Positions 1-64,000 of a stretch of DNA of 64,000 nucleotides are shown here, piece after piece. A program made the translations under genes and the position numbers. A model generated the notes under the pieces. It saw only the letters and a list, made by a program, of their open reading frames with translations. It was not told the origin of the DNA and made no database searches. Origin of the DNA: Gracilariopsis chorda (Eukaryota; Rhodophyta; Florideophyceae; Gracilariales; Gracilariaceae); assembly GCA_003194525.1 (NCBI GenBank), contig NBIV01000322.1, positions 1 through 64,000 on the forward strand. Direction: 5' to 3'. Within the stretch, counting starts at the first letter, position 1. Every line of letters starts with the position of its first letter.

Positions 1-228
1 CTCGTGCAACGGTGTAGAAAAGCACATGGCTAATCATTGTAGACGTTTGATTCGCTTCTTCCAGAATAATAGGGCAGCACTGGGATCCCTTCTACATGTT
101 TTCTCTAGGACCTCGCCAATTGTATCGTGCAAAACACCGAAGAGGACCTCGAGTCTCTCTGCTCTAGGAGCCAGGGAATTTTCAAGCTCAACAGCCTCCT
201 GAAAAACAGCTAAGAATAGAACCTTTTT

Positions 229-1887
229 TTACGCTTTTCGATCATTCTCTGAGCAGTCCAGGGTATCTGGATCACATTCATTCACGTCCATAATTGCAGC
301 AGCCTGAAAAAGAAGTAGACGACGTGCTTCACGCAAGTCTTTGTCCAGTTCGGACTCTTCATCTTTGTTTGGACGCCAATAAGCTGCCTCTTCGTCAACA
401 CGTTCCCAAAGAGCTCCTAGTCGATATGCAATGCGGTCGGCCAGCTTGATGGCTAATGACTTCGGGTGGTTCCTGGTCAATCCTATTCGACGAGCGTCAT
501 CTCTTTTATTTGTCGGGAGGAGCAGAGCTTGGCCTCGTTGGCAACGCATACACTTCAAATAAGTCATTGGTATCCTCAAAAGTAATTTCAAGAAGGGACT
601 CAGTATTCTCCATAGACTACGCAGGCATCATGGCACTAGCCATAATCATCACTGTCTCATGTAGCTCACGGATTAAACGCAGCACGCAGGACATGGTTAC
701 TTTGCGATCGGCTTCCAGCTGAGGAATGAACCTGCGAACTTCTGCAAGCACAGTAATGAACTATGCGATAACATCTTGTTGATCTTTTGAAAGCCTAAGG
801 AGGTACGCCAAACTTATTTCGAGCTGTTCAGCTACTTCGAAGATATTATAAATCCGACACAGATACATAGAAATCGCAGCAGGACGAGAATGCCAGCGCG
901 TGGGAATATCGTGCTTGGGCCTATGCAAGCAAGCTTTGGTAATCCCTCCTCTCCTTGCTTTTGAGCTAGCAGTTGTGCCGCCTATTGGTGATGATTAAAG
1001 TACGTCGTCACCTGTTTCACATGGTCCAGATACGTTTTCTATACAGTACCATGCTCGAAGACATAATTATCTGCCAAGGCCAGCGTTTGGACCACGCAAT
1101 GGATAGAACCATCGTATTTGGTAAGCAGATCAACTCCCAGGGCTGTGGTGGCTTCATTATTGATAGTACCTGTGTGTGCGCAAAAATTTTCAGTGCCCAC
1201 AATTTGATTCTGTTCTAGTATTTCCTGCACAATATAGCGTAGCTTTTGAATGCTCTTGGACGCTAATCTCATGTTCAGAGCTGCTATGGGAACGCTAAGC
1301 ATGTTCCATTGCTTATGTATATAATGCCATGTCATTCCAAGGATTGGAGCAAACAGCGCAACGCTCTACCCGTCTACCGTTATTAATTATGTGCGTATGC
1401 CTGTAACAGAGCGTCATAGGATGCGGCAGACAGCCACGTAGGTGTCAGACAATGTTTCCTCCGTCATTTCTTTGCTCAAAAATTTTATGCAAACCCCAAA
1501 CATATCAACGAATCCTTGCAAGACCGACGATGCGATCTGAGAAGAGTAGGCCTCCATAAAGCACGAAAAAATCACAACAGACACACATTGCAGAATCCTA
1601 GCCGGAATTTTGACCGTTTTTAACGCCAAAAGTCCGCTCAAAGCACCCCCATTGCTGGGCGTGAAGTATTATTGTATGTCAAAGTCCCGTGCTAGACGAG
1701 CATTTTGCCTGCACTCCTGCAAGGTACGAGATTTAAAGGCAACTTTAGTGGCAGTGCTATTGTTCAGAGAAAGAAGATTGTTCTGCAATGCCAAATGTTT
1801 GAACTTGTAGAGAACGATGACGTTGCTCGTTGATAAGCTCATATTTATGTCCTTTTCATTACCACAGGTATCGCAGATAAACTTCAA
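229..1887 (-). pseudogene. hAT-like transposase remnant
   Basis: Decayed coding sequence read on the minus strand in several short open pieces (1669-1887, 1414-1641, 1039-1335, 229-591). The piece at 1039-1335 has the pattern of the hAT central region: a block ending LGVDLLTKYDGSIHCVVQT followed by LALADNYVF, like the conserved 'CxxHxLxL' stretch near the second catalytic aspartate. The piece at 1414-1641 resembles the region before it, and 229-591 has an acidic, Leu/Arg-rich tail. A CxxC pair (CDTC) in the first piece at 1669-1887 could be part of a zinc finger. The pieces are separated by stops and frame changes, so no product is expected. No terminal inverted repeats or 8-bp target duplication were found. 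hAT is my best family guess from motif order only; another zinc-finger DDE transposase is possible. Confidence 0.45.
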
Positions 1888-2479
1888 TATCTATTATTAC
1901 CATGCAGTGTAGCAGCAATAGTGTTCTAGAGTGACACCGTGACGCTCGAATCACGTCCAGGTTCTATCTTGCGACGTTCTCTTTTGTCTTTTTACTCTCC
2001 TGCTCTACAAGACGCTCTTTCGTCATCTCGGACTGGTGATAGCTCTCTTATTTGGAGAGACTTCGAAGGGGCACTTTGCTCAGCTGATGAACGTGACTTA
2101 CCAGGCAAGGAGCAGGTGGCCTTATGGCTTTTCCGGTAAGTCAGCTCCAAGAACACCACAATTGGGGAGGAATCTTGTTTTGGAGCATTTTGAAAATGGA
2201 TTATGAAATGGAGTCGATGGTGGCGGCCTTTGTAAGTACCCAAGTTTACGGTCGTACAGATTTCATGACGGTCTTGACTGTGGCTATATATTCCTCACAA
2301 GTAGAAGTTGGTTTGTTGAGACCATACACCTGCAACATATGAGCGAAAATGGGCATGACTCTTCACAAATGAGTTCAGCATTTATTTCACGCCATATTTG
2401 AAAAAAGCAAAAGCGTTGCGACGTGCTAAAAGGCTTGCAGTGTAATTCTTATACTGAAACAAGAGTGAGAAAGGCCTTC
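1888..2479. other. non-coding stretch, nothing recognised
   Basis: Both strands carry only short frames without recognisable domains. It separates the hAT-like remnant from the hairpin at 2480. Nothing can be assigned. Confidence 0.5.
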
Positions 2480-2546
2480 GGGCCCTACCACTCTTTCCTG
2501 CAGTTGTGACGTCTGCATCTTGCCTGCAGGAAAAGTGGTAGGGCCC
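2480..2546. repeat. long hairpin (23-24 bp arms, 20-nt loop)
   Basis: The left arm at 2480-2503 (begins GGGCCCTACCACT, ends CCTGCAG) is the reverse complement of the right arm at 2524-2546 apart from one bulged base. The loop is 20 nt. Its size would fit a folded-back inverted repeat, a small-RNA precursor, or the subterminal hairpin of a mobile element; no element boundary is visible. Confidence 0.8.
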
Positions 2547-2768
2547 GAGCTTGAGCGGTCACAAACCTGAGAATGAAACGTTTTGATTGTCCAAAACGTT
2601 TGATTATCATTGGCGGAAAAAGTCGGAAAAACAAAAGACTCAGAAAATGAATGTGAAGACGGTTTAGGTGCTGGCGCAGTTTGCGCCAAAAAAAACAAAA
2701 TCGTGCATTTTACTACTTTTTTAAAGGGCGCGAAGGTCGTTGTCGCACAAATCCTTAGTTAGGTTAGA

Positions 2769-3289
2769 CAAGTACAAGCGGCCTTCGGCCGCGGGCAGCG
2801 CTGCGCGCCGCTGGAATTGGGGTAGTTCTGGGGATCTGTAGGCCATTCCTACTTGCTATCGCTCGCAAACGGCCAGCAAACCAACGAGGGCTGCGGCGCT
2901 GAGAGTGAATATGGAATGGAGTTGCAGCTGAGCGCTCGCGCGCTAGTGAATGGCTGGCACTGCAGTTGTGTATGTAGAGTACAGTAGATTAAAATTGGCT
3001 GCACCGCCAAAGTAACTGCAGTTCCACCCACTGTGCAGCGTTGTGGCTGGCACTGCTGCAGTGCCAGCCACTTGGCAGCTGCGGCAGTCAACATGCAGCA
3101 GCAGCCAATGAGCTCTGAGCTTTGCTGCTGCGGCTGCGGCTGCTGAATGTTTTGATTGGGCAGGGAGGCATGAAAATTGCATGCACTGAAGGGGGCGTGC
3201 AAGGGGATTTTTTGGCGCAAAGCCTCTCGTTCAATCAACACACCCCCTCATACATGTGTAAATCATTATAGTACGGGGTGGTGTTGAGA
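2769..3289 (-). mobile_element. non-autonomous Helitron, lone copy (unit 1)
   Basis: A 521-bp unit read on the minus strand. The 5' end is TCTCAACACC, directly preceded by A (plus-strand T at 3290). The 3' end is a GC-rich hairpin (GCGGCC-GAA-GGCCGC) followed about 10 nt later by CTTG and then T (plus-strand A at 2768). This is the Helitron plan: insertion between A and T, TC start, subterminal 3' hairpin, no target duplication. The last four bases are CTTG, not the textbook CTRR. Inside are a perfect 29-bp palindrome at 3043-3071 and a CTG/CAG-rich tract. No coding capacity. Confidence 0.85.
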
Positions 3290-3350
3290 TGTTGCAGCAG
3301 CTGGGAAACTCATTTTCTTAGGCGTACGGTCACTAGTTACCAGTCACATA
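3290..3350. other. 61-bp spacer between lone Helitron and concatemer
   Basis: Unique-looking sequence between unit 1 and the 3' terminus of unit 2. It begins TGTTG, as does the sequence directly right of the concatemer at 12456, which may reflect target preference. No gene. Confidence 0.6.
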
Positions 3351-3886
3351 CAAGTCGAAGCGGACTTCGGCCAAGGGTGGCGCTGTGCGGCGCTGAACAG
3401 GGGTGACTTTGGGGGATCTGCAGGCCGCTTATGCTCGCTAACGCTCGAAAACGACCTGCAGACCCATGAGGGCCGCGGCGCCGAGAGTGAATATAGAATA
3501 GAGTAATAATTGAGCGCCCATGCGATTGTGATTGGCGGGCACTGCAGTTGTGCATGGAGAGTACAGTGGAATGTAATTGGCCGGCACTGCCAAAATGACT
3601 GACTGCTGTGCCAACCACTGTGCAGTGGGATGGGTAGCAGTGTTGTAGTGCCAGCCACTGAGCAGCAGCGGCAGTCAACATGCAGCAGTATCCAATGAGC
3701 TCTGAGCTTTGCTGCTGCTGCTGCTGCTGCTGGTGGTGGTGAGGTTTTTGAATGGCAGGGAGGCGTTGCGCCAGAAGAGGTCTATGCATGTGCTGAAAAG
3801 GGCGTGCGGGCATGTTTATTGGTGTAACTCCTCTGTTCAATCAAGATTTAGGTGCTCATACGCTTGTAAATCTATGGAATGGAGAG
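3351..3886 (-). mobile_element. non-autonomous Helitron unit 2 (3' end of concatemer)
   Basis: A 536-bp unit, minus orientation. Its 3' terminus reads GACTTG then T at 3350, so it forms the outer 3' end of the tandem array. The 3' hairpin is degraded (plus strand GGACTTCGGCCAAG). It holds a long CTG tract near 3709-3732 and a subterminal region like that of units 1 and 3. Its 5' end touches the 3' end of unit 3 with no spacer. The long frames across it come from the CAG/CTG repeat and are not genes. Confidence 0.8.
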
Positions 3887-4389
3887 CAAAGTAGAAGCGG
3901 AATTCGGCCGCGGGCGCTGCGCGCCGCTGAATAGGGGTCACATTGGGGGATCTGCAGGGGTTTCTGCTCGCTATTGCTCGCAAACTGCCTGCAAAACAAT
4001 GAGGGCCGCAGCGCTAAGAGTGAATATGGAAGAGAGTTGCCATTGAGATCCCACGCGTTGGTGATTGGCTGGCACCGCAGAGTGTATGTAGAGTACAGTA
4101 GATTGTAATTGGCTGGCACTGCCAAAATAACTGCAGTGCTAGACACTGTGCAACAGTGTGGCTGGCACTGCTGCAGTGCCAGCCACTTAGCAGCTGCGGC
4201 AGTCAACATGCAGCAGCAGCCAATGAGCTCTGAGTTTTGCTGCTGCTGCTGCCGCTGAATTTTTTAATTGGCGGGAGGCGTGAAAATTGCATGCGCTGAA
4301 GGGGGCGTGCAAGGGGATTTTTTGGCGCAAAGCCTCTCGTCAATCAACAACACCCTCCTCATACATGTGTAAATCATTATAGTACGGGA
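3887..4389 (-). mobile_element. non-autonomous Helitron unit 3
   Basis: A 503-bp unit closely matching unit 1, including a perfect 29-bp palindrome at 4158-4186 and the CTG tract. In the minus direction its 5' end is TCCCGTAC, directly after the CTTG that ends unit 4; its 3' end is ...CTTTG, joined to unit 2. Confidence 0.85.
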
Positions 4390-4864
4390 CAAGTGGAAAC
4401 GGCCTTCGGCCGTGGGCGGCGCTGCGCGCCGCGTTGTGTTTGTAGCTTTGTGTATTTCGTGGCGTTCGGAGGCTCTCCGAGCACTTTGCTCGCTTGTGCT
4501 CGCAATAGTGCTCGTAGAACCACGGGGCGCCACGGCGCCTAGAGTATGTGGAGCCGTAGGGATTTTTGTTGAGGTGCCTAAACTGACTGCAGTGGCAGCC
4601 AATGATGAGAAAGCGCGACACGTTGCTTTGTGTAACTGGATGGCACTGCAGTCATTATGGGAGTGCCAGCCAGTAAGCAGGAAGCTTTGCTGCTGCTGCT
4701 GCTGCTGAATTTTTCAAATTGTAGGGAGGCATTGCGCCAAATGGGCGATTTGCATGGGCAAACGGGGGCGTGCAAGACGAATTTGTGGCGCAACGCCTCC
4801 ATTCAATCGAGAACACCCCCCTCATAGAGGAACAAATACTTACAATGGAGAGATTGTGTTGTGA
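4390..4864 (-). mobile_element. non-autonomous Helitron unit 4
   Basis: A 475-bp unit of a second subfamily with a different middle, shared with the right-hand units at 11517-12455 and the lone copy at 24177. Its 5' end is TCACAACAC, immediately after the CTTG that ends the autonomous-type Helitron at 4865; its 3' end is CCACTTG at 4390. It keeps the 3' hairpin (CGGCCTTCGGCCG) and the CTG tract. Confidence 0.85.
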
Positions 4865-5012
4865 CAAGAGGAAGCGGCCTACGGCCGCGGGCGGCGCTGT
4901 GTGCCGCGGTGGAGGAGTGATACAATGCGGTGAGAAGAAAAAATGGGTGGAGAAAGCAAAAGCGGAAAAGCAAGTAGTTTAATTCAATGAATGAAGAACG
5001 CAAGAAATACGA

Positions 5013-8000
5013 TTATGATTGTGGAGGGATGCAGCACTGAATGGCTTCAGGCAGCACTGGGTTGAACATGGCCACAGGCATGGGATGAATTGTGTGCGCA
5101 TTTGTGGATGTAAGCTGCAGGTCATGCAGGAGTAACACATGGTCGTTCCATCGAACGCGCGACAATGCGACATACAACTGACCGGCGAAGAAGAAGTTGG
5201 ATCGTACATCCACAACCAAGCCATCCAAGGTTTTTCCCTGTACTTTGTGAACTGTAGCTGCAAACGAAAGACGAATGGGGAACTGCCTTCGAATCATGCG
5301 AATGTCTGCGAAAGAAAACTCGAAATCGATACGATGCAGGAGCTGTCGTTCCAGCACCTGTCTGTTCTCGTCGAATCGACCCACCCGCATCGTAAATTGA
5401 TCGACACGCACGACTACGAACAGCTTTTTGTTGACCACAGTGGGATGCAGCACATTCTGAATGACCATAACTGGCACACCGATCTTCCAAGTCCAAGTTA
5501 TGAGGCGGTACTCCAGTAGGCGCATACTGATATGCAAACTCGGGGACGATAGTACTGGCGAAGTCAGACTCTGGGTTCTGTCCACGTACAGGTTGCACGG
5601 TTGCCGCTGACGGAAGAGTGAAGCGCTCACCAGGAAACAGATCTAGCGCCGCCGCATTATGTTCGTCGACCAACTGATTTGTGGACGCAATGAGCATTTT
5701 GCTGAGATCCACATCCTCCTCTCGTCGTGTTGTGAGCCACTTCCACAGGAATTAGTAGGCGTTTTGCATGCCACCGGTAGATCTGAGTGGTAGTGGAGCG
5801 TGGTTGGATATTGTATTTCGTGAAATGGAACGTAACAGCGACGCAAATGCCGGATCATCGGCTTGGCGTACTTGTTTCGTGAGGTACAGCACTTGAACCG
5901 AGCACAATTTCCACAGATCACTCTTCCACGGCAATTTGTTGAGAATTTTTGTGTACACTCTTCTCACATTTCCACTTGGCTCGGCCTACATGTACACCTG
6001 CGGCACTACTGGAAGCAGCTGGGAGTAGTCGCCCGATAGAACGATGGTCAAGCCCCCAAAGGGAGGTGGGTTTTCCATTCCACTGCACCGAAGATCTTTG
6101 AGCAACGCATCCATGAGTTCGAAGAGCTTTCTTGAGAGCATGGACGCCTCATCCAAGACGAGCAGTTGTATTTCGCCTAGCAGTTCTGCACGTTGAGATC
6201 GGGGACCGTACTTTGACTAATTGGCTGTAGTGTTGCTTGTGCTGTCCCTATCAGCTACACCCAGTCCGTGAAGGCTATGTGAAGTGCGGCCACATTCGTA
6301 AAACGAAGCTGCAATGCCTGTTGTAGCAGTCATTTCGGCGAGCATTCCTTCCGACTCAACGATATCACGAAGGAGGTTGAGCACGTATGTCTTTCCGGTT
6401 CCTGCGGATCCTTGCACAAAGAACACGTTTCCAGGAGTGCTTGTTCACTTCTGCAGCGCCTGTCGTTGTTGCAATGTGGCAACGACGGTGTCAATGACTT
6501 GTCTTTGGCGAGGTTTTAAAGTGGCGTACCTTGACTGCAAAGTTGACAAATTTCGCACCACTCGCGCGTCTCGAGTTGTTGTAGCTCGATTTGCCTCAGT
6601 CAATGCTGTATGATCCTGCTATAGGTGTTGGGAGAAGAAGCTGTGATCGCGAAGCAGTCGTCCTCCGTGCCGGTCTGAGATCTCCACCACACGTCGATAC
6701 ATTTCTTTCTTTCGTTGCTGCTCATCTCCTGTATGTATGTCGCTACATAATGCCTCCCAGTTTTCAACGGCCATTTTTTCTGGGTCTGCGCCTTGTTGGT
6801 ATAGTGTGACAACCAGACGTCGTAGCTCGGAGGGCGTGCTGTATATCTGGACTGCTTCTTGGAATGCAATATCAAACTCGGATCCGTCCGCGAGCAGTCC
6901 GCTTACAATCGCAGTTTCACGATACGTTCCATACTACTGTCCGTTGAAAGTCCTTGCGTCTTCATAAGAGCTCGAGCCGTGATTCATGAGCAGCAAGCGC
7001 AGAGCAAAGAGCTCAATGTCCGACGGTGAAACACCTCTGATCCTTGCGACACACTGCTCGTCGTCCGTGCGCTCTACCACGTACATGGGCGGATCGCAGT
7101 CGTCTGTGGGCACCTGAGTGCTGTCTCCGTCGTATTGGGTAAGCACGCGGGCAGTAAGCGTGCGATACAATCGCACTTTTTCAAAGTACGAAAGGTAGTC
7201 GAGGTTCGCGTATGCTTCGGGCCTTGCAAAGTATCTCTCCAGTGTAGACGGCTGCGATGCAGAAAGAAGCTGGTTGGGACCTCTCAGCAGAAATGTGCGC
7301 TCTCCTTCCAAGTGAATGGCCAGTCGCTCTACTTTTGGTACGATTTGAACATGTCGAAACTCGAAAATTCTCCAAGCTGCATTGACGGCGCCCAACACAC
7401 GCCCTCGCATGTGTGCACGAATGTCATTTTGCGCCTGCGGCTATTGTTGCTGGTCGTTGTGTGCGCCTGTCTCATTAGCACCACTCACATTGAGCACCAC
7501 CTCCTGAGCTTTGGGCTGCTTAAACGCGTACGTCATCAGATAAGCCACTGCGCCCCCTCCTTGCGTGCGTTCTACGTTGATATGAGAGCGGTACTTCTCG
7601 GTCAGAGATGGGTTGTACGGCACTATCTTGAGGTCATGTTGCCTTCTTCTGCGGTAGACCACGCGATTTGTGCCTTCTTGAATGTACGTCTCCGGCACAA
7701 TCATGTTGCGGTCGTATCCAAACTTGCAGCGCCCAGCGCGATTCCGGCAATAGGGGGAGTGGCGGTGCCTGTGCATGGAACGAGTAAGGGCACGCAACGC
7801 GTCGTCTTCACCTGGAAGAGGAAGTTCTGCACGAATGAGCTCGTCGATCACATCAACGTCTTCAATCACGCCTCCTTCGAGCCACACGAGCATGTGGTGA
7901 TGAGGCACATTGCGCTCTTGAAACTCGAGCTTTGATGCAAGCCCCAGGCACTTCAATCCAAAGATGTGCTCCGAGTTCTTCTCCAAGTCCTTCATAAAGT

Positions 8001-10436
8001 CGTTTGCGTACTGGTTGTACACTCTCGCAATCAGATCCGGTCGGTCAAACGGTCGAGGGCAGTTACTCTGTGCCGTAAATGCGCTCCGATTGCTGGTACC
8101 CATACCAAGGCGCTATATGTCCTCTCTCCAGATGTTCATGGTGATTGTAATGAACAGAGGAGGCGGTCCTCTCCGCGCTACGATCGCCTGAACATCCATG
8201 CGCTTGTTCTTCCAGTGCGCTGCTGAGTTGACCGAGTCATCAGGCAGAAATATGCGTCCCATTGGTGCGAACTGTGATGGTGACACATGAGCTGTTTGCT
8301 GTTGTGCTTGCTGGATCTCTTGCTCTTGTAAAATAATTGCCTGTTGTTCTCCCTCCAGGAAGCGTAGTCGCATGTCCTCAATGTTTGTGTGAGTGCGGAG
8401 CATCCACATCTGCATCAACGGTCCACTGTTGAGGAGGATGTTGTCCGAGTACAGACGTCGCTTCGCGTTCTGAGCCCAGGTGAGCTTTCGGAGCTTCCAC
8501 TCGTTGACGCTGAGACCTGAGCTTTGCTGTGTGGAGTTCCTTGCATCCAGAAACAGGCCGATGTCAAACGGTTCGTGCTGATCGCCGTACGGGTAGAGAA
8601 GAGGGAAAGTGCCCTTCTCTGCAAGTTTGGATGCCGGTTTTAGAAGTCGGTACCGCACTTGCGCATTGTTTGCGGCATTCGCAATCGCCCCTGCTCCAGC
8701 AGCAGCAGCACTCGTCACTGCAGCGTGCTCTTTGGTTACGGTTCCTTCTACCAAACGCGGTACCTGAGACTCCACTCGGTACAGGCCAGTGGGATCAACC
8801 ACGAGTGTTCTCATCATGGTTGGCCCCCCACCCGGAACATCTTCAGGGAGAAGGCCAGCACCTGCATGAGGGGTACTGACTGTAGCACTTCGGGTTCCTT
8901 CGTATCCACGTACGACTACTCCTTGTTCTGCTGCTTGCACGCTGATATCCACGGCAGTCTCCGCATTATGTTGTTGTTGTTGCTGTTGCGTGCTAAGCAA
9001 GGATCGGTAACGTTCGCGCACCACGTCTGGCTTCGGCTGGATCACATAATACAAATTGGGTACGATGTCTCTTAAGTTGATGTCCTGAATGAACGCACGC
9101 ATATTGGCACGAGCATAGTGAGATGGATCTAAGGAAGGCGGACCGGTACCCCACAAAAAGCTGTAGCGCGTGTTGTTCTGGTTCTGCGTGGGCAGAGCGA
9201 AAGCTGCGTTGCCCTCAAGTCTGAGAAAGGAGGGACCGCCTCCCGTCACATACGACATGTCCATGAACGCTTGTGTCGTCGCGAAGAGCGTATTCAAGTT
9301 GAGGAAATGGCTGTGAAAGGCTCTCAGGCTATAAAGACTGCGAACCAACTCGCTGCTATGCCTTCTGCGGAACGTGACGCCCCACCCTGACATTCTTTTC
9401 ATTCCACAGCACACTCCATTGGTCTCTTTGCCAAGCAAAACGCATCCACAGTACTTGCAGCTATGAATTCTCAATTTCCCGTACGCGTACGGGCAGGAGG
9501 AGAGCGTGTGTGCGTGCTCGCCGCATCTTCCGCATCGCCTTTAACCCGCAGTGGAAAGCGTCTCAAACTCCCGCACGCTTGCACGGATGGCCTGATCATT
9601 CCTCGCCTGAGCTGCCACGGAATCCCACGCATAGTACACGCGATAGAGTCCTCGATCAGGACGCTCAGCACAGTGCATGACCGTCGTATCAAGCTGTTGC
9701 TGTGGCTGATGCTGCGGCTGGTGTGAGGGAGCCGGTGTGATCTCATCCGCTTCCACCTCCATCGGAATGGACATCTGTTTTTCTTCCTGTTCAGCTTGTG
9801 GCAACGCAGGCTGCGGGGGCGGGTGTGAGGGAGCCGGGGTGATCTCATCCTCTTCCACTTCCATCGGGACTGGCATCTGTTCTTCCTCTTGTTCAGCTTG
9901 TGGCAGAGCAGGTTGCTGTGGTGGCGGTGGCTGTGAGGGAGCAGGGATGATCTCATCCTTTCCATTTCCATCGCAATAGGCATCTGTTCTGCAGGCATCG
10001 GTGGGAGAGGGGGAGGCATCGGAGGCGGTGGAATGTGACTTGGAAGGCCTCTCACACACTCCAGAAATCCAGGAATTGGGCACGATGTTGGTAGATCTGT
10101 GGCAGCGGACCCACTGGCTCCAGCAGCGCTTGTGCTAACTGCTGCTGCAACCGAAGTAGGTGCAGGAGTAATTTCGTCTTCTTCAACTGCTGGAACAATA
10201 GGTCCTTGAACGTGTGCTCCGCTCTCATTTACTCCCAACTTATCTGGGGCTGGAGGAGCTGGTGCTCTTCGGGGTCTTCCAGCTCCTGCCTGTGCTCCAC
10301 CACTGCCGACGCGACGACCACCAGCGTTTTGCCTTGAACCGCCTGCTTTCAACCTGGCACCTCCACAACTGTCTCTGGCACCTCCCGAGTTAGATCGGAC
10401 GCCACCAGAGTTCAGACGTCGCCCTCCTCTCGTCAT
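5013..10436 (-). pseudogene. Helitron Rep-PIF1 helicase gene, decayed
   Basis: Encodes the replication initiator/helicase that nicks and unwinds Helitron DNA. It starts at an ATG at 10436 with a Gly/Arg-rich leader, then Pro/Glu repeats (about 9960-9720). Then come Cys pairs (CGRCG, CKYCG, about 9537-9400), the Helitron_like_N block with PLLYPYGD, and the HUH Rep motif RNVPHHHMLVWL (about 7890-7920). The two-tyrosine nicking motif AYLMTYAFK follows (about 7518-7544), then the helicase: Walker A GSAGTGKTY (about 6384-6410), Walker B LDEASM, SGDYSQLLPV, and a C-terminal block with [15 protein letters not shown] and YVALSRVR (about 5130-5260). One frame runs from about 9980 to 5500 with in-frame TAG at 8113, 7441, 6934, 6619, 6217 and 5986, TAA at 9541 and 5752, and TGA at 6445. 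Frame changes lie near 9960 and 5500. All key motifs survive. Confidence 0.9.
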
Positions 10437-11516
10437 TTAAATTTACCAAAGAAAAAAAAACAATTGTATGTTTTTCTACCGGTAAAAACTTTGCCAGAGT
10501 TCCAGAATAATTCCCAATAATACACAAAGTTGAAAATAAAAAACTGGTTGCAGTTTGTTGCTTTGCACCCACCGGGCATAGTCGCATGCAGCAATAAAAA
10601 AATTGCTGCAAGGCTTATATTTACCCGATGCAGTCGTGCGCAGCACAGGGACTCTCGACACACTCCTGTTGGATTATGACGGGCGGAGTGTGCCCAGCCG
10701 GTTTTCAAGCAGTTTGATGTTTAACCTGCGTCCTGTTGTAAGGATTGGTCTGCCTTTACTCAAACACCTAAGTGTGCTTTCCGGCCCCAAGAGGTACGAC
10801 ACGGCGGCCGCCCCGAACCCTGCACAGCAAGCTGGTATTAGGTCCGTTAAACCCTCAGACTTCCTGATCGCCGTCAAACGACCAGTGTACCACAGAGGAG
10901 CACCTGACCTTTCCAAGATCCGTGGTACCTAGTGGGTTCCTCTTGTGGCGACCGGCACACGAGCTCGGCCTTGCCTTGGTCCCAAGCCAGCAAACCGTGC
11001 CCAAAGTAGCAAAAGTTTACGACACTGCGCTATTGGCCAAGCCTCAATGGGATGCAAAATAGAGGTTAGGGTCAGCAAGCGAGATGCATTTGGCACTGCG
11101 CCAGTGCAGTATATACGTCTGTTGCAGGCATGTCTGGAATGAAACTTCAGTATACACTGCCCTGGCGCAGTGCAATTTGCCACGTGTTGGAATGCACTGC
11201 ACTGGCGCAGTGCAATTTGCCACGTGTCAGAATGAACCGCTGGGTTTTAGCTGCTGAGTGGCTGGCACTACATTTTCATTGTATTGCAAGCCATTCAGCA
11301 GCCATTGCACAGTCAACATCCAGCAGCAGCAGCTAATTAACTGAACGCTTGGCTGCTGCTGCTGCTGCTGAATTTTTTAAATGGTAGGGAGGCGTTGGGC
11401 CAAATGGGCGTTTTGCATGCGCGTAGAGGGGCATACAGGGCCGTTTATTGGCGCACCGCCTCCATTCAATCAAGAAGACCCCCCTCATACATGAACAAGT
11501 ACTTATAGGGGAGAGA
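10437..11516 (-). other. Helitron 5' untranslated region
   Basis: About 1.1 kb between the Rep-helicase ATG and the element's 5' TC end. The outer part (about 11330-11516) carries the CTG tract and 5' terminal region shared with the short units. The inner part (10437-11100) has no recognisable coding sequence and is a plausible promoter region. Two near-identical segments around 11160 and 11200 (CACTGC...TTTGCCACGTGT) form a short direct repeat. Confidence 0.55.
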
Positions 11517-11980
11517 AAAGTGGAAACGGCCTTCGGGCGTGAGCGGCGCTGAGCGCCGCGTTGTTTTTGTAGCTTTGTGTACTTAGTAGCGTTGGGAGGC
11601 CCTCCGAGCACTTTGCTCGCTTACGCTCGCAATATTGCTCGTAGAACCATAGGGCGCCGCGGCGCCTAGAGTATGTGGAGCCGTAGGGATTTGCGTTTAG
11701 GTGCCTAAATTGACTTCAGTGCCAGCTAGTGATAAAAAAGCGCGACACGTTGCTTTCTGTAACTGGCTGGCACTGCAGTCATTATGGGAGTGCCAGCCAG
11801 TAAGCAGCAAGCTTTGCTGCTGCTGCTGCTGCTAAATGCTTTAAATGGTAAGGAGGCGTTGCGCCAAATGGGCGTTTTGCATGTGCAAACGGGGGCGTGC
11901 AAAACGATTTTGTGGCGCAACGCCTCCATTCAATCAAGAACACCCCCCTCATACGCGTGTAAATCATTGTAGTGAAGAGA
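11517..11980 (-). mobile_element. non-autonomous Helitron unit R1
   Basis: A 464-bp unit of the unit-4 subfamily. The 3' end reads CCACTTT, then TCTCTCC of the autonomous-type element; the 5' end is TCTTCACTAC at 11980. A 12-bp stem (CTGGCTGGCACT at 11764-11775 with AGTGCCAGCCAG at 11789-11800), a CTG tract and the 3' hairpin are present. Confidence 0.85.
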
Positions 11981-12455
11981 AAAGTGGAAACGGCCTTCGG
12001 CCGTGGGAGGCGCTGCGCGCCGCGTTGTTTTTGTAGCTTTGTGTATTTAGTAGCATTCGGAGGCTCTCCGAGCACTTTGCTCGCCTGCGCTTGCAATAGT
12101 GCTCGTAGAACTATGGGGTGCCGCGGCGCCTAGAGTATGTGGAGCCGTAGGGGTTTGTGTTTAGGTGCCTAAATTGACTGCAGTGCCAGCCAATGATTGG
12201 AAAGCGCGACACGTTGCTTTCTGTAACTGGCTGGCACTGCAGTCATTATGGGAGTGCGAGCCAGTAACCGGAAAGCTTTGCTGCTGCTGCTTCTGCTGCT
12301 GAATTTTTTAAATGGTAAGGAGGCGTTGCGCAAGATGGGTGTTGTGCATGCGCAAACGGGGGCATGCAAAGCGAGTTTGTGGCGCAACGCCTCCCGTCAG
12401 TCAACAACACCCCCCTCATGCATGAGCAAATCATTAAGAGTCGGGGGTTTTGAGA
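11981..12455 (-). mobile_element. non-autonomous Helitron unit R2 (5' end of concatemer)
   Basis: A 475-bp unit of the same subfamily as R1. Its 5' end TCTCAAAACC, preceded by A (plus-strand T at 12456), is the outer 5' boundary of the whole tandem array. Its 3' end CCACTTT joins R1. It has the same hairpin, stem and CTG tract. Confidence 0.85.
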
Positions 12456-13198
12456 TGTTGAGAGAAGGAATATGTGAGTGTCATGTTGCACGTTGTCACG
12501 ACACCGGACGATGACAGTAGTTTTTGTACCCTTGTTCACTGGAGGGCAGGTCAGAAATAGAACCAGCACAGGCGTGCAATGCCAATGTAGTAAACAGAAA
12601 CAAACTGCGTCAAATAACCAATGTATTACGTAGCAAAGGAACCAGATAGTGATTGTATAACAAAACAAGCGAACAAGCTTGGGACAATGTAGCGAAGAGA
12701 CTGCACCAGCGGATAACCTACGCGGTCAAAACCTTAGATCTAGCGTAGTGCTGATGACCACTACTAATATAGCACCACGGCCAACACGCACGAACATGAC
12801 TTGAGGTCTAGTACACGCCCGAAGTGCACCGTGCCACAGATGATGAGCCCAAACTAGGGCAGTGTTAGTACAAGCACGTGTAAAGGTGCGGGAGACCAAG
12901 CCGCCCCAATTGAAAGGGTAGGTGGGGAAAAGTGTGGTTGATGGCAGGGAGGAGCAGACTGCTCTAAGAGAAGGTGGGGGTTGCCGAAGGGAGGAGAAGT
13001 AGTCTGGCCCGAGTTGGCTTGGAGGCCGCCATACTCGAGCTTTTATAGACAGTCATTCTATATGAATATACTCTAGCCTTGCATACTAGGTTTAATGAAC
13101 GCCTTATAACAACCTGTTATGGGGCACGCCCTTGCCATGACGGGCTAGTTTGGCGAGAAGTATTGTACCTCTTAGGTTATTTTGTTGTCTATATAACA
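12456..13198 (+). mobile_element. LTR, left end of a plus-strand LTR retrotransposon
   Basis: A 743-bp segment with canonical ends TGTT...AACA, a TATA-like end (CTATATAACA), and directly after it TCTGGTGAGGACACAGGG. The TGG starting 2 nt past the end fits a tRNA primer-binding site. It abuts the Helitron concatemer at 12455. No partner LTR was recognised in the window, so the start is inferred from the terminal bases only. Confidence 0.55.
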
Positions 13199-13249
13199 TC
13201 TGGTGAGGACACAGGGTAATTCCACGAACCCTATCCCAACCATCTTATC

Positions 13250-13675
13250 ATGTCTAAGCCAGACACAACTGCTGCCATTCGCGACATGTCAGATGATTCC
13301 AGTTCATCGCACCACTCCATCCCATACTGTTCGCTCATTGAAATGGAGGCTTAAGAGCAAGATCGCCCACATACCGTCATGCTGGCAACTACTGCACAGG
13401 GTGCCGTCGATGAACTTCCTCCCCATATCAAGGGGTTTGGTTGGTCCACTGATTTATTGGAGGAACTAGAGGAAATATTGCGCCGTATAGCCGAGAAAGA
13501 AACCACGATAGCGATACAGTTTACCAGGATTAACGACATCATAGCCCGGGCCCCCACCTTATATGTGCGTGGAGTATTGCACGGTCCGGTATTTGCAGTG
13601 AACTGCTGTAGTTTGAAGAATATCGCTCCTCTCCATTCCTTCCTCCCCCTCATAGATCAGCGTCTTAATAAGTAA
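13250..13675 (+). pseudogene. gag-start remnant of the LTR element at 12456
   Basis: About 50 bases past the candidate primer-binding site an ATG opens a short Ser/His-rich stretch (begins MSKPDTTAAIRDM). The following open part contains a Leu/Glu-rich helix (LLEELEEILRRIAEKE). Its position suggests the beginning of gag. No protease or polymerase follows, so the element is a broken 5' fragment. Family not assignable. Confidence 0.4.
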
Positions 13676-14439
13676 ATATTTGTGCTGTTGCGTGCACATA
13701 CTGTCATACTGTTCTCCTTCCTGGATAGCCGCACTGGATACAGTTGTTGGTGTGGTCGTCTAATTTGGGGTTTGTTTGAACTTCAGGTGGAGCTTCGTTT
13801 CCGTCAAAGGTGTTGACGGGTTGCGGTTTGGCAGCGGCGGGGAGAGCGGGGCACGAGGAGGCTCTGTGGTATCCGGGCAATATTGTGGGCGCGAGGAGCA
13901 GCGACAGCGACAGTTGCGGCGGCAGTGGACAGGGGCGAGGGCGCGCGCTGGCCGGCCGTCGTGACTACGGCCGCGGCGCAGGGCGTGGGAACGGCGCTGC
14001 AGGTGCGCAGTGTAGAGAGCGGATGGTTTTGTATGCTTATTCAGACGCATGGCTTTGCCATGATGGCTGGGAATGGGAAGTTGGGGCGTACGTCCTGCCA
14101 TCATTGCAAGGCCATACCCCCAAACTCACAGAATACTTACGATAAATTATTTCATCGAACCACAAAGCAAGCTGAGCCTCTACAAGATCTCAAAAGTTAC
14201 AGGCTTTGTAATATATCTACAGCTTGCAAATCAGTTCTTATTAAATTTATGTCAATAACCTTCGTATTCATAAGCTGTTTTGTGTGGTGTTATTGTAGAG
14301 ATTTGTGCTTGTTATTTTCCGATATCTTTTGTTCATGACGATTGGCTTTGCGGTGAAACTATTTGGGTGAAATATAATTGGGTATATCTGAGTTTCATGG
14401 TCCACAAGTGACTAGTCGCACTTTTCCAAAACAATGCTT
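13676..14439. other. GC-rich block and flanking sequence, no assigned gene
   Basis: The stretch 13800-14010 is very GC-rich (GCGGCGGGG, GGCGCGAGG) and clearly unlike its AT-richer surroundings. It can be read as a Gly/Arg/Ser-rich frame at 13810-14145 without recognisable domains, probably a composition effect. 14150-14340 is AT-rich and leads into the 3' part of copia element 1. Confidence 0.4.
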
Positions 14440-15375
14440 CGTAACAACATGATTATCTTTTCACAATATGAAATTGAAATATAATCTGCTTTCCCAGAAG
14501 ACAAGGCCACAATCGTTTGCTTCTTAGTGGTACACATGATCGGCACGCCATTCAACTTGATCATTAATCCTGTAGTAGACTTCCTTCTTTCTCAATAAAT
14601 AACCCAGTCTGCACTTTAATACGCTTCTATTGGGACTGAGCTCTTGGCAGATGAAAAGAAACTAGGGCCCTTTGTACCCATCCAGTACGACTATATTTCT
14701 TCCCGAGTCCAATATGCATAAAGCATGGACCGTGAACTTGCCTTCCCGGCTTTGAAGTGGCAAACATTATTTCACATCGAGACGGTACTAACGGATACTC
14801 TACGCTTCCTAGCAGCTTCTGGTAGTAATAAGTAGTCTTTTTTTCTTATATTTTGCACGGTTTCCTTCCTATTTTTCACGTCACACTAACACCGCAGGGG
14901 ATTCCGAATGGGATTCGCGTTGACAAGTTTATGTTCTTGCAGGAAGGTTTCTATATAATTGCGTTGTTGTACGTTTATCCCATATTCTTCCCTCTGTATA
15001 TCTAGTCCTGCGAAACATTTGGCTTTGCCAAGAAGTTTTACTTGGAAAGGAATCCCCATTTCTATTTTGAAGTTTTTCAGTAGAGACTGCGAGTGTCGAG
15101 ATGTTATGAGATCATCCACGACCACAAAAACTGTTATGGTACCGCATAGCGATATTTACATGTACATCCAACGGTCGCTACTCGACTGTTTGAAGCCTAA
15201 CCGAAAACTTTTGTGGTCTATGAGAGACTTCCATACTTTTTCCAATTGCTTTGCTCCGTAGATGGATTTTAAAAGTAGACAAACTTTTCCTGGGACGAAA
15301 GGGGCCCTGATGCATTCTTTGGTAGCTCTGTTATGCGAGGTTTGTCACAGTCTCCGTATAGATATGCTTTACTTG

Positions 15376-17251
15376 TGGAGCAATATCCCTAGGCGGGAAA
15401 TCTGTGGAGCAAAACCCGTGCGGGTTGTAGCTCTCAAGGCGTCCGAGTCCTTGCTCCCTATGGAGGGTAGACTCAGTGGACGAGCCCTCTACTCCACACG
15501 AGTTTCGGGTGTAAATCCAACGGTGGATACTGGCTATACCTGTAGAGGTCAATACGAAGAATCCTGAGAGGAACGAGATCAGAGAAGAATCCAAGTTAGG
15601 GGACGTAGACAGCGTACTCAGCAAATGTAGTGTCCCAAAGGGGGAAAAGAACCAGACAACGAGGAGGCGAGGGTCGTGCTCAAAGCGACAACAGACCCTA
15701 GAACTAAGGGGTAAAACAGGAACAACAACCAACGAAACAACCCAATACTGGGGCAGAGATCTGTCCTGCAACAGGATACGCAAGATAAACAGAGTAAGGT
15801 TAGACCCACGGTCGGTGTAATTAAACAGATGTCCTGAGTGGTCCCAAGGGGGTAGTCGTACTGAAACCAAACGTCGTTACTCTCCAGATGGAGTCGTGAC
15901 CCTATGAGGGCAGTTGCGACCAGAGCCCGCTCTAGTTTGTCAGACTAGAGCGATGGTTTTGAAGACCAACCTTGGTTGAGTTTACTGTGACCGTGCTACG
16001 GCAAGGTCACTCCCACCTAAGTAAGGTTCACTAGAAATATGTAAATTAATTAAAGAAATTAGTGCACACCTTCTCAGGGCGAAACACGTGGAGGACCCAG
16101 TTTCAAGGGCCAAAGTAAGCTAACCTACTAAATAGATTCCGAAATTGGAGCCAAAAATTCCCACGCGTGCCACGCGTTTGTCCTGTACCAGTCCATCTAG
16201 AATTCACATGAAGGGGAAAATTCACACTGAAGATTTCCCCAATTGAACCCACAATTGAGGCAAATCCGTACATCGATAATGCCTCTAAGGAGGGTAAAAG
16301 CAACTCCCAAAGGAGATGTTTTGCTCCACAAAATCCTCCCCAGATGTTCGCAGCGTTGCACTCTTGTGAGATAGGGGCAGCGACAGAGCCCTCCGTACCA
16401 CAAGGTGTTCCAGTGTAAAACCGAGGTGGCTTCCTGCTATACCGACGGAGATGATACCGTAAATCGGGTTACCAGCTGGTCAACGTAGTGCACAGGTCCG
16501 TGTGAGTGCTGTTCAAGTCCACGGAGAATCCAGAAAGGGAGAACGGAAAAGGAGAGAAACGAAAAGGGAAGGTACAAATCGGCGGGTCGTGCAGAAAGCC
16601 GAAAGAAACCCGGCGGTGGGCGGTGTTGCTCGTTCCGCCAGCACGGCAAAACTCAATACTGAGTCAAACGGCTATCTATTCCCAAAGTAGAAAGCAACCA
16701 AAACCGTAAAAACAGTGAACAGTAGCCAAACCCACGGGGTCATACAGATCAGTGGTCTTTAGTGATACTGTGCGGGTGAGTATAACGAGACCCAACGGGG
16801 TGAAACCCCAGCAGGAGTTGGTCACTTCGCGCAGGCGATAAATTCATAGCCGAGTCAAAGCTTGTCTTTACTTCAGCGTGATACGGGAAGGCTGCCCTCC
16901 CTTAACTACTATTGGGTCACAATGAACTAAGAATACTACTACTGTAGTGTGCCACACTTGTGGTCCACAAACTTGTGTCGCTTAGTGGCACTGCCGGCCA
17001 CGGCGCAACACGACACGTGTGAATCATGCTAACCATGAATAACATCCGTACGCTTGCCACGCGATCATTTGTTCCAGATACCACAGAAATCATCCACGAG
17101 GGTTCCAAACATACCAATTAAAATTCATATCGAATTTCACCCAATACTTCCCAGGGTCCACTCATACCTGAGTTGACCCGATGCCACTTCCGTATTGTAT
17201 CATTCACGAACCACATCACCGATGGGGTATTTGTGCAAGCATTGCTCTACA
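15376..17251. mobile_element. solo LTR of the N type, itself interrupted
   Basis: Starts TGGAGCAATAT, ends ATTGCTCTACA, and matches the two LTRs of element N (44195-45137 and 54890-55807) through most of its length. Without the inner insertion it is about 943 bp, equal to the N LTR. Flanks read TTACTTG (15369-15375) and TTACTTA (17252-17258), a probable target duplication of 6-7 bp. It lies inside copia element 1, so it is younger than that element. Confidence 0.85.
15403..16330. mobile_element. solo LTR nested inside the solo LTR
   Basis: A 928-bp solo LTR with 13-bp inverted ends (TGTGGAGCAAAAC and GTTTTGCTCCACA), flanked by the 5-bp duplication AAATC at 15398-15402 and 16331-16335. Internal sequence (CCCAAAGGGGGAAAAG, multiple short purine tracts) resembles the B-type LTRs at 60500 and 17911 but is diverged. 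It is younger than the LTR it interrupts. Confidence 0.85.
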
Positions 17252-17910
17252 TTACTTACATCCATGGTCTCCAGTATAACTCCTGAGGTGCTCTCTTAGC
17301 CAGCATGAGACGAATGTTCTAAAGGGGCGTTTCGGGTGCGTAGATATTTTTGGGGTCGTAGTCTAGATATGGACGCTGCATTTCGCCTCGTTCGATGCAA
17401 CGCGCCTTCGGTAGGATGCTTGAAGGGTCGAAACTCCAATAATTTGCAAGAAATCTGCAAAGGAATGGCAAATGGTTCATTCGTGGCTCTCGATCTATGA
17501 GCTACCCTGTTCTGCGCTGCACCGGTTTGTAGTATTCTCTATCGATTGCCTCTGCCCAGTCTGGCATTACTCTTGCTTCTTTAAAGCTCTTAAAAACTCT
17601 GAAATCATCCCTAAGGTCTTTTGAACGCCACCATGTAGTGGACCAGAGAAGTATCTGGGTGTTCTTCTTCTTCTTCTCCCATCTCTATCTCGGCTTCAAT
17701 ACTTCTGTTGGAGGAAAAATCTGTGAGGTCTTTGATTGATGGGAAGGACTCTTCCGTGAACTTTAAGTCTGCCACGTGGCACCTAATGACCATTCCCTTG
17801 GAAGGTATGGATATTACGCATAGTGTTCTTTCGCTTTGCATGTGGAAAAAGTGTCTGGGTATGGCACGAGGGAGAAAGTTCTTGTGTGGGGCTATATCTG
17901 AACAGTAGAC

Positions 17911-18791
17911 TGTACTGCAATGTCCAGCGACGGGAAATACGACTAAAATGTTCGAGATCTTCCTCTCACGAGGTTTTTCCAGTTGAAGAGCCCTTCCAGG
18001 GATGACACGATGGAGTCGGTTGTAAGAAGAGACCAAACTTGGCAACAAGCGCAGGAGGGAGGGCAAAGAAGCCAGCTACTGCAGTGTATCACTCCAACGA
18101 GGGGGAATATGTCCAGATGTTGGCACACATACGACAAATGCCAGTATGAGCCGCAGATAGTAGAAGCTATCCGAAGTAAAGGTGGAAGTGAAGACTAGTA
18201 GAGGAAGGGAGTTTGAGATAAGGGAAAAGCAACGAGTCACGGAAGTGGCTCGGGATAGTTCGGCACTGCAGAGAAATAAACCGTATATACGGGAGAAACC
18301 ATACAAAATTGGTACTATCCCTAACATGGGTTACTTGGCGAGCAAGGGGGTTGAACAGTCCGTAGGCAACGGGGTATCTTTCCGGGAAGGAACTGTGTAC
18401 CGCCGAAGGCGCGAAAGCTCAAATCCAAGATCCTTGAATGAGTAACCCCTTACTGAGGAGGAGTTACTGACGCGACTGACGCGACTGACGCGACTGACGC
18501 GACTGACGCGAGGCCGGTGCGCTAAGTAGTGTGGCTTCCCTACTGTAATAACTAAATAAATGGATAAATAGATGAATGTATCATTACAATCCGTTGCCTA
18601 TCTATCTTTGATCACAATTGTCACTACCACCTCGTGTCCGACGGGTACTTCCGACGTGCCGAGCCAACCGGAACTCATAAACAGCCCCATCTTTCTAGGG
18701 AAAAGTTATGTATGAACATATATCAATCGCCAGAGCGACCGGGAAAACTTATGGAGTCCCCTGAGAATCCTCTGCAGGGGGGTGTTCTCCA
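17911..18791. mobile_element. B-type LTR of a broken Ty3 element
   Basis: Begins TGTACTGCAATGTCC and shares blocks with the LTR of element B, for example GATCTTCCTCTCACGAGG near 17958 and CGCTAAGTA near 18517. It ends near GGTGTTCTCCA at 18791. Just outside lies TATCTCCCTCTT, in minus orientation a purine-rich tract like the one inside the B LTR. So this is the 3' LTR of a minus-strand element. The flanks are not duplicated, so it is not a simple solo LTR. Confidence 0.65.
18466..18510. repeat. 9-bp tandem repeat, five copies
   Basis: Five perfect copies of ACTGACGCG within the LTR at 17911-18791, rich in CpG. Short array typical of LTR-length variation. Confidence 0.9.
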
Positions 18792-18837
18792 TATCTCCCT
18801 CTTCAGTCAGCAGAGCGACCTCGAAGATTCAAGCCGC

Positions 18838-19640
18838 GATGGCAGGAAGTCCACGTAAAAGCACGTTGCCTCCCGGTTCGCCGGCCATTTCATCCAAGTT
18901 CGGCGTCATCCAATGACGGCTTCTGATACTTTTGACATTCCGCTTCATCGGCGAGCTTCTCCTGGCTCTCCAACTTCTCCGACCATGTCCAACCTACCTC
19001 ACAACCAGCTCTCAGGAAGTTTGTAGTGAATCTGCACCGGCGTCCGGTCTTTTCTTATTCTTCGACGTTAGAGCCTTTCTATTTCGGAGGAAATCGCAAT
19101 TCATCGCGGTCACATTGATCACCCCATCAGGGGTATTTTCCCTGGTTAGGCGCATTTCCAAGTTTGGCCTATCTATGACTCCCTTTTGAAGGCAAATCCG
19201 AACACGCGGCTAGGTTCCCTCCGACTGAGTCGTGCACCGTCGTTTCATCCAATAGCCATTCATGACGAGACCTTGATCCATTTTCTGTACCGAAAACTCG
19301 GCGAACCTTCCAGGAGACATCCCTGGTCTCATCACCCTGCGATGGGCCTGGAAAAACTGCCTTGCTATCCCAGTCCATCAAATCCCCCTCAATGCGGGAT
19401 AATGTGCGTCAGAAGCCCATGCCACACTTTTGTGATTGGCTCATCTCCCGCAGTGCTGGGCTTCTTTCGAGATCCGCCTCTGATCTTCACTATTACGCTT
19501 CCTATTACGGACCGAGCTACGCTTATCGTTCACTTTCTTTACGTCATGGAACGCTTCCTCCCGCGCAAATCATACGTCCAACGGTTTTTGTGTATTGAAA
19601 TTACCTTAAAGGGGGTGTTGACGAGTTTAGCAGGGCAATG
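18838..19640 (+). pseudogene. probable remnant of the antisense accessory gene beside the LTR at 17911
   Basis: Directly inside the LTR edge an ATG at 18838 opens a short Ser/Pro/Lys-rich frame (begins MAGSPRKSTLPPGSPAIS). Position, strand and composition parallel the start of the 595-codon gene at 61363 (MGDKSACFVSGSPVNPSAP), and the DNA between LTR edge and ATG is partly alignable by eye. Further right only weak similarity is left. Fossil with several breaks. Confidence 0.4.
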
Positions 19641-20310
19641 ACTAACTTTCATTACATTTGACGTGGGTAAAAACCCTACTGTGATCATCATTAGACGCCT
19701 ACTATTCACCAAAGTTAACAATGCAGCTGTGTTTCATCGATTGTCTCTTGCGCGTAAGAAGCATCTCCGAAAGAGTTATGACGAAACAGGTAACAAAGGC
19801 TACAGACAGCTCCGAAAGAACTTTTCTAAATGCGCTTCATTTGCAGATTATGCGCGGCATCTAGCTAACTAGTACTTTGAAGTAGCAGAAGCAAGCACAA
19901 TAATGGCAACGTCAGCGAGTAGTAACGGAAATGCCCATGTCCTGATGTTGAACCCTGTGGCTTTTGTCGAAGAACCAATGTATCGTCGTGACATTGCTGA
20001 GAAATACAAGTGTGATGAAGACAAAAAATCGAAGGCTTGGAAATGTGTCTCTACATTACAAATTCAAAGGGAAAGCCACCTACTGCGAACTTTGCTCCTG
20101 CAGTCACACAATCAGAAAGAATGGGAAAAAGTACAGGAAGAAAGGAGGAGCGTGACAGAAACAGTGGTTTTGCATATGTAGGCAGGCAATATGTTCACAA
20201 TGCTTGGATACATGGCACACATATGAAATACTCAACAGAGCACAGATTCCAGATGACGAAATTGAGAATATACAGAGAAAGGCAAAGGACTAGCAGTCAG
20301 ATGATGATGT
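19641..20310 (+). pseudogene. possible piggyBac-like transposase C-terminal remnant
   Basis: Two open pieces on the plus strand. 19663-19872 has a basic helix (SLARKKHLRKSYDETGNKGY) and a tail FADYARHLAN. 19903-20310 is Cys/His-rich in overlapping frames, with pairs such as CELCS, CICRQ and CSQCLDTWH separated by a Lys/Arg-rich linker. This order (basic region, then a cysteine-rich zinc module at the very end) is the plan of piggyBac transposases. No DDD core and no TTAA-flanked ends were found, so the call is tentative. At least one stop and one frame change interrupt it. Confidence 0.3.
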
Positions 20311-20944
20311 GAACAATAATGATCGTATGATATGCTCTTCGTCATATTGCAGAACAAGAAACGAACGATTCATGACTTACCAATCTTTACTACCTTGGCA
20401 TTGTGTACTCTGTACAGTTTCGACACCATGCTGTTGAGTGCTTTATTCTCTGGCGAAAATAAAACAGAAACCGTATCCTACACCTTTCTCACATTGCGCT
20501 GTAGTTATTACGCGAGTACGCAAAAGCATTGACGCCGTAAGAAAACATGGGGACAACTTTTTTCTTCTGTCCAAAGCAGTATGTTCTGTATGTCAATCGT
20601 TTCATATATATGTGTTCCGTTCACTTATGTCACTGTTTTGTTCCTGCCTATCATGCTCTCCGCAGAAACCATTAAAGCATACGGTAGGTCTGGGACCGCG
20701 TGTGTCTGACACAACTTTGAATTTTCTTTTGTCGGGCATTTCGCCCATTTTTCATCCTTGTTACTGTTGATGAAAACGAAAAGTGCGTGTTCATCATCCT
20801 TAGTATGCTTCCAGGTCGCGAGACATCCTCTGTACACCACGTATCGACAAACCTGCGTCTTTTGAACTCCAGTGGGCTTAGAGTTGATTCCACAAACTAC
20901 GCTGAAGACGTTCTGCAGATCTTAGATTGTGCGGAGTCAGCTAT
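20311..20944. other. no gene recognised
   Basis: AT-rich sequence with short frames on both strands (for example minus 20625-20893) lacking recognisable domains. May be further decayed transposon DNA. Confidence 0.5.
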
Positions 20945-21049
20945 GGGTCGCACTGGGTGAGTTTTGGGTCCCGCTAGGTGAGTGGTGAGTCGGACTGAGT
21001 GAGTTGTGGGTCCCGCTAGGTGAGTGGTGCGTCCCACTGGGTGAGACCT
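20945..21049. repeat. 21-bp minisatellite, five units
   Basis: Five units of about 21 bp built on GGGTCCCGCTAGGTGAGTGGT; two are identical and the others differ at a few positions. A short inverted element, GGGTGATCTCACCC, follows at about 21051. Confidence 0.85.
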
Positions 21050-21201
21050 TGGGTGATCTCACCCTGATCTTGGGTGAGATTCAACCACCGGCAGGACTCC
21101 TCACCCCTATTTCACACCAAAAAAGGGTGATGAAATTCATCACTCTACGAGAACGGCGCTAGGAAATGCAGCAAAACTCAATTATATGTTTGACAGTCCC
21201 C

Positions 21202-21995
21202 GCATTGGGTGCATGCAAAAATTGCCAGATTACAAGGCCATCAAATTTTTGGCGCGCAGGAAGAACATTCAGACATACTACTCCAGACCATAGAAACAAA
21301 TATTGGCGCCAAAACCACTACCAAATCGTAACGTTTCAAGCAAGTACCTAACCCCAAGAACCTCATGACCCGTGCAAAAGACCGCTGCATGTAAGATATT
21401 CAGTTCGATGCACAAGTCGTTAGATTGAATCACTTCCTCCAAGTCCACCGTTCCGTTCTCCAGTGCTCAGGCACCACCAATCACTGTTCTAACCACATCC
21501 CAGTCCAACGCATTTTTTAAACGCAACCATCACCTTTGCTGCAATCGCGTAACACAAACTTTGAAGAGACAGTTAAAAAGGGTAAAAAAGGCCATGCAGG
21601 TTGCACAAACTACACTAACAACGATGTGTCATGGCATTTGCTCTGCGCATAAAGTTGATTGAAGTATTCTCTGGCGTTTGTGCCGTGCGTTTTTGTGTAA
21701 TCAGCAGTAGTTCCTTCAACGCTTGCAGATCACGAGTGCAACACACAAAAGATGTAGATTTGGACGCGATACTAGCCCCCAGAGTGGCTTCCATCAGGCG
21801 GGAGTGCATATCGCAGACTTTAGCTCTCAGATAGAATGTAGAGGATGGTTTGGTGGGTTGTACCGGACCTAGACGGTCTGATTTTTAATTCGACATTTGG
21901 CATGGACGCTGCCAAAATTTGAGCTTCTTGGCGTTTTCTTATTGGCTCATGTTTGATTTTATGGTTATCTGGCAATTTCTGCATGCACCCATTGC
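21202..21995. mobile_element. terminal-inverted-repeat element (about 0.8 kb)
   Basis: The left end at 21202 (GCATTGGGTGCATGCA...) and the right end at 21995 (reverse complement GCAATGGGTGCATGCA...) match over about 33 bp with three mismatches. The interior has no recognisable transposase, so this looks like a non-autonomous DNA transposon. It lies just left of the end of copia element 2, so the repeats could instead be opposed fragments of a retroelement end. Confidence 0.5.
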
Positions 21996-22603
21996 ATTTC
22001 TAGTCGGGATGGACAGTGATTTACAGTTGTTGACGGGGAGTGCAGAAACGATCGCGGTGTAGTGGTTCGGTCAGGATGTCTGCTAGCATATCGTTTGCTC
22101 ACATTCTGTGCAACCGGATTTTTTCGGCTGCCAGATGGTTTTGTAGATAGTGATAAAGGATTTCCATGTATTTGTGGCGCTTTACTGGTTCTTGATTGGA
22201 TGCTATTAGTATAGCACGGTGGTTGTCTACGTAGTGCAAAGTTGGGCTTTTCTTGAAATTCCTAGGAACCATGAGTTTGCGTAGCCATTGAAAGTGTCGG
22301 GTGGCTTCCGTAGTGGCAATCTATTGCGACGTTTTTGGATAGTGAGAATATTGCTTGTTGTTTAAAAATCCATGACACTGGCGAGCCTGCTATTGCGTTA
22401 ATGTTTCCTATGATGCCTTTGCGGTTCTTCGATTTCGAGAAGTCCACATCACTCTAAGATGCCAATTTTTGGTTGTAAGCTGTGCGTTGATGCTCGGTTG
22501 ATTAGAAGTTCGTGAGTTTTTGTCTCTCTAAAGCAAGCGAAAACCGTTTTCAGTGCTTATATTTGGTTCTTATGATGTGCTGCCATGTGCTGTGCGAGGC
22601 ATT

Positions 22604-23380
22604 TGTTGAGCAACGCCCTTAGCGGTTATTAATCATGAAGCACGCTCATACATAACTCATGACGAGCGTTGGATTCAACCACGTATATGAGAAGTAATCT
22701 CCCCATGGGGTAGCCATGGTACACTTGAAATCGTGGTAATTGGACACTGGTGACAGGAGAACGGATAACACACGTGTACGTGTGCAGGCACCTCTTTTTA
22801 GGGATACTGCTACCACTATTTATTTATTTATTTAGTTATCTACTTACTTATCTATCTATATAATTAGTTATTACAGTGTATAGTTGACGGCCGGTACCCT
22901 ACTTAGTTTGGTGAGCTCGGGCCGTCTCGGTCAATAAACATCGCACAAGCCAGTGTTCGGCTTTGACTCAGAAACCCCCAGTGCACGATATCCTCCCTCA
23001 GAGAGTCGTCGCCTCGTGTAGGACTATTCATCCACCTCGTGGCACTTTCAACCACATTTATAGACTTGTGTTTGTCTTTTGTTGTGTGTTTTGTTTCTTC
23101 TCGTTGCTCTGTTATATAGGTGTCACTCTTTGTGCTTACCGGTGATCCGTGGCGTACTCCCAGTATGACTGACCACCCGTTCCGCACTATCACTGCTCTG
23201 CATGTTTTTGATCCTTTTCTAGGCCACTCTTGCACCTGTACGGCAGTCGGGAAGTGAGCACCACTTTACGCCCGGCTCGTGTTCTCACCACAGGTGGTTC
23301 TGTCGCCGTGCTACCCTCTAAAGAGAGGGGTACTTCGAACACCCTCGTGCTTCGTCTCCCTTTTGGGTTTTTGCACCACA
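22604..23380 (-). mobile_element. solo LTR with 5-bp target duplication
   Basis: A 777-bp LTR in minus orientation (TGTGGTGCAAAAACCC... to ...GGGCGTTGCTCAACA), flanked by GCATT at 22599-22603 and 23381-23385. The ends are very similar to the LTR of element B (TGTGGTGCAATGCCCC and GGGCGTTGCACTTCA), so it belongs to the same Ty3 lineage. It contains a TTTA/TCTA-rich simple-sequence tract at about 22820-22870. It sits in copia element 2 between RT and RNase H. Confidence 0.9.
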
Positions 23381-24176
23381 GCATTTAGTGGCATAAGAGA
23401 GATCCAGTCGGGTGCTGTCGGTGATTTAGCCTATTTCTCCTATTATCTGTTGGTATTTGTTTGAGTCTTCGGGTGATAGGGGGGTCGTGAGCAGCAGCTG
23501 ATTGATGGTTGTGAGTGAGCTATACGGGGCAAGTGCTGGGTTGCACTCTGAAATGTTGGTTTGCTGCAGGAGGGCTGCTATAGCATCCGATTGAGAGATG
23601 TGGATGCGGCCGTTTTGATTGTGTTGGATGTAACAGTTGAAAAATCTTGTGGGTCGTCCTAGTCGTTTGATTATGTATTTGTTTAAGAGTTGCTGTTAGA
23701 GCTCTTCGATGGGTTCGGACCGGGAGGCAGGGACTAGAAAGCCATCTATGGTCGTGTTTATTACGGTGAATCCCTTTGGTGTGACTTTCAGGTATAGGCA
23801 GGGTCATGTTCTGACGTCATGAACTTGAGGTTTGCGACAAAGATGCGAAGGGCGTGGTTTTAGTACTATGCACCTTGGCGGGGAGCCGTATAATTCCCGT
23901 GGAGCAGTCCGTATTTACCTGGGCGTTTGTACTTTCCGTTGAATAACGGCATCTGTGATACATAAACTGGTTGATCGTGTTGGTATGTTTCGTGCAGGTA
24001 GGCTGATGTTATGTCGAAGTGTTTGGTTAGGAATTTTCCGTGTGCATGATATGCTAGTAGAATGCGCTGTGTTGTTCTGTAAGCTTTGTACGTGGTTGTG
24101 TGTTGGGGATCGTAGTGCATGCTGGGTTTCATGAGGTCACCTCCGAGGTTTTGTCTCGCGTTTCGTTGGGAGATAT

Positions 24177-24639
24177 ATCTCAACACCCCACTCTTAATGA
24201 TTTACACATGTATGAGGGGGGTGTTGTTGATTGATGGGAGGCGGTGCGCCAATAAACCGCTCTGTATGCCTCTCTACGAGCATGCAAAACTGCCATTTGG
24301 CGCAAAGCCTCCCTACCACTTAAAAAATTCAGCAGCAGCAGCAGCAGCAAAGCTTCCTGCTTACTGGCTGGCACTCCCATAATGACTGCAGTGCCATCCA
24401 GTTACACAAAGCAGCGTGTCGCGCTTTCTCATCATTGGCTGGCACTGCAGTCAATTTAGGCACCTAAACACAAACCCCTACGGCTCCACATACTCTCGGC
24501 GCCCCGTGGTTCTACGAGCGCTATTGCGAGCGCAAGCGAGCAAAGTGCTCGGAGAGCCTCCGAACGCCACGAAATACACAAAGCTACAAAACCAACGCGG
24601 CGTGCAGCGCCGCCCACGGCCGAAGGCCGTTTCCACTTG
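24177..24639 (+). mobile_element. single non-autonomous Helitron inserted in copia element 2
   Basis: A 463-bp unit of the unit-4/R1 subfamily in the opposite orientation. It starts TCTCAACACC at 24177 after A at 24176, ends CCACTTG at 24639 before T at 24640, and has no target duplication. It retains the 3' hairpin (ACGGCCGAAGGCCGT) and the CAG tract. Being alone in a known target, it fixes the exact ends of the family. Confidence 0.92.
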
Positions 24640-27158
24640 TCCATCCTCTAACCTTTTGCACCTGTATATCATCATTAGGGGTGTAATAGTGTCTCTGGGA
24701 GGTACAAAGAAGTTGAAGAGCCATCAGATGCTGTTGTGCTGGTCTATATTGGCCAGTTGGGCATCGCAAGCGGTTTGCCAGTGGTTGGCGTTTGAGTACA
24801 ATCAAGCATGTTGGAAGGTGGTAAAATTTTGTGGATCGACCACTACGGGAATTGGTTTAGGCAGTTTGCTGTGTGTGCGAGCCTTGAGTGCCGTCTGTGC
24901 CACTATTGTGGGGTCCATTTGTCTGTGGTATGGGTGGAAATCGGTAGCGCTTATGCTTTGATACCGGTTTGTATTCAAGTTGTAGAACATTGTGTGGGAG
25001 AAAGTGGTGGGGTAAAAGTAGCTTACAGGGTCAGCTCGATGCTGAAGTTTCGACTTGGGTGCATATACAAGTATCGCAACCACATCTCTGAATGTATAGA
25101 TGTGTTTGATAATCGGGGTTCTGCGGTATTATTTATTGTACGGTGAGGATTCTATTGCAGCGTGGTGCAAGAGTTTATACCTAAATATCGCATCTGGGGC
25201 TGCATCCTCCCAACATGTATCGTCGAGGCCTGCGGCGTTAAGTAGCGCCGGGGCGGCCTCCATAACTATGTGGCTGATTCTTTCTGCAATCGAGTTTTTC
25301 TGAGGTTGATGGGCTGTGCCGAGGTAATTCGCTATGGTGTGGTTTCTATATAAGTGTTGCATTCTTTGGGAGGCGTACACCTTTGAATTGTCTCCTATGA
25401 AATCAGTTAGTGGAAGTGCCATGCGAAGACGGATATGCTAGAGGGTGTGGTCGATATATTTGGGTATGTTTTTCCTGTCTCGGATGAAGTGTGCGATAGT
25501 GAAACGGGTCGCTGCGCATATTACGATAAGAAGGTGTTTGTTGCCGTGGCGGGATGTGGGTTTGATCGGGCCGGAGGTATCTGAGCATGCGTAGGCTCCT
25601 GGATGGTAATGGTGTGTTGTTAGTTTGTGTGGGGCGGAGAGAGGCTTGCCGTGGCTGCATGCGCTACACGTGATGTCGTTGTTGGGTGAGAATGAGGTGG
25701 GCATGGTGGGTATGAGGCACTTTTGTGCCGTGAGTGACAGTTACTTAGAATGTCCATGATGGAGTCGAAGATGTCAGTTGAAAGCTGTCTGGTTGAGTGG
25801 AGTACGAGGTGGAATTGCAGTGGTGTTTTGAAGATGCTGTACAGTTCTGGTGCTTGCGGGTGGGATGATGGGTGCTGTGATCGGCAGTATGGGTTGGTGA
25901 TAGGATGGTTTTTGTTGGAGTTTTTTGTGGGTATGTGCTTGATGGCTTCGCAAGAGAGGTGCTTTTGGTCTCTTATTGGATTTATGGGGCACGCGTGCGA
26001 TGTGAGCCATTGTTGTTCCTAAGGTTGTTGCCTTTAGTTGATATTGGTTGTTTCTCCGTGTAGCCGTACCTACAATGGTGTGAGCTGTTGTCTTCGTGTT
26101 GACAATGCAGCCTGGTCTACAGGTGAATTTTACTATACCGTATGGTTTAGATAGGTCACGAACCGAGATGAAGAGGTGTCGAATTTGGGGTTTTGCCACA
26201 GCATAGGTGTGTATGAGTTGTTTACGCGCTTGCGGGCGGCGAAGAAGAGTTATATGGTGTGTGCCACTGGTGGGTGGTGATATGGTCGTATCGATTAGCA
26301 TTAGAGCTGTAAGTGGAGTCAATTGATTTGTGGGTGTCAGGAGGTGTGTTGGATAAGCTCCGATGTCATGGATAAACGTACTGTTGGCTTCCTTGCCAAT
26401 TTCAGATGGGGCCTCGGTGTGCGTTGGGTTGGATGGCACGGAGTGTAGAGATTGGTGGTAGTTCGGTGGTGGCAAGGTCCGGAGATGGTATGCGTTCGGG
26501 ATGTAAGTAAGACTGGCCTCAACGTAGAGGGCTTGTGGCCTAGTGAACTTTGGGTGACGTGGGTCTCTGCATTTCTGGTCAGTGTGCTTACAGAATAATC
26601 CTATGCTGGTATGGAAAGTGCAGAGTTCTTTAGGTGGTATTCGGCGCTGGGGGGCAGGGGGCGTCTTGTCAACTGGCGTCGGAACGGTGTCTGACAACAT
26701 CTGTAACGAAAATATGGTTGTTGTGGCATGATGTCCCCGGTAAATTCCCGTTGGGGAGGTCTGTGGTAGCCAGGAATGGCTGGCGGTTGTTGAAGCGGTT
26801 GTGTCGGAGGTTGATATATATGTTAAATAAGTCTTTGAAATTTCTTTTGAAATCTTTGATGGTGTGAAGTTTGTTGGTGAGAGTATGGCCGAGAATGGGT
26901 ATGCAGATGGGGTTCCCACGTATTCCTGCGATCATGAAATCGACCGTTGTTTGCTCGTCGTCTACGTTGGGGTAACCCTCACAAGGGCTAAACTTGGCAA
27001 CGGTCTCAATTTGGCAGAGCCATTTTGAACACAAGTTAGTCAGTAGAGAACAGATTCTTATTCGCAATGAGCTCCCAGACCTCCCATTGCACTTTTGTCC
27101 TACCTTTTTGGGTCTCACCCTGAGTCCTTAGACTACAAACCACATCATTCTCCCGTGC

Positions 27159-28868
27159 ATGCGCCAGAAAACTGTCAAACTCAAGGCCGCCCAGATTAGA
27201 AGGGAAGATTTACAACTTCGTCGCCGAAAAGGTGCTGAGCTCATTCGAGCACATCACACTATTACTGAAGTTGCCGATGCAACGTCAATAAGTGAACGAA
27301 ACCTTTATCGCATCAGCAAAGCTATTACAAACGCTCAAACGCAGACCCTTAACCACCACCTCACACCCACTGAACACCATGCCGGTCGCACACCAGCTCT
27401 ATCACGTTCAGAAGAGCAAATGCTGGTAGATCGCGCGATATTTGCGTCTAAACGCGCGTTTACGATGGAGAAGCATGAAATGCAGTCAATGATGGGTCAG
27501 ATTGCTAATGATGGTTGCAAGAAGTTCAAGAATGGCCTACCTTCCACATATGCTTTACGGTCGTTTTGGTCTCGCAATCGCCAGCTAACAATGCGCCGCA
27601 CAGAAAATGTTGTGCTCAAGCGAATCAACGCACAAAACCCCGATCACCTGAGAACCTTAGTAGACATCATAGAGGGGGACAAAGAAAAGATCCAGATATT
27701 TTCACAGACCATCGAAAGGTGTAGAACCTGGATGAAACCGCCGTTTCTGTTTCATACAGTCGTCGGTATCATGGCTTCAATGCCACAAACCGGAGAAATG
27801 GAGGTCTCAGAATGAAAATGAAGGACAGTGGTAAGCACCTTACATCCGTCATCATAATTTGTGCTGCAGGCCATATTGCTCCAATGTTTCTCATCACGCA
27901 AGGGAAAAGTCCTGGTGAAAAAAAGGATGAATCCCACTCCAAAACATATTACCGATAAGCTTCACGACGACTATAAATGGCTTGGTCAACGTGAATGGAT
28001 TCTAACAGACACGACGCTCGTGTGCAGCACAAAGGGGTCAATCACCAAAGAATTTCTTCCAAAAGTTATAGCACACTTCAACAACTTTGTGCGCAAGTTT
28101 GTCCTGCGAGAAGAAAAGATTCTTTTGTACATCGATAGACATAGTTCAAGAAAGGGAACAAAATGGATTGAAGTCGCTGTCGCCAAAAACATTGAAGTCA
28201 TCCAACTCCCTGCGAAGATCTCTCACTTTCTACAGACTTGTGATGATCACATAAATAAGGTGTACTAAGAGAATGCCAGAAACGCTTTGGATGTGTTCTT
28301 ATAAAATGGAGTCTACCTGAACGCAAACATCTCTGTAAAGATGAAACTTGCAGCGGCTGCATATCGGTCCTTGAATGCAAAACTGGCAGTCAGAAGCTTC
28401 TTCAACTGTGGTCTATACCTGCTTGAAACGGACAAAATTATGAAGTTCGCCAAGTCCCCACTGTCTGAACCAGAGCCCGGTACACAAGTTAACCTTGCAG
28501 CCGCAGGAAGCTCCCGACTTCCCGATGCTGCGATTGCGATAGAAGCTAGGAGAAATGCGTGCGAAGTCACGATCTCCAGCGACTGCTTGCGTCAGATTGA
28601 GATCGTTCTGCAACAAAACTCGTCAGCTAATAGTGTAATCTGTCGTCCTGAACCAGGAATAACGCCAACGAAAGCCAATCCCAACACTATCTCAAGGGGC
28701 ATTCCTGCCCTGTGGCTAACAGAAGATATTTTTCCTTTCAATTCGCCAAATGATGTCGGCGGCACTCATAATGGGTCTGGGTTTGGTTGTGGAGCGCATA
28801 ATAAGGTGAAAGATGGTCAGGGAGGTGATATAAACCTTCCCGCTTTGGTGGAGTCAAATGCTCGTTAG
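27159..28868 (+). pseudogene. pogo/Tigger-like DDE transposase, frameshifted
   Basis: Transposase of the Tc1/mariner superfamily, pogo branch, which cuts and pastes its element through three acidic residues. The ATG at 27159 opens a basic N-terminal helix-turn-helix region (ATSISERNLYRISKAI) and a second DNA-binding half (SEEQMLVDRAIFASKRAF). The first catalytic Asp is in NLDETAVS (about 27725-27750), one frame away from the N-terminal part. The second lies in ILLYIDRHSSRKGTKW (about 28120-28165), followed by IQLPAKISHFLQTCDDH, which matches the pogo pattern LPxxxxHxLQPxD. A Lys/Ala-rich tail ends at 28868. At least two frame changes break it. It lies within the gag part of copia element 2; exact ends and TA duplications were not found. 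Confidence 0.75.
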
Positions 28869-29690
28869 GAATTTGATGACTTACCGATCGCTATGTGACC
28901 AAGAAAAGCCAAGAACACTTTGCATGCTGGCTCTGGGTTGTCCGCACAGCAGTAAGCTGCTTCCGCTTTGATAGAGATTTGCCACTACTGCTGAGAGGTA
29001 CAAGCGAAGCACGAGTCCGCCTGCCAAATTGAGCCCTTGGTGACAACCGTTGATTTTGAGCAGTAAAAAAGAAGCAAAATCAACCTCTTCGCCTCTGTTT
29101 TGAACTGTTTCTCAGACATACGAATGTCTTCCAAATTAAGCCCTTGTGAGGGTTTGTGCCCTGCCACCATTGTCTGTCGGATTTCAGTATATGTTTTAAC
29201 AAATTAGTCAATATCTCCCTCGTACTTGAAGGTTATATTCTCTGCTTCGATTTTCAAGTATTGGTGATCTTCTTGGGAGGAGCAGTTAAGGTGGGTAATT
29301 AATCTCGTTACTGTTCGGTAAGGTGTATGACGGTCTCGTGCCACAATTAGTAGGCCTAACATGTCCAAGAGTACACTGCTAAGAACCGCAGAGAGTAGCC
29401 GGTTCTTTCTTTCATAGTATCCCTCGAGAGCTTGGGGGTACGTGGGTGGTAACGGATAGCAGTCGAGGTGGTCTACGGCCTTAATAGTGGCGGCGTAGGT
29501 TTTCAAGGCAAGAAATCAAGGGTGGGAGTTTGTGCATTCTAGTTGTGGAAGTTTTGGGGGTTTGTCGATGTCCATGTTTTGGTGCAAAGTGGTGGTTGCT
29601 TTGTATTCGTCCGTTCCTGTGCTGATGGGGTGGGCATTGGTGCTTTGGTGTTGGCTCTTGTTGTATATTGGGGTCCCTGGTTGTCATTCT

Positions 29691-30473
29691 GGCTCAAAAT
29701 GGCGTTGTTTAATAGCTTTTGGATGTGTCAGTGTTGTTTTAGTTCGTGGCGGAGTCAGTGTGCGACGCAGGATGTGAGGTGCACTTTTGTGTGTGCTGGA
29801 TCGGTCGGTGAGCAATATTATTATCGTCCGGGTGGGGAATGGTTTGAATTGTGCTGTGTGAGCCTAGAGTCAATAACCTGTGACTGAAGGCACTGTCTCC
29901 TCAGTTTATTTGTACGTCATTGTTCCAGGGCTTGTAACTGGTCTGTTACTGCTGTACAGCAGGTTTTGACAGTAAATTTGCACGCAACTGCATCTACCCT
30001 TCCAGATCAGGTTGATGGGGAACAAAGGACAATTTGGAACGGGAACTAAGAGCCCTTTTCCAAATGGATTTCTTTCAAAGCTATCTGATTTAGGAAGTGT
30101 AGATCCTGTTCAGATAAGCTCTGGTGTGTGCCCTCCTCACTTACGCTTCATGTTATGTGATCTCCAACAAATGAACTTCATCTTCTCTCAGAACACCAAA
30201 CATTATACCCTCCCAGTTGTTCTATAAATACCCGAAGTTCAAACAGATAATGGTCAAAAAACTTCCGCGCCTTTACCTGTGCTCCACGCCTCTAGACACT
30301 TCACATAACGATGAGATAGCTCGGCACTTACATCGCTCATTACAATTTCCCACACAGCCAAACCATTGCCCACCAAAATGACAACTCAATCAATGCGGAA
30401 ACAATCTTCTGCAATTACAAAACGCCGCAAACATGACGATAAATTGACCTAACCACGCCGAATTGCCATCAAA
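29691..30473. other. no gene recognised
   Basis: TG-rich stretch right of the copia 2 gag, then AT-rich DNA. Short frames only (for example 30012-30227 plus) with no domains. The missing right LTR of copia element 2 should lie here if it survives, but I could not delimit it. Confidence 0.45.
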
Positions 30474-32567
30474 ATGTCACAAAACAAGAAAAAGATACGG
30501 CATGTCACCTCTTGCACTGTAATGCCAGTCGTAATGGCACACAGACTGAGCAAAGAAATCCATACAGCACAAAGCACAGGTAGTCAGTATTGCGATAGTA
30601 CGCTTAACGCCCGCGTTGGACTTCCAACTGTTCCCAATGAGCACGAAAAGCAGCTCATTGTAGACAGATTCGCATTCTTTGCTTGCAGAGGTTTTGCTAC
30701 AAACACTCAAAAGTTGAAAACAATCGCACGGAAGATTGCAAAAGATGGACGGGAAGGATATCCAAACAAATACCAGTCTAATGACTGGGTAACTCGTTTC
30801 GAGCAATACACTGCGACATAACACTACGAAATGCTGAGGACAAGAATGCCACAGAGATTGCGAAGGAGCATCCGCAGCACGTAGAAAGCTTTATCCGGGC
30901 GCTCAAAGAGTGCGAAAAAGCAAATCCAGGAATACTTGAAGATCCAGACTGAATCTGGACCATGGATGAAACAGTGGTAGCCGCACTGTATGGCAAGCAC
31001 GGAAAAGCAGTTTTTTCATCCTCCACACACTCCAGAGGGTACAACATGTCGTTCAAGAACCCTGGCAAGTACTTGACGCCCTGTATAGTAGCGCATGCCT
31101 TCTGATGAAAGCTTCCACCGTTTCTTACCTTTGTAGGCAAGAGGAACATGATGCGTTGGTACGGTGCAATACCTCCGGAAATTTTCTAAGTTCTTACCAG
31201 AGCACCACAATGGCTAGGGTTTGACGACTGGTTCCCTGAAAAGACTTCTGTTTGGGGTACGGAAAACGGTTCCGTTTCAATGGAAACGATCGGAACTCTC
31301 ATCAGTCATATTAAGCTACACGCAAAGCGGAAACCAAACCCAAATCATAGTTTACTACTGCTGCTAGATGGACACAAGTAGTGCAATGGGGTTCAGTGGT
31401 TCGAAAAAGCCTAAAAGCTTTGATATTGCAGTGGTTCGAAGACCTGGAAATACCTCATACTTTGTGCAGAATTGTGACAACTCCATCAACTACACTTTCT
31501 AAACGACGATTCGGCGAATCTATGACTACCTGAACACATTCTCGCTTCTTGACTTTTCTGATATTGGTATGCCAGTTAAATTGGCTATTGCAGGGTACAG
31601 GGGGTTGTATGAACCTGTGGTACTGATAGCATTCGTCGATTTCGGGTTGTTTCTAACGGACCTCAGGTTTCTGGAGTGAGGGCAGAAGAAAAATGACCAC
31701 CAAAAACCTGTGAAGACGTCAAGGTGCGAGAGAAAGGAGGTGAGTAGAACTTCTGTTCACGTCAAAAGAAGCACAGGACATACTGTCAGAAAAAATACCA
31801 CCCAATCACACTTGGAGGTCCCTTATCACATATGGGAAAGTGGCCAACAGAGCACAACACATAATTGAGGAGTGTGCACCCACCAAAAAGCGCTTATTGT
31901 CGTACAAGATCTAAGATCGCTCTTCATTTAACACGTCGAGCGGCGCTTCCGTGGCATATCTAACACATGAATATGTAATCACGGGCAGGGTACAGAAAGA
32001 TCAAAACGAGAAGGATCTGGCTAAGAGGAAACAAAGACTTGCGATGGAACGTGTAAAGAAACAAAAAGAATGGCACTGGAACGAGAGAAGCGTGGTAAAG
32101 AACATGCCCTAAATCGTAAAAAGAAAAAGGAAACTTCAATGCTCAAGCAGCATACCAAGCAAGAACGGCTCCGCTCAAAGTCAGGTTACTCTTCGAAGAA
32201 AGACAGAAAAACAGAAGACAATTCCAGTGTCTTGTTAGTTGCGCGGTCAAAAGCGATGAAGAAAGGGTTCAAGAGCTCGCACGATAAACAAGGAGAGAAG
32301 CATGGCAAGGGTGGAGATTGTGACCGTTCCAGGGATACTTTAAGAGAAAGCATGGGACTCTCGAAGGAGGACATGAAAGCGAGAAACGACAATGAAAATG
32401 ACAAGGAAAAAAATATCGCAGAAGCGGTGAAGGCGTTGTTGAAGATGCACAGAACTGATCCACATCTAATCATCTCACATGACGTGGTGTTCACCGACTC
32501 TTTTGGCGATCAAGCGTGCCTTCAAACCCCGGGATTTTGGCCATTTGAGTTGATCGCTAGGAAATAA
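30474..32567 (+). pseudogene. second pogo-like transposase remnant
   Basis: Open pieces in order: an N-terminal DNA-binding region (30474-30821; NEHEKQLIVDRFAFFACRGF is like the second half-domain of pogo proteins), the first catalytic block with WTMDETVVAAL at about 30958, a second block with LLLLLDGHK at about 31360, and a C-terminal Lys/Glu-rich frame 32070-32567 that is highly charged and probably helical. Similar to the copy at 27159 in plan but clearly a different family member. Many stops separate the blocks, so it is non-functional. Confidence 0.6.
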
Positions 32568-33269
32568 GGTGTTCCAAATCACCCTGGAACTTTGGATTAT
32601 AACGGCGTAAAGATGAAGAGCAGAAGAGTGACGTTGCTCTGACAAGTTGACGGTTTGGTTTCGGAGATTTCGTGGGGTGGTTTTAGAGAGCATTGTGAAC
32701 CTTCTAGGTAAAGTTATCGATGAGACGGGTGGCTTTCAGTCGGAAGAGCCCGACCAATCATAAAAACTGTTCCACAATACTCTGATCTGGTAGAGTATGT
32801 ATCTTTACGATACCTGCTACAAGGGTACCCAGCTACCTTAAGCGCTTTTTTTGGGACAGCTAACCATTTCTCACATTCGTACCGCTTCTTGTGCATGAAC
32901 TTGGCTGCCAAAAACTGTGAACGGAGCCACATTGGCCACTAGCTTGAACGTGGTTTACAGCCATCTCGTTCTTACCGGAGGCATTAAATAAATGAACCCG
33001 CTGATCTGCCCTCCCCGTTATCACGTGGGAGGCATACAGTGAGAAAGAAAACAGCTACATGGTAGCATCGCCTGCGGTTATCGAGAACACCGTACCCGCG
33101 AAAACGCGTATCTTTAACAATATCGGGAACAAATGGCAGACATTGCCCGTCGACGCCGAGACCGACACTGGTAGTGGACTGTCTATAGCTCGTTTTCACT
33201 CCATCATAAACGGTCTAGTGCACCGACCTTCCCATCTGATCAGCCGACCTCGATAGCACTCGTGCCCTT
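32568..33269. other. no gene recognised
   Basis: Short frames on both strands without domains. 33059-33256 can be read as a retroviral-protease-like scrap (VDAETDTGSGLS) but is too short to assign. Confidence 0.4.
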
Positions 33270-33920
33270 GGCGCGCTTTATGCCGCCCAACAACTCGCCA
33301 CTTCCACACCTTCCGCTGTTGTCGCGCAGCCCAACCCTCCCCGCCTGGGCACCCTCCGAGGTTGTCACGCCGCCCAATCCCCTTGCCTGCGCACCCTTCG
33401 TGGTTCTTGCACCACCCAACCCCCCCTGCTTTTGCACCCTCCATGGTTGTCGCGCGGCTCAACCCCCCCCGCCTGGGCACCCTTTGTGGTTGTCGCACCT
33501 CCCAACCTCCCCTCCTGTGCACCGTCCGTGGTTGGCCGTACCGCTGATTCCCTCTTCTTCCAGCACAATAATTGGTTGCCGTGATGCCACCGCTGCCCTC
33601 TTCCCCCCAGCACATGTACTACTTGGTTGGCATGCTGCCGCTTCTCCCACGCACTACTTGGTTGGCAGGCCGCCGCCCCTCCCGCACACTACTTGGTTAG
33701 CGTGCCGCCTCCTGTCCCGCACATCACTTGGTTGCCACGCCACTGCTTCTCCTGCACAGCATTCTAGGTTGCCGCACCTCTAGTCCCCCCCTTCTTCCAG
33801 CACAATACTTGGTTACTGCGCTGTTGGACCCCCTCCCCTTTGCAAACCACTTTGTTGCCGTCACCGCCGCCGCCCAGGTGCCTACAATTCTTAGTTGTCG
33901 CGCGGTACCACCTCTGTATG
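33270..33920. repeat. degenerate C-rich minisatellite, about 42-bp period
   Basis: Imperfect units of about 42 bp, best seen between 33335 and 33530: each contains GCACCCT, then GTGGTTGTCGC, then CACCCAACCCC with variation. After 33540 a related form (CACTACTTGGTTGGC...) continues with a changed period to about 33900. Strong strand asymmetry (C-rich on plus). The Pro-rich frame across it (33262-33783) is a translation of the repeat. Confidence 0.75.
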
Positions 33921-34930
33921 TGTGGTTGTGGTAGAGCATGCGCACTATAAGCTTCTTGAAAGCCCCCATGTCGCTGAACATGGCGTGCGGTCTGGACCGA
34001 TCACCTGAAACTTCTACTGGCGACTGATCGCAGTTACTACACGCTCCATATAACGGCCTTTAAACTTACACTACGAGTACAGACGGCTAAATAGGAATTC
34101 CAAAGTACTAAATAAGGCCTCACGATTTCATTACTGCGCAAAGGACGTTGAATATAAGACGAGCTACTTTATAAGTCCTGATTAAGGCTGCCACCGCTAT
34201 TACCCCTTTATAGAAGATAGCACTTGGCTGAGTTAAGGCTTGCAAGCCGAGTATCGACTGGGAATCGACTGAAGACTTGAACCAGTCGTGCGGGTAGCGC
34301 ACCTGCCGTATACCTGGCTCAGCTGAGTTGAATGTATCTGCTCGTACGGGGACAGGGTGTCTCATCGTTCGGCCTACACCTTAGTGAAGACAAGGACGTT
34401 TTACAGAACATGATCTCTGAGCAAGTAGTGAACAGGACAGCGCTATCAACACCCTTGTAGGAAAGTACCAGAAGGACCGGCTACAGCTCAACTACCTCGA
34501 GTTGGTGCACTACGCTCGTGGCGAGGTTGAAGCACTTCGCGCCCGTAACGCTTAGCAGAGTGCGGGACCCACCAAGGCTTTGTTGATGGAAGATAATTCT
34601 AGGTCTTTGTCACTCATAGCGAATGAGTGAGCCCAGAGGGGTTACGACAATGACCATGTCGCGCACAACTACGGATTGTCAGTCGCGTCGGTGTTCTCGG
34701 AATGCGAGATAAGGGTGCTAGATCGCAAGTTTGTTAGGCAATCACTCAAAAAAACTACGAAAACGCTAGATTCTGCTAGTTCGTGGTGGTTGGCAAGCAA
34801 AAAAAAAAATTTTTCGGAAATCACTCTTTCATATTTTCTATTGTCATCCGTCCCTAGTACCGCACTTCGCTAGTTTCAAGTTTAGAGCAAGTTCTTTGCT
34901 CACTAAACGCTAGTTAGAGGGCTCGAAATG
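33921..34930. other. no gene recognised
   Basis: Mixed sequence; a short charged stretch near 34470-34620 (YQKDRLQLNYLELVHYARGE) is open only briefly. A run of A/T lies at 34799-34815. This forms the left border of the gene island that follows. Confidence 0.4.
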
Positions 34931-34933
34931 GCG

Positions 34934-34954
34934 CTGGCCGCGTAGCGGCCAGCG
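34934..34954. repeat. 21-bp palindrome
   Basis: GCTGGCCGC-GTA-GCGGCCAGC near 34938: a perfect 9-bp stem with a 3-nt loop at the left edge of the gene island. Could be a terminator or element end; function unknown. Confidence 0.7.
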
Positions 34955-35127
34955 GCCCCACCCCCATGCAACCCAAATTAACTTACATATTTCCATCTCG
35001 TGGATTTCAAACTTCAAATTGTCAAAGTTTGGAGCCCAACTGTTCTCTCAGCCTCACTGGGTGGCACCCACACTCTTGAACACCAAACATAAAACCTCCC
35101 TTACCATCCTTACCATCCTTCTTCTCC

Positions 35128-35886
35128 TTATCCTCTCATTCCACGCCTCCTCTTCAACCGACTCTCACCTTCTATTCCTTCGTCGTCCTTCTCCTCCAAC
35201 CTCTTCCTTACAGCCCCTCGACCGGGAGTAACAGGAGTGCCTTCCCCGACAACAGCTCTCCCTTCCGCATCACACACCTTCTTCTGCATTTCCTCGATTA
35301 GATGCACAGCCCTACCAACCAGTAAAAGTTGCTTCTCCAACACCAAAACACGTCTACGCATCTCCTCGTTCTCCTTCCACAGTCTCCTCAGCTCCTCACC
35401 CACACACGCCACAACCCCATCGACATGCATTTCCGCCCACACCCCAGCCTCCCTTGCCCTCCTACGCAGCTCAGCCACAGCACCCATAGGCACCCCTTCC
35501 TCTGAAGAACTCAGCACCATCCCCCCCATCTCCACCACAACCTCCTCGATACACTCATCCAAACGCTCCTTAAGCCCTCCGCCCACGCTCCTCACCAGTT
35601 TCTTCACATCGCGGTAAAACCGACTCATTCGCCCCGCCCCACCTCCTCCTCCTCCCCGTCCTCCTCGACTTCCCTCGCCCTCACTTCCCTCCCCCCCATC
35701 CCCTCCCATCATCGTCCCAACCCCAAGCTCCCCGAACCCAACAACGTTCCTTCCCTTGCCCTCTTCACCATCACCCTTCCCTTCCTCCTCCTTCTTCGTC
35801 CTTGGAAGCGTCTCGGGGACCTCCCTCTTCTCCGCTTTATCCAACAACGCCAGTAGCTCCTCATCATTCACGTCTTCGCTAGACAT
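35128..35886 (-). CDS. hypothetical coiled-coil protein, 252 aa
   Basis: The first ATG is at 35886 (MSSEDVNDEELLALLDKAEK). Acidic helical N-terminus, then a Gly/Glu-rich low-complexity linker (about residues 45-85). Then a helical region begins with SRFYRDVKKLVRSVGGGLKE and contains a heptad-like segment (ELRRLWKENEEMRRRVLVLE). The tail is basic and ends KRRRGMRG, a possible nuclear localisation signal. No known domain recognised. The gene has a high purine load on its coding strand. It lies tail-on to nothing recognisable at 35000 and just downstream of the membrane-protein gene on the same strand (about 240 bp from start to that gene's stop). Confidence 0.55.
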   Translation of the reverse strand: MSSEDVNDEELLALLDKAEKREVPETLPRTKKEEEGKGDGEEGKGRNVVGFGELGVGTMMGGDGGEGSEGEGSRGGRGGGGGGAGRMSRFYRDVKKLVRSVGGGLKERLDECIEEVVVEMGGMVLSSSEEGVPMGAVAELRRRAREAGVWAEMHVDGVVACVGEELRRLWKENEEMRRRVLVLEKQLLLVGRAVHLIEEMQKKVCDAEGRAVVGEGTPVTPGRGAVRKRLEEKDDEGIEGESRLKRRRGMRG

Positions 35887-36128
35887 GGCTACTACACGCC
35901 CCACCACAACGGCGCTCCCGTTCCTAACCCAACCACCAAGCGAGCACTCCCCAGGTACTTATCCAACCGCATTTTTTCACTCGCCCGTTTTCGCGCCATT
36001 TCCCACCCAGTCGTGTCCCACCAATAATCTGAAACGAAAAATTTAGAACGACATTAGTTTAACACTTCCTTCAGTTTACAACTCTATCACACTAACTTAG
36101 GTATGTACAGGTAGAACTACGAACGTGT

Positions 36129-37325
36129 CTAAAGAAATGGTTCAAAACGAGAACCAACAGGCCTACAGTGCTCTCCTAGATTCGCAACATACCTTCGAAA
36201 ATGGTACTCCAAGTCCATATCCACAGCCATACCCAAAAGAAGCAGCACGAAAAAGATAGTATTCTCCACTACAGGCGCGAGTCCCCTTACCTTGTGCAAA
36301 GAAGTATCGCTCAGGAACGTGAAAATCAAGTAGGTAAACACAACAGGGAACACCCTTCCGATATAGAGCCTCATAGTAGCCACACCATCTCTAAACCCAA
36401 GCACCTTATTCAAACCACCGTATACGGTCCTGCACACATCCAAAATCAGCCCAACACTACCTCTCTGCACATATGGGAGCTCTCTCTCATTGTTAATGCT
36501 GTCCCTAGTCACAAAAAACATCGTTAGCCGTTCAACCACATACGACATACCCCCAAACATGAAACCACCAGTGAAAAATGCAAGAGCACCAGTCCTAAGT
36601 TCCATTCCAATCGAAATTGGCGCTTCCAAGAAGTGATAGCCAACAAAAATACAAACATTCAACGGCAAAAGACCTGCCATCGTGAATCCAAGTAGTCTGT
36701 TTCGAATCACAGAAATCCGTGCCATTCGCTGGCTGTCCCGCAAAGGTACGTATGCCAATGAACCAAAATGCCTTCTATGCAATGCAAACACCATATCGAA
36801 GATAAACAAATGCAAAACAGTCTCCAGAATTACCACAATCAACATCTTCGGAGACATTCGAACATCCCCTACCACATAATGCATCAAAAGCGGTTTCAAT
36901 ACCCCATAAAGAGCACCAATGGCTAATGAAAACAGAAACGCATATGCGCACCAAGCCCTGAAACTGAAAATATGACGAGGGCTTCTAGAAAGGTTTGGCG
37001 CATTCTCCAGATATTGTATCAAATGAGTACTCCCGTACAGCACGTGCAAAAAATTTGAATTCGTTAAGATATAATTATGTGTCGGTACTTCGTCTAGAAC
37101 CTCGTATATCTCCGTCACATCCTCCAAAACACCCGCGGTGAGCAACCTTGACGCCCCTCGCACAACACCCTTCTCCGTATCCGTACTATACCGAATTTCA
37201 AGTACTTCGTCAAACCGAATCACCGTCTCATTCGGAAAGATATTCAGATACGCACGAGTCCTCCGGTCACTCTCGGAAGACTGCAAATAGTAGTCGTGGT
37301 GCTTGTGGATGTTCTCGAATGCCAT
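36129..37325 (-). CDS. hypothetical six-span membrane protein, about 398 aa
   Basis: The ATG at 37325 (MAFENIHKHHDYYLQ) is preferred, because the open frame further upstream begins only with a non-ATG codon. After about 120 hydrophilic residues there are six hydrophobic segments. Their landmarks, in order, are CAYAFLFSLAIGALYGVL, MLIVVILETVLHLFIFDMVF, LLGFTMAGLLPLNVCIF, ALAFFTGGFMFGGMSYVV, VFPVVFTYLIFTFL and TIFFVLLLLGMAVDMDL. The loop between segments 2 and 3 is basic (HRRHFGSL). A short charged tail follows. The frame is clean with no transposon motifs. No family recognised; a channel, transporter or sensor fold cannot be told from sequence alone. Probably a real gene given length and membrane pattern. 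Confidence 0.7.
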   Translation of the reverse strand: MAFENIHKHHDYYLQSSESDRRTRAYLNIFPNETVIRFDEVLEIRYSTDTEKGVVRGASRLLTAGVLEDVTEIYEVLDEVPTHNYILTNSNFLHVLYGSTHLIQYLENAPNLSRSPRHIFSFRAWCAYAFLFSLAIGALYGVLKPLLMHYVVGDVRMSPKMLIVVILETVLHLFIFDMVFALHRRHFGSLAYVPLRDSQRMARISVIRNRLLGFTMAGLLPLNVCIFVGYHFLEAPISIGMELRTGALAFFTGGFMFGGMSYVVERLTMFFVTRDSINNERELPYVQRGSVGLILDVCRTVYGGLNKVLGFRDGVATMRLYIGRVFPVVFTYLIFTFLSDTSLHKVRGLAPVVENTIFFVLLLLGMAVDMDLEYHFRRYVANLGEHCRPVGSRFEPFL

Positions 37326-37370
37326 GTTTGAATGTCGATCACGATTGTACCTCCTCCCCACTTGAACCAA

Positions 37371-37886
37371 CCTCTTCCTCGCTTATATGCACAACGTACC
37401 ATCCTCCGACTTGCTAAACCCTCCCAATTCCAAACACGCGAAGCAGTGTTTTGAACCAGTACACGATAATGCATTCAGTGTCTACACTCCTTTTCATAAA
37501 TCAAGCACTGCTTGCACCCCACACCGCATTCTGATATGAAAGGAACCACTACATTCACTATGGACACATTTGGGAACCGCAGTCTTTCCCTGTAGCAATG
37601 TCGTGCTTTACATCCCTACAATCTCCTTTAATTCTCATAAATAATTACATATTCACTTTCATTTACATTCATATCTCATATGATTTGTCCACTATACCTT
37701 TCTTTATTCTCCCCACCGATATACCCGCCCACCAAGTTTCTTCTTATACCTGTACCTCTCTTAATAAAATATAACAGAGCTTCATCTTTCCAGACATCAT
37801 CCCTTCACTATTAAACATCATCCAACACAAATGGCGTCATCTTTTCCACTCCCATCACCCTGTCCCTCTATTTACATCTATTCAAC
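37371..37886. promoter_or_regulatory. divergent intergenic region
   Basis: About 0.5 kb between the minus-strand membrane-protein gene and the plus-strand 80-codon frame. It is AT- and pyrimidine-rich (for example 37670-37800) with TATA-like stretches (AATAAAATATAACAG near 37766). A shared promoter is plausible but not shown. Confidence 0.35.
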
Positions 37887-38129
37887 ATGTCAGAAAGTCG
37901 CTTCCCTCCTCATCCTTATGTCGCAACAACACATCGGGAGGAGGTACCCGTCGTGATGAGAGAACTTTTGCGCCTTGTAGCTCTTCATACACGAATTCAT
38001 CATAATACTCTCACCAATGAGCACTCCATGGAAGCACTACTCAAGTACGGAAAATCCCTCACATCCCTCAAGGCCTCCTTCTCTGAGTTTCACGTTCGAA
38101 ACGGTTTCTTCTACGAAATCTCAAGATAA
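37887..38129 (+). CDS. small hypothetical protein, 80 aa
   Basis: An ATG at 37887 (MSESRFPPHPYVATTHREE) opens a frame with a Pro/His-rich start and a predicted helical middle (VPVVMRELLRLVALHTRIHH), ending at a TAA at 38127. No domain. It sits alone between divergent and convergent neighbours. It may be the first exon of a longer gene, because the next 30 bases after the stop continue a Glu/Ala/Lys-coding style. Low certainty. Confidence 0.35.
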   Translation: MSESRFPPHPYVATTHREEVPVVMRELLRLVALHTRIHHNTLTNEHSMEALLKYGKSLTSLKASFSEFHVRNGFFYEISR

Positions 38130-38340
38130 TTGAAGGAAGCTGGAGCTAAGGACCCAGCCCCCCTCCATACAAGGCTCGTAGACGTTATCCAGTTCCATAT
38201 TGTATGATAGTACTCAATAGAAGACCCATCATGAGTATGATACTTGCTCACATCCATTTCAAAAGAAACGAATAAACACATTGCACTAATTTAAGTCAAG
38301 TTTTACAAACGTTTATCACCATATATACTACTTATCATCA

Positions 38341-38709
38341 TTAATCACTTTCATCGTCCTCTCCTATCAGACCCTGCAATCCTTTAGGGACCATCTCTCC
38401 CTCCTCATCATCCTGTTCATAATCCCCATCAGTATTCATCTCCACGGGCTTCCATACGTAATCCTCCTCCTCATCGTCTGACTGATTGTTCCCCTCCACA
38501 TCGTCCATATCAACGTCTCCATCATCAGAACTACCACCTCCCGCCTCCATCTCTTCATCTTCCTCTTCCTCCTCAAATCGAGGTGTAAATCCGACCTGTC
38601 TATGTACAGCATCCGGGAGATTGTATCCGTCAGGCACAAGATACATATGGTAGCGGAAGCAATACCCTTTCACAATCGCATCATCATACCTGACAACCAT
38701 TAAGTTCAT
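38341..38709 (-). CDS. acidic hypothetical protein, 122 aa
   Basis: The ATG at 38709 (MNLMVVRYDDAIVKGYCF) opens a frame whose first 50 residues look globular (aromatic and hydrophobic). The rest is strongly acidic, with runs such as EEEEEDEEMEA and DDEEEDYVW. This resembles acidic tails of histone- or nucleic-acid-mimic proteins, but no family can be named. Its start lies about 60 bp from the large palindrome at 38773. Confidence 0.5.
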   Translation of the reverse strand: MNLMVVRYDDAIVKGYCFRYHMYLVPDGYNLPDAVHRQVGFTPRFEEEEEDEEMEAGGGSSDDGDVDMDDVEGNNQSDDEEEDYVWKPVEMNTDGDYEQDDEEGEMVPKGLQGLIGEDDESD

Positions 38710-38772
38710 TTAGGCGGCGCTGCAATGCACCTGTAATGATTTTGCATTGGTATTCGAATTTTGTTTTTGGGG

Positions 38773-38856
38773 GTGGAGGTCCGTGGACCGGAGTGTCGTG
38801 GCGCTTCATCAGGCGCCTGATGAAGCGCCACGACACTCCGGTCCACAGACCTCCAC
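38773..38856. repeat. 84-bp near-perfect palindrome
   Basis: Two 42-bp arms meet at AGGCGCCT with no spacer; one mismatch is visible (CCGTGG against CCACAG). The outer arm motif GGTCCGTGGACCGGAGTGTCG occurs a third time at 39014-39034, just before the 542-codon gene. Such perfect arms are unstable unless recent or maintained. Confidence 0.9.
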
Positions 38857-38865
38857 CACGTGGCG

Positions 38866-39005
38866 GCCAGCAGTTCCGAAAATCAAAAAATTAGTTTAAA
38901 ATTAGTGTCTGGAATGAACGGACATCTGCGGTACGACCTAGTAGGTCATGGGCGGAAGATGCATGGTTCATTTTACACTAATTTTTTGATTTTCTGAACA
39001 GCTGG
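38866..39005. repeat. MITE-like inverted-repeat element, about 140 bp
   Basis: The left arm (CCAGCAGTTCCGAAAATC... to TTAGT) and right arm (ACTAATTTTTTGATTTTC... to CAGCTGG) are inverted copies over about 30 bp with few mismatches, around a unique centre of about 75 bp. It is sandwiched between the palindrome at 38773 and the third copy of its arm at 39014. Confidence 0.75.
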
Positions 39006-39187
39006 GTGGCGAAGGTCCGTGGACCGGAGTGTCGAGCGAAGGAGAGCGCGAAGATGAGATTACGAAGGGGAGGTGTACCGAAGGAAGTGCACGTGAGAAG
39101 CACGGGCGGTGTTCTAATGTATTTCATGAGAATGAGGCCACGAGAGATCAAGATGGAAATGGTGGCACTCCCATCCGATCGAGGAAT

Positions 39188-40816
39188 ATGGACATCGTCC
39201 CTGACGTAGAGAAAGAAAGCGGACGCAATGCGCTGCGTACACCGGAAGGAATGCGGGAGAGAAGGCGAAGAATTTCGGTATCATTTGACCGATCTTTCGA
39301 AATGGGATTGGAGGCGGAAGAGAATGTGAATAAGTCACCCCGTGATGAGCAAGTGGTGAGTACCGATGTTGTGAAGGACCTTGATGATGATGAGATCGGT
39401 GTGTTGTCTAGACCTACATTGGTTCAGAAGGTGAATTCGCTAAAGGGAGAACTTGGAAGCCTTAAGGAGGACCATACTACTTTAAAGATATCTTTGAAGC
39501 TGACACAGGAGGAACTGAAGAGGATGAGGGAAAAAATGATCGAGAAGAACATGCTGATTGACAGTTTGAGGGAAGGGATAAAGGTAAGGAGTGCGGAGAG
39601 AAGAAGAGCTGAAGGGGGAGACACTGATTTGACGAGGCGTAAAAAGTATGTGGTTGATGTGGACGAGAGCTTTTATGGATTTGCTAGGGTAGTGTATGAT
39701 AGGATATTGTATTACGCAAAGTTGGAAGTGTCGGAGCTTTGTTTTACTACGGATCGAATGGAGAGGAACTGGACGAACCGGTGTGAGATCTTAGGGAAAG
39801 GGACGGAGTCGAGTGTATTCGTAGTGGGAGGGAACGAAATTGTTCCTCGGTGTCCCTTTGAGATCGTATCGGAGATGAGGGCGTATACACCGAGTTTGCG
39901 AGGAGGAAGCAATGAACTTTTGAAGTATTTGATTGGTGTTGAGATTGAAGGGCATAGATGGGAGTCGATTCGACAAGCGGGTAAGAAGATTCAGTGTATG
40001 CAGGACGTAGCTCGGGACAGGTGTTTGAGGCAGCGTATGAAGCAAACGTTGAGCGATGTGATTGGGGTTCGGAAGCGGGCGGCACGGGAAAAGTTGTTTT
40101 CGCTACTTGGGTATGACTTGATAGCAAGACGTGTGAGACCTCAGGAGGGGACGGAGCTTGATGTGGAATTGAAGAAGCAGTTAGAGGAAGCGAGAAGCAA
40201 GTTAATGGGAAAGGAGGTAGAGAAGAGCCGAATCTTATGTGCATGGAGAATGAGTGCGATTGACGATCTTACATATTCTGGATTTCAAGTTGCTCGAAGG
40301 TTAAGGGACTTTGGTGGGGAGGACATGTACTTTAAGAACGGAGCTGCGGTAGAAGTGCTGGCAGAGTTTATGGGATATGAGGTGGTACCGGGAGGCGAAG
40401 GGAAGACAGATTATGTGGATGGAACTGTGATGCATTTGGCACGCTTGGATGCTTGGATCGGATGTGTTTTGACTGCGTTGGACACGAATGTGGGCCGTGG
40501 AGGAAAACGGCAGTTATTGTTTTCAAAGTTGTTTGGTGAGTATCTCCCGCTTGCTCTGGAGAACATAATTGGGGTGGCATGGGAGAGAGTGAGGGAACGG
40601 CACCATGAGGAATTGGAGAATGAAGGGTTCGACGAGGGGGATCCGCGTCGCATAGCAGGGAATGAGAATAGGAAAGCGACGGTTGCGCTTTGGATACCTT
40701 CGAAGCGGGAGATCTACTTGGCAATGAGGGATGAGTACTTCGTGGACGACTTTCTTTCCGAGGGCTGCAGCCATGGGATGTGCGAAAGCCGGGTGACCAG
40801 AAGACGAAGAAGATGA
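39188..40816 (+). CDS. large hypothetical coiled-coil protein, about 542 aa
   Basis: The open frame begins at 39029 without ATG; the first in-frame ATG is 39188 (MDIVPDVEKESGRN), which I take as the start. Charged N-terminus with RERRRRISVSF. A clear coiled coil (TLVQKVNSLKGELGSLKEDH through RMREKMIEKNMLIDSLREG) spans about residues 80-135. A mixed globular part follows (DESFYGFARVVYDRILYY) and a long helical C-terminal half (LNKLLGYD-type and EYLPLALENIIGVAWERV patterns). It ends in RVTRRRRR, possibly a nuclear signal. No known enzyme motif seen. Its 3' end overlaps a minus-strand frame by about 290 bp. It could be a host gene or a protein of an unknown mobile element. Confidence 0.6.
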   Translation: MDIVPDVEKESGRNALRTPEGMRERRRRISVSFDRSFEMGLEAEENVNKSPRDEQVVSTDVVKDLDDDEIGVLSRPTLVQKVNSLKGELGSLKEDHTTLKISLKLTQEELKRMREKMIEKNMLIDSLREGIKVRSAERRRAEGGDTDLTRRKKYVVDVDESFYGFARVVYDRILYYAKLEVSELCFTTDRMERNWTNRCEILGKGTESSVFVVGGNEIVPRCPFEIVSEMRAYTPSLRGGSNELLKYLIGVEIEGHRWESIRQAGKKIQCMQDVARDRCLRQRMKQTLSDVIGVRKRAAREKLFSLLGYDLIARRVRPQEGTELDVELKKQLEEARSKLMGKEVEKSRILCAWRMSAIDDLTYSGFQVARRLRDFGGEDMYFKNGAAVEVLAEFMGYEVVPGGEGKTDYVDGTVMHLARLDAWIGCVLTALDTNVGRGGKRQLLFSKLFGEYLPLALENIIGVAWERVRERHHEELENEGFDEGDPRRIAGNENRKATVALWIPSKREIYLAMRDEYFVDDFLSEGCSHGMCESRVTRRRRR

Positions 40817-41536
40817 GGAAGATTGAGATACCGGCTGGAAGAAGGTGTTGTTGAGGTGTGCGAGTGCGAGTTGTTGCTTGAGGACGTCGATGGCACGTTT
40901 CTGGAAGAGGGTTGCGGAGAAGGTGTTGCGGTTGTGTGTGATGGTGGAAGGGATGAAGCCGTTGGAGCTGATGCGTTGCTTGAAGAGGTCCTCTTGCAGT
41001 GCGAGGCACTGCCTGGCGGAGGAGATGGAGGTCTGGAAGGAGGACTTGGAGAAGTCTGGATGGTTGAGGATGGAGATGAGCTCGTCTGCTTTGCGGGTGC
41101 TGACGGAGGATGCGATGGAGGAGATGTAGAGGACGAGTTGTTCGAGATGAGGGTTGTCGGCGAGAGGGGAAGGGGAACGAGAAGGGGGCGGGAGAAGGGG
41201 GTTTGAGGAGGAGACGGAGCCGATGGCGTGACTTGCGATATGGTAAGCGTCTTGGGTTTGAAGAGAGAGGGAAGCCTGTTGAAGTTCATATGGATCATCA
41301 TCGGCGAGGGGGACGTTGTCGGAAGGACGGTTAGAGGGAAGGGGAGGAGAATTGATGGAGAGGTTGGGAACGGATTTTCGCTTCTTGGTCCTGGGAGGGA
41401 ACTGAACTGGAGCGGTGGCTGTGGAGGAGGAAGGCTTGTTGGCGGTGAGGCGATGGGGGCACCTGCGTTGGTGACTCTGAAGAGAGTATGTGGTGCGGCC
41501 GTGGAAGGAGCAGCGAGGGTAGCAACAGGGGAACAT
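40523..41536 (-). CDS. zinc-finger hypothetical protein, about 337 aa
   Basis: The ATG at 41536 (MFPCCYPRCSFHGRTT) gives a protein with one N-terminal finger: Cys-x3-Cys, 12 residues, His, then Cys (YSLQSHQRRC). It is followed by a basic patch (RTKKRKS) and a Ser/Pro-rich linker. A helical stretch follows (LEQLVLYISSIASSVSTRKADELI; ATLFQKRAIDVLKQQLALAHL) and then a Ser run. The final 80 codons lie antisense to the end of the 542-codon gene and have poor coding character, so the real end may be earlier or spliced. Some plant, fungal and algal DNA transposons carry a similar lone N-terminal finger, but no transposase core is seen. Confidence 0.5.
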   Translation of the reverse strand: MFPCCYPRCSFHGRTTYSLQSHQRRCPHRLTANKPSSSTATAPVQFPPRTKKRKSVPNLSINSPPLPSNRPSDNVPLADDDPYELQQASLSLQTQDAYHIASHAIGSVSSSNPLLPPPSRSPSPLADNPHLEQLVLYISSIASSVSTRKADELISILNHPDFSKSSFQTSISSARQCLALQEDLFKQRISSNGFIPSTITHNRNTFSATLFQKRAIDVLKQQLALAHLNNTFFQPVSQSSSSSSSSGHPAFAHPMAAALGKKVVHEVLIPHCQVDLPLRRYPKRNRRFPILIPCYATRIPLVEPFILQFLMVPFPHSLPCHPNYVLQSKREILTKQL

Positions 41537-42100
41537 GGTGCGGGAAGGAGAGTTGAAGGATTGGAAGGAGAAAGGGGAGCAAAGGGGTTGTTGGAGAGCG
41601 AAATGCGGGAGCGTAATTATTATGGCGCACGGGGATGAAGTGGAGCAGGTGATGCCGAGCGTTTTGCGCTGGCTCGTGGACTGGTGCATGCTATGCAAGG
41701 CCGCAGACACTGACAACGAGTGAAGGATAGCGAGGGCTATCATGTTTTGTAAACTCTAATGTATTTCCTATATATGTATTTATCTGAGCATCCTATCCTT
41801 CTATTTGAAGGGGCAGTTCCGGTGGTCCGGTCAGATTTTCAATCTCACGTTCACATGTGAAGGTATGTAGTAGTGGAGTCTGGACTCCACTTCGCGGAGT
41901 CCGGACTCGGTTTTTGGTCCGAAATAACTTGGAAATGTGAAGTGCTTTACTAGTTTATACTTTCAAAAAACTAGCTGTGTTGAATGTGTGAAAATATTTT
42001 GATGGAAATTGATTCATTCAAAAGTGGGTTTTAAGAGTCGATATCCGTCCATTTCAATTCTTTCCCTTTTGATTGTCAAACTAGCATTCCGAAAACAACG
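41537..42100. other. right border of the gene island, with hairpin
   Basis: No gene. A 13-bp stem with one mismatch (GAGTCTGGACTCC and GGAGTCCGGACTC) lies at about 41877-41909. The sequence then becomes AT-rich until the left edge of the Ty3 element A remnant near 42100. Confidence 0.55.
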
Positions 42101-44194
42101 ACGCGGGCCGTGAACCTTAGACGGGACGCACCCTACAGCTCGGGAGCAGGACTTGTTGTACACCGGCAATGGGAGAGGTCAGGCCCCTCACCTCCCGTAT
42201 TCACACGGATTCATTGAAAATCAGTTGCCTTGTTGGTAGAGAAACCGCTCCTAGGGAGTGATAAACAATGCTCGGAAAAGGGCCCCACGTGCCGCGGTGA
42301 TAGCCATCATTTTACATTTGTGCTACACGCATGGCCGTATCTCCCCGCAATTTCTCTGCTCTATCTGGGCTCTGCCGAAAATATTCATCAATTACGAGGC
42401 TTTGAATCCACAAGAGAAGTCGTTTGTCCTGGTAACGTCCCACTTGCGTGCCAAGAAAGACTTTTGGCACGCAATGCCTACTGCTTCTTTCCAGAGAGCC
42501 GGCATGGCTCGGCGGTCCCACCTCATTCACCGTACGATAGATCAAAACTCCGCTTCGGCGGATAACCGAGGTCAGAATGGCCAGATTTTCGTGGTCCAGG
42601 AACCTAAGCAACCAGCTCAGGAAACCCCGATACAGGGAAACCAACCGAGGGAGTCTGCTTTTTGGGAGAGGCGTCCTCAAAGTCGAGGTTGTTGACGCCC
42701 GAGGCGCAAGCACCTCACTTCCTGGTGAGTATCATCTCGAGGAAGCACGCCACAGACGCGGGTTTGGATCAATTCGGTGTTCTGCGTGGACCTTGGATAC
42801 AGAAAGAGAATAGCCGGCTACCGGACCAAATTATTTTGATGTCCAGGCGCAACTAGAAGGTTTACGCTGACTTTGGCTTAGACCCCAATTTATGGTGAGA
42901 CATTTAACTGTCCTGGACAGAAGAGCAGGTCCGAAATTAATGGAAGAATAGGCCCTACCCCCACAGCGGTGGTGTCACATCTGACTGGAAACTGCTCCCG
43001 ACATCTCGGACGCGAAGAACAACCCTTCGAAAATGGTAGAAAGGATTTGGTTAGTAGTCAGACTCAGAACATCCGCGTTGAAGCTCAGAATTAGTTTTTG
43101 TCGTTCGTTAGTGCCTCCAGACAGTATGGGATGTGATTACTGCGACAGGTTCGTCGAAGCATTCAAGCCCTGCCAGACACAGGTCTAACTTGAAGATGGG
43201 TCGTCCGGACCTATAGTTCGTAAGCCGCTGAAGTTAGCTATGAAGAAGGAAACCGTGCTCCTCACAGGCAGGGACGACTCCCGGCGTCGGTTTCTATACC
43301 TTCAGAGTCCCAGGTAAGGTGCAGGTCATGTCCTGTCAACACGGCTTGCTGGTACTCCAACCCTTGCCCTCGTTATACGAGACGTATCAGCTGACCATCG
43401 CAAGTGGCCTGGGCCAAGGGGAACCGGAGGCCCCGTTTCTGGTTCTGGTTGCCAATCTTGGTACCACTGCCAATAATCTGGTGAAGAACCCAAGTAATTC
43501 GATCGCCAACCCCGCATTGGCTGGCGATAGTGCCAACGAAGGTGACGGCAACTGATGTTCTTGGTATAGTGACCTCTGAGAAGGACATGAAACCCACTGA
43601 GGAGAAATACGGTACCACAGTCGCGACGGCTAAGCCACACGATCATTTGGACCTAGCATTTGATAAAGGCAACCACGCCTGGACGATTTATGACCGAATC
43701 GACTGGATAAAGGCTCCGCAGGAGTTCGATCTCGTCACGTACCGGACTCGCACCGTGGGTGGCAAGGTGATCTATTACGGGAGTTTACCACAATGTGAGA
43801 TGGCTCCCTTGGAGTGATTGACACGACCAAAAACTGGATCGATTTGTTACCGAACACTTGGCCAATCGCGCAACCCACGAACAGGGCGGGTCGGAAAGCT
43901 CAGAGAGAGGAACAGTTACAGGTGGACAAGATGCTCCAAATCAGAGATATTGAACCCTTGCAGTCTCCGTGGGCATCACCAGTTGTTCTGGGATTCAAAA
44001 CTGACGGTTCTTAGGGGTTCTGCGTGGACTGCCGCCGCTTGAACGCCGTGACGGTACGGGATACATACCTCATACCTGGTGTGAATGAGTTTATTGCATC
44101 CCTGGTAGATGCCTCAATTTTCAAGGCTTTGGACGCCAATTGGCGATATTGGCGAGTCCCTGTTAGGAAAAAGACCAAGATAAGACTGTCTTTG

Positions 44195-45137
44195 TGGAGC
44201 AATATTCCTAGGCGGGAAATCTTCGCAAGGTGTTCGCAGCCTTGCTCTCTTGTGAGGTAGGCGCAGCGACAGGGCCCTACGTATTGCACGGTGTTCGTAT
44301 GTAAAACCAAGAGGGCTTCCGGCTATACCGACGGAGGTGATAACGAAAACCGGGTTACCAACTTGTCAACGTAGTGCACAGGTCCGTGTCAGCGGTGTTT
44401 CGGTCTAATGAGAATCCAGAAAGGGAGAAAGGAAAAAGGGGGGACACCGAAAGGGAGGCTACAACCCGAGGGGTTGTGAAGAAAGACTAAAAAACCCAGC
44501 GGTGGGCGGTGTTGCTTGTTGCATCAGCACGGCAAAACGGAATACTGAGTCGAACGATTATCTGTTCCCACGATAGAAAGTAACCAAAATGGTAAAAACA
44601 GTGAACACTGGCCGAGCCCACGGGGTAGGGCAGATCAGCGGTCCCTAGTGATACTGTGTGGGTGAGTATAACGAGACGAAACGCGGTGAAACCTTAGCAG
44701 GAGTTGGTCCCTTCGCGCACGCGATAAACTCAGACCAGAATCACAGCTTGTCTTTACTTCAGGGTGAAGCAGCAAGGCCGTCCTCCCTTAAGTAATATTG
44801 GGTCCCAATAAACTAAGAATAATACTACTGTAGTGTGTTACACTTGCGGTCCACACACTTGGGCCACTTGGTGGCACTGCCAGCCATGGCAAAACACGAC
44901 ACGTGTGATTCATGCCAACCATGAATAATATCCGTATGCTTGCTACGCGTCCATCTGTTCCAGATATCACAAAAATCATCCACGAAGGTTGCAAAAATAA
45001 CAAATAAAATTCATATCCATTTTCACCCAGTATTTCCAAGGGTCTACTCATACCTGAGTTGAACCGCTGCCACGTGGGTCTTGAATCATTCACGATCCAC
45101 GTCACCTAGAGGGTATGCTCACATACATTGCTCTACA
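44195..45137 (-). repeat. 3' LTR of element N (943 bp)
   Basis: Ends TGGAGCAATAT and TTGCTCTACA on the plus strand. Pairs with 54890-55807 and with the solo LTR at 15376-17251. Confidence 0.92.
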
Positions 45138-45379
45138 CATCCCCCTCCTTAGACCAGGAAACATCACAACGAGAACGAGTGACCCGCAGACGAAAACGGG
45201 TATAAAGGATCAAATATTTCATGGTTGATACCGACTTTTCTCCGGTTCAATGCATACTGCGACGAACGAATACTGACAATATCGAAACTGACTCTTCATA
45301 TCCGTTAGTGAATTGAGAGAATCTCAACCAACACAACCCCGGAGTGGGTAATTCCCTGTCTGGGAGTACAGGACTTTCA

Positions 45380-47048
45380 TCTTCCGGACTGAGCCAGTTT
45401 CCTATGGCTCCATAGGCTCAAGGTAACGCTCCGATAACCGTTCTGGCGCTCTTCCACGCGTGGATATCTTCTTGGAGCACTCTTTTTGTCATAGAACAAC
45501 TCGGGTGGGTTCACAGGGTAACCCTGGAAGCACGGTATCCGTTACATAATCCTTCGGTCTATGCCCGAGCTCCGTGGTCTCACCCATCCGAGGTTTTCAA
45601 CAGGCCGCCGATCCAGCCCTATGCACACGACGTCATTCTCCCTGGTGAGTGTCTACTTGACGTGGTCACTTTACGCGATTGGCGGGGACGTATTGCGTTG
45701 AATCCCAACATTTTAAGGAAAGAACTCTGCCGTGGAGAGAACCTGGATAGGCCCCAAGAAGAAATGATGCGCCTCACTTAGAAACGGCTTATGCGTACTC
45801 GAAGTCAACATCTGATTCCCAGTGACTACGAATTCGACGTATCGAGGTATCGTACCTATGGCGAAGTATTCTATGGGGATAACCTGGCCCGATTCTATAT
45901 GGCACACTTCGAAACCGCAACGCAGGTAACCATCGAGTCCGATATGCTCTGTTGGGCGAGGCGTATCATCGCTGCGGATTTTTGGTTCCTGCGACGTTCT
46001 GAAACGCAAGCAGCGTTCTCCAAAAAGATAAGGTTTGAGCGCAAGGCGCGTTCCCAACATGAGTATTTGATTCCATACACCAATATCGAAACCAAATGGT
46101 ATCTCCACTAATCTTCCAGGGTCACTTCGCAGCGTTACCACCGTGGTGGCGTCACATTGAGATACCCAAGGGGCGTTTCCCGGAGCTTCCCCCCTGTTTA
46201 ACATATATAAGTTCCCACGTCATTAATGATCCTAAATCCGGTTATTGGTCGCTTATTGCCGCAGAGTGGGCTACCCGCACAGCGGTTTTCCTTCTCTGGG
46301 AAGCGTATGACCACTACCGTCTTTGGTTCATACCGCGGATGGTATGGAACATCATCAAACAGCTCAACCTGGTAATCCCATTTGGATGCCAAAACAAGGT
46401 GGAAGAAGTCTTATAAATCATGGATGTGATCGACTAGCTCAACTGGGATAGTGTTCCGTGGGAGAACCGTGATCAGGGTACGAGAAATTCTCGTGGCAAA
46501 TCTCCGAGTCGCCAGCATCCAACTGCTGGGGACTTTGTCTATTACGACCCGTATGTGGGTGCAATGGTGGCCCCTGCTCATGCATTTGAGCAGCTTAGTT
46601 TTCTGCGGACCATACCAGCAGTGCATCCGACAGATTCGCATTTCATGACGATTACGAGCCGTTGGTCGACTTAGATAAACCGATGGTGGATGACGAGGCC
46701 AACGAGAGTGGTGGCCTTTACGATGGACCGGTCATAGATTCAGATGTTCCGAGCAACGCTAGTGCTTCCAACCAATAGGGTGCTCCCGAAGGGTGGGGCT
46801 TCGTGACTCAGATGACTGAGCCGCAACGTTTAGTGGATGAGCCACTTACGGTTGTAGGGAACGCGCACGTCATCTGGTTGCGCGAGAACCTCCAAAACCT
46901 TGGAATCCCGGTACCTCCGGACATGGTAGATGTTGCACAGCTCCTGGTTCTCGCCACGGTGAACTATCCTCAGTCAACCATTCAATCTGGTGCAGGCTCT
47001 TCGTCAGGACAACTTGAACTCAGTATTCTAACCTTCACGTATCGGTGA
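45380..47048 (+). pseudogene. antisense accessory gene remnant of element N
   Basis: Plus-strand fossil between the N LTR and the end of N pol, antisense to pol. Blocks in the same order as in the 595-codon gene at 61363 are readable: a block with SDYEFDVSRYRTYGEVFYGD (partner PPEFGFDVSYFCTRGEIGYG), then NDPKSGYWSLIAAEWATRTA (partner QDPRSGLWSVVVTEWAARSA), then EAYDHYRLWF and NLVIPFG. The similarity is at protein level over about 200 residues while the DNA is well diverged. Broken in several places. Confidence 0.75.
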
Positions 47049-47849
47049 TAAATCTTGCGATAGCTTCTGGATTAAACCACACTTCTGGTTATTCGTACTT
47101 CTTTCTTCATGCTTCTTCTGCATTCTCCAATTTATCGTGTTCTTCATCATGATGACCTTTCTTCTTTAAACCATTAATCCGATAAAATCGTTTATTCGGT
47201 AATGTTCTATTTGCTACAGTTCATCAATTTCTTGTTGCATCCGTGAGGTTCTTCTTCTTCTTCTTCTCTTCTTCTTCTCTTCTCCGCTTCGCGGTCACTT
47301 TATAACCTTCGGGGACCGGGTACAGTTCTATCCTTCTTGGGCTTTATACATCGTTGGTGGTACGGATGTCCGAGTCCTTTGGTGATGTTGTAGGACTTTA
47401 GACCTAGGTAGATGTTCCATGGGTTCCATCGTGTCCTAATCTGGGGAGTATCTATAACAACAAATTTGGTAGTAAACCGACCCTTTTGGGTCATATTCGT
47501 GACGCACTATGTGTTCGATAACGAATTCTCGGGAACAAGTGTCCGATTTTTCGTCTCTCGTGACGGGTTCGCGCAATGGCAAACACTTCAAGGGTACCAA
47601 GGGACTCGTTTCCAGTCTTGATCGAGGGTATTGCGGTTCTCGGAGACCAGGGAATTGGAATTTTCTTTCCGTAAGTCCGTCGAGTCGCCCGAAAGGTAAC
47701 TTTCGTTATACGCGTTGTAGCACAAATCTGAAAGTGTGCAAGGATAGAACTCGCGTTCCAGAGTAATATGTCTTCACTTCAGCTCCCATAAATCACTAAC
47801 CGGCGAACAGTAGCGTCCGAGATTGGGTTAGCGCCTCACAGGATAGGGA
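47049..47849. other. pyrimidine-rich spacer inside element N
   Basis: Sequence between the converging accessory remnant and the end of pol, with a TTC/TTCTCTT simple repeat at about 47248-47285. No domain seen. Confidence 0.5.
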
Positions 47850-50800
47850 TTACCGTTTGGCAAAAATACTCGTGTGCCCCAGTCCATGCGCATGGAGGCG
47901 GATCGACTGGCTATGGTGCTGGTACACTGGATCCTGATTGAATGAACGTCGCAGCCGGACGTCCACAAAGTTTCGGTGCCATTCTAGGTAAACCCTTGCC
48001 GATGGATGCCACGGGTTGTCGTGTACACACTGTGCGTTACTTTTACACCTCAGTGCTCCGTAACGCTGTAGGAATGTTACTTTAAAGTGCGTATATCTGC
48101 TTAGCGCCATGAGACGCACGTTGCAGGTGAACTTCACACACGCCGTAGTGCACGTCTCAACGTTCTACCTCTTCAAGAGTTCCACGAAAGCCTTGTTCTT
48201 CCCAAACGATCAAGGACTACAAGCACAAAAGCGTGGTGTACACCCAATCGTGGTCGTTGTTCTCTTCAAAGTCACCCAAACCAAGGTCTGCCGTCACCGG
48301 AGGCGTTCCGTCACTAGTCCAAGGAGCAACGCCTTGCGTGTTATCGCTACTGCGAAGTTCTGATTTCAGCAGGCGAGCCACAGGGGCGGGCGCTGTTACA
48401 GCGGTGTCTTCCCTGAGAGGGCTCTCACTAGTGGTGTTCCAATTTACCTTGCGAGTTCCCACCTTCACGTCTCGCACTGTGCGATTAACCGTTTGGTGCT
48501 CAGGAAGAATTATCCCAGGCGACGCCGGTACATCGACAGCGATTTCACCTTCCTCCGCATCCTACGTGGAGTCTGGGAAATGGGTAGGGTGGATGGCGGG
48601 TTGACTCAGGGAGAGGGAGCCAAAATATCCAGGGACTTGTCCTGAAGACGGAGATCCGTTTCCTTTGGTAAATCCGATAAACCATGATCCGGATGCGGTA
48701 GAATCGCTGGCCACGATAGCAAATGAACCACGAGTGGGTAGCCTGAGTCCAGATTATAGTCGGAGGTATGCCCGGTATCAGGGACTGGGTGAGGGTGAGG
48801 AGACACAGTAACGCGGTCGCGCGAAACCCGTTTGTGTTGGTCGTTTATTTCCAAGACGACTGTGTCGTTGGCAGTAGAAACCACGCCGCAGGGTCCGCGC
48901 ATGATTGGAGAAAGCTTATGAATCTTTTTCTTTTCGGAATTGTACTAATCCTTACGAAGGGAAACAAAGACATTTGTGTTAACCTATGGTAGCGGTTGAC
49001 GGAGCGTGCCGCGGAAATTACGCAAGTTTAGCTTTCTCCATAGCTTTCCGGGAAACCAGTATCATCTTCTCTAACCATTCTGTGGAGTTATTACTGTGTA
49101 ACCGCGGTGAACACTACGCCGAGGAAGTCAGTTGAGCCTCAACTGCCCCGGAGGTGGGCTTCGCGACAGCACTAACTTAAAAGGTGAGAGGGACGTAACC
49201 CGCTGTACCTGGGTATTGTAGGCATACGTAACCACATCGGTATAACTTTCATAGGATCGTAAGGCGTTAAGCATCGTACGACTAACCCGTTCCAATTGTC
49301 CATTACCTTGCGGGTGATATGTTGTGATGAACATATTTCGAACATCCAGAATACGACCAACGTCTTGAAAGAACTTTGAAGTAATCTGGGGGTCATTGTT
49401 GGATAACAAATCCACAGGTGGACCATAAAAGAATACCGAGTGTGTGACAAAGGCTTGTGCCACCGCGGCAGCTGTAGTTCTTTTAAGCGGCACTGTCGTA
49501 CGAGTTTAGACAATTGGTGGGTTATTACCAGCAGGTAGCGATTTTCCCATGATGTCCGAGTCAACTGGCCAAGTATATCGATGGCCACGAATTCCAGCGG
49601 AGCGCGACCTGGGAACAGGGTTAATTTCTTAGAGTATTTCTGTAGCTTCACGTTGTTTTTCGTGCATTACGTACAAGAGCGGTGAACAGCATAACAGTCA
49701 AACGCCAGAGCGTGCCAGTAGAAATGTCTGCAGAGAGTCAGATATATCTTCCTACACCCTGGGTGTGCTCCGAGTTTCACATAATGAGAAAGGTGGAGAA
49801 CCTTTCTCTGTAAAGAGTGGAGTACCACAATCTATGTACAAGAATTAACCAACCTGACAAGGTATCCCTGATAGTTCGTCGAAAAAGCTAGGTCATACCC
49901 TCCATAAGACGAGCACAAATCTGCGCATATAACAGGTTGCACTGTTGCTCGCGAATCAACTGTTCAGGAGTGATAGGCGTAAAAAAGCCTTCGCTTGGGG
50001 GATCTGAAGCTTGAGAAGATAGCCTATCATCCAAAATGTCATTTGACCAATCCTTGGTATTCAGTTCAACTTTCTCAACCACAAAACACGGTACCTCGAG
50101 GTCATACACCAGTTCTGCTTATGCAGTGGTTCCCAGGCAGAATAACGCGTTAGATTGCGTGCTCAGGGTTCTCTTTTTCCACAGTACTTCGAATTCGAAT
50201 TCCGAGAGTCTGAAGCGCCAGCGCATGAGGCCTCCTGATGGTTTGGCAATCTCTGTGTGCCAATGGAATCAAGAGGGATCCGTATATACCTTAAAAAAGG
50301 TTCCCATAGGATATGTTGGAAAAGTGGCGAGCTTCCAAACATCGGCGAGACACTCTTTTTCCGAAACCGAGTATTTATGTTCGTGCAAGTTCAATTTCCG
50401 TGAGCAGTATATGATTGGGGATCGTTCACCCTCTTCGGTGACCTGAAACAAGGCATATCCGACCTGTTTATCACTGGAATCAATGTCCACTTCATAGGTT
50501 AGAGCAAGACATGGCAGCGCCGATATTGGCGGAGACTTCATGGCGTTGATGAGTGCCGTGAAGGCAGACGCTTCTGCGTTGCCAAACGTTTCCAGTTTAT
50601 GTGGTTGTCCCTTCTTCAGGAGAACATTCAGAGGTGTCGCAAGCTCCGCGAAATTCGGTAAAAACTGAGGATATACGTTACAAAGTCCAAGAAACGATCG
50701 GAATTCTGTTTGCGTAGTCGGATGTTCCGCGTTCATCAGTAATTCAACTCTTACCTCGTCTATCGATAACTTTCCGGGGCGGATTATCTGTCCAAAATAC

Positions 50801-53800
50801 TTCACCGAATAGGTACAGAATTTGCAATTCTTGAGTTGCAGCGTAATCCTTGCATCTCGCAGCACACGCATGTAGTTCCTCACATGAGTTATGTGAGCAT
50901 CCAAGTTGTTGGAGAACACTATTATATCGTCGAGATACACCAAGCAGGTGGTCCATTTGAACCTGGCCCATAGAATATCTATGGCACGTGGAAACGGAGC
51001 AGGTGCATTATTTAGCCCGAGTGGCATTAGTTTAAAACGATATAGTCCTTGGTGACAAACAAATGCAGTTTTGTCCTCCTTGCGGGTAGGCACTTTTCAA
51101 TAACCCCAATTAGAGTCAAGCGTGGTGAACAACGTAGCAGTCCCAAGTGAGTTGATGTAATCGTCCATTGGAGGGATCATGTAAGCGTCTTTGAAGGTAA
51201 GTTGGTTGAAACGCCAGTAATCGATACAAAATCTCCACGATCCATCCGATTTCGGAACGAGCACTACCGGCGAAGCCCAAGTTGATCGATCGGGTTCAAT
51301 GATCCCAGCGCGTAACATCTTCTCGAATTGAGTTTTTTCCTCTTCACGGGCTGTCGGTCAAGTCCGATAGGGATGCTGTGCAATTGGCCGAGTGTTCGTT
51401 AACAAATCAATGCGGTGCTTTGTTATTCTTATTGTTCCAAGGGAACTGTTCAACATAGGGATAAACTCACGAAACATATCCCGTATTTTCTCACGATGAG
51501 GGTCAGCCACATGGTCCAAATTGAGCTTCTCAAGTTCCTTCATAGGATCCACCTGTTCTGAACCAGGTAGTAGCGCACGGGTTTCCATAGTTCGTTCACT
51601 TTGGAAGCCGAGATCTGAGTTACGCTCAGTATTGCTAGAGTTGTCTTCCCCATCCTTAGAGTGTTCCAATCCCAGGACAGCAGCCACTAGATTGTTTGTT
51701 GGCAGGATACCCGCCGGTCTGAGAGAACCGAACACAGCACTTGGTTTCTGACTAACCACTGAGTGGTTTTGCCAAAGTTGGTACCCAGGACCTTAAAATG
51801 AACATCAAGGTTGATTGGAACGACTCCGTTCACAAGTGCGAGTTAGGGCTGGTCCTATAACGACGAAAGCGGTTGAACCACATGGTACCCACCCTTTTTG
51901 AAAACAACTATGACCCACAATTGGGATTCCGATGGTACGGCAATTGAATGAGCGATAAGAAGCTTCGTAGAGACGGGATGTGTGTTCTGCATTTACAGCG
52001 CAGCCGATATCATTACACGTTTCGGCGTAGCACGCTTGAGCGGTTTCCGGACAATAGGTACGGGATAACCGGCTACCATTTCTACGGTTTTCGCAAAAGG
52101 GCGAATTTCTTTGACGAAGCGATCACAAAACTCGCAACCAAGAATCACTGGTGCCGCGAGTTTATCGCAAACAACGAAGTCCAGTTGAAACATACAGATA
52201 CCCAATCTCACGACGAGAGGAACGTATCCCACGGTCTTGAGGGGATTGTTATTTGCGTCGACGATATCCAGGCGTGGTCCACAACGAATGTGAGCCCGAG
52301 AGCAGGGAGTAATAGTTCAGAGTTGCTAGGGTTAAGCGCAGCCTCTGTAACTAAAACAGATAGCTGAGGAACTATATATTGGTTGGACCTGCCAAGATCG
52401 GCATAAACTTTGTAGTTTCTCTTGGTCATGACCAGAGCTCTATCCGGAATACGGAAATTACGAGAACGTATCCACGGACGACTTAGACCCGATATGGTTT
52501 CCGAGCTCACGTCAGTTGCAGCCATTTTTTTAATAAGGATCTTGACAGCGAGGGAACGAAGCTGTACCGCTTCGGGCGTCCGCTTCAGCTCACAAGACGC
52601 CCCAACCATAGGGGACACTCCCGAATCAAGTTTTTCAAGGAGGGACTCACCGAACTTGGTGTTACCATCCCATGGGGGGAGCCAGAGTTAATCCCATTCG
52701 TGGGTACGACCTTGTCCACTGGTCTTTCAGGCATGGGTTTAACCACGGGACCATTGGTTCGTGCCAGTGCGGCGTTAGCGAGTAATGATTTCACCTTTTC
52801 GTATGACCTTCTCGTCACTCGGGCCCGATGGGCTGTGGTCGGCGTTTCGTAATTCACGATTACATTGGGAACCTTCCAGAATGTCACGTCACATATTGGG
52901 GCGATATGACCACGATGGTAACATCTATGACAGATAGCCGTTGCCGCTTTATCGTATTGACGATGGCTATCCGTTTGACGTTGCGGTCGCGGTACGACCC
53001 ATCCAGATCAAGTAAGACGGGATCCGTTTGACGCGTGAGCGAGTGGAATGGCCTGCATCCGTGCTGGACTGGCGTAGAAAACGCGGTCTTCCTCCGAAAT
53101 CGTGGCCCATGCTGACGGCAAGTTCGTAGTCCCAAACGAATCAGGGCAACTTCCAGCGTACTGGAAGTTCTCCATATCTGCGTTTGCGCTTCTTCACTGG
53201 GGCAAAGACATCGATTGTGACGATTCCTCCAATAAGAGACCTCTCACTTACTGTCGTTTCGGTTCACTACGTGCACGGTGAGTTTGCCCCTCAGCCTGGG
53301 CATACTGGACCAGTTCAAGGTATGAAAACGTCCGTTTCTCCTCACGGTCTCCCGCGACGAGCGCTCGTATTGCGGGATCCAATCCATGAATGAACATCGT
53401 AGACCGCTCTTGTGTGGAATACGAATTACTACAACAGTGAACCGCCTTATTCAAGCAGATTAAATAGACCGTTTCGATTTCACCAGGCTTCTGTTTCGTA
53501 TTGCATAACGCGAGTATCGTCGTATGGATGGCGTTTCCCGTCACTTAAGACCTAAGAAGGTATTGAACGGCTTCTGGCCAGCGATTTACTCCTATTCCCG
53601 AGGCTCTTGAGATTCCTTCAACGGAATTGAACTAATTTTCAGCCATAACCGTTAGGAAATACGATAACGGGACATACACCTGGGCTTTACTCATGCAGAG
53701 TATGTCAGCGTCTTGAACGAGCCTAGTAAGGAAGTCAAGCACCAGAATCGGGTATTTTCTTGAGATACGACTCGATTGAAGAGTAAGACTCATGCATTTG

Positions 53801-54671
53801 ATGCAATCTTTAACTATGCCTGTAACTCGTGCAGACCAAGTAGATGAGGAGTCATCCAATAAACACTAGCAATACGATAACCATTCCGGTACAGCGGATT
53901 CGTAGGATATAACTCCTTGAGCCCCAGGTGACGTCTACCTTTCTTGCGAGAGAAAATGTCTCTCTGAGTAGTATAGGTCGCCTTCGACTTCGTCGCGTGG
54001 TACTTTCTGCGTTCGTAATGGCAATCTGATGAGTGCGATGAAGAGTGCGCTGAGTGGCGATCAGAGTCAGAATCCGACGAGCCCTAATCGAGGTAGTGAA
54101 CATCCTGTTTAGGGGTTACCAGTCTGTCGTTTGTTCGAGCGGCGTATTGAATCGATAGAGACGACCTCGGATTCCGCTTCAACGGGCACTTCTGTATCCA
54201 TACAGATGGTCGCTTCCAGCGTATTCATACGAACGTGTACACGTTCCAAGGCCACCTGAACGTCATTGACCAACTTGTTGTAGTACTTGACAAAGTTACC
54301 TGGGGGTCCCAGATATTCCACAATGGAGGTCACGTCTCAACGTAAGGGTCTGATATCTCCCGATACATCCCGAACGTGGGCAATTTCAACTTTTGGACAA
54401 TGTTCGTTTACCTCTTCAAGGAGAGACACATGAGCCCCCTTACAGATGTGGATCATGGACTCCAATCGAGCAAACTCAGCTGCGTCCATAAGAGGGTAAG
54501 CCACAGACAGCGTTTCGGCCATTGGGGGTGGTACCGCATGGGTTGTAGCCTGTAGAGCAGAGGCAACGGAGGGCGTTCTTTGGGCATTCCCACTAACTTC
54601 ATTGTTGTGCTACCGTTCCGGAACGGATGTCCCCATGCGCGATGCACCCTGCCGCGGTATAAAACGTGCAT
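47850..54671 (-). pseudogene. gag-pol region of element N
   Basis: Fossil gag-pol read leftwards. Recognisable blocks: the gag knuckle, RT blocks (WASPVVLVPKSDGSWRFCID; YRFKLMPLGLNNAPAPF; CLVYLDDIIVFSNNL), the RNase H block (YSVSEKECLADVW), integrase blocks (EFVAIDILGQLTR; GPPVDLLSNNDPQITSKFF; TYHPQGNGQLERV) and the post-integrase GPCGVVSTANDTVVLE. The order protease-RT-RNase H-integrase assigns it to Ty3/gypsy. Broken. Confidence 0.85.
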
Positions 54672-54889
54672 CGGTAGAACCAGTGCGAGAATTGGGGGCT
54701 AGTGGCGGCACACAGCATGCCAGTTACCGGAGTGTTCAGAACTTCAATGAACTCGAATCAGAGGTTTCCAACGAACTGAGGAAACACAAAGATCTTGATG
54801 GATTCTTCCAAAGAACTGGAACCGCCAAAAATGCACAACCTGATCAAACTAACTATAGGTGAACCAATTCTACGGCGAGAGACCACTTT

Positions 54890-55807
54890 TGGAGCAATAT
54901 CTCTAGGCGGGAAATCCTCCCAAGGAGTTCGCAGCCTTTCCCTCTTGTGAGGTAGGCGCAGTGACGGAGCCCTCTGTACCGCACGGTGCTCGGGTGTAAA
55001 AGTGAGGTGGCTTCCGGCTACACCGACTGAGGAGATACCGAGAATCGGGTTACCAGCTGGTCAAAGTAGTGCAAAGGTCCGTGTGACCGGTGTTCCAGTG
55101 CACGGAGAATCCAGAAAGGGAAAAGGAAAAAAGGGGAGAAACCAAAAGGGAGGGTACAACCGGGCACGTCGTGCAGAAAGCCGAAAGAGACCCGGCGGTG
55201 GGCAGTGTTGCTTGTTCCGCCAGCACGGTAAAACGAAATACTGAGTCGAACGACTATCTGTTCCCATAATAGAAAGTAACCAAAACGATAAGAAACAGTG
55301 AAAAATGGGCAAGCCCACGGGATAAGACAGATCAGCGGTCCTTAGCGATACTGTGCGGGTGAGTATAACGAGACTGAACGCGATGAAACCCCATCAGGAG
55401 TTGGTCACTTCGCGCAGGTGATAAACTCAGACCCGAATCACAGCTTGTCTTTACCTCAGGGTGAAGCGGCAAGGCCGTCCTCCCTTAAGTACTATTGGGT
55501 CACAATAAACTAAGAAGAATACTACTGTAGTGTGCCACTTGGCGGCACTGCCGGGCACGGCACAACAAGGCACTCGTGAATCATGCCAATACTGAATAAT
55601 ATCCGTACGTCTGCCACTCATCCATCTGTTCCAGATACCAAAGAAATCATCCACGAAGGTTCCAAAAATACCAATTAAAATTCATATTGAATTTCACCCA
55701 ATATTGTTGAGGGTCCACTCTACCTGATTTGAACCGATGACACGTCGGTAATGAGTCATTCATGATCCACCTCGCCTAGAGGGTATGCGCACACGCATTG
55801 CTTTACA
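54890..55807 (-). repeat. 5' LTR of element N (918 bp)
   Basis: Ends TGGAGCAATAT and TTGCTTTACA on the plus strand; in element orientation it is the upstream LTR, next to the candidate primer-binding site. Confidence 0.92.
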
Positions 55808-55839
55808 GTCTTTGTCGGTTACTAGGGCTCTTAGTGCTT

Positions 55840-58800
55840 TAAGCGGATGCTATTTGGTTTAACCAATGCACCGGCTACCTTTCAGAGGGCTGTTGACATC
55901 TTGATGTCCCACTTCAAATGGAGGACCAGTTTAGTCTACCTCGAAGACATCATCGTTATCTCCAAAAACTTGGACAACCATCTTACCAATGTTAGGAAAG
56001 TAATGATCGTTCTGCGTGACGCAGGAGTTGTCCTCAAGGTGAGGAAATGTGAGTTCTTCACGGACACCGTTATATATCTCGGGCACATTATCAGCCTCAG
56101 TAGCCTACGATCGAGAACGCTCGTGTTGAATCTCCCATGGGGCCGAAAGAACCGCAAAAGCAGACGCAGCTACCCTCTTTTCTAGGATTCGTCATCGTTT
56201 ATCGACTGTTTGTACCGGAATTCGTGGATATTGCAGCTCCGCTGAACGCTCTTCTACGAAAGGGACAACCCCCAAAGTTGGAACTGCTGACACCTCAGTA
56301 ATTGGAAGCTTACAACTCCTTAACTGAGACTGTCACGACGGCTCCTATTCTTTTCCTACCCAAACCAGGACTACCATACTCCGTGGACACGGACTCTAGT
56401 GACTACTAAGTTGGTTGCGCTCTATTCCAGAATACCCCGGGAGGGGAGTGAAAGCCCATTGAGTATCGGTCCCGTTCCCTAAACGTGCACGAACGTAATT
56501 ACTCTGTGGCAGAGAAGGAGTGTCTTGCAGTCGTGTGGGCTTTGTTCACTATCCGCCCCTATCTCATGGGAGTGCATTTCATCGTTTATACGGATCAATT
56601 TTCTTTAAGGTTGTTGATGAACATTTCAGACCCCTCGGTCACCTCATGCGATGTAGGCTACGCCTAACGGAACTCGATTTGGAAGTCACGTACAAGAACG
56701 GAGAGCAGAACACGCAAGCAGACGCTCTGTCGCGGTTGCTCACGAATGGGTAAGCACTCCCAAATGCGGATCAAGATGATATCCCATGCTTTGCCATGGA
56801 CGCACCGGAAGATCTGGAATGGTCTGACTATTGAGAACAGGACGCCGAGTTCGGAAGTCTCCTTGCTTCAAGCGAGAAAACCGACTCCGGGTTGGGAGGA
56901 CGATTTTTACCCGCCACAACGGAAAATATGACCCGAGAACAGTGCAGGGATCTTTCCTGTATGAGAATTCGTGGACGTCTAAACGGAGGAGAGGATCTTC
57001 GATTTGAATTGAATGATATCGGCTACCTCGTTAGTATGGTCAAGTGTACCCCACACGTCGTGGTCCTTCACTCCCTGCAGTTGAGGATTTTGCAGTTGTT
57101 GCACTTCCCGAAGCTCGATGGACACTGCAGTGGAAGGAAGTTATATCTCACCCTACGAAAGGACGTTTACTGGCCTCGCATGGCAGTGGACTGCTACGCA
57201 ACGGTGTGGTTTTGAACCGAGTGTGCGAAGGACTGGGTCAAACTGCGGAAAAACTACAAAAAGTTGAAGCTTTTCTACCAGGGCACCCCTCGAGTTTGTT
57301 GCCATCGACATCCTCAGACCACTACTTGCCACAACGCAAAGAGATAAGTTCTTACCCCTTGTAACTGACAGGTTCTCAAAGCTAGTTCGGCCTGTTCCCC
57401 TTCGGAAGATTACCACCTACACAGTTGCCAAAGCATTTGTGACGCAATGAGATTTTGTCTACGGGCCTCCAGTGGAGCTACTCTCTGACAGCGGAACAAA
57501 TTCATTTCTCGAATCTTCCAGGACGCCTGCCGTATCCTTGATATTAAGACCTTGTTTACAACAACGTATCATCCCCATTCAAATGGGCAAGTCGAGCAGT
57601 TTACCCGGACGATGCTAGCAGCTCTACGTTCCTACATATCCGAACACCAAAACACCTAGGATCTCCACACTGACGCAGTGACATACGCGTATAATGCGCA
57701 GGATCACCAGACTACCGGAATTTCGCTTTTCGAACTAGTTTTATCTCGCACACTGCCACCCGGGGCACTGTAGTCGCAAGCTACCTTTGACTCCTTCCCA
57801 CCGGTGGGAGACTACTGAGATCAGTGAAAATTTTGGTTAAGCAAGCTAGTAACCGCAGTGCAGAAGTCTGCGGCACCCGCACAAGCCGTTTAAAAGCGTG
57901 AATTTGACGCAAGCCTACGCCAAGGTATGACGGCTGAAATTAAGGCCGTCGACTACATATTCGTTCGTAAGGAGTATTATAACCCCGAAAATCAGAAGCG
58001 TCAGATGCTCTTACCATTGGGAGATGGCCCTGTTAGGGTTATATCCGCTAACAAGAAACAGTCGTCATTGATAGGGTTTACGCACATGGGCGGTTATTTC
58101 GCGATCATGCCGTATCAGCCCCTCCACCCTCGACTGAGGCTGCCCCATTTGTGCTAGATCTCAGGAAAGAGGGTGCCTCTTTACCCAGAACAGCAGTGGT
58201 CACATGGTTCACGGTATTTGCACACCCGATTGAGGTATCTCCAGCATTCTGACCATCTCGGAAGAGTCGGCTACCCCTGAAACGAACGGCTACCCTCAGC
58301 CACCATCAGATAGAATCTTCCACCGTCATACTATAACCTCAGTTCGTTCCCGTCAACCCTTAGCTCTTTTTGGGGAGGGAGAACAAACAGCCCAATCGCG
58401 GATACATCGTCGTTGCAACGGGACTCAGGCCGTGATGCACAAATTGGCAGCACTGAGGCGCCACTGTCGTCCCATGGCGCCACTGAGCAAGCCCCACCAT
58501 ACAGGCCCTCTGCCGAATAGCACGCTTCGTCGAAGCAATAAATTGTTGCTAAGGAGAGCGCATACTCTGGGGAGGGAGGCAAAAACTGCTCTATCGAGGA
58601 GTCGCACTGAAACAAACGGATTGACATTGAAATGGTGTCGCGGTCATTGTAAATAACGGAGCATCCTATGGAAGCAGTAACGGATCTACCCAAGTATGCG
58701 GACGGAATATAAGCTGCCCTGGATTCTGGTGGCAAGTGCCGGCAGAGAACGGCACTCCACAACCCTTGGGAAGGACTCTCTGCTGAGTTAAACGCTTCGG

Positions 58801-59640
58801 AGAAGGTAACCACCGTCAGTAACGGCACTACACGACCCGGAGAGGGAAGGAAGTTTCAGCACCACCTTTACCGACTAATCGTAACCAGAGCGTCTCGGTA
58901 GATCCTGGCATCATTAAAACTGGCCGATCGGTCGTTCCGGACGCTATAACTACCCAGAAGGGCATTTAAAACCCATCTCGGGAAGTTTCACCCCAGTTTC
59001 AGAGAGCTATGCCATTTTTACACGCCCCACACGGAGATAGATATGGCACGGAGATCAGCAAGCTCATTTTGGGCCATGGAAAGTTACGTAAACAACGCAC
59101 GGCGCAGCTGCAGGACGATACCCTGGACAGGGAGGCGTATTATACCACCCCACGTGGCCATCAATCTTCCCAGACGTCACGTGGAATTCCCTTGTCACTA
59201 CTCATCGGGCAGTGCGGAAGCACTCCACAGGAGTGTGTGCCAGCACCACTGTCAGAATGGAATGAACCGCGCCGCCTCATGGTATGAGCTGACTACAACG
59301 CTGGTGGAACGACTACCCCTTGCGAAGAAGAAACTGCCGAACGGAAATGGAATCCCAACACCCTACTACAGGACATTGTCCCTCATGAGGGTACGCTCGC
59401 CGTGAAGGAAGGTAATACGCCATGGCACGGCCAGGAAGTACTCGTACAGGAGTACATCCTCGACCGAGTGGTGGAACATCATTATAACTGGGATGGCATC
59501 TTGGAATACCACTCCCATTGGTACGGATACGATATTTCATGGGATACATAGGAGCCGATCGAGCACCTCTCACATTCCAAGGTGGTGCAGTATCACCGCC
59601 AGGCGGGAACAGTTACGTCAGAGACGATGCGTAACCTTCA
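55840..59640 (+). pseudogene. pol remnant of chromovirus A right of element N
   Basis: Blocks from left to right: RT with the metal-binding region SLVYLEDIIVISKNL, RNase H with YSVAEKECLAVVWAL, integrase pieces, a post-integrase region, and a C-terminal chromodomain whose aromatic positions (Y, W, W) can be followed. The chromodomain marks the chromovirus lineage; in that group it is thought to steer integration toward marked chromatin. Broken. Confidence 0.8.
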
Positions 59641-60084
59641 AATGGGATAGCCCGTCGTCAATGGAGTAAGAACAGGGAGCCCCCAGTCAAAATGCCTGGC
59701 CTCCTGCGGCAGCATCGCCCGATACGATATCGGAGTCATATCGCTGTGGTCTTTTCCCTTTATTGCTTGTCACTTGAACGAAGCTAATGATTTCCCATTC
59801 AGCATGCTGGCTTGCGAGCGTTGTCGATGCCCTATGCACTAGTTTAACCATCAGTGATGGCACACATTCTCGAAGTGCACCAACCTCTTGGAGATAAAAG
59901 AAGCGGCCCATCACCGCCGAGCTCTGGTGCCTTCACACGACGAAGGCCTCTGCGAAGCGGAAGGGAACCGTCCCCACTCGGGGATGACGACCACCAAGAT
60001 GGGGAAGCGCACACGAAAGGTGGACAAGAGCCCGAAAGGACAAGCCATTTATTTCGTCATCTGTCTATTATTCTAACGCAAGTA

Positions 60085-60490
60085 GCCCCCCTTGCAGGGA
60101 TCAATTCCAACTCCCTGGGGAGGACCTGCATCTAGGCGATTCCTCCATGCATCCTGCATTGCGACGACATCCCCGGTTACTTCATTCTTACTCAAACCTA
60201 CCTCTCGGAGAAACCGAGCGTTCACATCCCTCGAATCACTGGTATTCGGGGTGGAGATACCACTGCCCGCCACGGGAGGTAAAGCTGTCGGAACGGAAGT
60301 CGGAGGAGCCATGGTTGCGGCTACCGTAGCCAGTGGAACGGAAGAAACTTGTGAATCAGAACCGCTTTCCTGCACGGTAGCATCCACGTCTTGGTCGGCA
60401 TTCCCAACAGTAGGTAACTTGGCCCCGGCCATTTCCGTATCTATTGGATCAGTGTCCACCATAGGGTTCCCTCCGATGTAGGATTGGTAA
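60085..60490 (-). pseudogene. antisense accessory gene remnant of chromovirus A (C-terminal part)
   Basis: Minus-strand fossil, antisense to A pol and directly downstream of its chromodomain. Blocks match residues about 485-590 of the intact gene: DDYYQSYIGGNPMVD against DDYYRAYGGDDPMVD, then an acidic/Pro-Ser linker, then ARFLREVGLSKNEVTGDV against ARFLRGAGLSAAEVSGDV. It is cut off at 60499 by element B, so the rest of the gene should lie right of element B. Confidence 0.75.
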
Positions 60491-60499
60491 TAATCGTCC

Positions 60500-61306
60500 T
60501 GTGGTGCAATGCCCCAAAGGGGAAAAACACCGAAAGACGTCCGGGATCTTCCTCTCACGAGGTGAACCCAGTTGGGTAGAGCCCTCCCAGAGGTGTCACG
60601 GCGAAGCCGGTTTGTAAGACCAGGGACACCTGTCGCGACTCGCGCAGGGAGGTGAAGGCGAAGGATCGGTATCCGCGTGAGCGGGGCGTGATCCTCAGTA
60701 GAGGTATGTTTCCACGTAAGTGGGGGTGTGTGAGCGGATGCGCACACGAGGGCCGCGGATAGCGGGAGGTGCTACCCTAAAAAGGGGAAAGAGGAAGGAC
60801 GAGTGGGTCGCGAGAGCGACGAGTAGATACGGCAATGCCGGTGGACAGGACTCCCTATACAGGGCGAAACACCAATATGATTGGAACAATTAGTACTCCC
60901 AATGATGGGTCTCCTTTAGATGTGCAAGGGGGGTGAACTTCCGTACACTACGGTGCTTCCCTCCAAGGAGGAGTTGAGAACACGCGGAGGCGGTAAAGCT
61001 CAGAGCCAATTCCCCAGGTTGGGGTCCCTTGTTGGGGAAGGTTTACTGGTGCGACGGCAGTGCGCCGTCGCACTAAGTACTAGCTTCCCAGAAATGGGTG
61101 TGAAAATAATAAATAAAATTAACTAAAATACTCCACATTCCGTGGCAACATCCACTACTGTGGCCAACCGCCAATTGACCCAAAACCGTGTCCCACGTGT
61201 CCATACCCACCATTGTGGGGCGTAGTTCATATACACACTACACAACCGATAATATCGGGAAAGCGTTCAAGTACCCAGAATCCCTCCCTGAGGGCGTTGC
61301 ACTTCA
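60500..61306 (-). repeat. 3' LTR of chromovirus B (807 bp)
   Basis: Plus-strand ends TGTGGTGCAATGCCCC and GGGCGTTGCACTTCA are imperfect inverted repeats with TG...CA termini. Ends are shared with the solo LTR at 22604-23380. Contains an AATAATAAATAAAATT stretch near 61099 that may hold processing or promoter signals. Confidence 0.85.
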
Positions 61307-61362
61307 TATCCCCCCCTTAAGACGGGAAAACGACCGCGGGCGCGGAGGATTCCCAGACGAAA

Positions 61363-63150
61363 ATGGGTGATAAAAGCGCGTGCTTTGTCTCCGGTTCTCC
61401 GGTAAATCCCTCTGCACCAGAGTCATCAAGCACACAAACGACAACAACAGCCACCCTCCAAAAGGGACAAATGAACGACGACAACCATATCAACAGCCAC
61501 AGCCAACCGCCGAGACTTCTCGGGCGGTACACCACCGGTTTCCGGTCAGTTCCCCTGCCTCAGGGCGATCGAAATCCGGTACAACCGGGGAATATGGCTG
61601 CTGCAGCCGACCATCCCTTCGCACTACCACCTTCGGTGGTGTCCTCCGGAACCACTCCGGTGTCCAACTGGCCAACCTACAACACCCTGGTGGGGCTCAA
61701 CCCGATGAATCGGAATCACGCGTCGCGCCTGCGCCTTGCCCCGTGGTTTCACCCGGCCGCTGTCCTCAATGAGGGGTTGGTCACCGCTTATGCGGATGGT
61801 TCAGACACCCTTCCGGGGGATCTGCCCAGAGCAGTCACCACATCGTGGGATTGGCGTCACCGGATTGCGATTCCGCGTCACCACCTCCGAAGAAACTCGG
61901 GCGAGACCGTCGCTGTGGCGCAGACCGCGTTGACGCGGATGGCGTACCAACGGCAGAGCCGGGCTCCATTCGATGTACCGGTCCCACCGGAGTTTGGCTT
62001 CGACGTTAGCTACTTCTGCACTCGCGGGGAGATTGGGTACGGCGAGAACCTGTTCCGCCTCGAGACCCTCGCTTGGAGGAATTTCCCCGCAGCGCGGCAA
62101 GAGGCCCTTTGCTGGGAGCGACCGATTATTCGGGCGGAGTTCAGGTACCTTCCCCGGCAATACCGGTCCAACTTTCTCCAAAACTTCATCCGCTACGAGC
62201 GGCGTTGGCGATCCCGATTCGGGTACTTTATCCCGTATCAGAACGTGGAGATAGAGCGGATTGCGCCGCCTCACCGACTAGGTCGGTATGTAGCACTCCC
62301 CGAGTGGTGGCGCTTCCATGAAGCCTGCCGGGGGTGCTACATAGAACTCCGGCCGGTACTTACGTACCTCGGTTCGCTGCTCATGCAGGATCCCCGGTCG
62401 GGGTTGTGGTCCGTAGTGGTTACGGAGTGGGCGGCCCGCAGTGCGGCTTATATCCTCAACGAGGCGTACGACCAGTATCGTCTCTGGTTCCTTCAACCGC
62501 GTGTGCGGGCAGCGATCCGAAACCTGGATCTTTGCATCCCCCTTGGGGGCCAGGCCAACAATGAAGAGGTCCTCCAATTACTTGGGTACATCGACAGCGT
62601 TAGCTGGAGTGAGGTCCCGCTGGAGCAAAGCGGTCGTCTGGATGGCGGCAGCGGTAACACCGGTGGTCCGGGACTCGGTAGAAACACCGCCCTTGCGGGG
62701 GATTTTATCTACTTCGACCCCTGGGAGTTCCAGGAAATTTCCTCCGAGGAGGCGCGAGAGCTTCGCGATACGCCCCGGCATGTGCCGGAAGACCACCCGG
62801 TGGGGTACGTCGATTCTGACGACTACTACCGCGCATACGGCGGGGATGACCCAATGGTCGATAACGAACCGGAAGAACCCGGGGAGATGGACGTAGAGGA
62901 AACCGGCGCTAGCGCGGAAGCTATCCCAGAGGGGGTATCTCCGGCCGAGCCGGCTGCTGACCCTTCAACGGCAAGTGCCGGACCTTCTATCCCCAGCGGG
63001 GTGACGGCGAATGAAAACGAAATCATCGCACGTTTCCTCCGGGGTGCCGGTCTTAGCGCTGCCGAGGTATCGGGGGATGTCACCACCATGGCGGACGCGT
63101 TGGCCTATTGCCTTGCTGGGGGTTACGCCCCGGACGATGGGGGTGAGTGA
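61363..63150 (+). CDS. antisense accessory protein of chromovirus B, 595 aa, unknown family
   Basis: The ATG at 61363 lies only 56 bp inside the LTR edge; the stop is at 63148-63150. The frame is uninterrupted and runs antisense to gag-pol. Residues 1-90 are Ser/Thr/Pro/Gln-rich and probably disordered. About 100-200 has WDWRHRIAIPRHHLRR. About 205-415 is the conserved core, rich in Trp, Tyr, Phe and Arg, with EFGFDVSYF, DPRSGLWS, EWAARSA and EAYDQYRLWF. About 440-545 is acidic and Pro-rich, and about 550-585 is a small conserved tail with ARFLRGAGLSAAEVSGDV. No signal peptide, membrane span, zinc site or catalytic triad is evident, so it is not an obvious envelope or enzyme. Remnants at 45380 and 60085 show the gene is old in this lineage. 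It could be a DNA/RNA-binding regulator or silencing suppressor, but that is a guess. Confidence 0.8.
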   Translation: MGDKSACFVSGSPVNPSAPESSSTQTTTTATLQKGQMNDDNHINSHSQPPRLLGRYTTGFRSVPLPQGDRNPVQPGNMAAAADHPFALPPSVVSSGTTPVSNWPTYNTLVGLNPMNRNHASRLRLAPWFHPAAVLNEGLVTAYADGSDTLPGDLPRAVTTSWDWRHRIAIPRHHLRRNSGETVAVAQTALTRMAYQRQSRAPFDVPVPPEFGFDVSYFCTRGEIGYGENLFRLETLAWRNFPAARQEALCWERPIIRAEFRYLPRQYRSNFLQNFIRYERRWRSRFGYFIPYQNVEIERIAPPHRLGRYVALPEWWRFHEACRGCYIELRPVLTYLGSLLMQDPRSGLWSVVVTEWAARSAAYILNEAYDQYRLWFLQPRVRAAIRNLDLCIPLGGQANNEEVLQLLGYIDSVSWSEVPLEQSGRLDGGSGNTGGPGLGRNTALAGDFIYFDPWEFQEISSEEARELRDTPRHVPEDHPVGYVDSDDYYRAYGGDDPMVDNEPEEPGEMDVEETGASAEAIPEGVSPAEPAADPSTASAGPSIPSGVTANENEIIARFLRGAGLSAAEVSGDVTTMADALAYCLAGGYAPDDGGE

Positions 63151-63341
63151 AACCTCTAGTCCAGTTTCCTGGTTCTTCTTTCCCTGGCTATGCCAGTTAG
63201 TGTAGTGTAGTATTGTGGGGAGCTAGCTGCTCCCTTGAATAAACTTTCCCGTTTAGAACGGTGCTTCTCGGTTGAGTTCCCCGTCTTCGACGGACCTTGT
63301 CTTGTTATCCTTTCCTTTCGCTCTCCGCTCGCGCGGCAACG

Positions 63342-64000
63342 TTACCCAACTTGGGCATTTACCAGCGTGGCTGGAGCTGCAGTTCCCGTTTGACGGTGGT
63401 ATCGCACGACCTGCGACCGTGGGAGGTGTTCCATTGGCTCCCACGTATCCCCACTGGGGTCGTACCCGTACCAGCGGACGCGGTATTGTAGAATACCATC
63501 CTGGTCCCAGGTGTGTCCGACAAGTCGGTCTACTACGAACTCTCGTTCGTAGACCTGCCGGCCGTGCCGGGTGGTGGTTGTAATCCCTGGCGAGGGTTGC
63601 CCGCGGTGCGGTATAATGTCCCTTGGCAGGGTGTTCGGCGATAACTCCGACGTTGCCGTGCGCTGTCCTAGTGGCCGCTGCTCATGCGGGAAAATATCCC
63701 TCAAGAGGGTGTGTGGTGCCACGGTTTTCACCGGCAAGTCGTTCCCCAGAGGGGTGTCGTTGTTTCCGTCTTCACGGTAGGCCGGGCGAACCGCCAGTCG
63801 GCGGGGGACTTGGGTTCCGCCTTCGCGGTTGAGCGCACGAACCGCGAGTTTGCGGGAAGATGACCGCTCCTGCGGGATCGGCATTTCCACAATCCCCTGG
63901 GGGGTCCCGTGCGACACGGTGATTGGGTGGCAAACCGCCTCCCTGCCAGGCGCACGAGCGCTCTGCACCATACGTTCCGGCGATGCCGTGGTGTCCCCGG
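63342..64000 (-). CDS. C-terminal end of chromovirus B pol with chromodomain (partial)
   Basis: Open from the window edge to the stop at 63342; the start lies outside. After a linker with repeated Thr/Leu/Pro/Arg-Asp patterns comes a chromodomain: YEREFVVDRLVGH, then ILQYRVRWYGYDPSGDTWEP, ending MEHLPRSQVVRYH. The aromatic cage positions (Y, W, W) are present. It converges with the accessory gene; the two stops are about 190 bp apart. This is the tail of integrase in Ty3 chromoviruses. Confidence 0.88.
   Translation of the reverse strand, partial: GDTTASPERMVQSARAPGREAVCHPITVSHGTPQGIVEMPIPQERSSSRKLAVRALNREGGTQVPRRLAVRPAYREDGNNDTPLGNDLPVKTVAPHTLLRDIFPHEQRPLGQRTATSELSPNTLPRDIIPHRGQPSPGITTTTRHGRQVYEREFVVDRLVGHTWDQDGILQYRVRWYGYDPSGDTWEPMEHLPRSQVVRYHRQTGTAAPATLVNAQVG

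Follow-up and report, generated by a model that had tools for sequence, protein, structure and literature searches.

Element B, a Ty3 chromovirus of the red alga Gracilariopsis chorda (Gracilariales), carries a real antisense gene under selection between its pol gene and its 3' LTR. This antisense accessory gene (aORF) occupies 61363..63150 on the + strand of the window (the whole stretch of 64,000 nucleotides analyzed here), has 595 codons with an ATG start, and runs antisense to gag-pol. On balance, we favor the reading of aORF as an accessory gene of several old chromovirus subfamilies, forming a transcription unit of its own, whose product would regulate the element in trans.

The preliminary description had placed an uninterrupted 595-codon frame antisense to pol in the slot between the chromodomain and the 3' LTR, starting 56 bp from the LTR edge, and both points hold. 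The 3' LTR of element B (60500..61306, - strand, 807 bp, TG...CA) has its U3 end towards aORF, and its edge at 61306/61307 is 56 bp from the aORF ATG. Within this gap, aligned copies indicate a putative polypurine tract (61310..61321, - strand; cccccccttaag when read on the + strand). An AATAAA at 63238..63243 (+ strand), 87 nt past the aORF stop, is a candidate polyadenylation signal for an antisense transcript. The 3' end of the sense gene pol lies at 63342..64000 on the - strand and continues beyond the window; a Pfam chromodomain was found in the minus-strand frame ending at 63342 (E 9.8e-11). The two genes are convergent (tail-to-tail), with their stops 191 bp apart. The contig ends at 68014, which falls short of the 5' end of B if this element is 11.5 kb long like its sister, and the analyzed part of the contig gave no second match to the B-type LTR.

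A chance or composition-driven open frame is a reading to which we attach practically no weight. The region is G+C-rich and two other frames also have few stops (8 and 11, within a range of 8-22 for the five other frames of the aORF stretch), but when this stretch was simulated 2000 times with a first-order Markov model, the longest open run was 462 codons, against 608 observed. Furthermore, amino acids are conserved across subfamilies despite saturated synonymous sites, and the selection tests rule a chance frame out.

Selection has kept aORF at the amino-acid level. The counts come from 21 B-type copies (L009 and L011-L030, out of at least 74 places), chosen by protein similarity to the query and therefore biased towards intact copies, and the sites do not represent independent events. 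Shared variants, found in at least two copies, numbered 9 nonsynonymous (N) to 18 synonymous (S), and singletons 79 N to 39 S (Fisher p 0.0019). Singletons are mostly post-insertion changes, while shared variants have passed through transposition; the aORF singletons were near the neutral N:S expectation of ~2.5. The comparison with pol used 15 of these 21 copies, since pol is partial in L009, L016, L019, L020 and L023 and mosaic in L025. Only sites with at most two bases were counted throughout, and gapped columns were also excluded for pol. In this set the N:S counts were 31:48 (shared) and 262:142 (singletons) for pol, and 7:18 and 56:31 for aORF, a contrast in aORF that resembles that of pol. 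Singletons and shared variants stood at 92:60 against 3:17 in the RT-to-integrase part of pol (p 0.0002) and at 100:55 against 23:20 in its later part (p 0.22). Within aORF, the N-terminal 130 residues showed no contrast (shared 3:3, singletons 14:9, p 0.67) and the C-terminal part a weak one (shared 2:5, singletons 18:8, p 0.08).

Pooled pairwise dN/dS was 0.37 over 210 B-type pairs and dropped with divergence (0.62, 0.30 and 0.28 in three bins). Among the other copies, it was 0.17 for L040-L041 and 0.14-0.16 for the L032 against the L033 type, at a dS of about 2. Three near-identical L033-type pairs gave 0.35-0.55 from few changes, and the remaining between-type pairs, with synonymous sites at or near saturation, gave 0.23-0.31 where computable. 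Past selection on the protein had been proposed from its similarity across diverged DNA, and is borne out by the low ratios in diverged pairs and by the difference between shared and singleton variants. The same data bear on the reading that the antisense RNA itself matters, for dosage control or as a source of small RNA through pairing with gag-pol RNA, with the frame as a by-product. Convergent genes can form double-stranded RNA, and antisense regulation has been discussed for such elements (PMC7264820). Selection at the amino-acid level (9 N:18 S among shared variants, dN/dS of 0.14-0.17 in diverged pairs) argues against an RNA-only role, however, and the proposed unit in B overlaps no gag-pol reading frame because the aORF stop and the AATAAA precede the pol stop. 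We consider this reading very improbable.

When the G. chorda genome (91.3 Mb, 1081 contigs) was searched with the window aORF protein, at least 74 places were recovered at 94-100% identity, window included (scored of 1901 candidates). Matches were without an internal stop at 62 of the 74 scored B-type places, and a few ended early, as after a frameshift. The distant relative P0005, used as a query, recovered at least 68 diverged places at 36-44% identity, 52 of the 68 scored being free of stops inside a match that covers mostly the core. The diverged places that were fetched represent at least four further subfamilies (L033-like, L032-like, L040/L041 and L042-like). Identity between types, including B, is ~37-49%, with the exception of L032 against L033 (65%), and locus L023 contains an additional element, which is of the L042 type (98%). 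With at least five subfamilies and many places in its own genome, the gene is not one captured in a single copy, in agreement with the preliminary description. We also drew a sample independent of aORF, consisting of 40 places scored by spacer-plus-chromodomain DNA, all lists being of best-scored places. The gene was among the aORF matches listed for 19 of the 40; 15 more had at least the last 300 nt of aORF at 98-99% over the query, seven of them with the first 738 nt as well; in three only the last 50 nt of aORF was matched, and three were in no list. Judged by this sample and the selection counts, aORF is present in most copies of the family and conserved like gag-pol.

Decayed relatives occur elsewhere in the window. 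Remnants had been suspected in elements N and A and beside an LTR at ~17911, and tblastn recovered all three. Element A retains the aORF C-terminus at 60106..60499 (- strand; match 60513-60106, residues 481-587), element N a decayed copy at 45431..46629 (+ strand) with residues 89-479 in two frames, and the third remnant, an N-terminal part at 18907..19474 (+ strand), lies near an LTR-like stretch at 17932-18027; its match spans 19165-19474 (+) and begins at 18907 with the relative P0002. The match in A overlaps the start of the LTR of B (60500) by 14 bp, and because the remnant ends at about this position, element B most likely inserted into the antisense gene of element A. The LTR pair of element N may be represented by two long, diverged repeats (44192-45049 and 54887-55720) at a distance of 10.7 kb, of which a third copy is found at 16306-17163; the pieces listed for these repeats are 66-85% identical to their reference copies. 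Two further features were observed in the window. A second 595-codon frame at 39029-40816 (+), listed with a GTG start, matched no Pfam family at E 1. It has at least 75 matches in the genome, the top ones 98-100% identical and many others with stops, and represents a further, uncharacterized repeat or gene family. At 7441-9474 (-), Helitron_like_N domains in two adjacent frames, accompanied by long repeats (4388-4853 and 11330-12447), perhaps represent a decayed Helitron.

Sister copies of element B reveal the carrier. Their pol frame on the sense strand has 1875 codons in L011, L013, L014, L021 and L026 and 1885 in L025, and is shorter or broken in the remaining loci examined. The L011 pol contains RT, RNase H, integrase and a C-terminal chromodomain, the domain order of a Ty3 chromovirus. 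The overlapping frame preceding pol is taken as gag by its position; the tested piece of this putative gag frame had no Pfam match. A sister copy on contig C110 is 11,507 bp long and is young, as judged by two LTRs with 3 differences in 807 positions and by flanks that repeat the 5-bp sequence CTTGT. L025 is a mosaic. Compared with L011 in steps of 300 bases, its region from integrase to chromodomain, of a diverged type, matches at 68-92%, against 96-100% for the RT part and for the LTR and antisense gene, both of the B type; this points to recombination between subfamilies. A stretch of L034 (3601-3990), upstream of an L033-type antisense gene, is 94% like approximately half of the B-type LTR and may represent either a nested insertion or an LTR exchange.

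The same plan recurs in the other subfamilies. A Pfam chromodomain above the cut-off was found on the opposite strand past aORF in nine of nine loci (L031-L038 and the second element of L023), a count outside which stand L040 and L041, whose fetched stretches are too short to include the flanks; there was none in a tenth protein tested, from the second piece of L032. The distance from ATG to LTR edge was 58 bp in all four loci of two subfamilies (L032, L033, L036 and L038) and, taking the first ATG as the start, 50 bp to the presumed edge in the second L023 element. Element B and five measured loci of three other subfamilies thus have the ATG 50-58 bp from the LTR edge, and a similarly placed polypurine-like tract was seen in L031-L033, L036 and L038. 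On the other side of the gene, three of five subfamilies have an AATAAA 78-95 nt past the stop: all 21 B copies examined have it at 87 nt, five L033-type loci at 78 nt, and L040/L041 at 94-95 nt. Past the aORF stop, L032 had no AATAAA and L042 only an ATTAAA at 162 nt, which weighs against the proposed transcription unit.

This arrangement suggests how aORF could be expressed. Because almost no internal leader separates the LTR from the ATG, the promoter most likely resides in U3 of the 3' LTR, from which transcription would start and fire backwards. The antisense transcript would end before the end of pol, and aORF would form its own transcription unit, convergent with gag-pol. P0005, mentioned above, represents a cluster of seven member sequences on one 3.4-kb ENA contig; this contig may derive from assembled transcripts, in which case it would be relevant to expression.

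The aORF protein (65.9 kDa) has an N-terminal part with a pI of 9.6 and a C-terminal part with a pI of 4.05. Its layout comprises a low-complexity N-terminus, a conserved and mostly helical core (~100-470), an acidic linker and a small C-terminal helical module. Residues that do not vary between the window protein and five of its relatives concentrate at about 177-453, and the alignment contains arginine-rich conserved stretches. The predicted structure has a mean pLDDT of 60, with 263 of 595 residues at pLDDT ≥70 and unstructured sequence flanking the core. The preliminary description saw no recognizable resemblance in the sequence, and no match was obtained in Pfam (at E 1), NCBIfam or PHROGs, nor to a solved structure in a PDB search and a comparison of the model with 17 chains; no DNA-binding domain was recognized in the protein. 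Scoring the best 8000 candidates per search yielded seven protein matches, namely three hypothetical proteins (P0002 and P0006 from G. chorda, 50 and 48% identity, and P0003 from Gracilaria domingensis, 46%) and four unnamed records.

Other additional frames between pol and the 3' LTR include envelope-like and captured host genes, and an origin of this kind would account for the slot, which aORF shares with env-like genes (PMC7264820). However, no membrane span was found by hydropathy (top 19-residue Kyte-Doolittle mean 0.95), env-like genes are sense-oriented whereas aORF is antisense, its protein matches among the best 8000 candidates scored per search are all hypothetical or unnamed, and its spread over several subfamilies is not that of a single captured copy. 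We regard an envelope or capture origin as quite improbable. A weightier alternative, though still an unlikely one in our judgment, keeps the same conserved gene and makes its product a structural or replication cofactor, such as a particle protein, an RNA chaperone or an integration helper, acting in the cytoplasm or the pre-integration complex. The selection contrast like that of pol agrees with such a role, as do the arginine-rich stretches, and the large predicted helical core would suit a particle or RNA-binding protein. Against it, a separate antisense transcript would be an odd route to a particle protein, and the family profile, run on the window and nine loci, matched only aORF frames and remnants and no gag or pol frame. 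Our first choice remains a nuclear regulator, with the particle or replication cofactor second, a ranking made by analogy. The product would be a soluble nuclear or nucleic-acid-binding regulator acting in trans on the expression or silencing of the element, and neither an envelope nor a structural protein. This role, of which we are less sure than of the transcription unit, would parallel what has been proposed for the Grande gene23 and Retand TRP28 proteins and what HBZ does, and is suggested by this analogy, by the charge pattern and by the lack of membrane spans. That no DNA-binding domain was recognized, and that the model resembled none of the 17 chains compared, weighs against it.

Antisense accessory genes have been described in gypsy elements of flowering plants, in a fungal group and in some retroviruses, those of retrotransposons being without known function (PMC7264820). 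In plants, antisense aORFs (aORF-3R) of Retand/Tat-type gypsy elements include maize Grande gene23, rice RIRE2 and Silene Retand with TRP28 (PF04195), and the Grande product is nuclear (PMC7264820; PMC11963269). Retand elements belong to the non-chromoviruses of flowering plants (PMC11963269). The promoter of Grande gene23 was reported in its own upstream region (PMC7264820), whereas aORF starts 50-58 bp from the LTR. In Botrytis cinerea, brtn is the antisense gene of Boty-type gypsy elements (PMC7264820; PMC8365987), and is said to be absent from the latest annotation of strain B05.10 (PMC8365987). HBZ/APH antisense genes of HTLV-type retroviruses are driven from the 3' LTR (PMC7264820), and their products are nuclear (PMC11963269).

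The resemblance to antisense frames of plant gypsy elements, raised in the preliminary description, stands as one of plan; no plant relative was found among the best 8000 candidates scored per search. What aORF has in common with Retand and Grande is the antisense gene plan, but the carrier here is a chromovirus and the protein has no Transposase_28 (TRP28, PF04195) match, since no Pfam family was found at E 1; a genome search with PF04195 gave no match, but its control was silent too, so that this search carries no weight. Boty brtn is likewise an additional antisense gene in a Ty3/gypsy element outside plants, in a fungal carrier, and is likened to aORF by plan, not sequence. HBZ/APH share the antisense gene beside the 3' LTR but belong to retroviruses, not chromoviruses, and the LTR promoter proposed here is deduced from spacing. 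The HBZ/APH antisense genes also have spliced forms.

The plan is already known; what sets aORF apart from known cases is its protein family, its carrier lineage and a start next to the LTR. In the literature searched, no description of this protein family in red-algal chromoviruses was found. A broader proposal, which we offer tentatively and think rather doubtful as a whole, is that an entire red-algal chromovirus lineage has an ancient, fixed, LTR-driven antisense gene with a two-way U3 promoter and a trans-regulating product of new fold, a counterpart of HBZ with an independent origin in Rhodophyta. The occurrence of aORF suggests that antisense genes abutting the 3' LTR were acquired on more than one occasion. 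With its numerous intact copies, its diverged subfamilies and its clear coding selection, the family makes the function of such genes directly testable.
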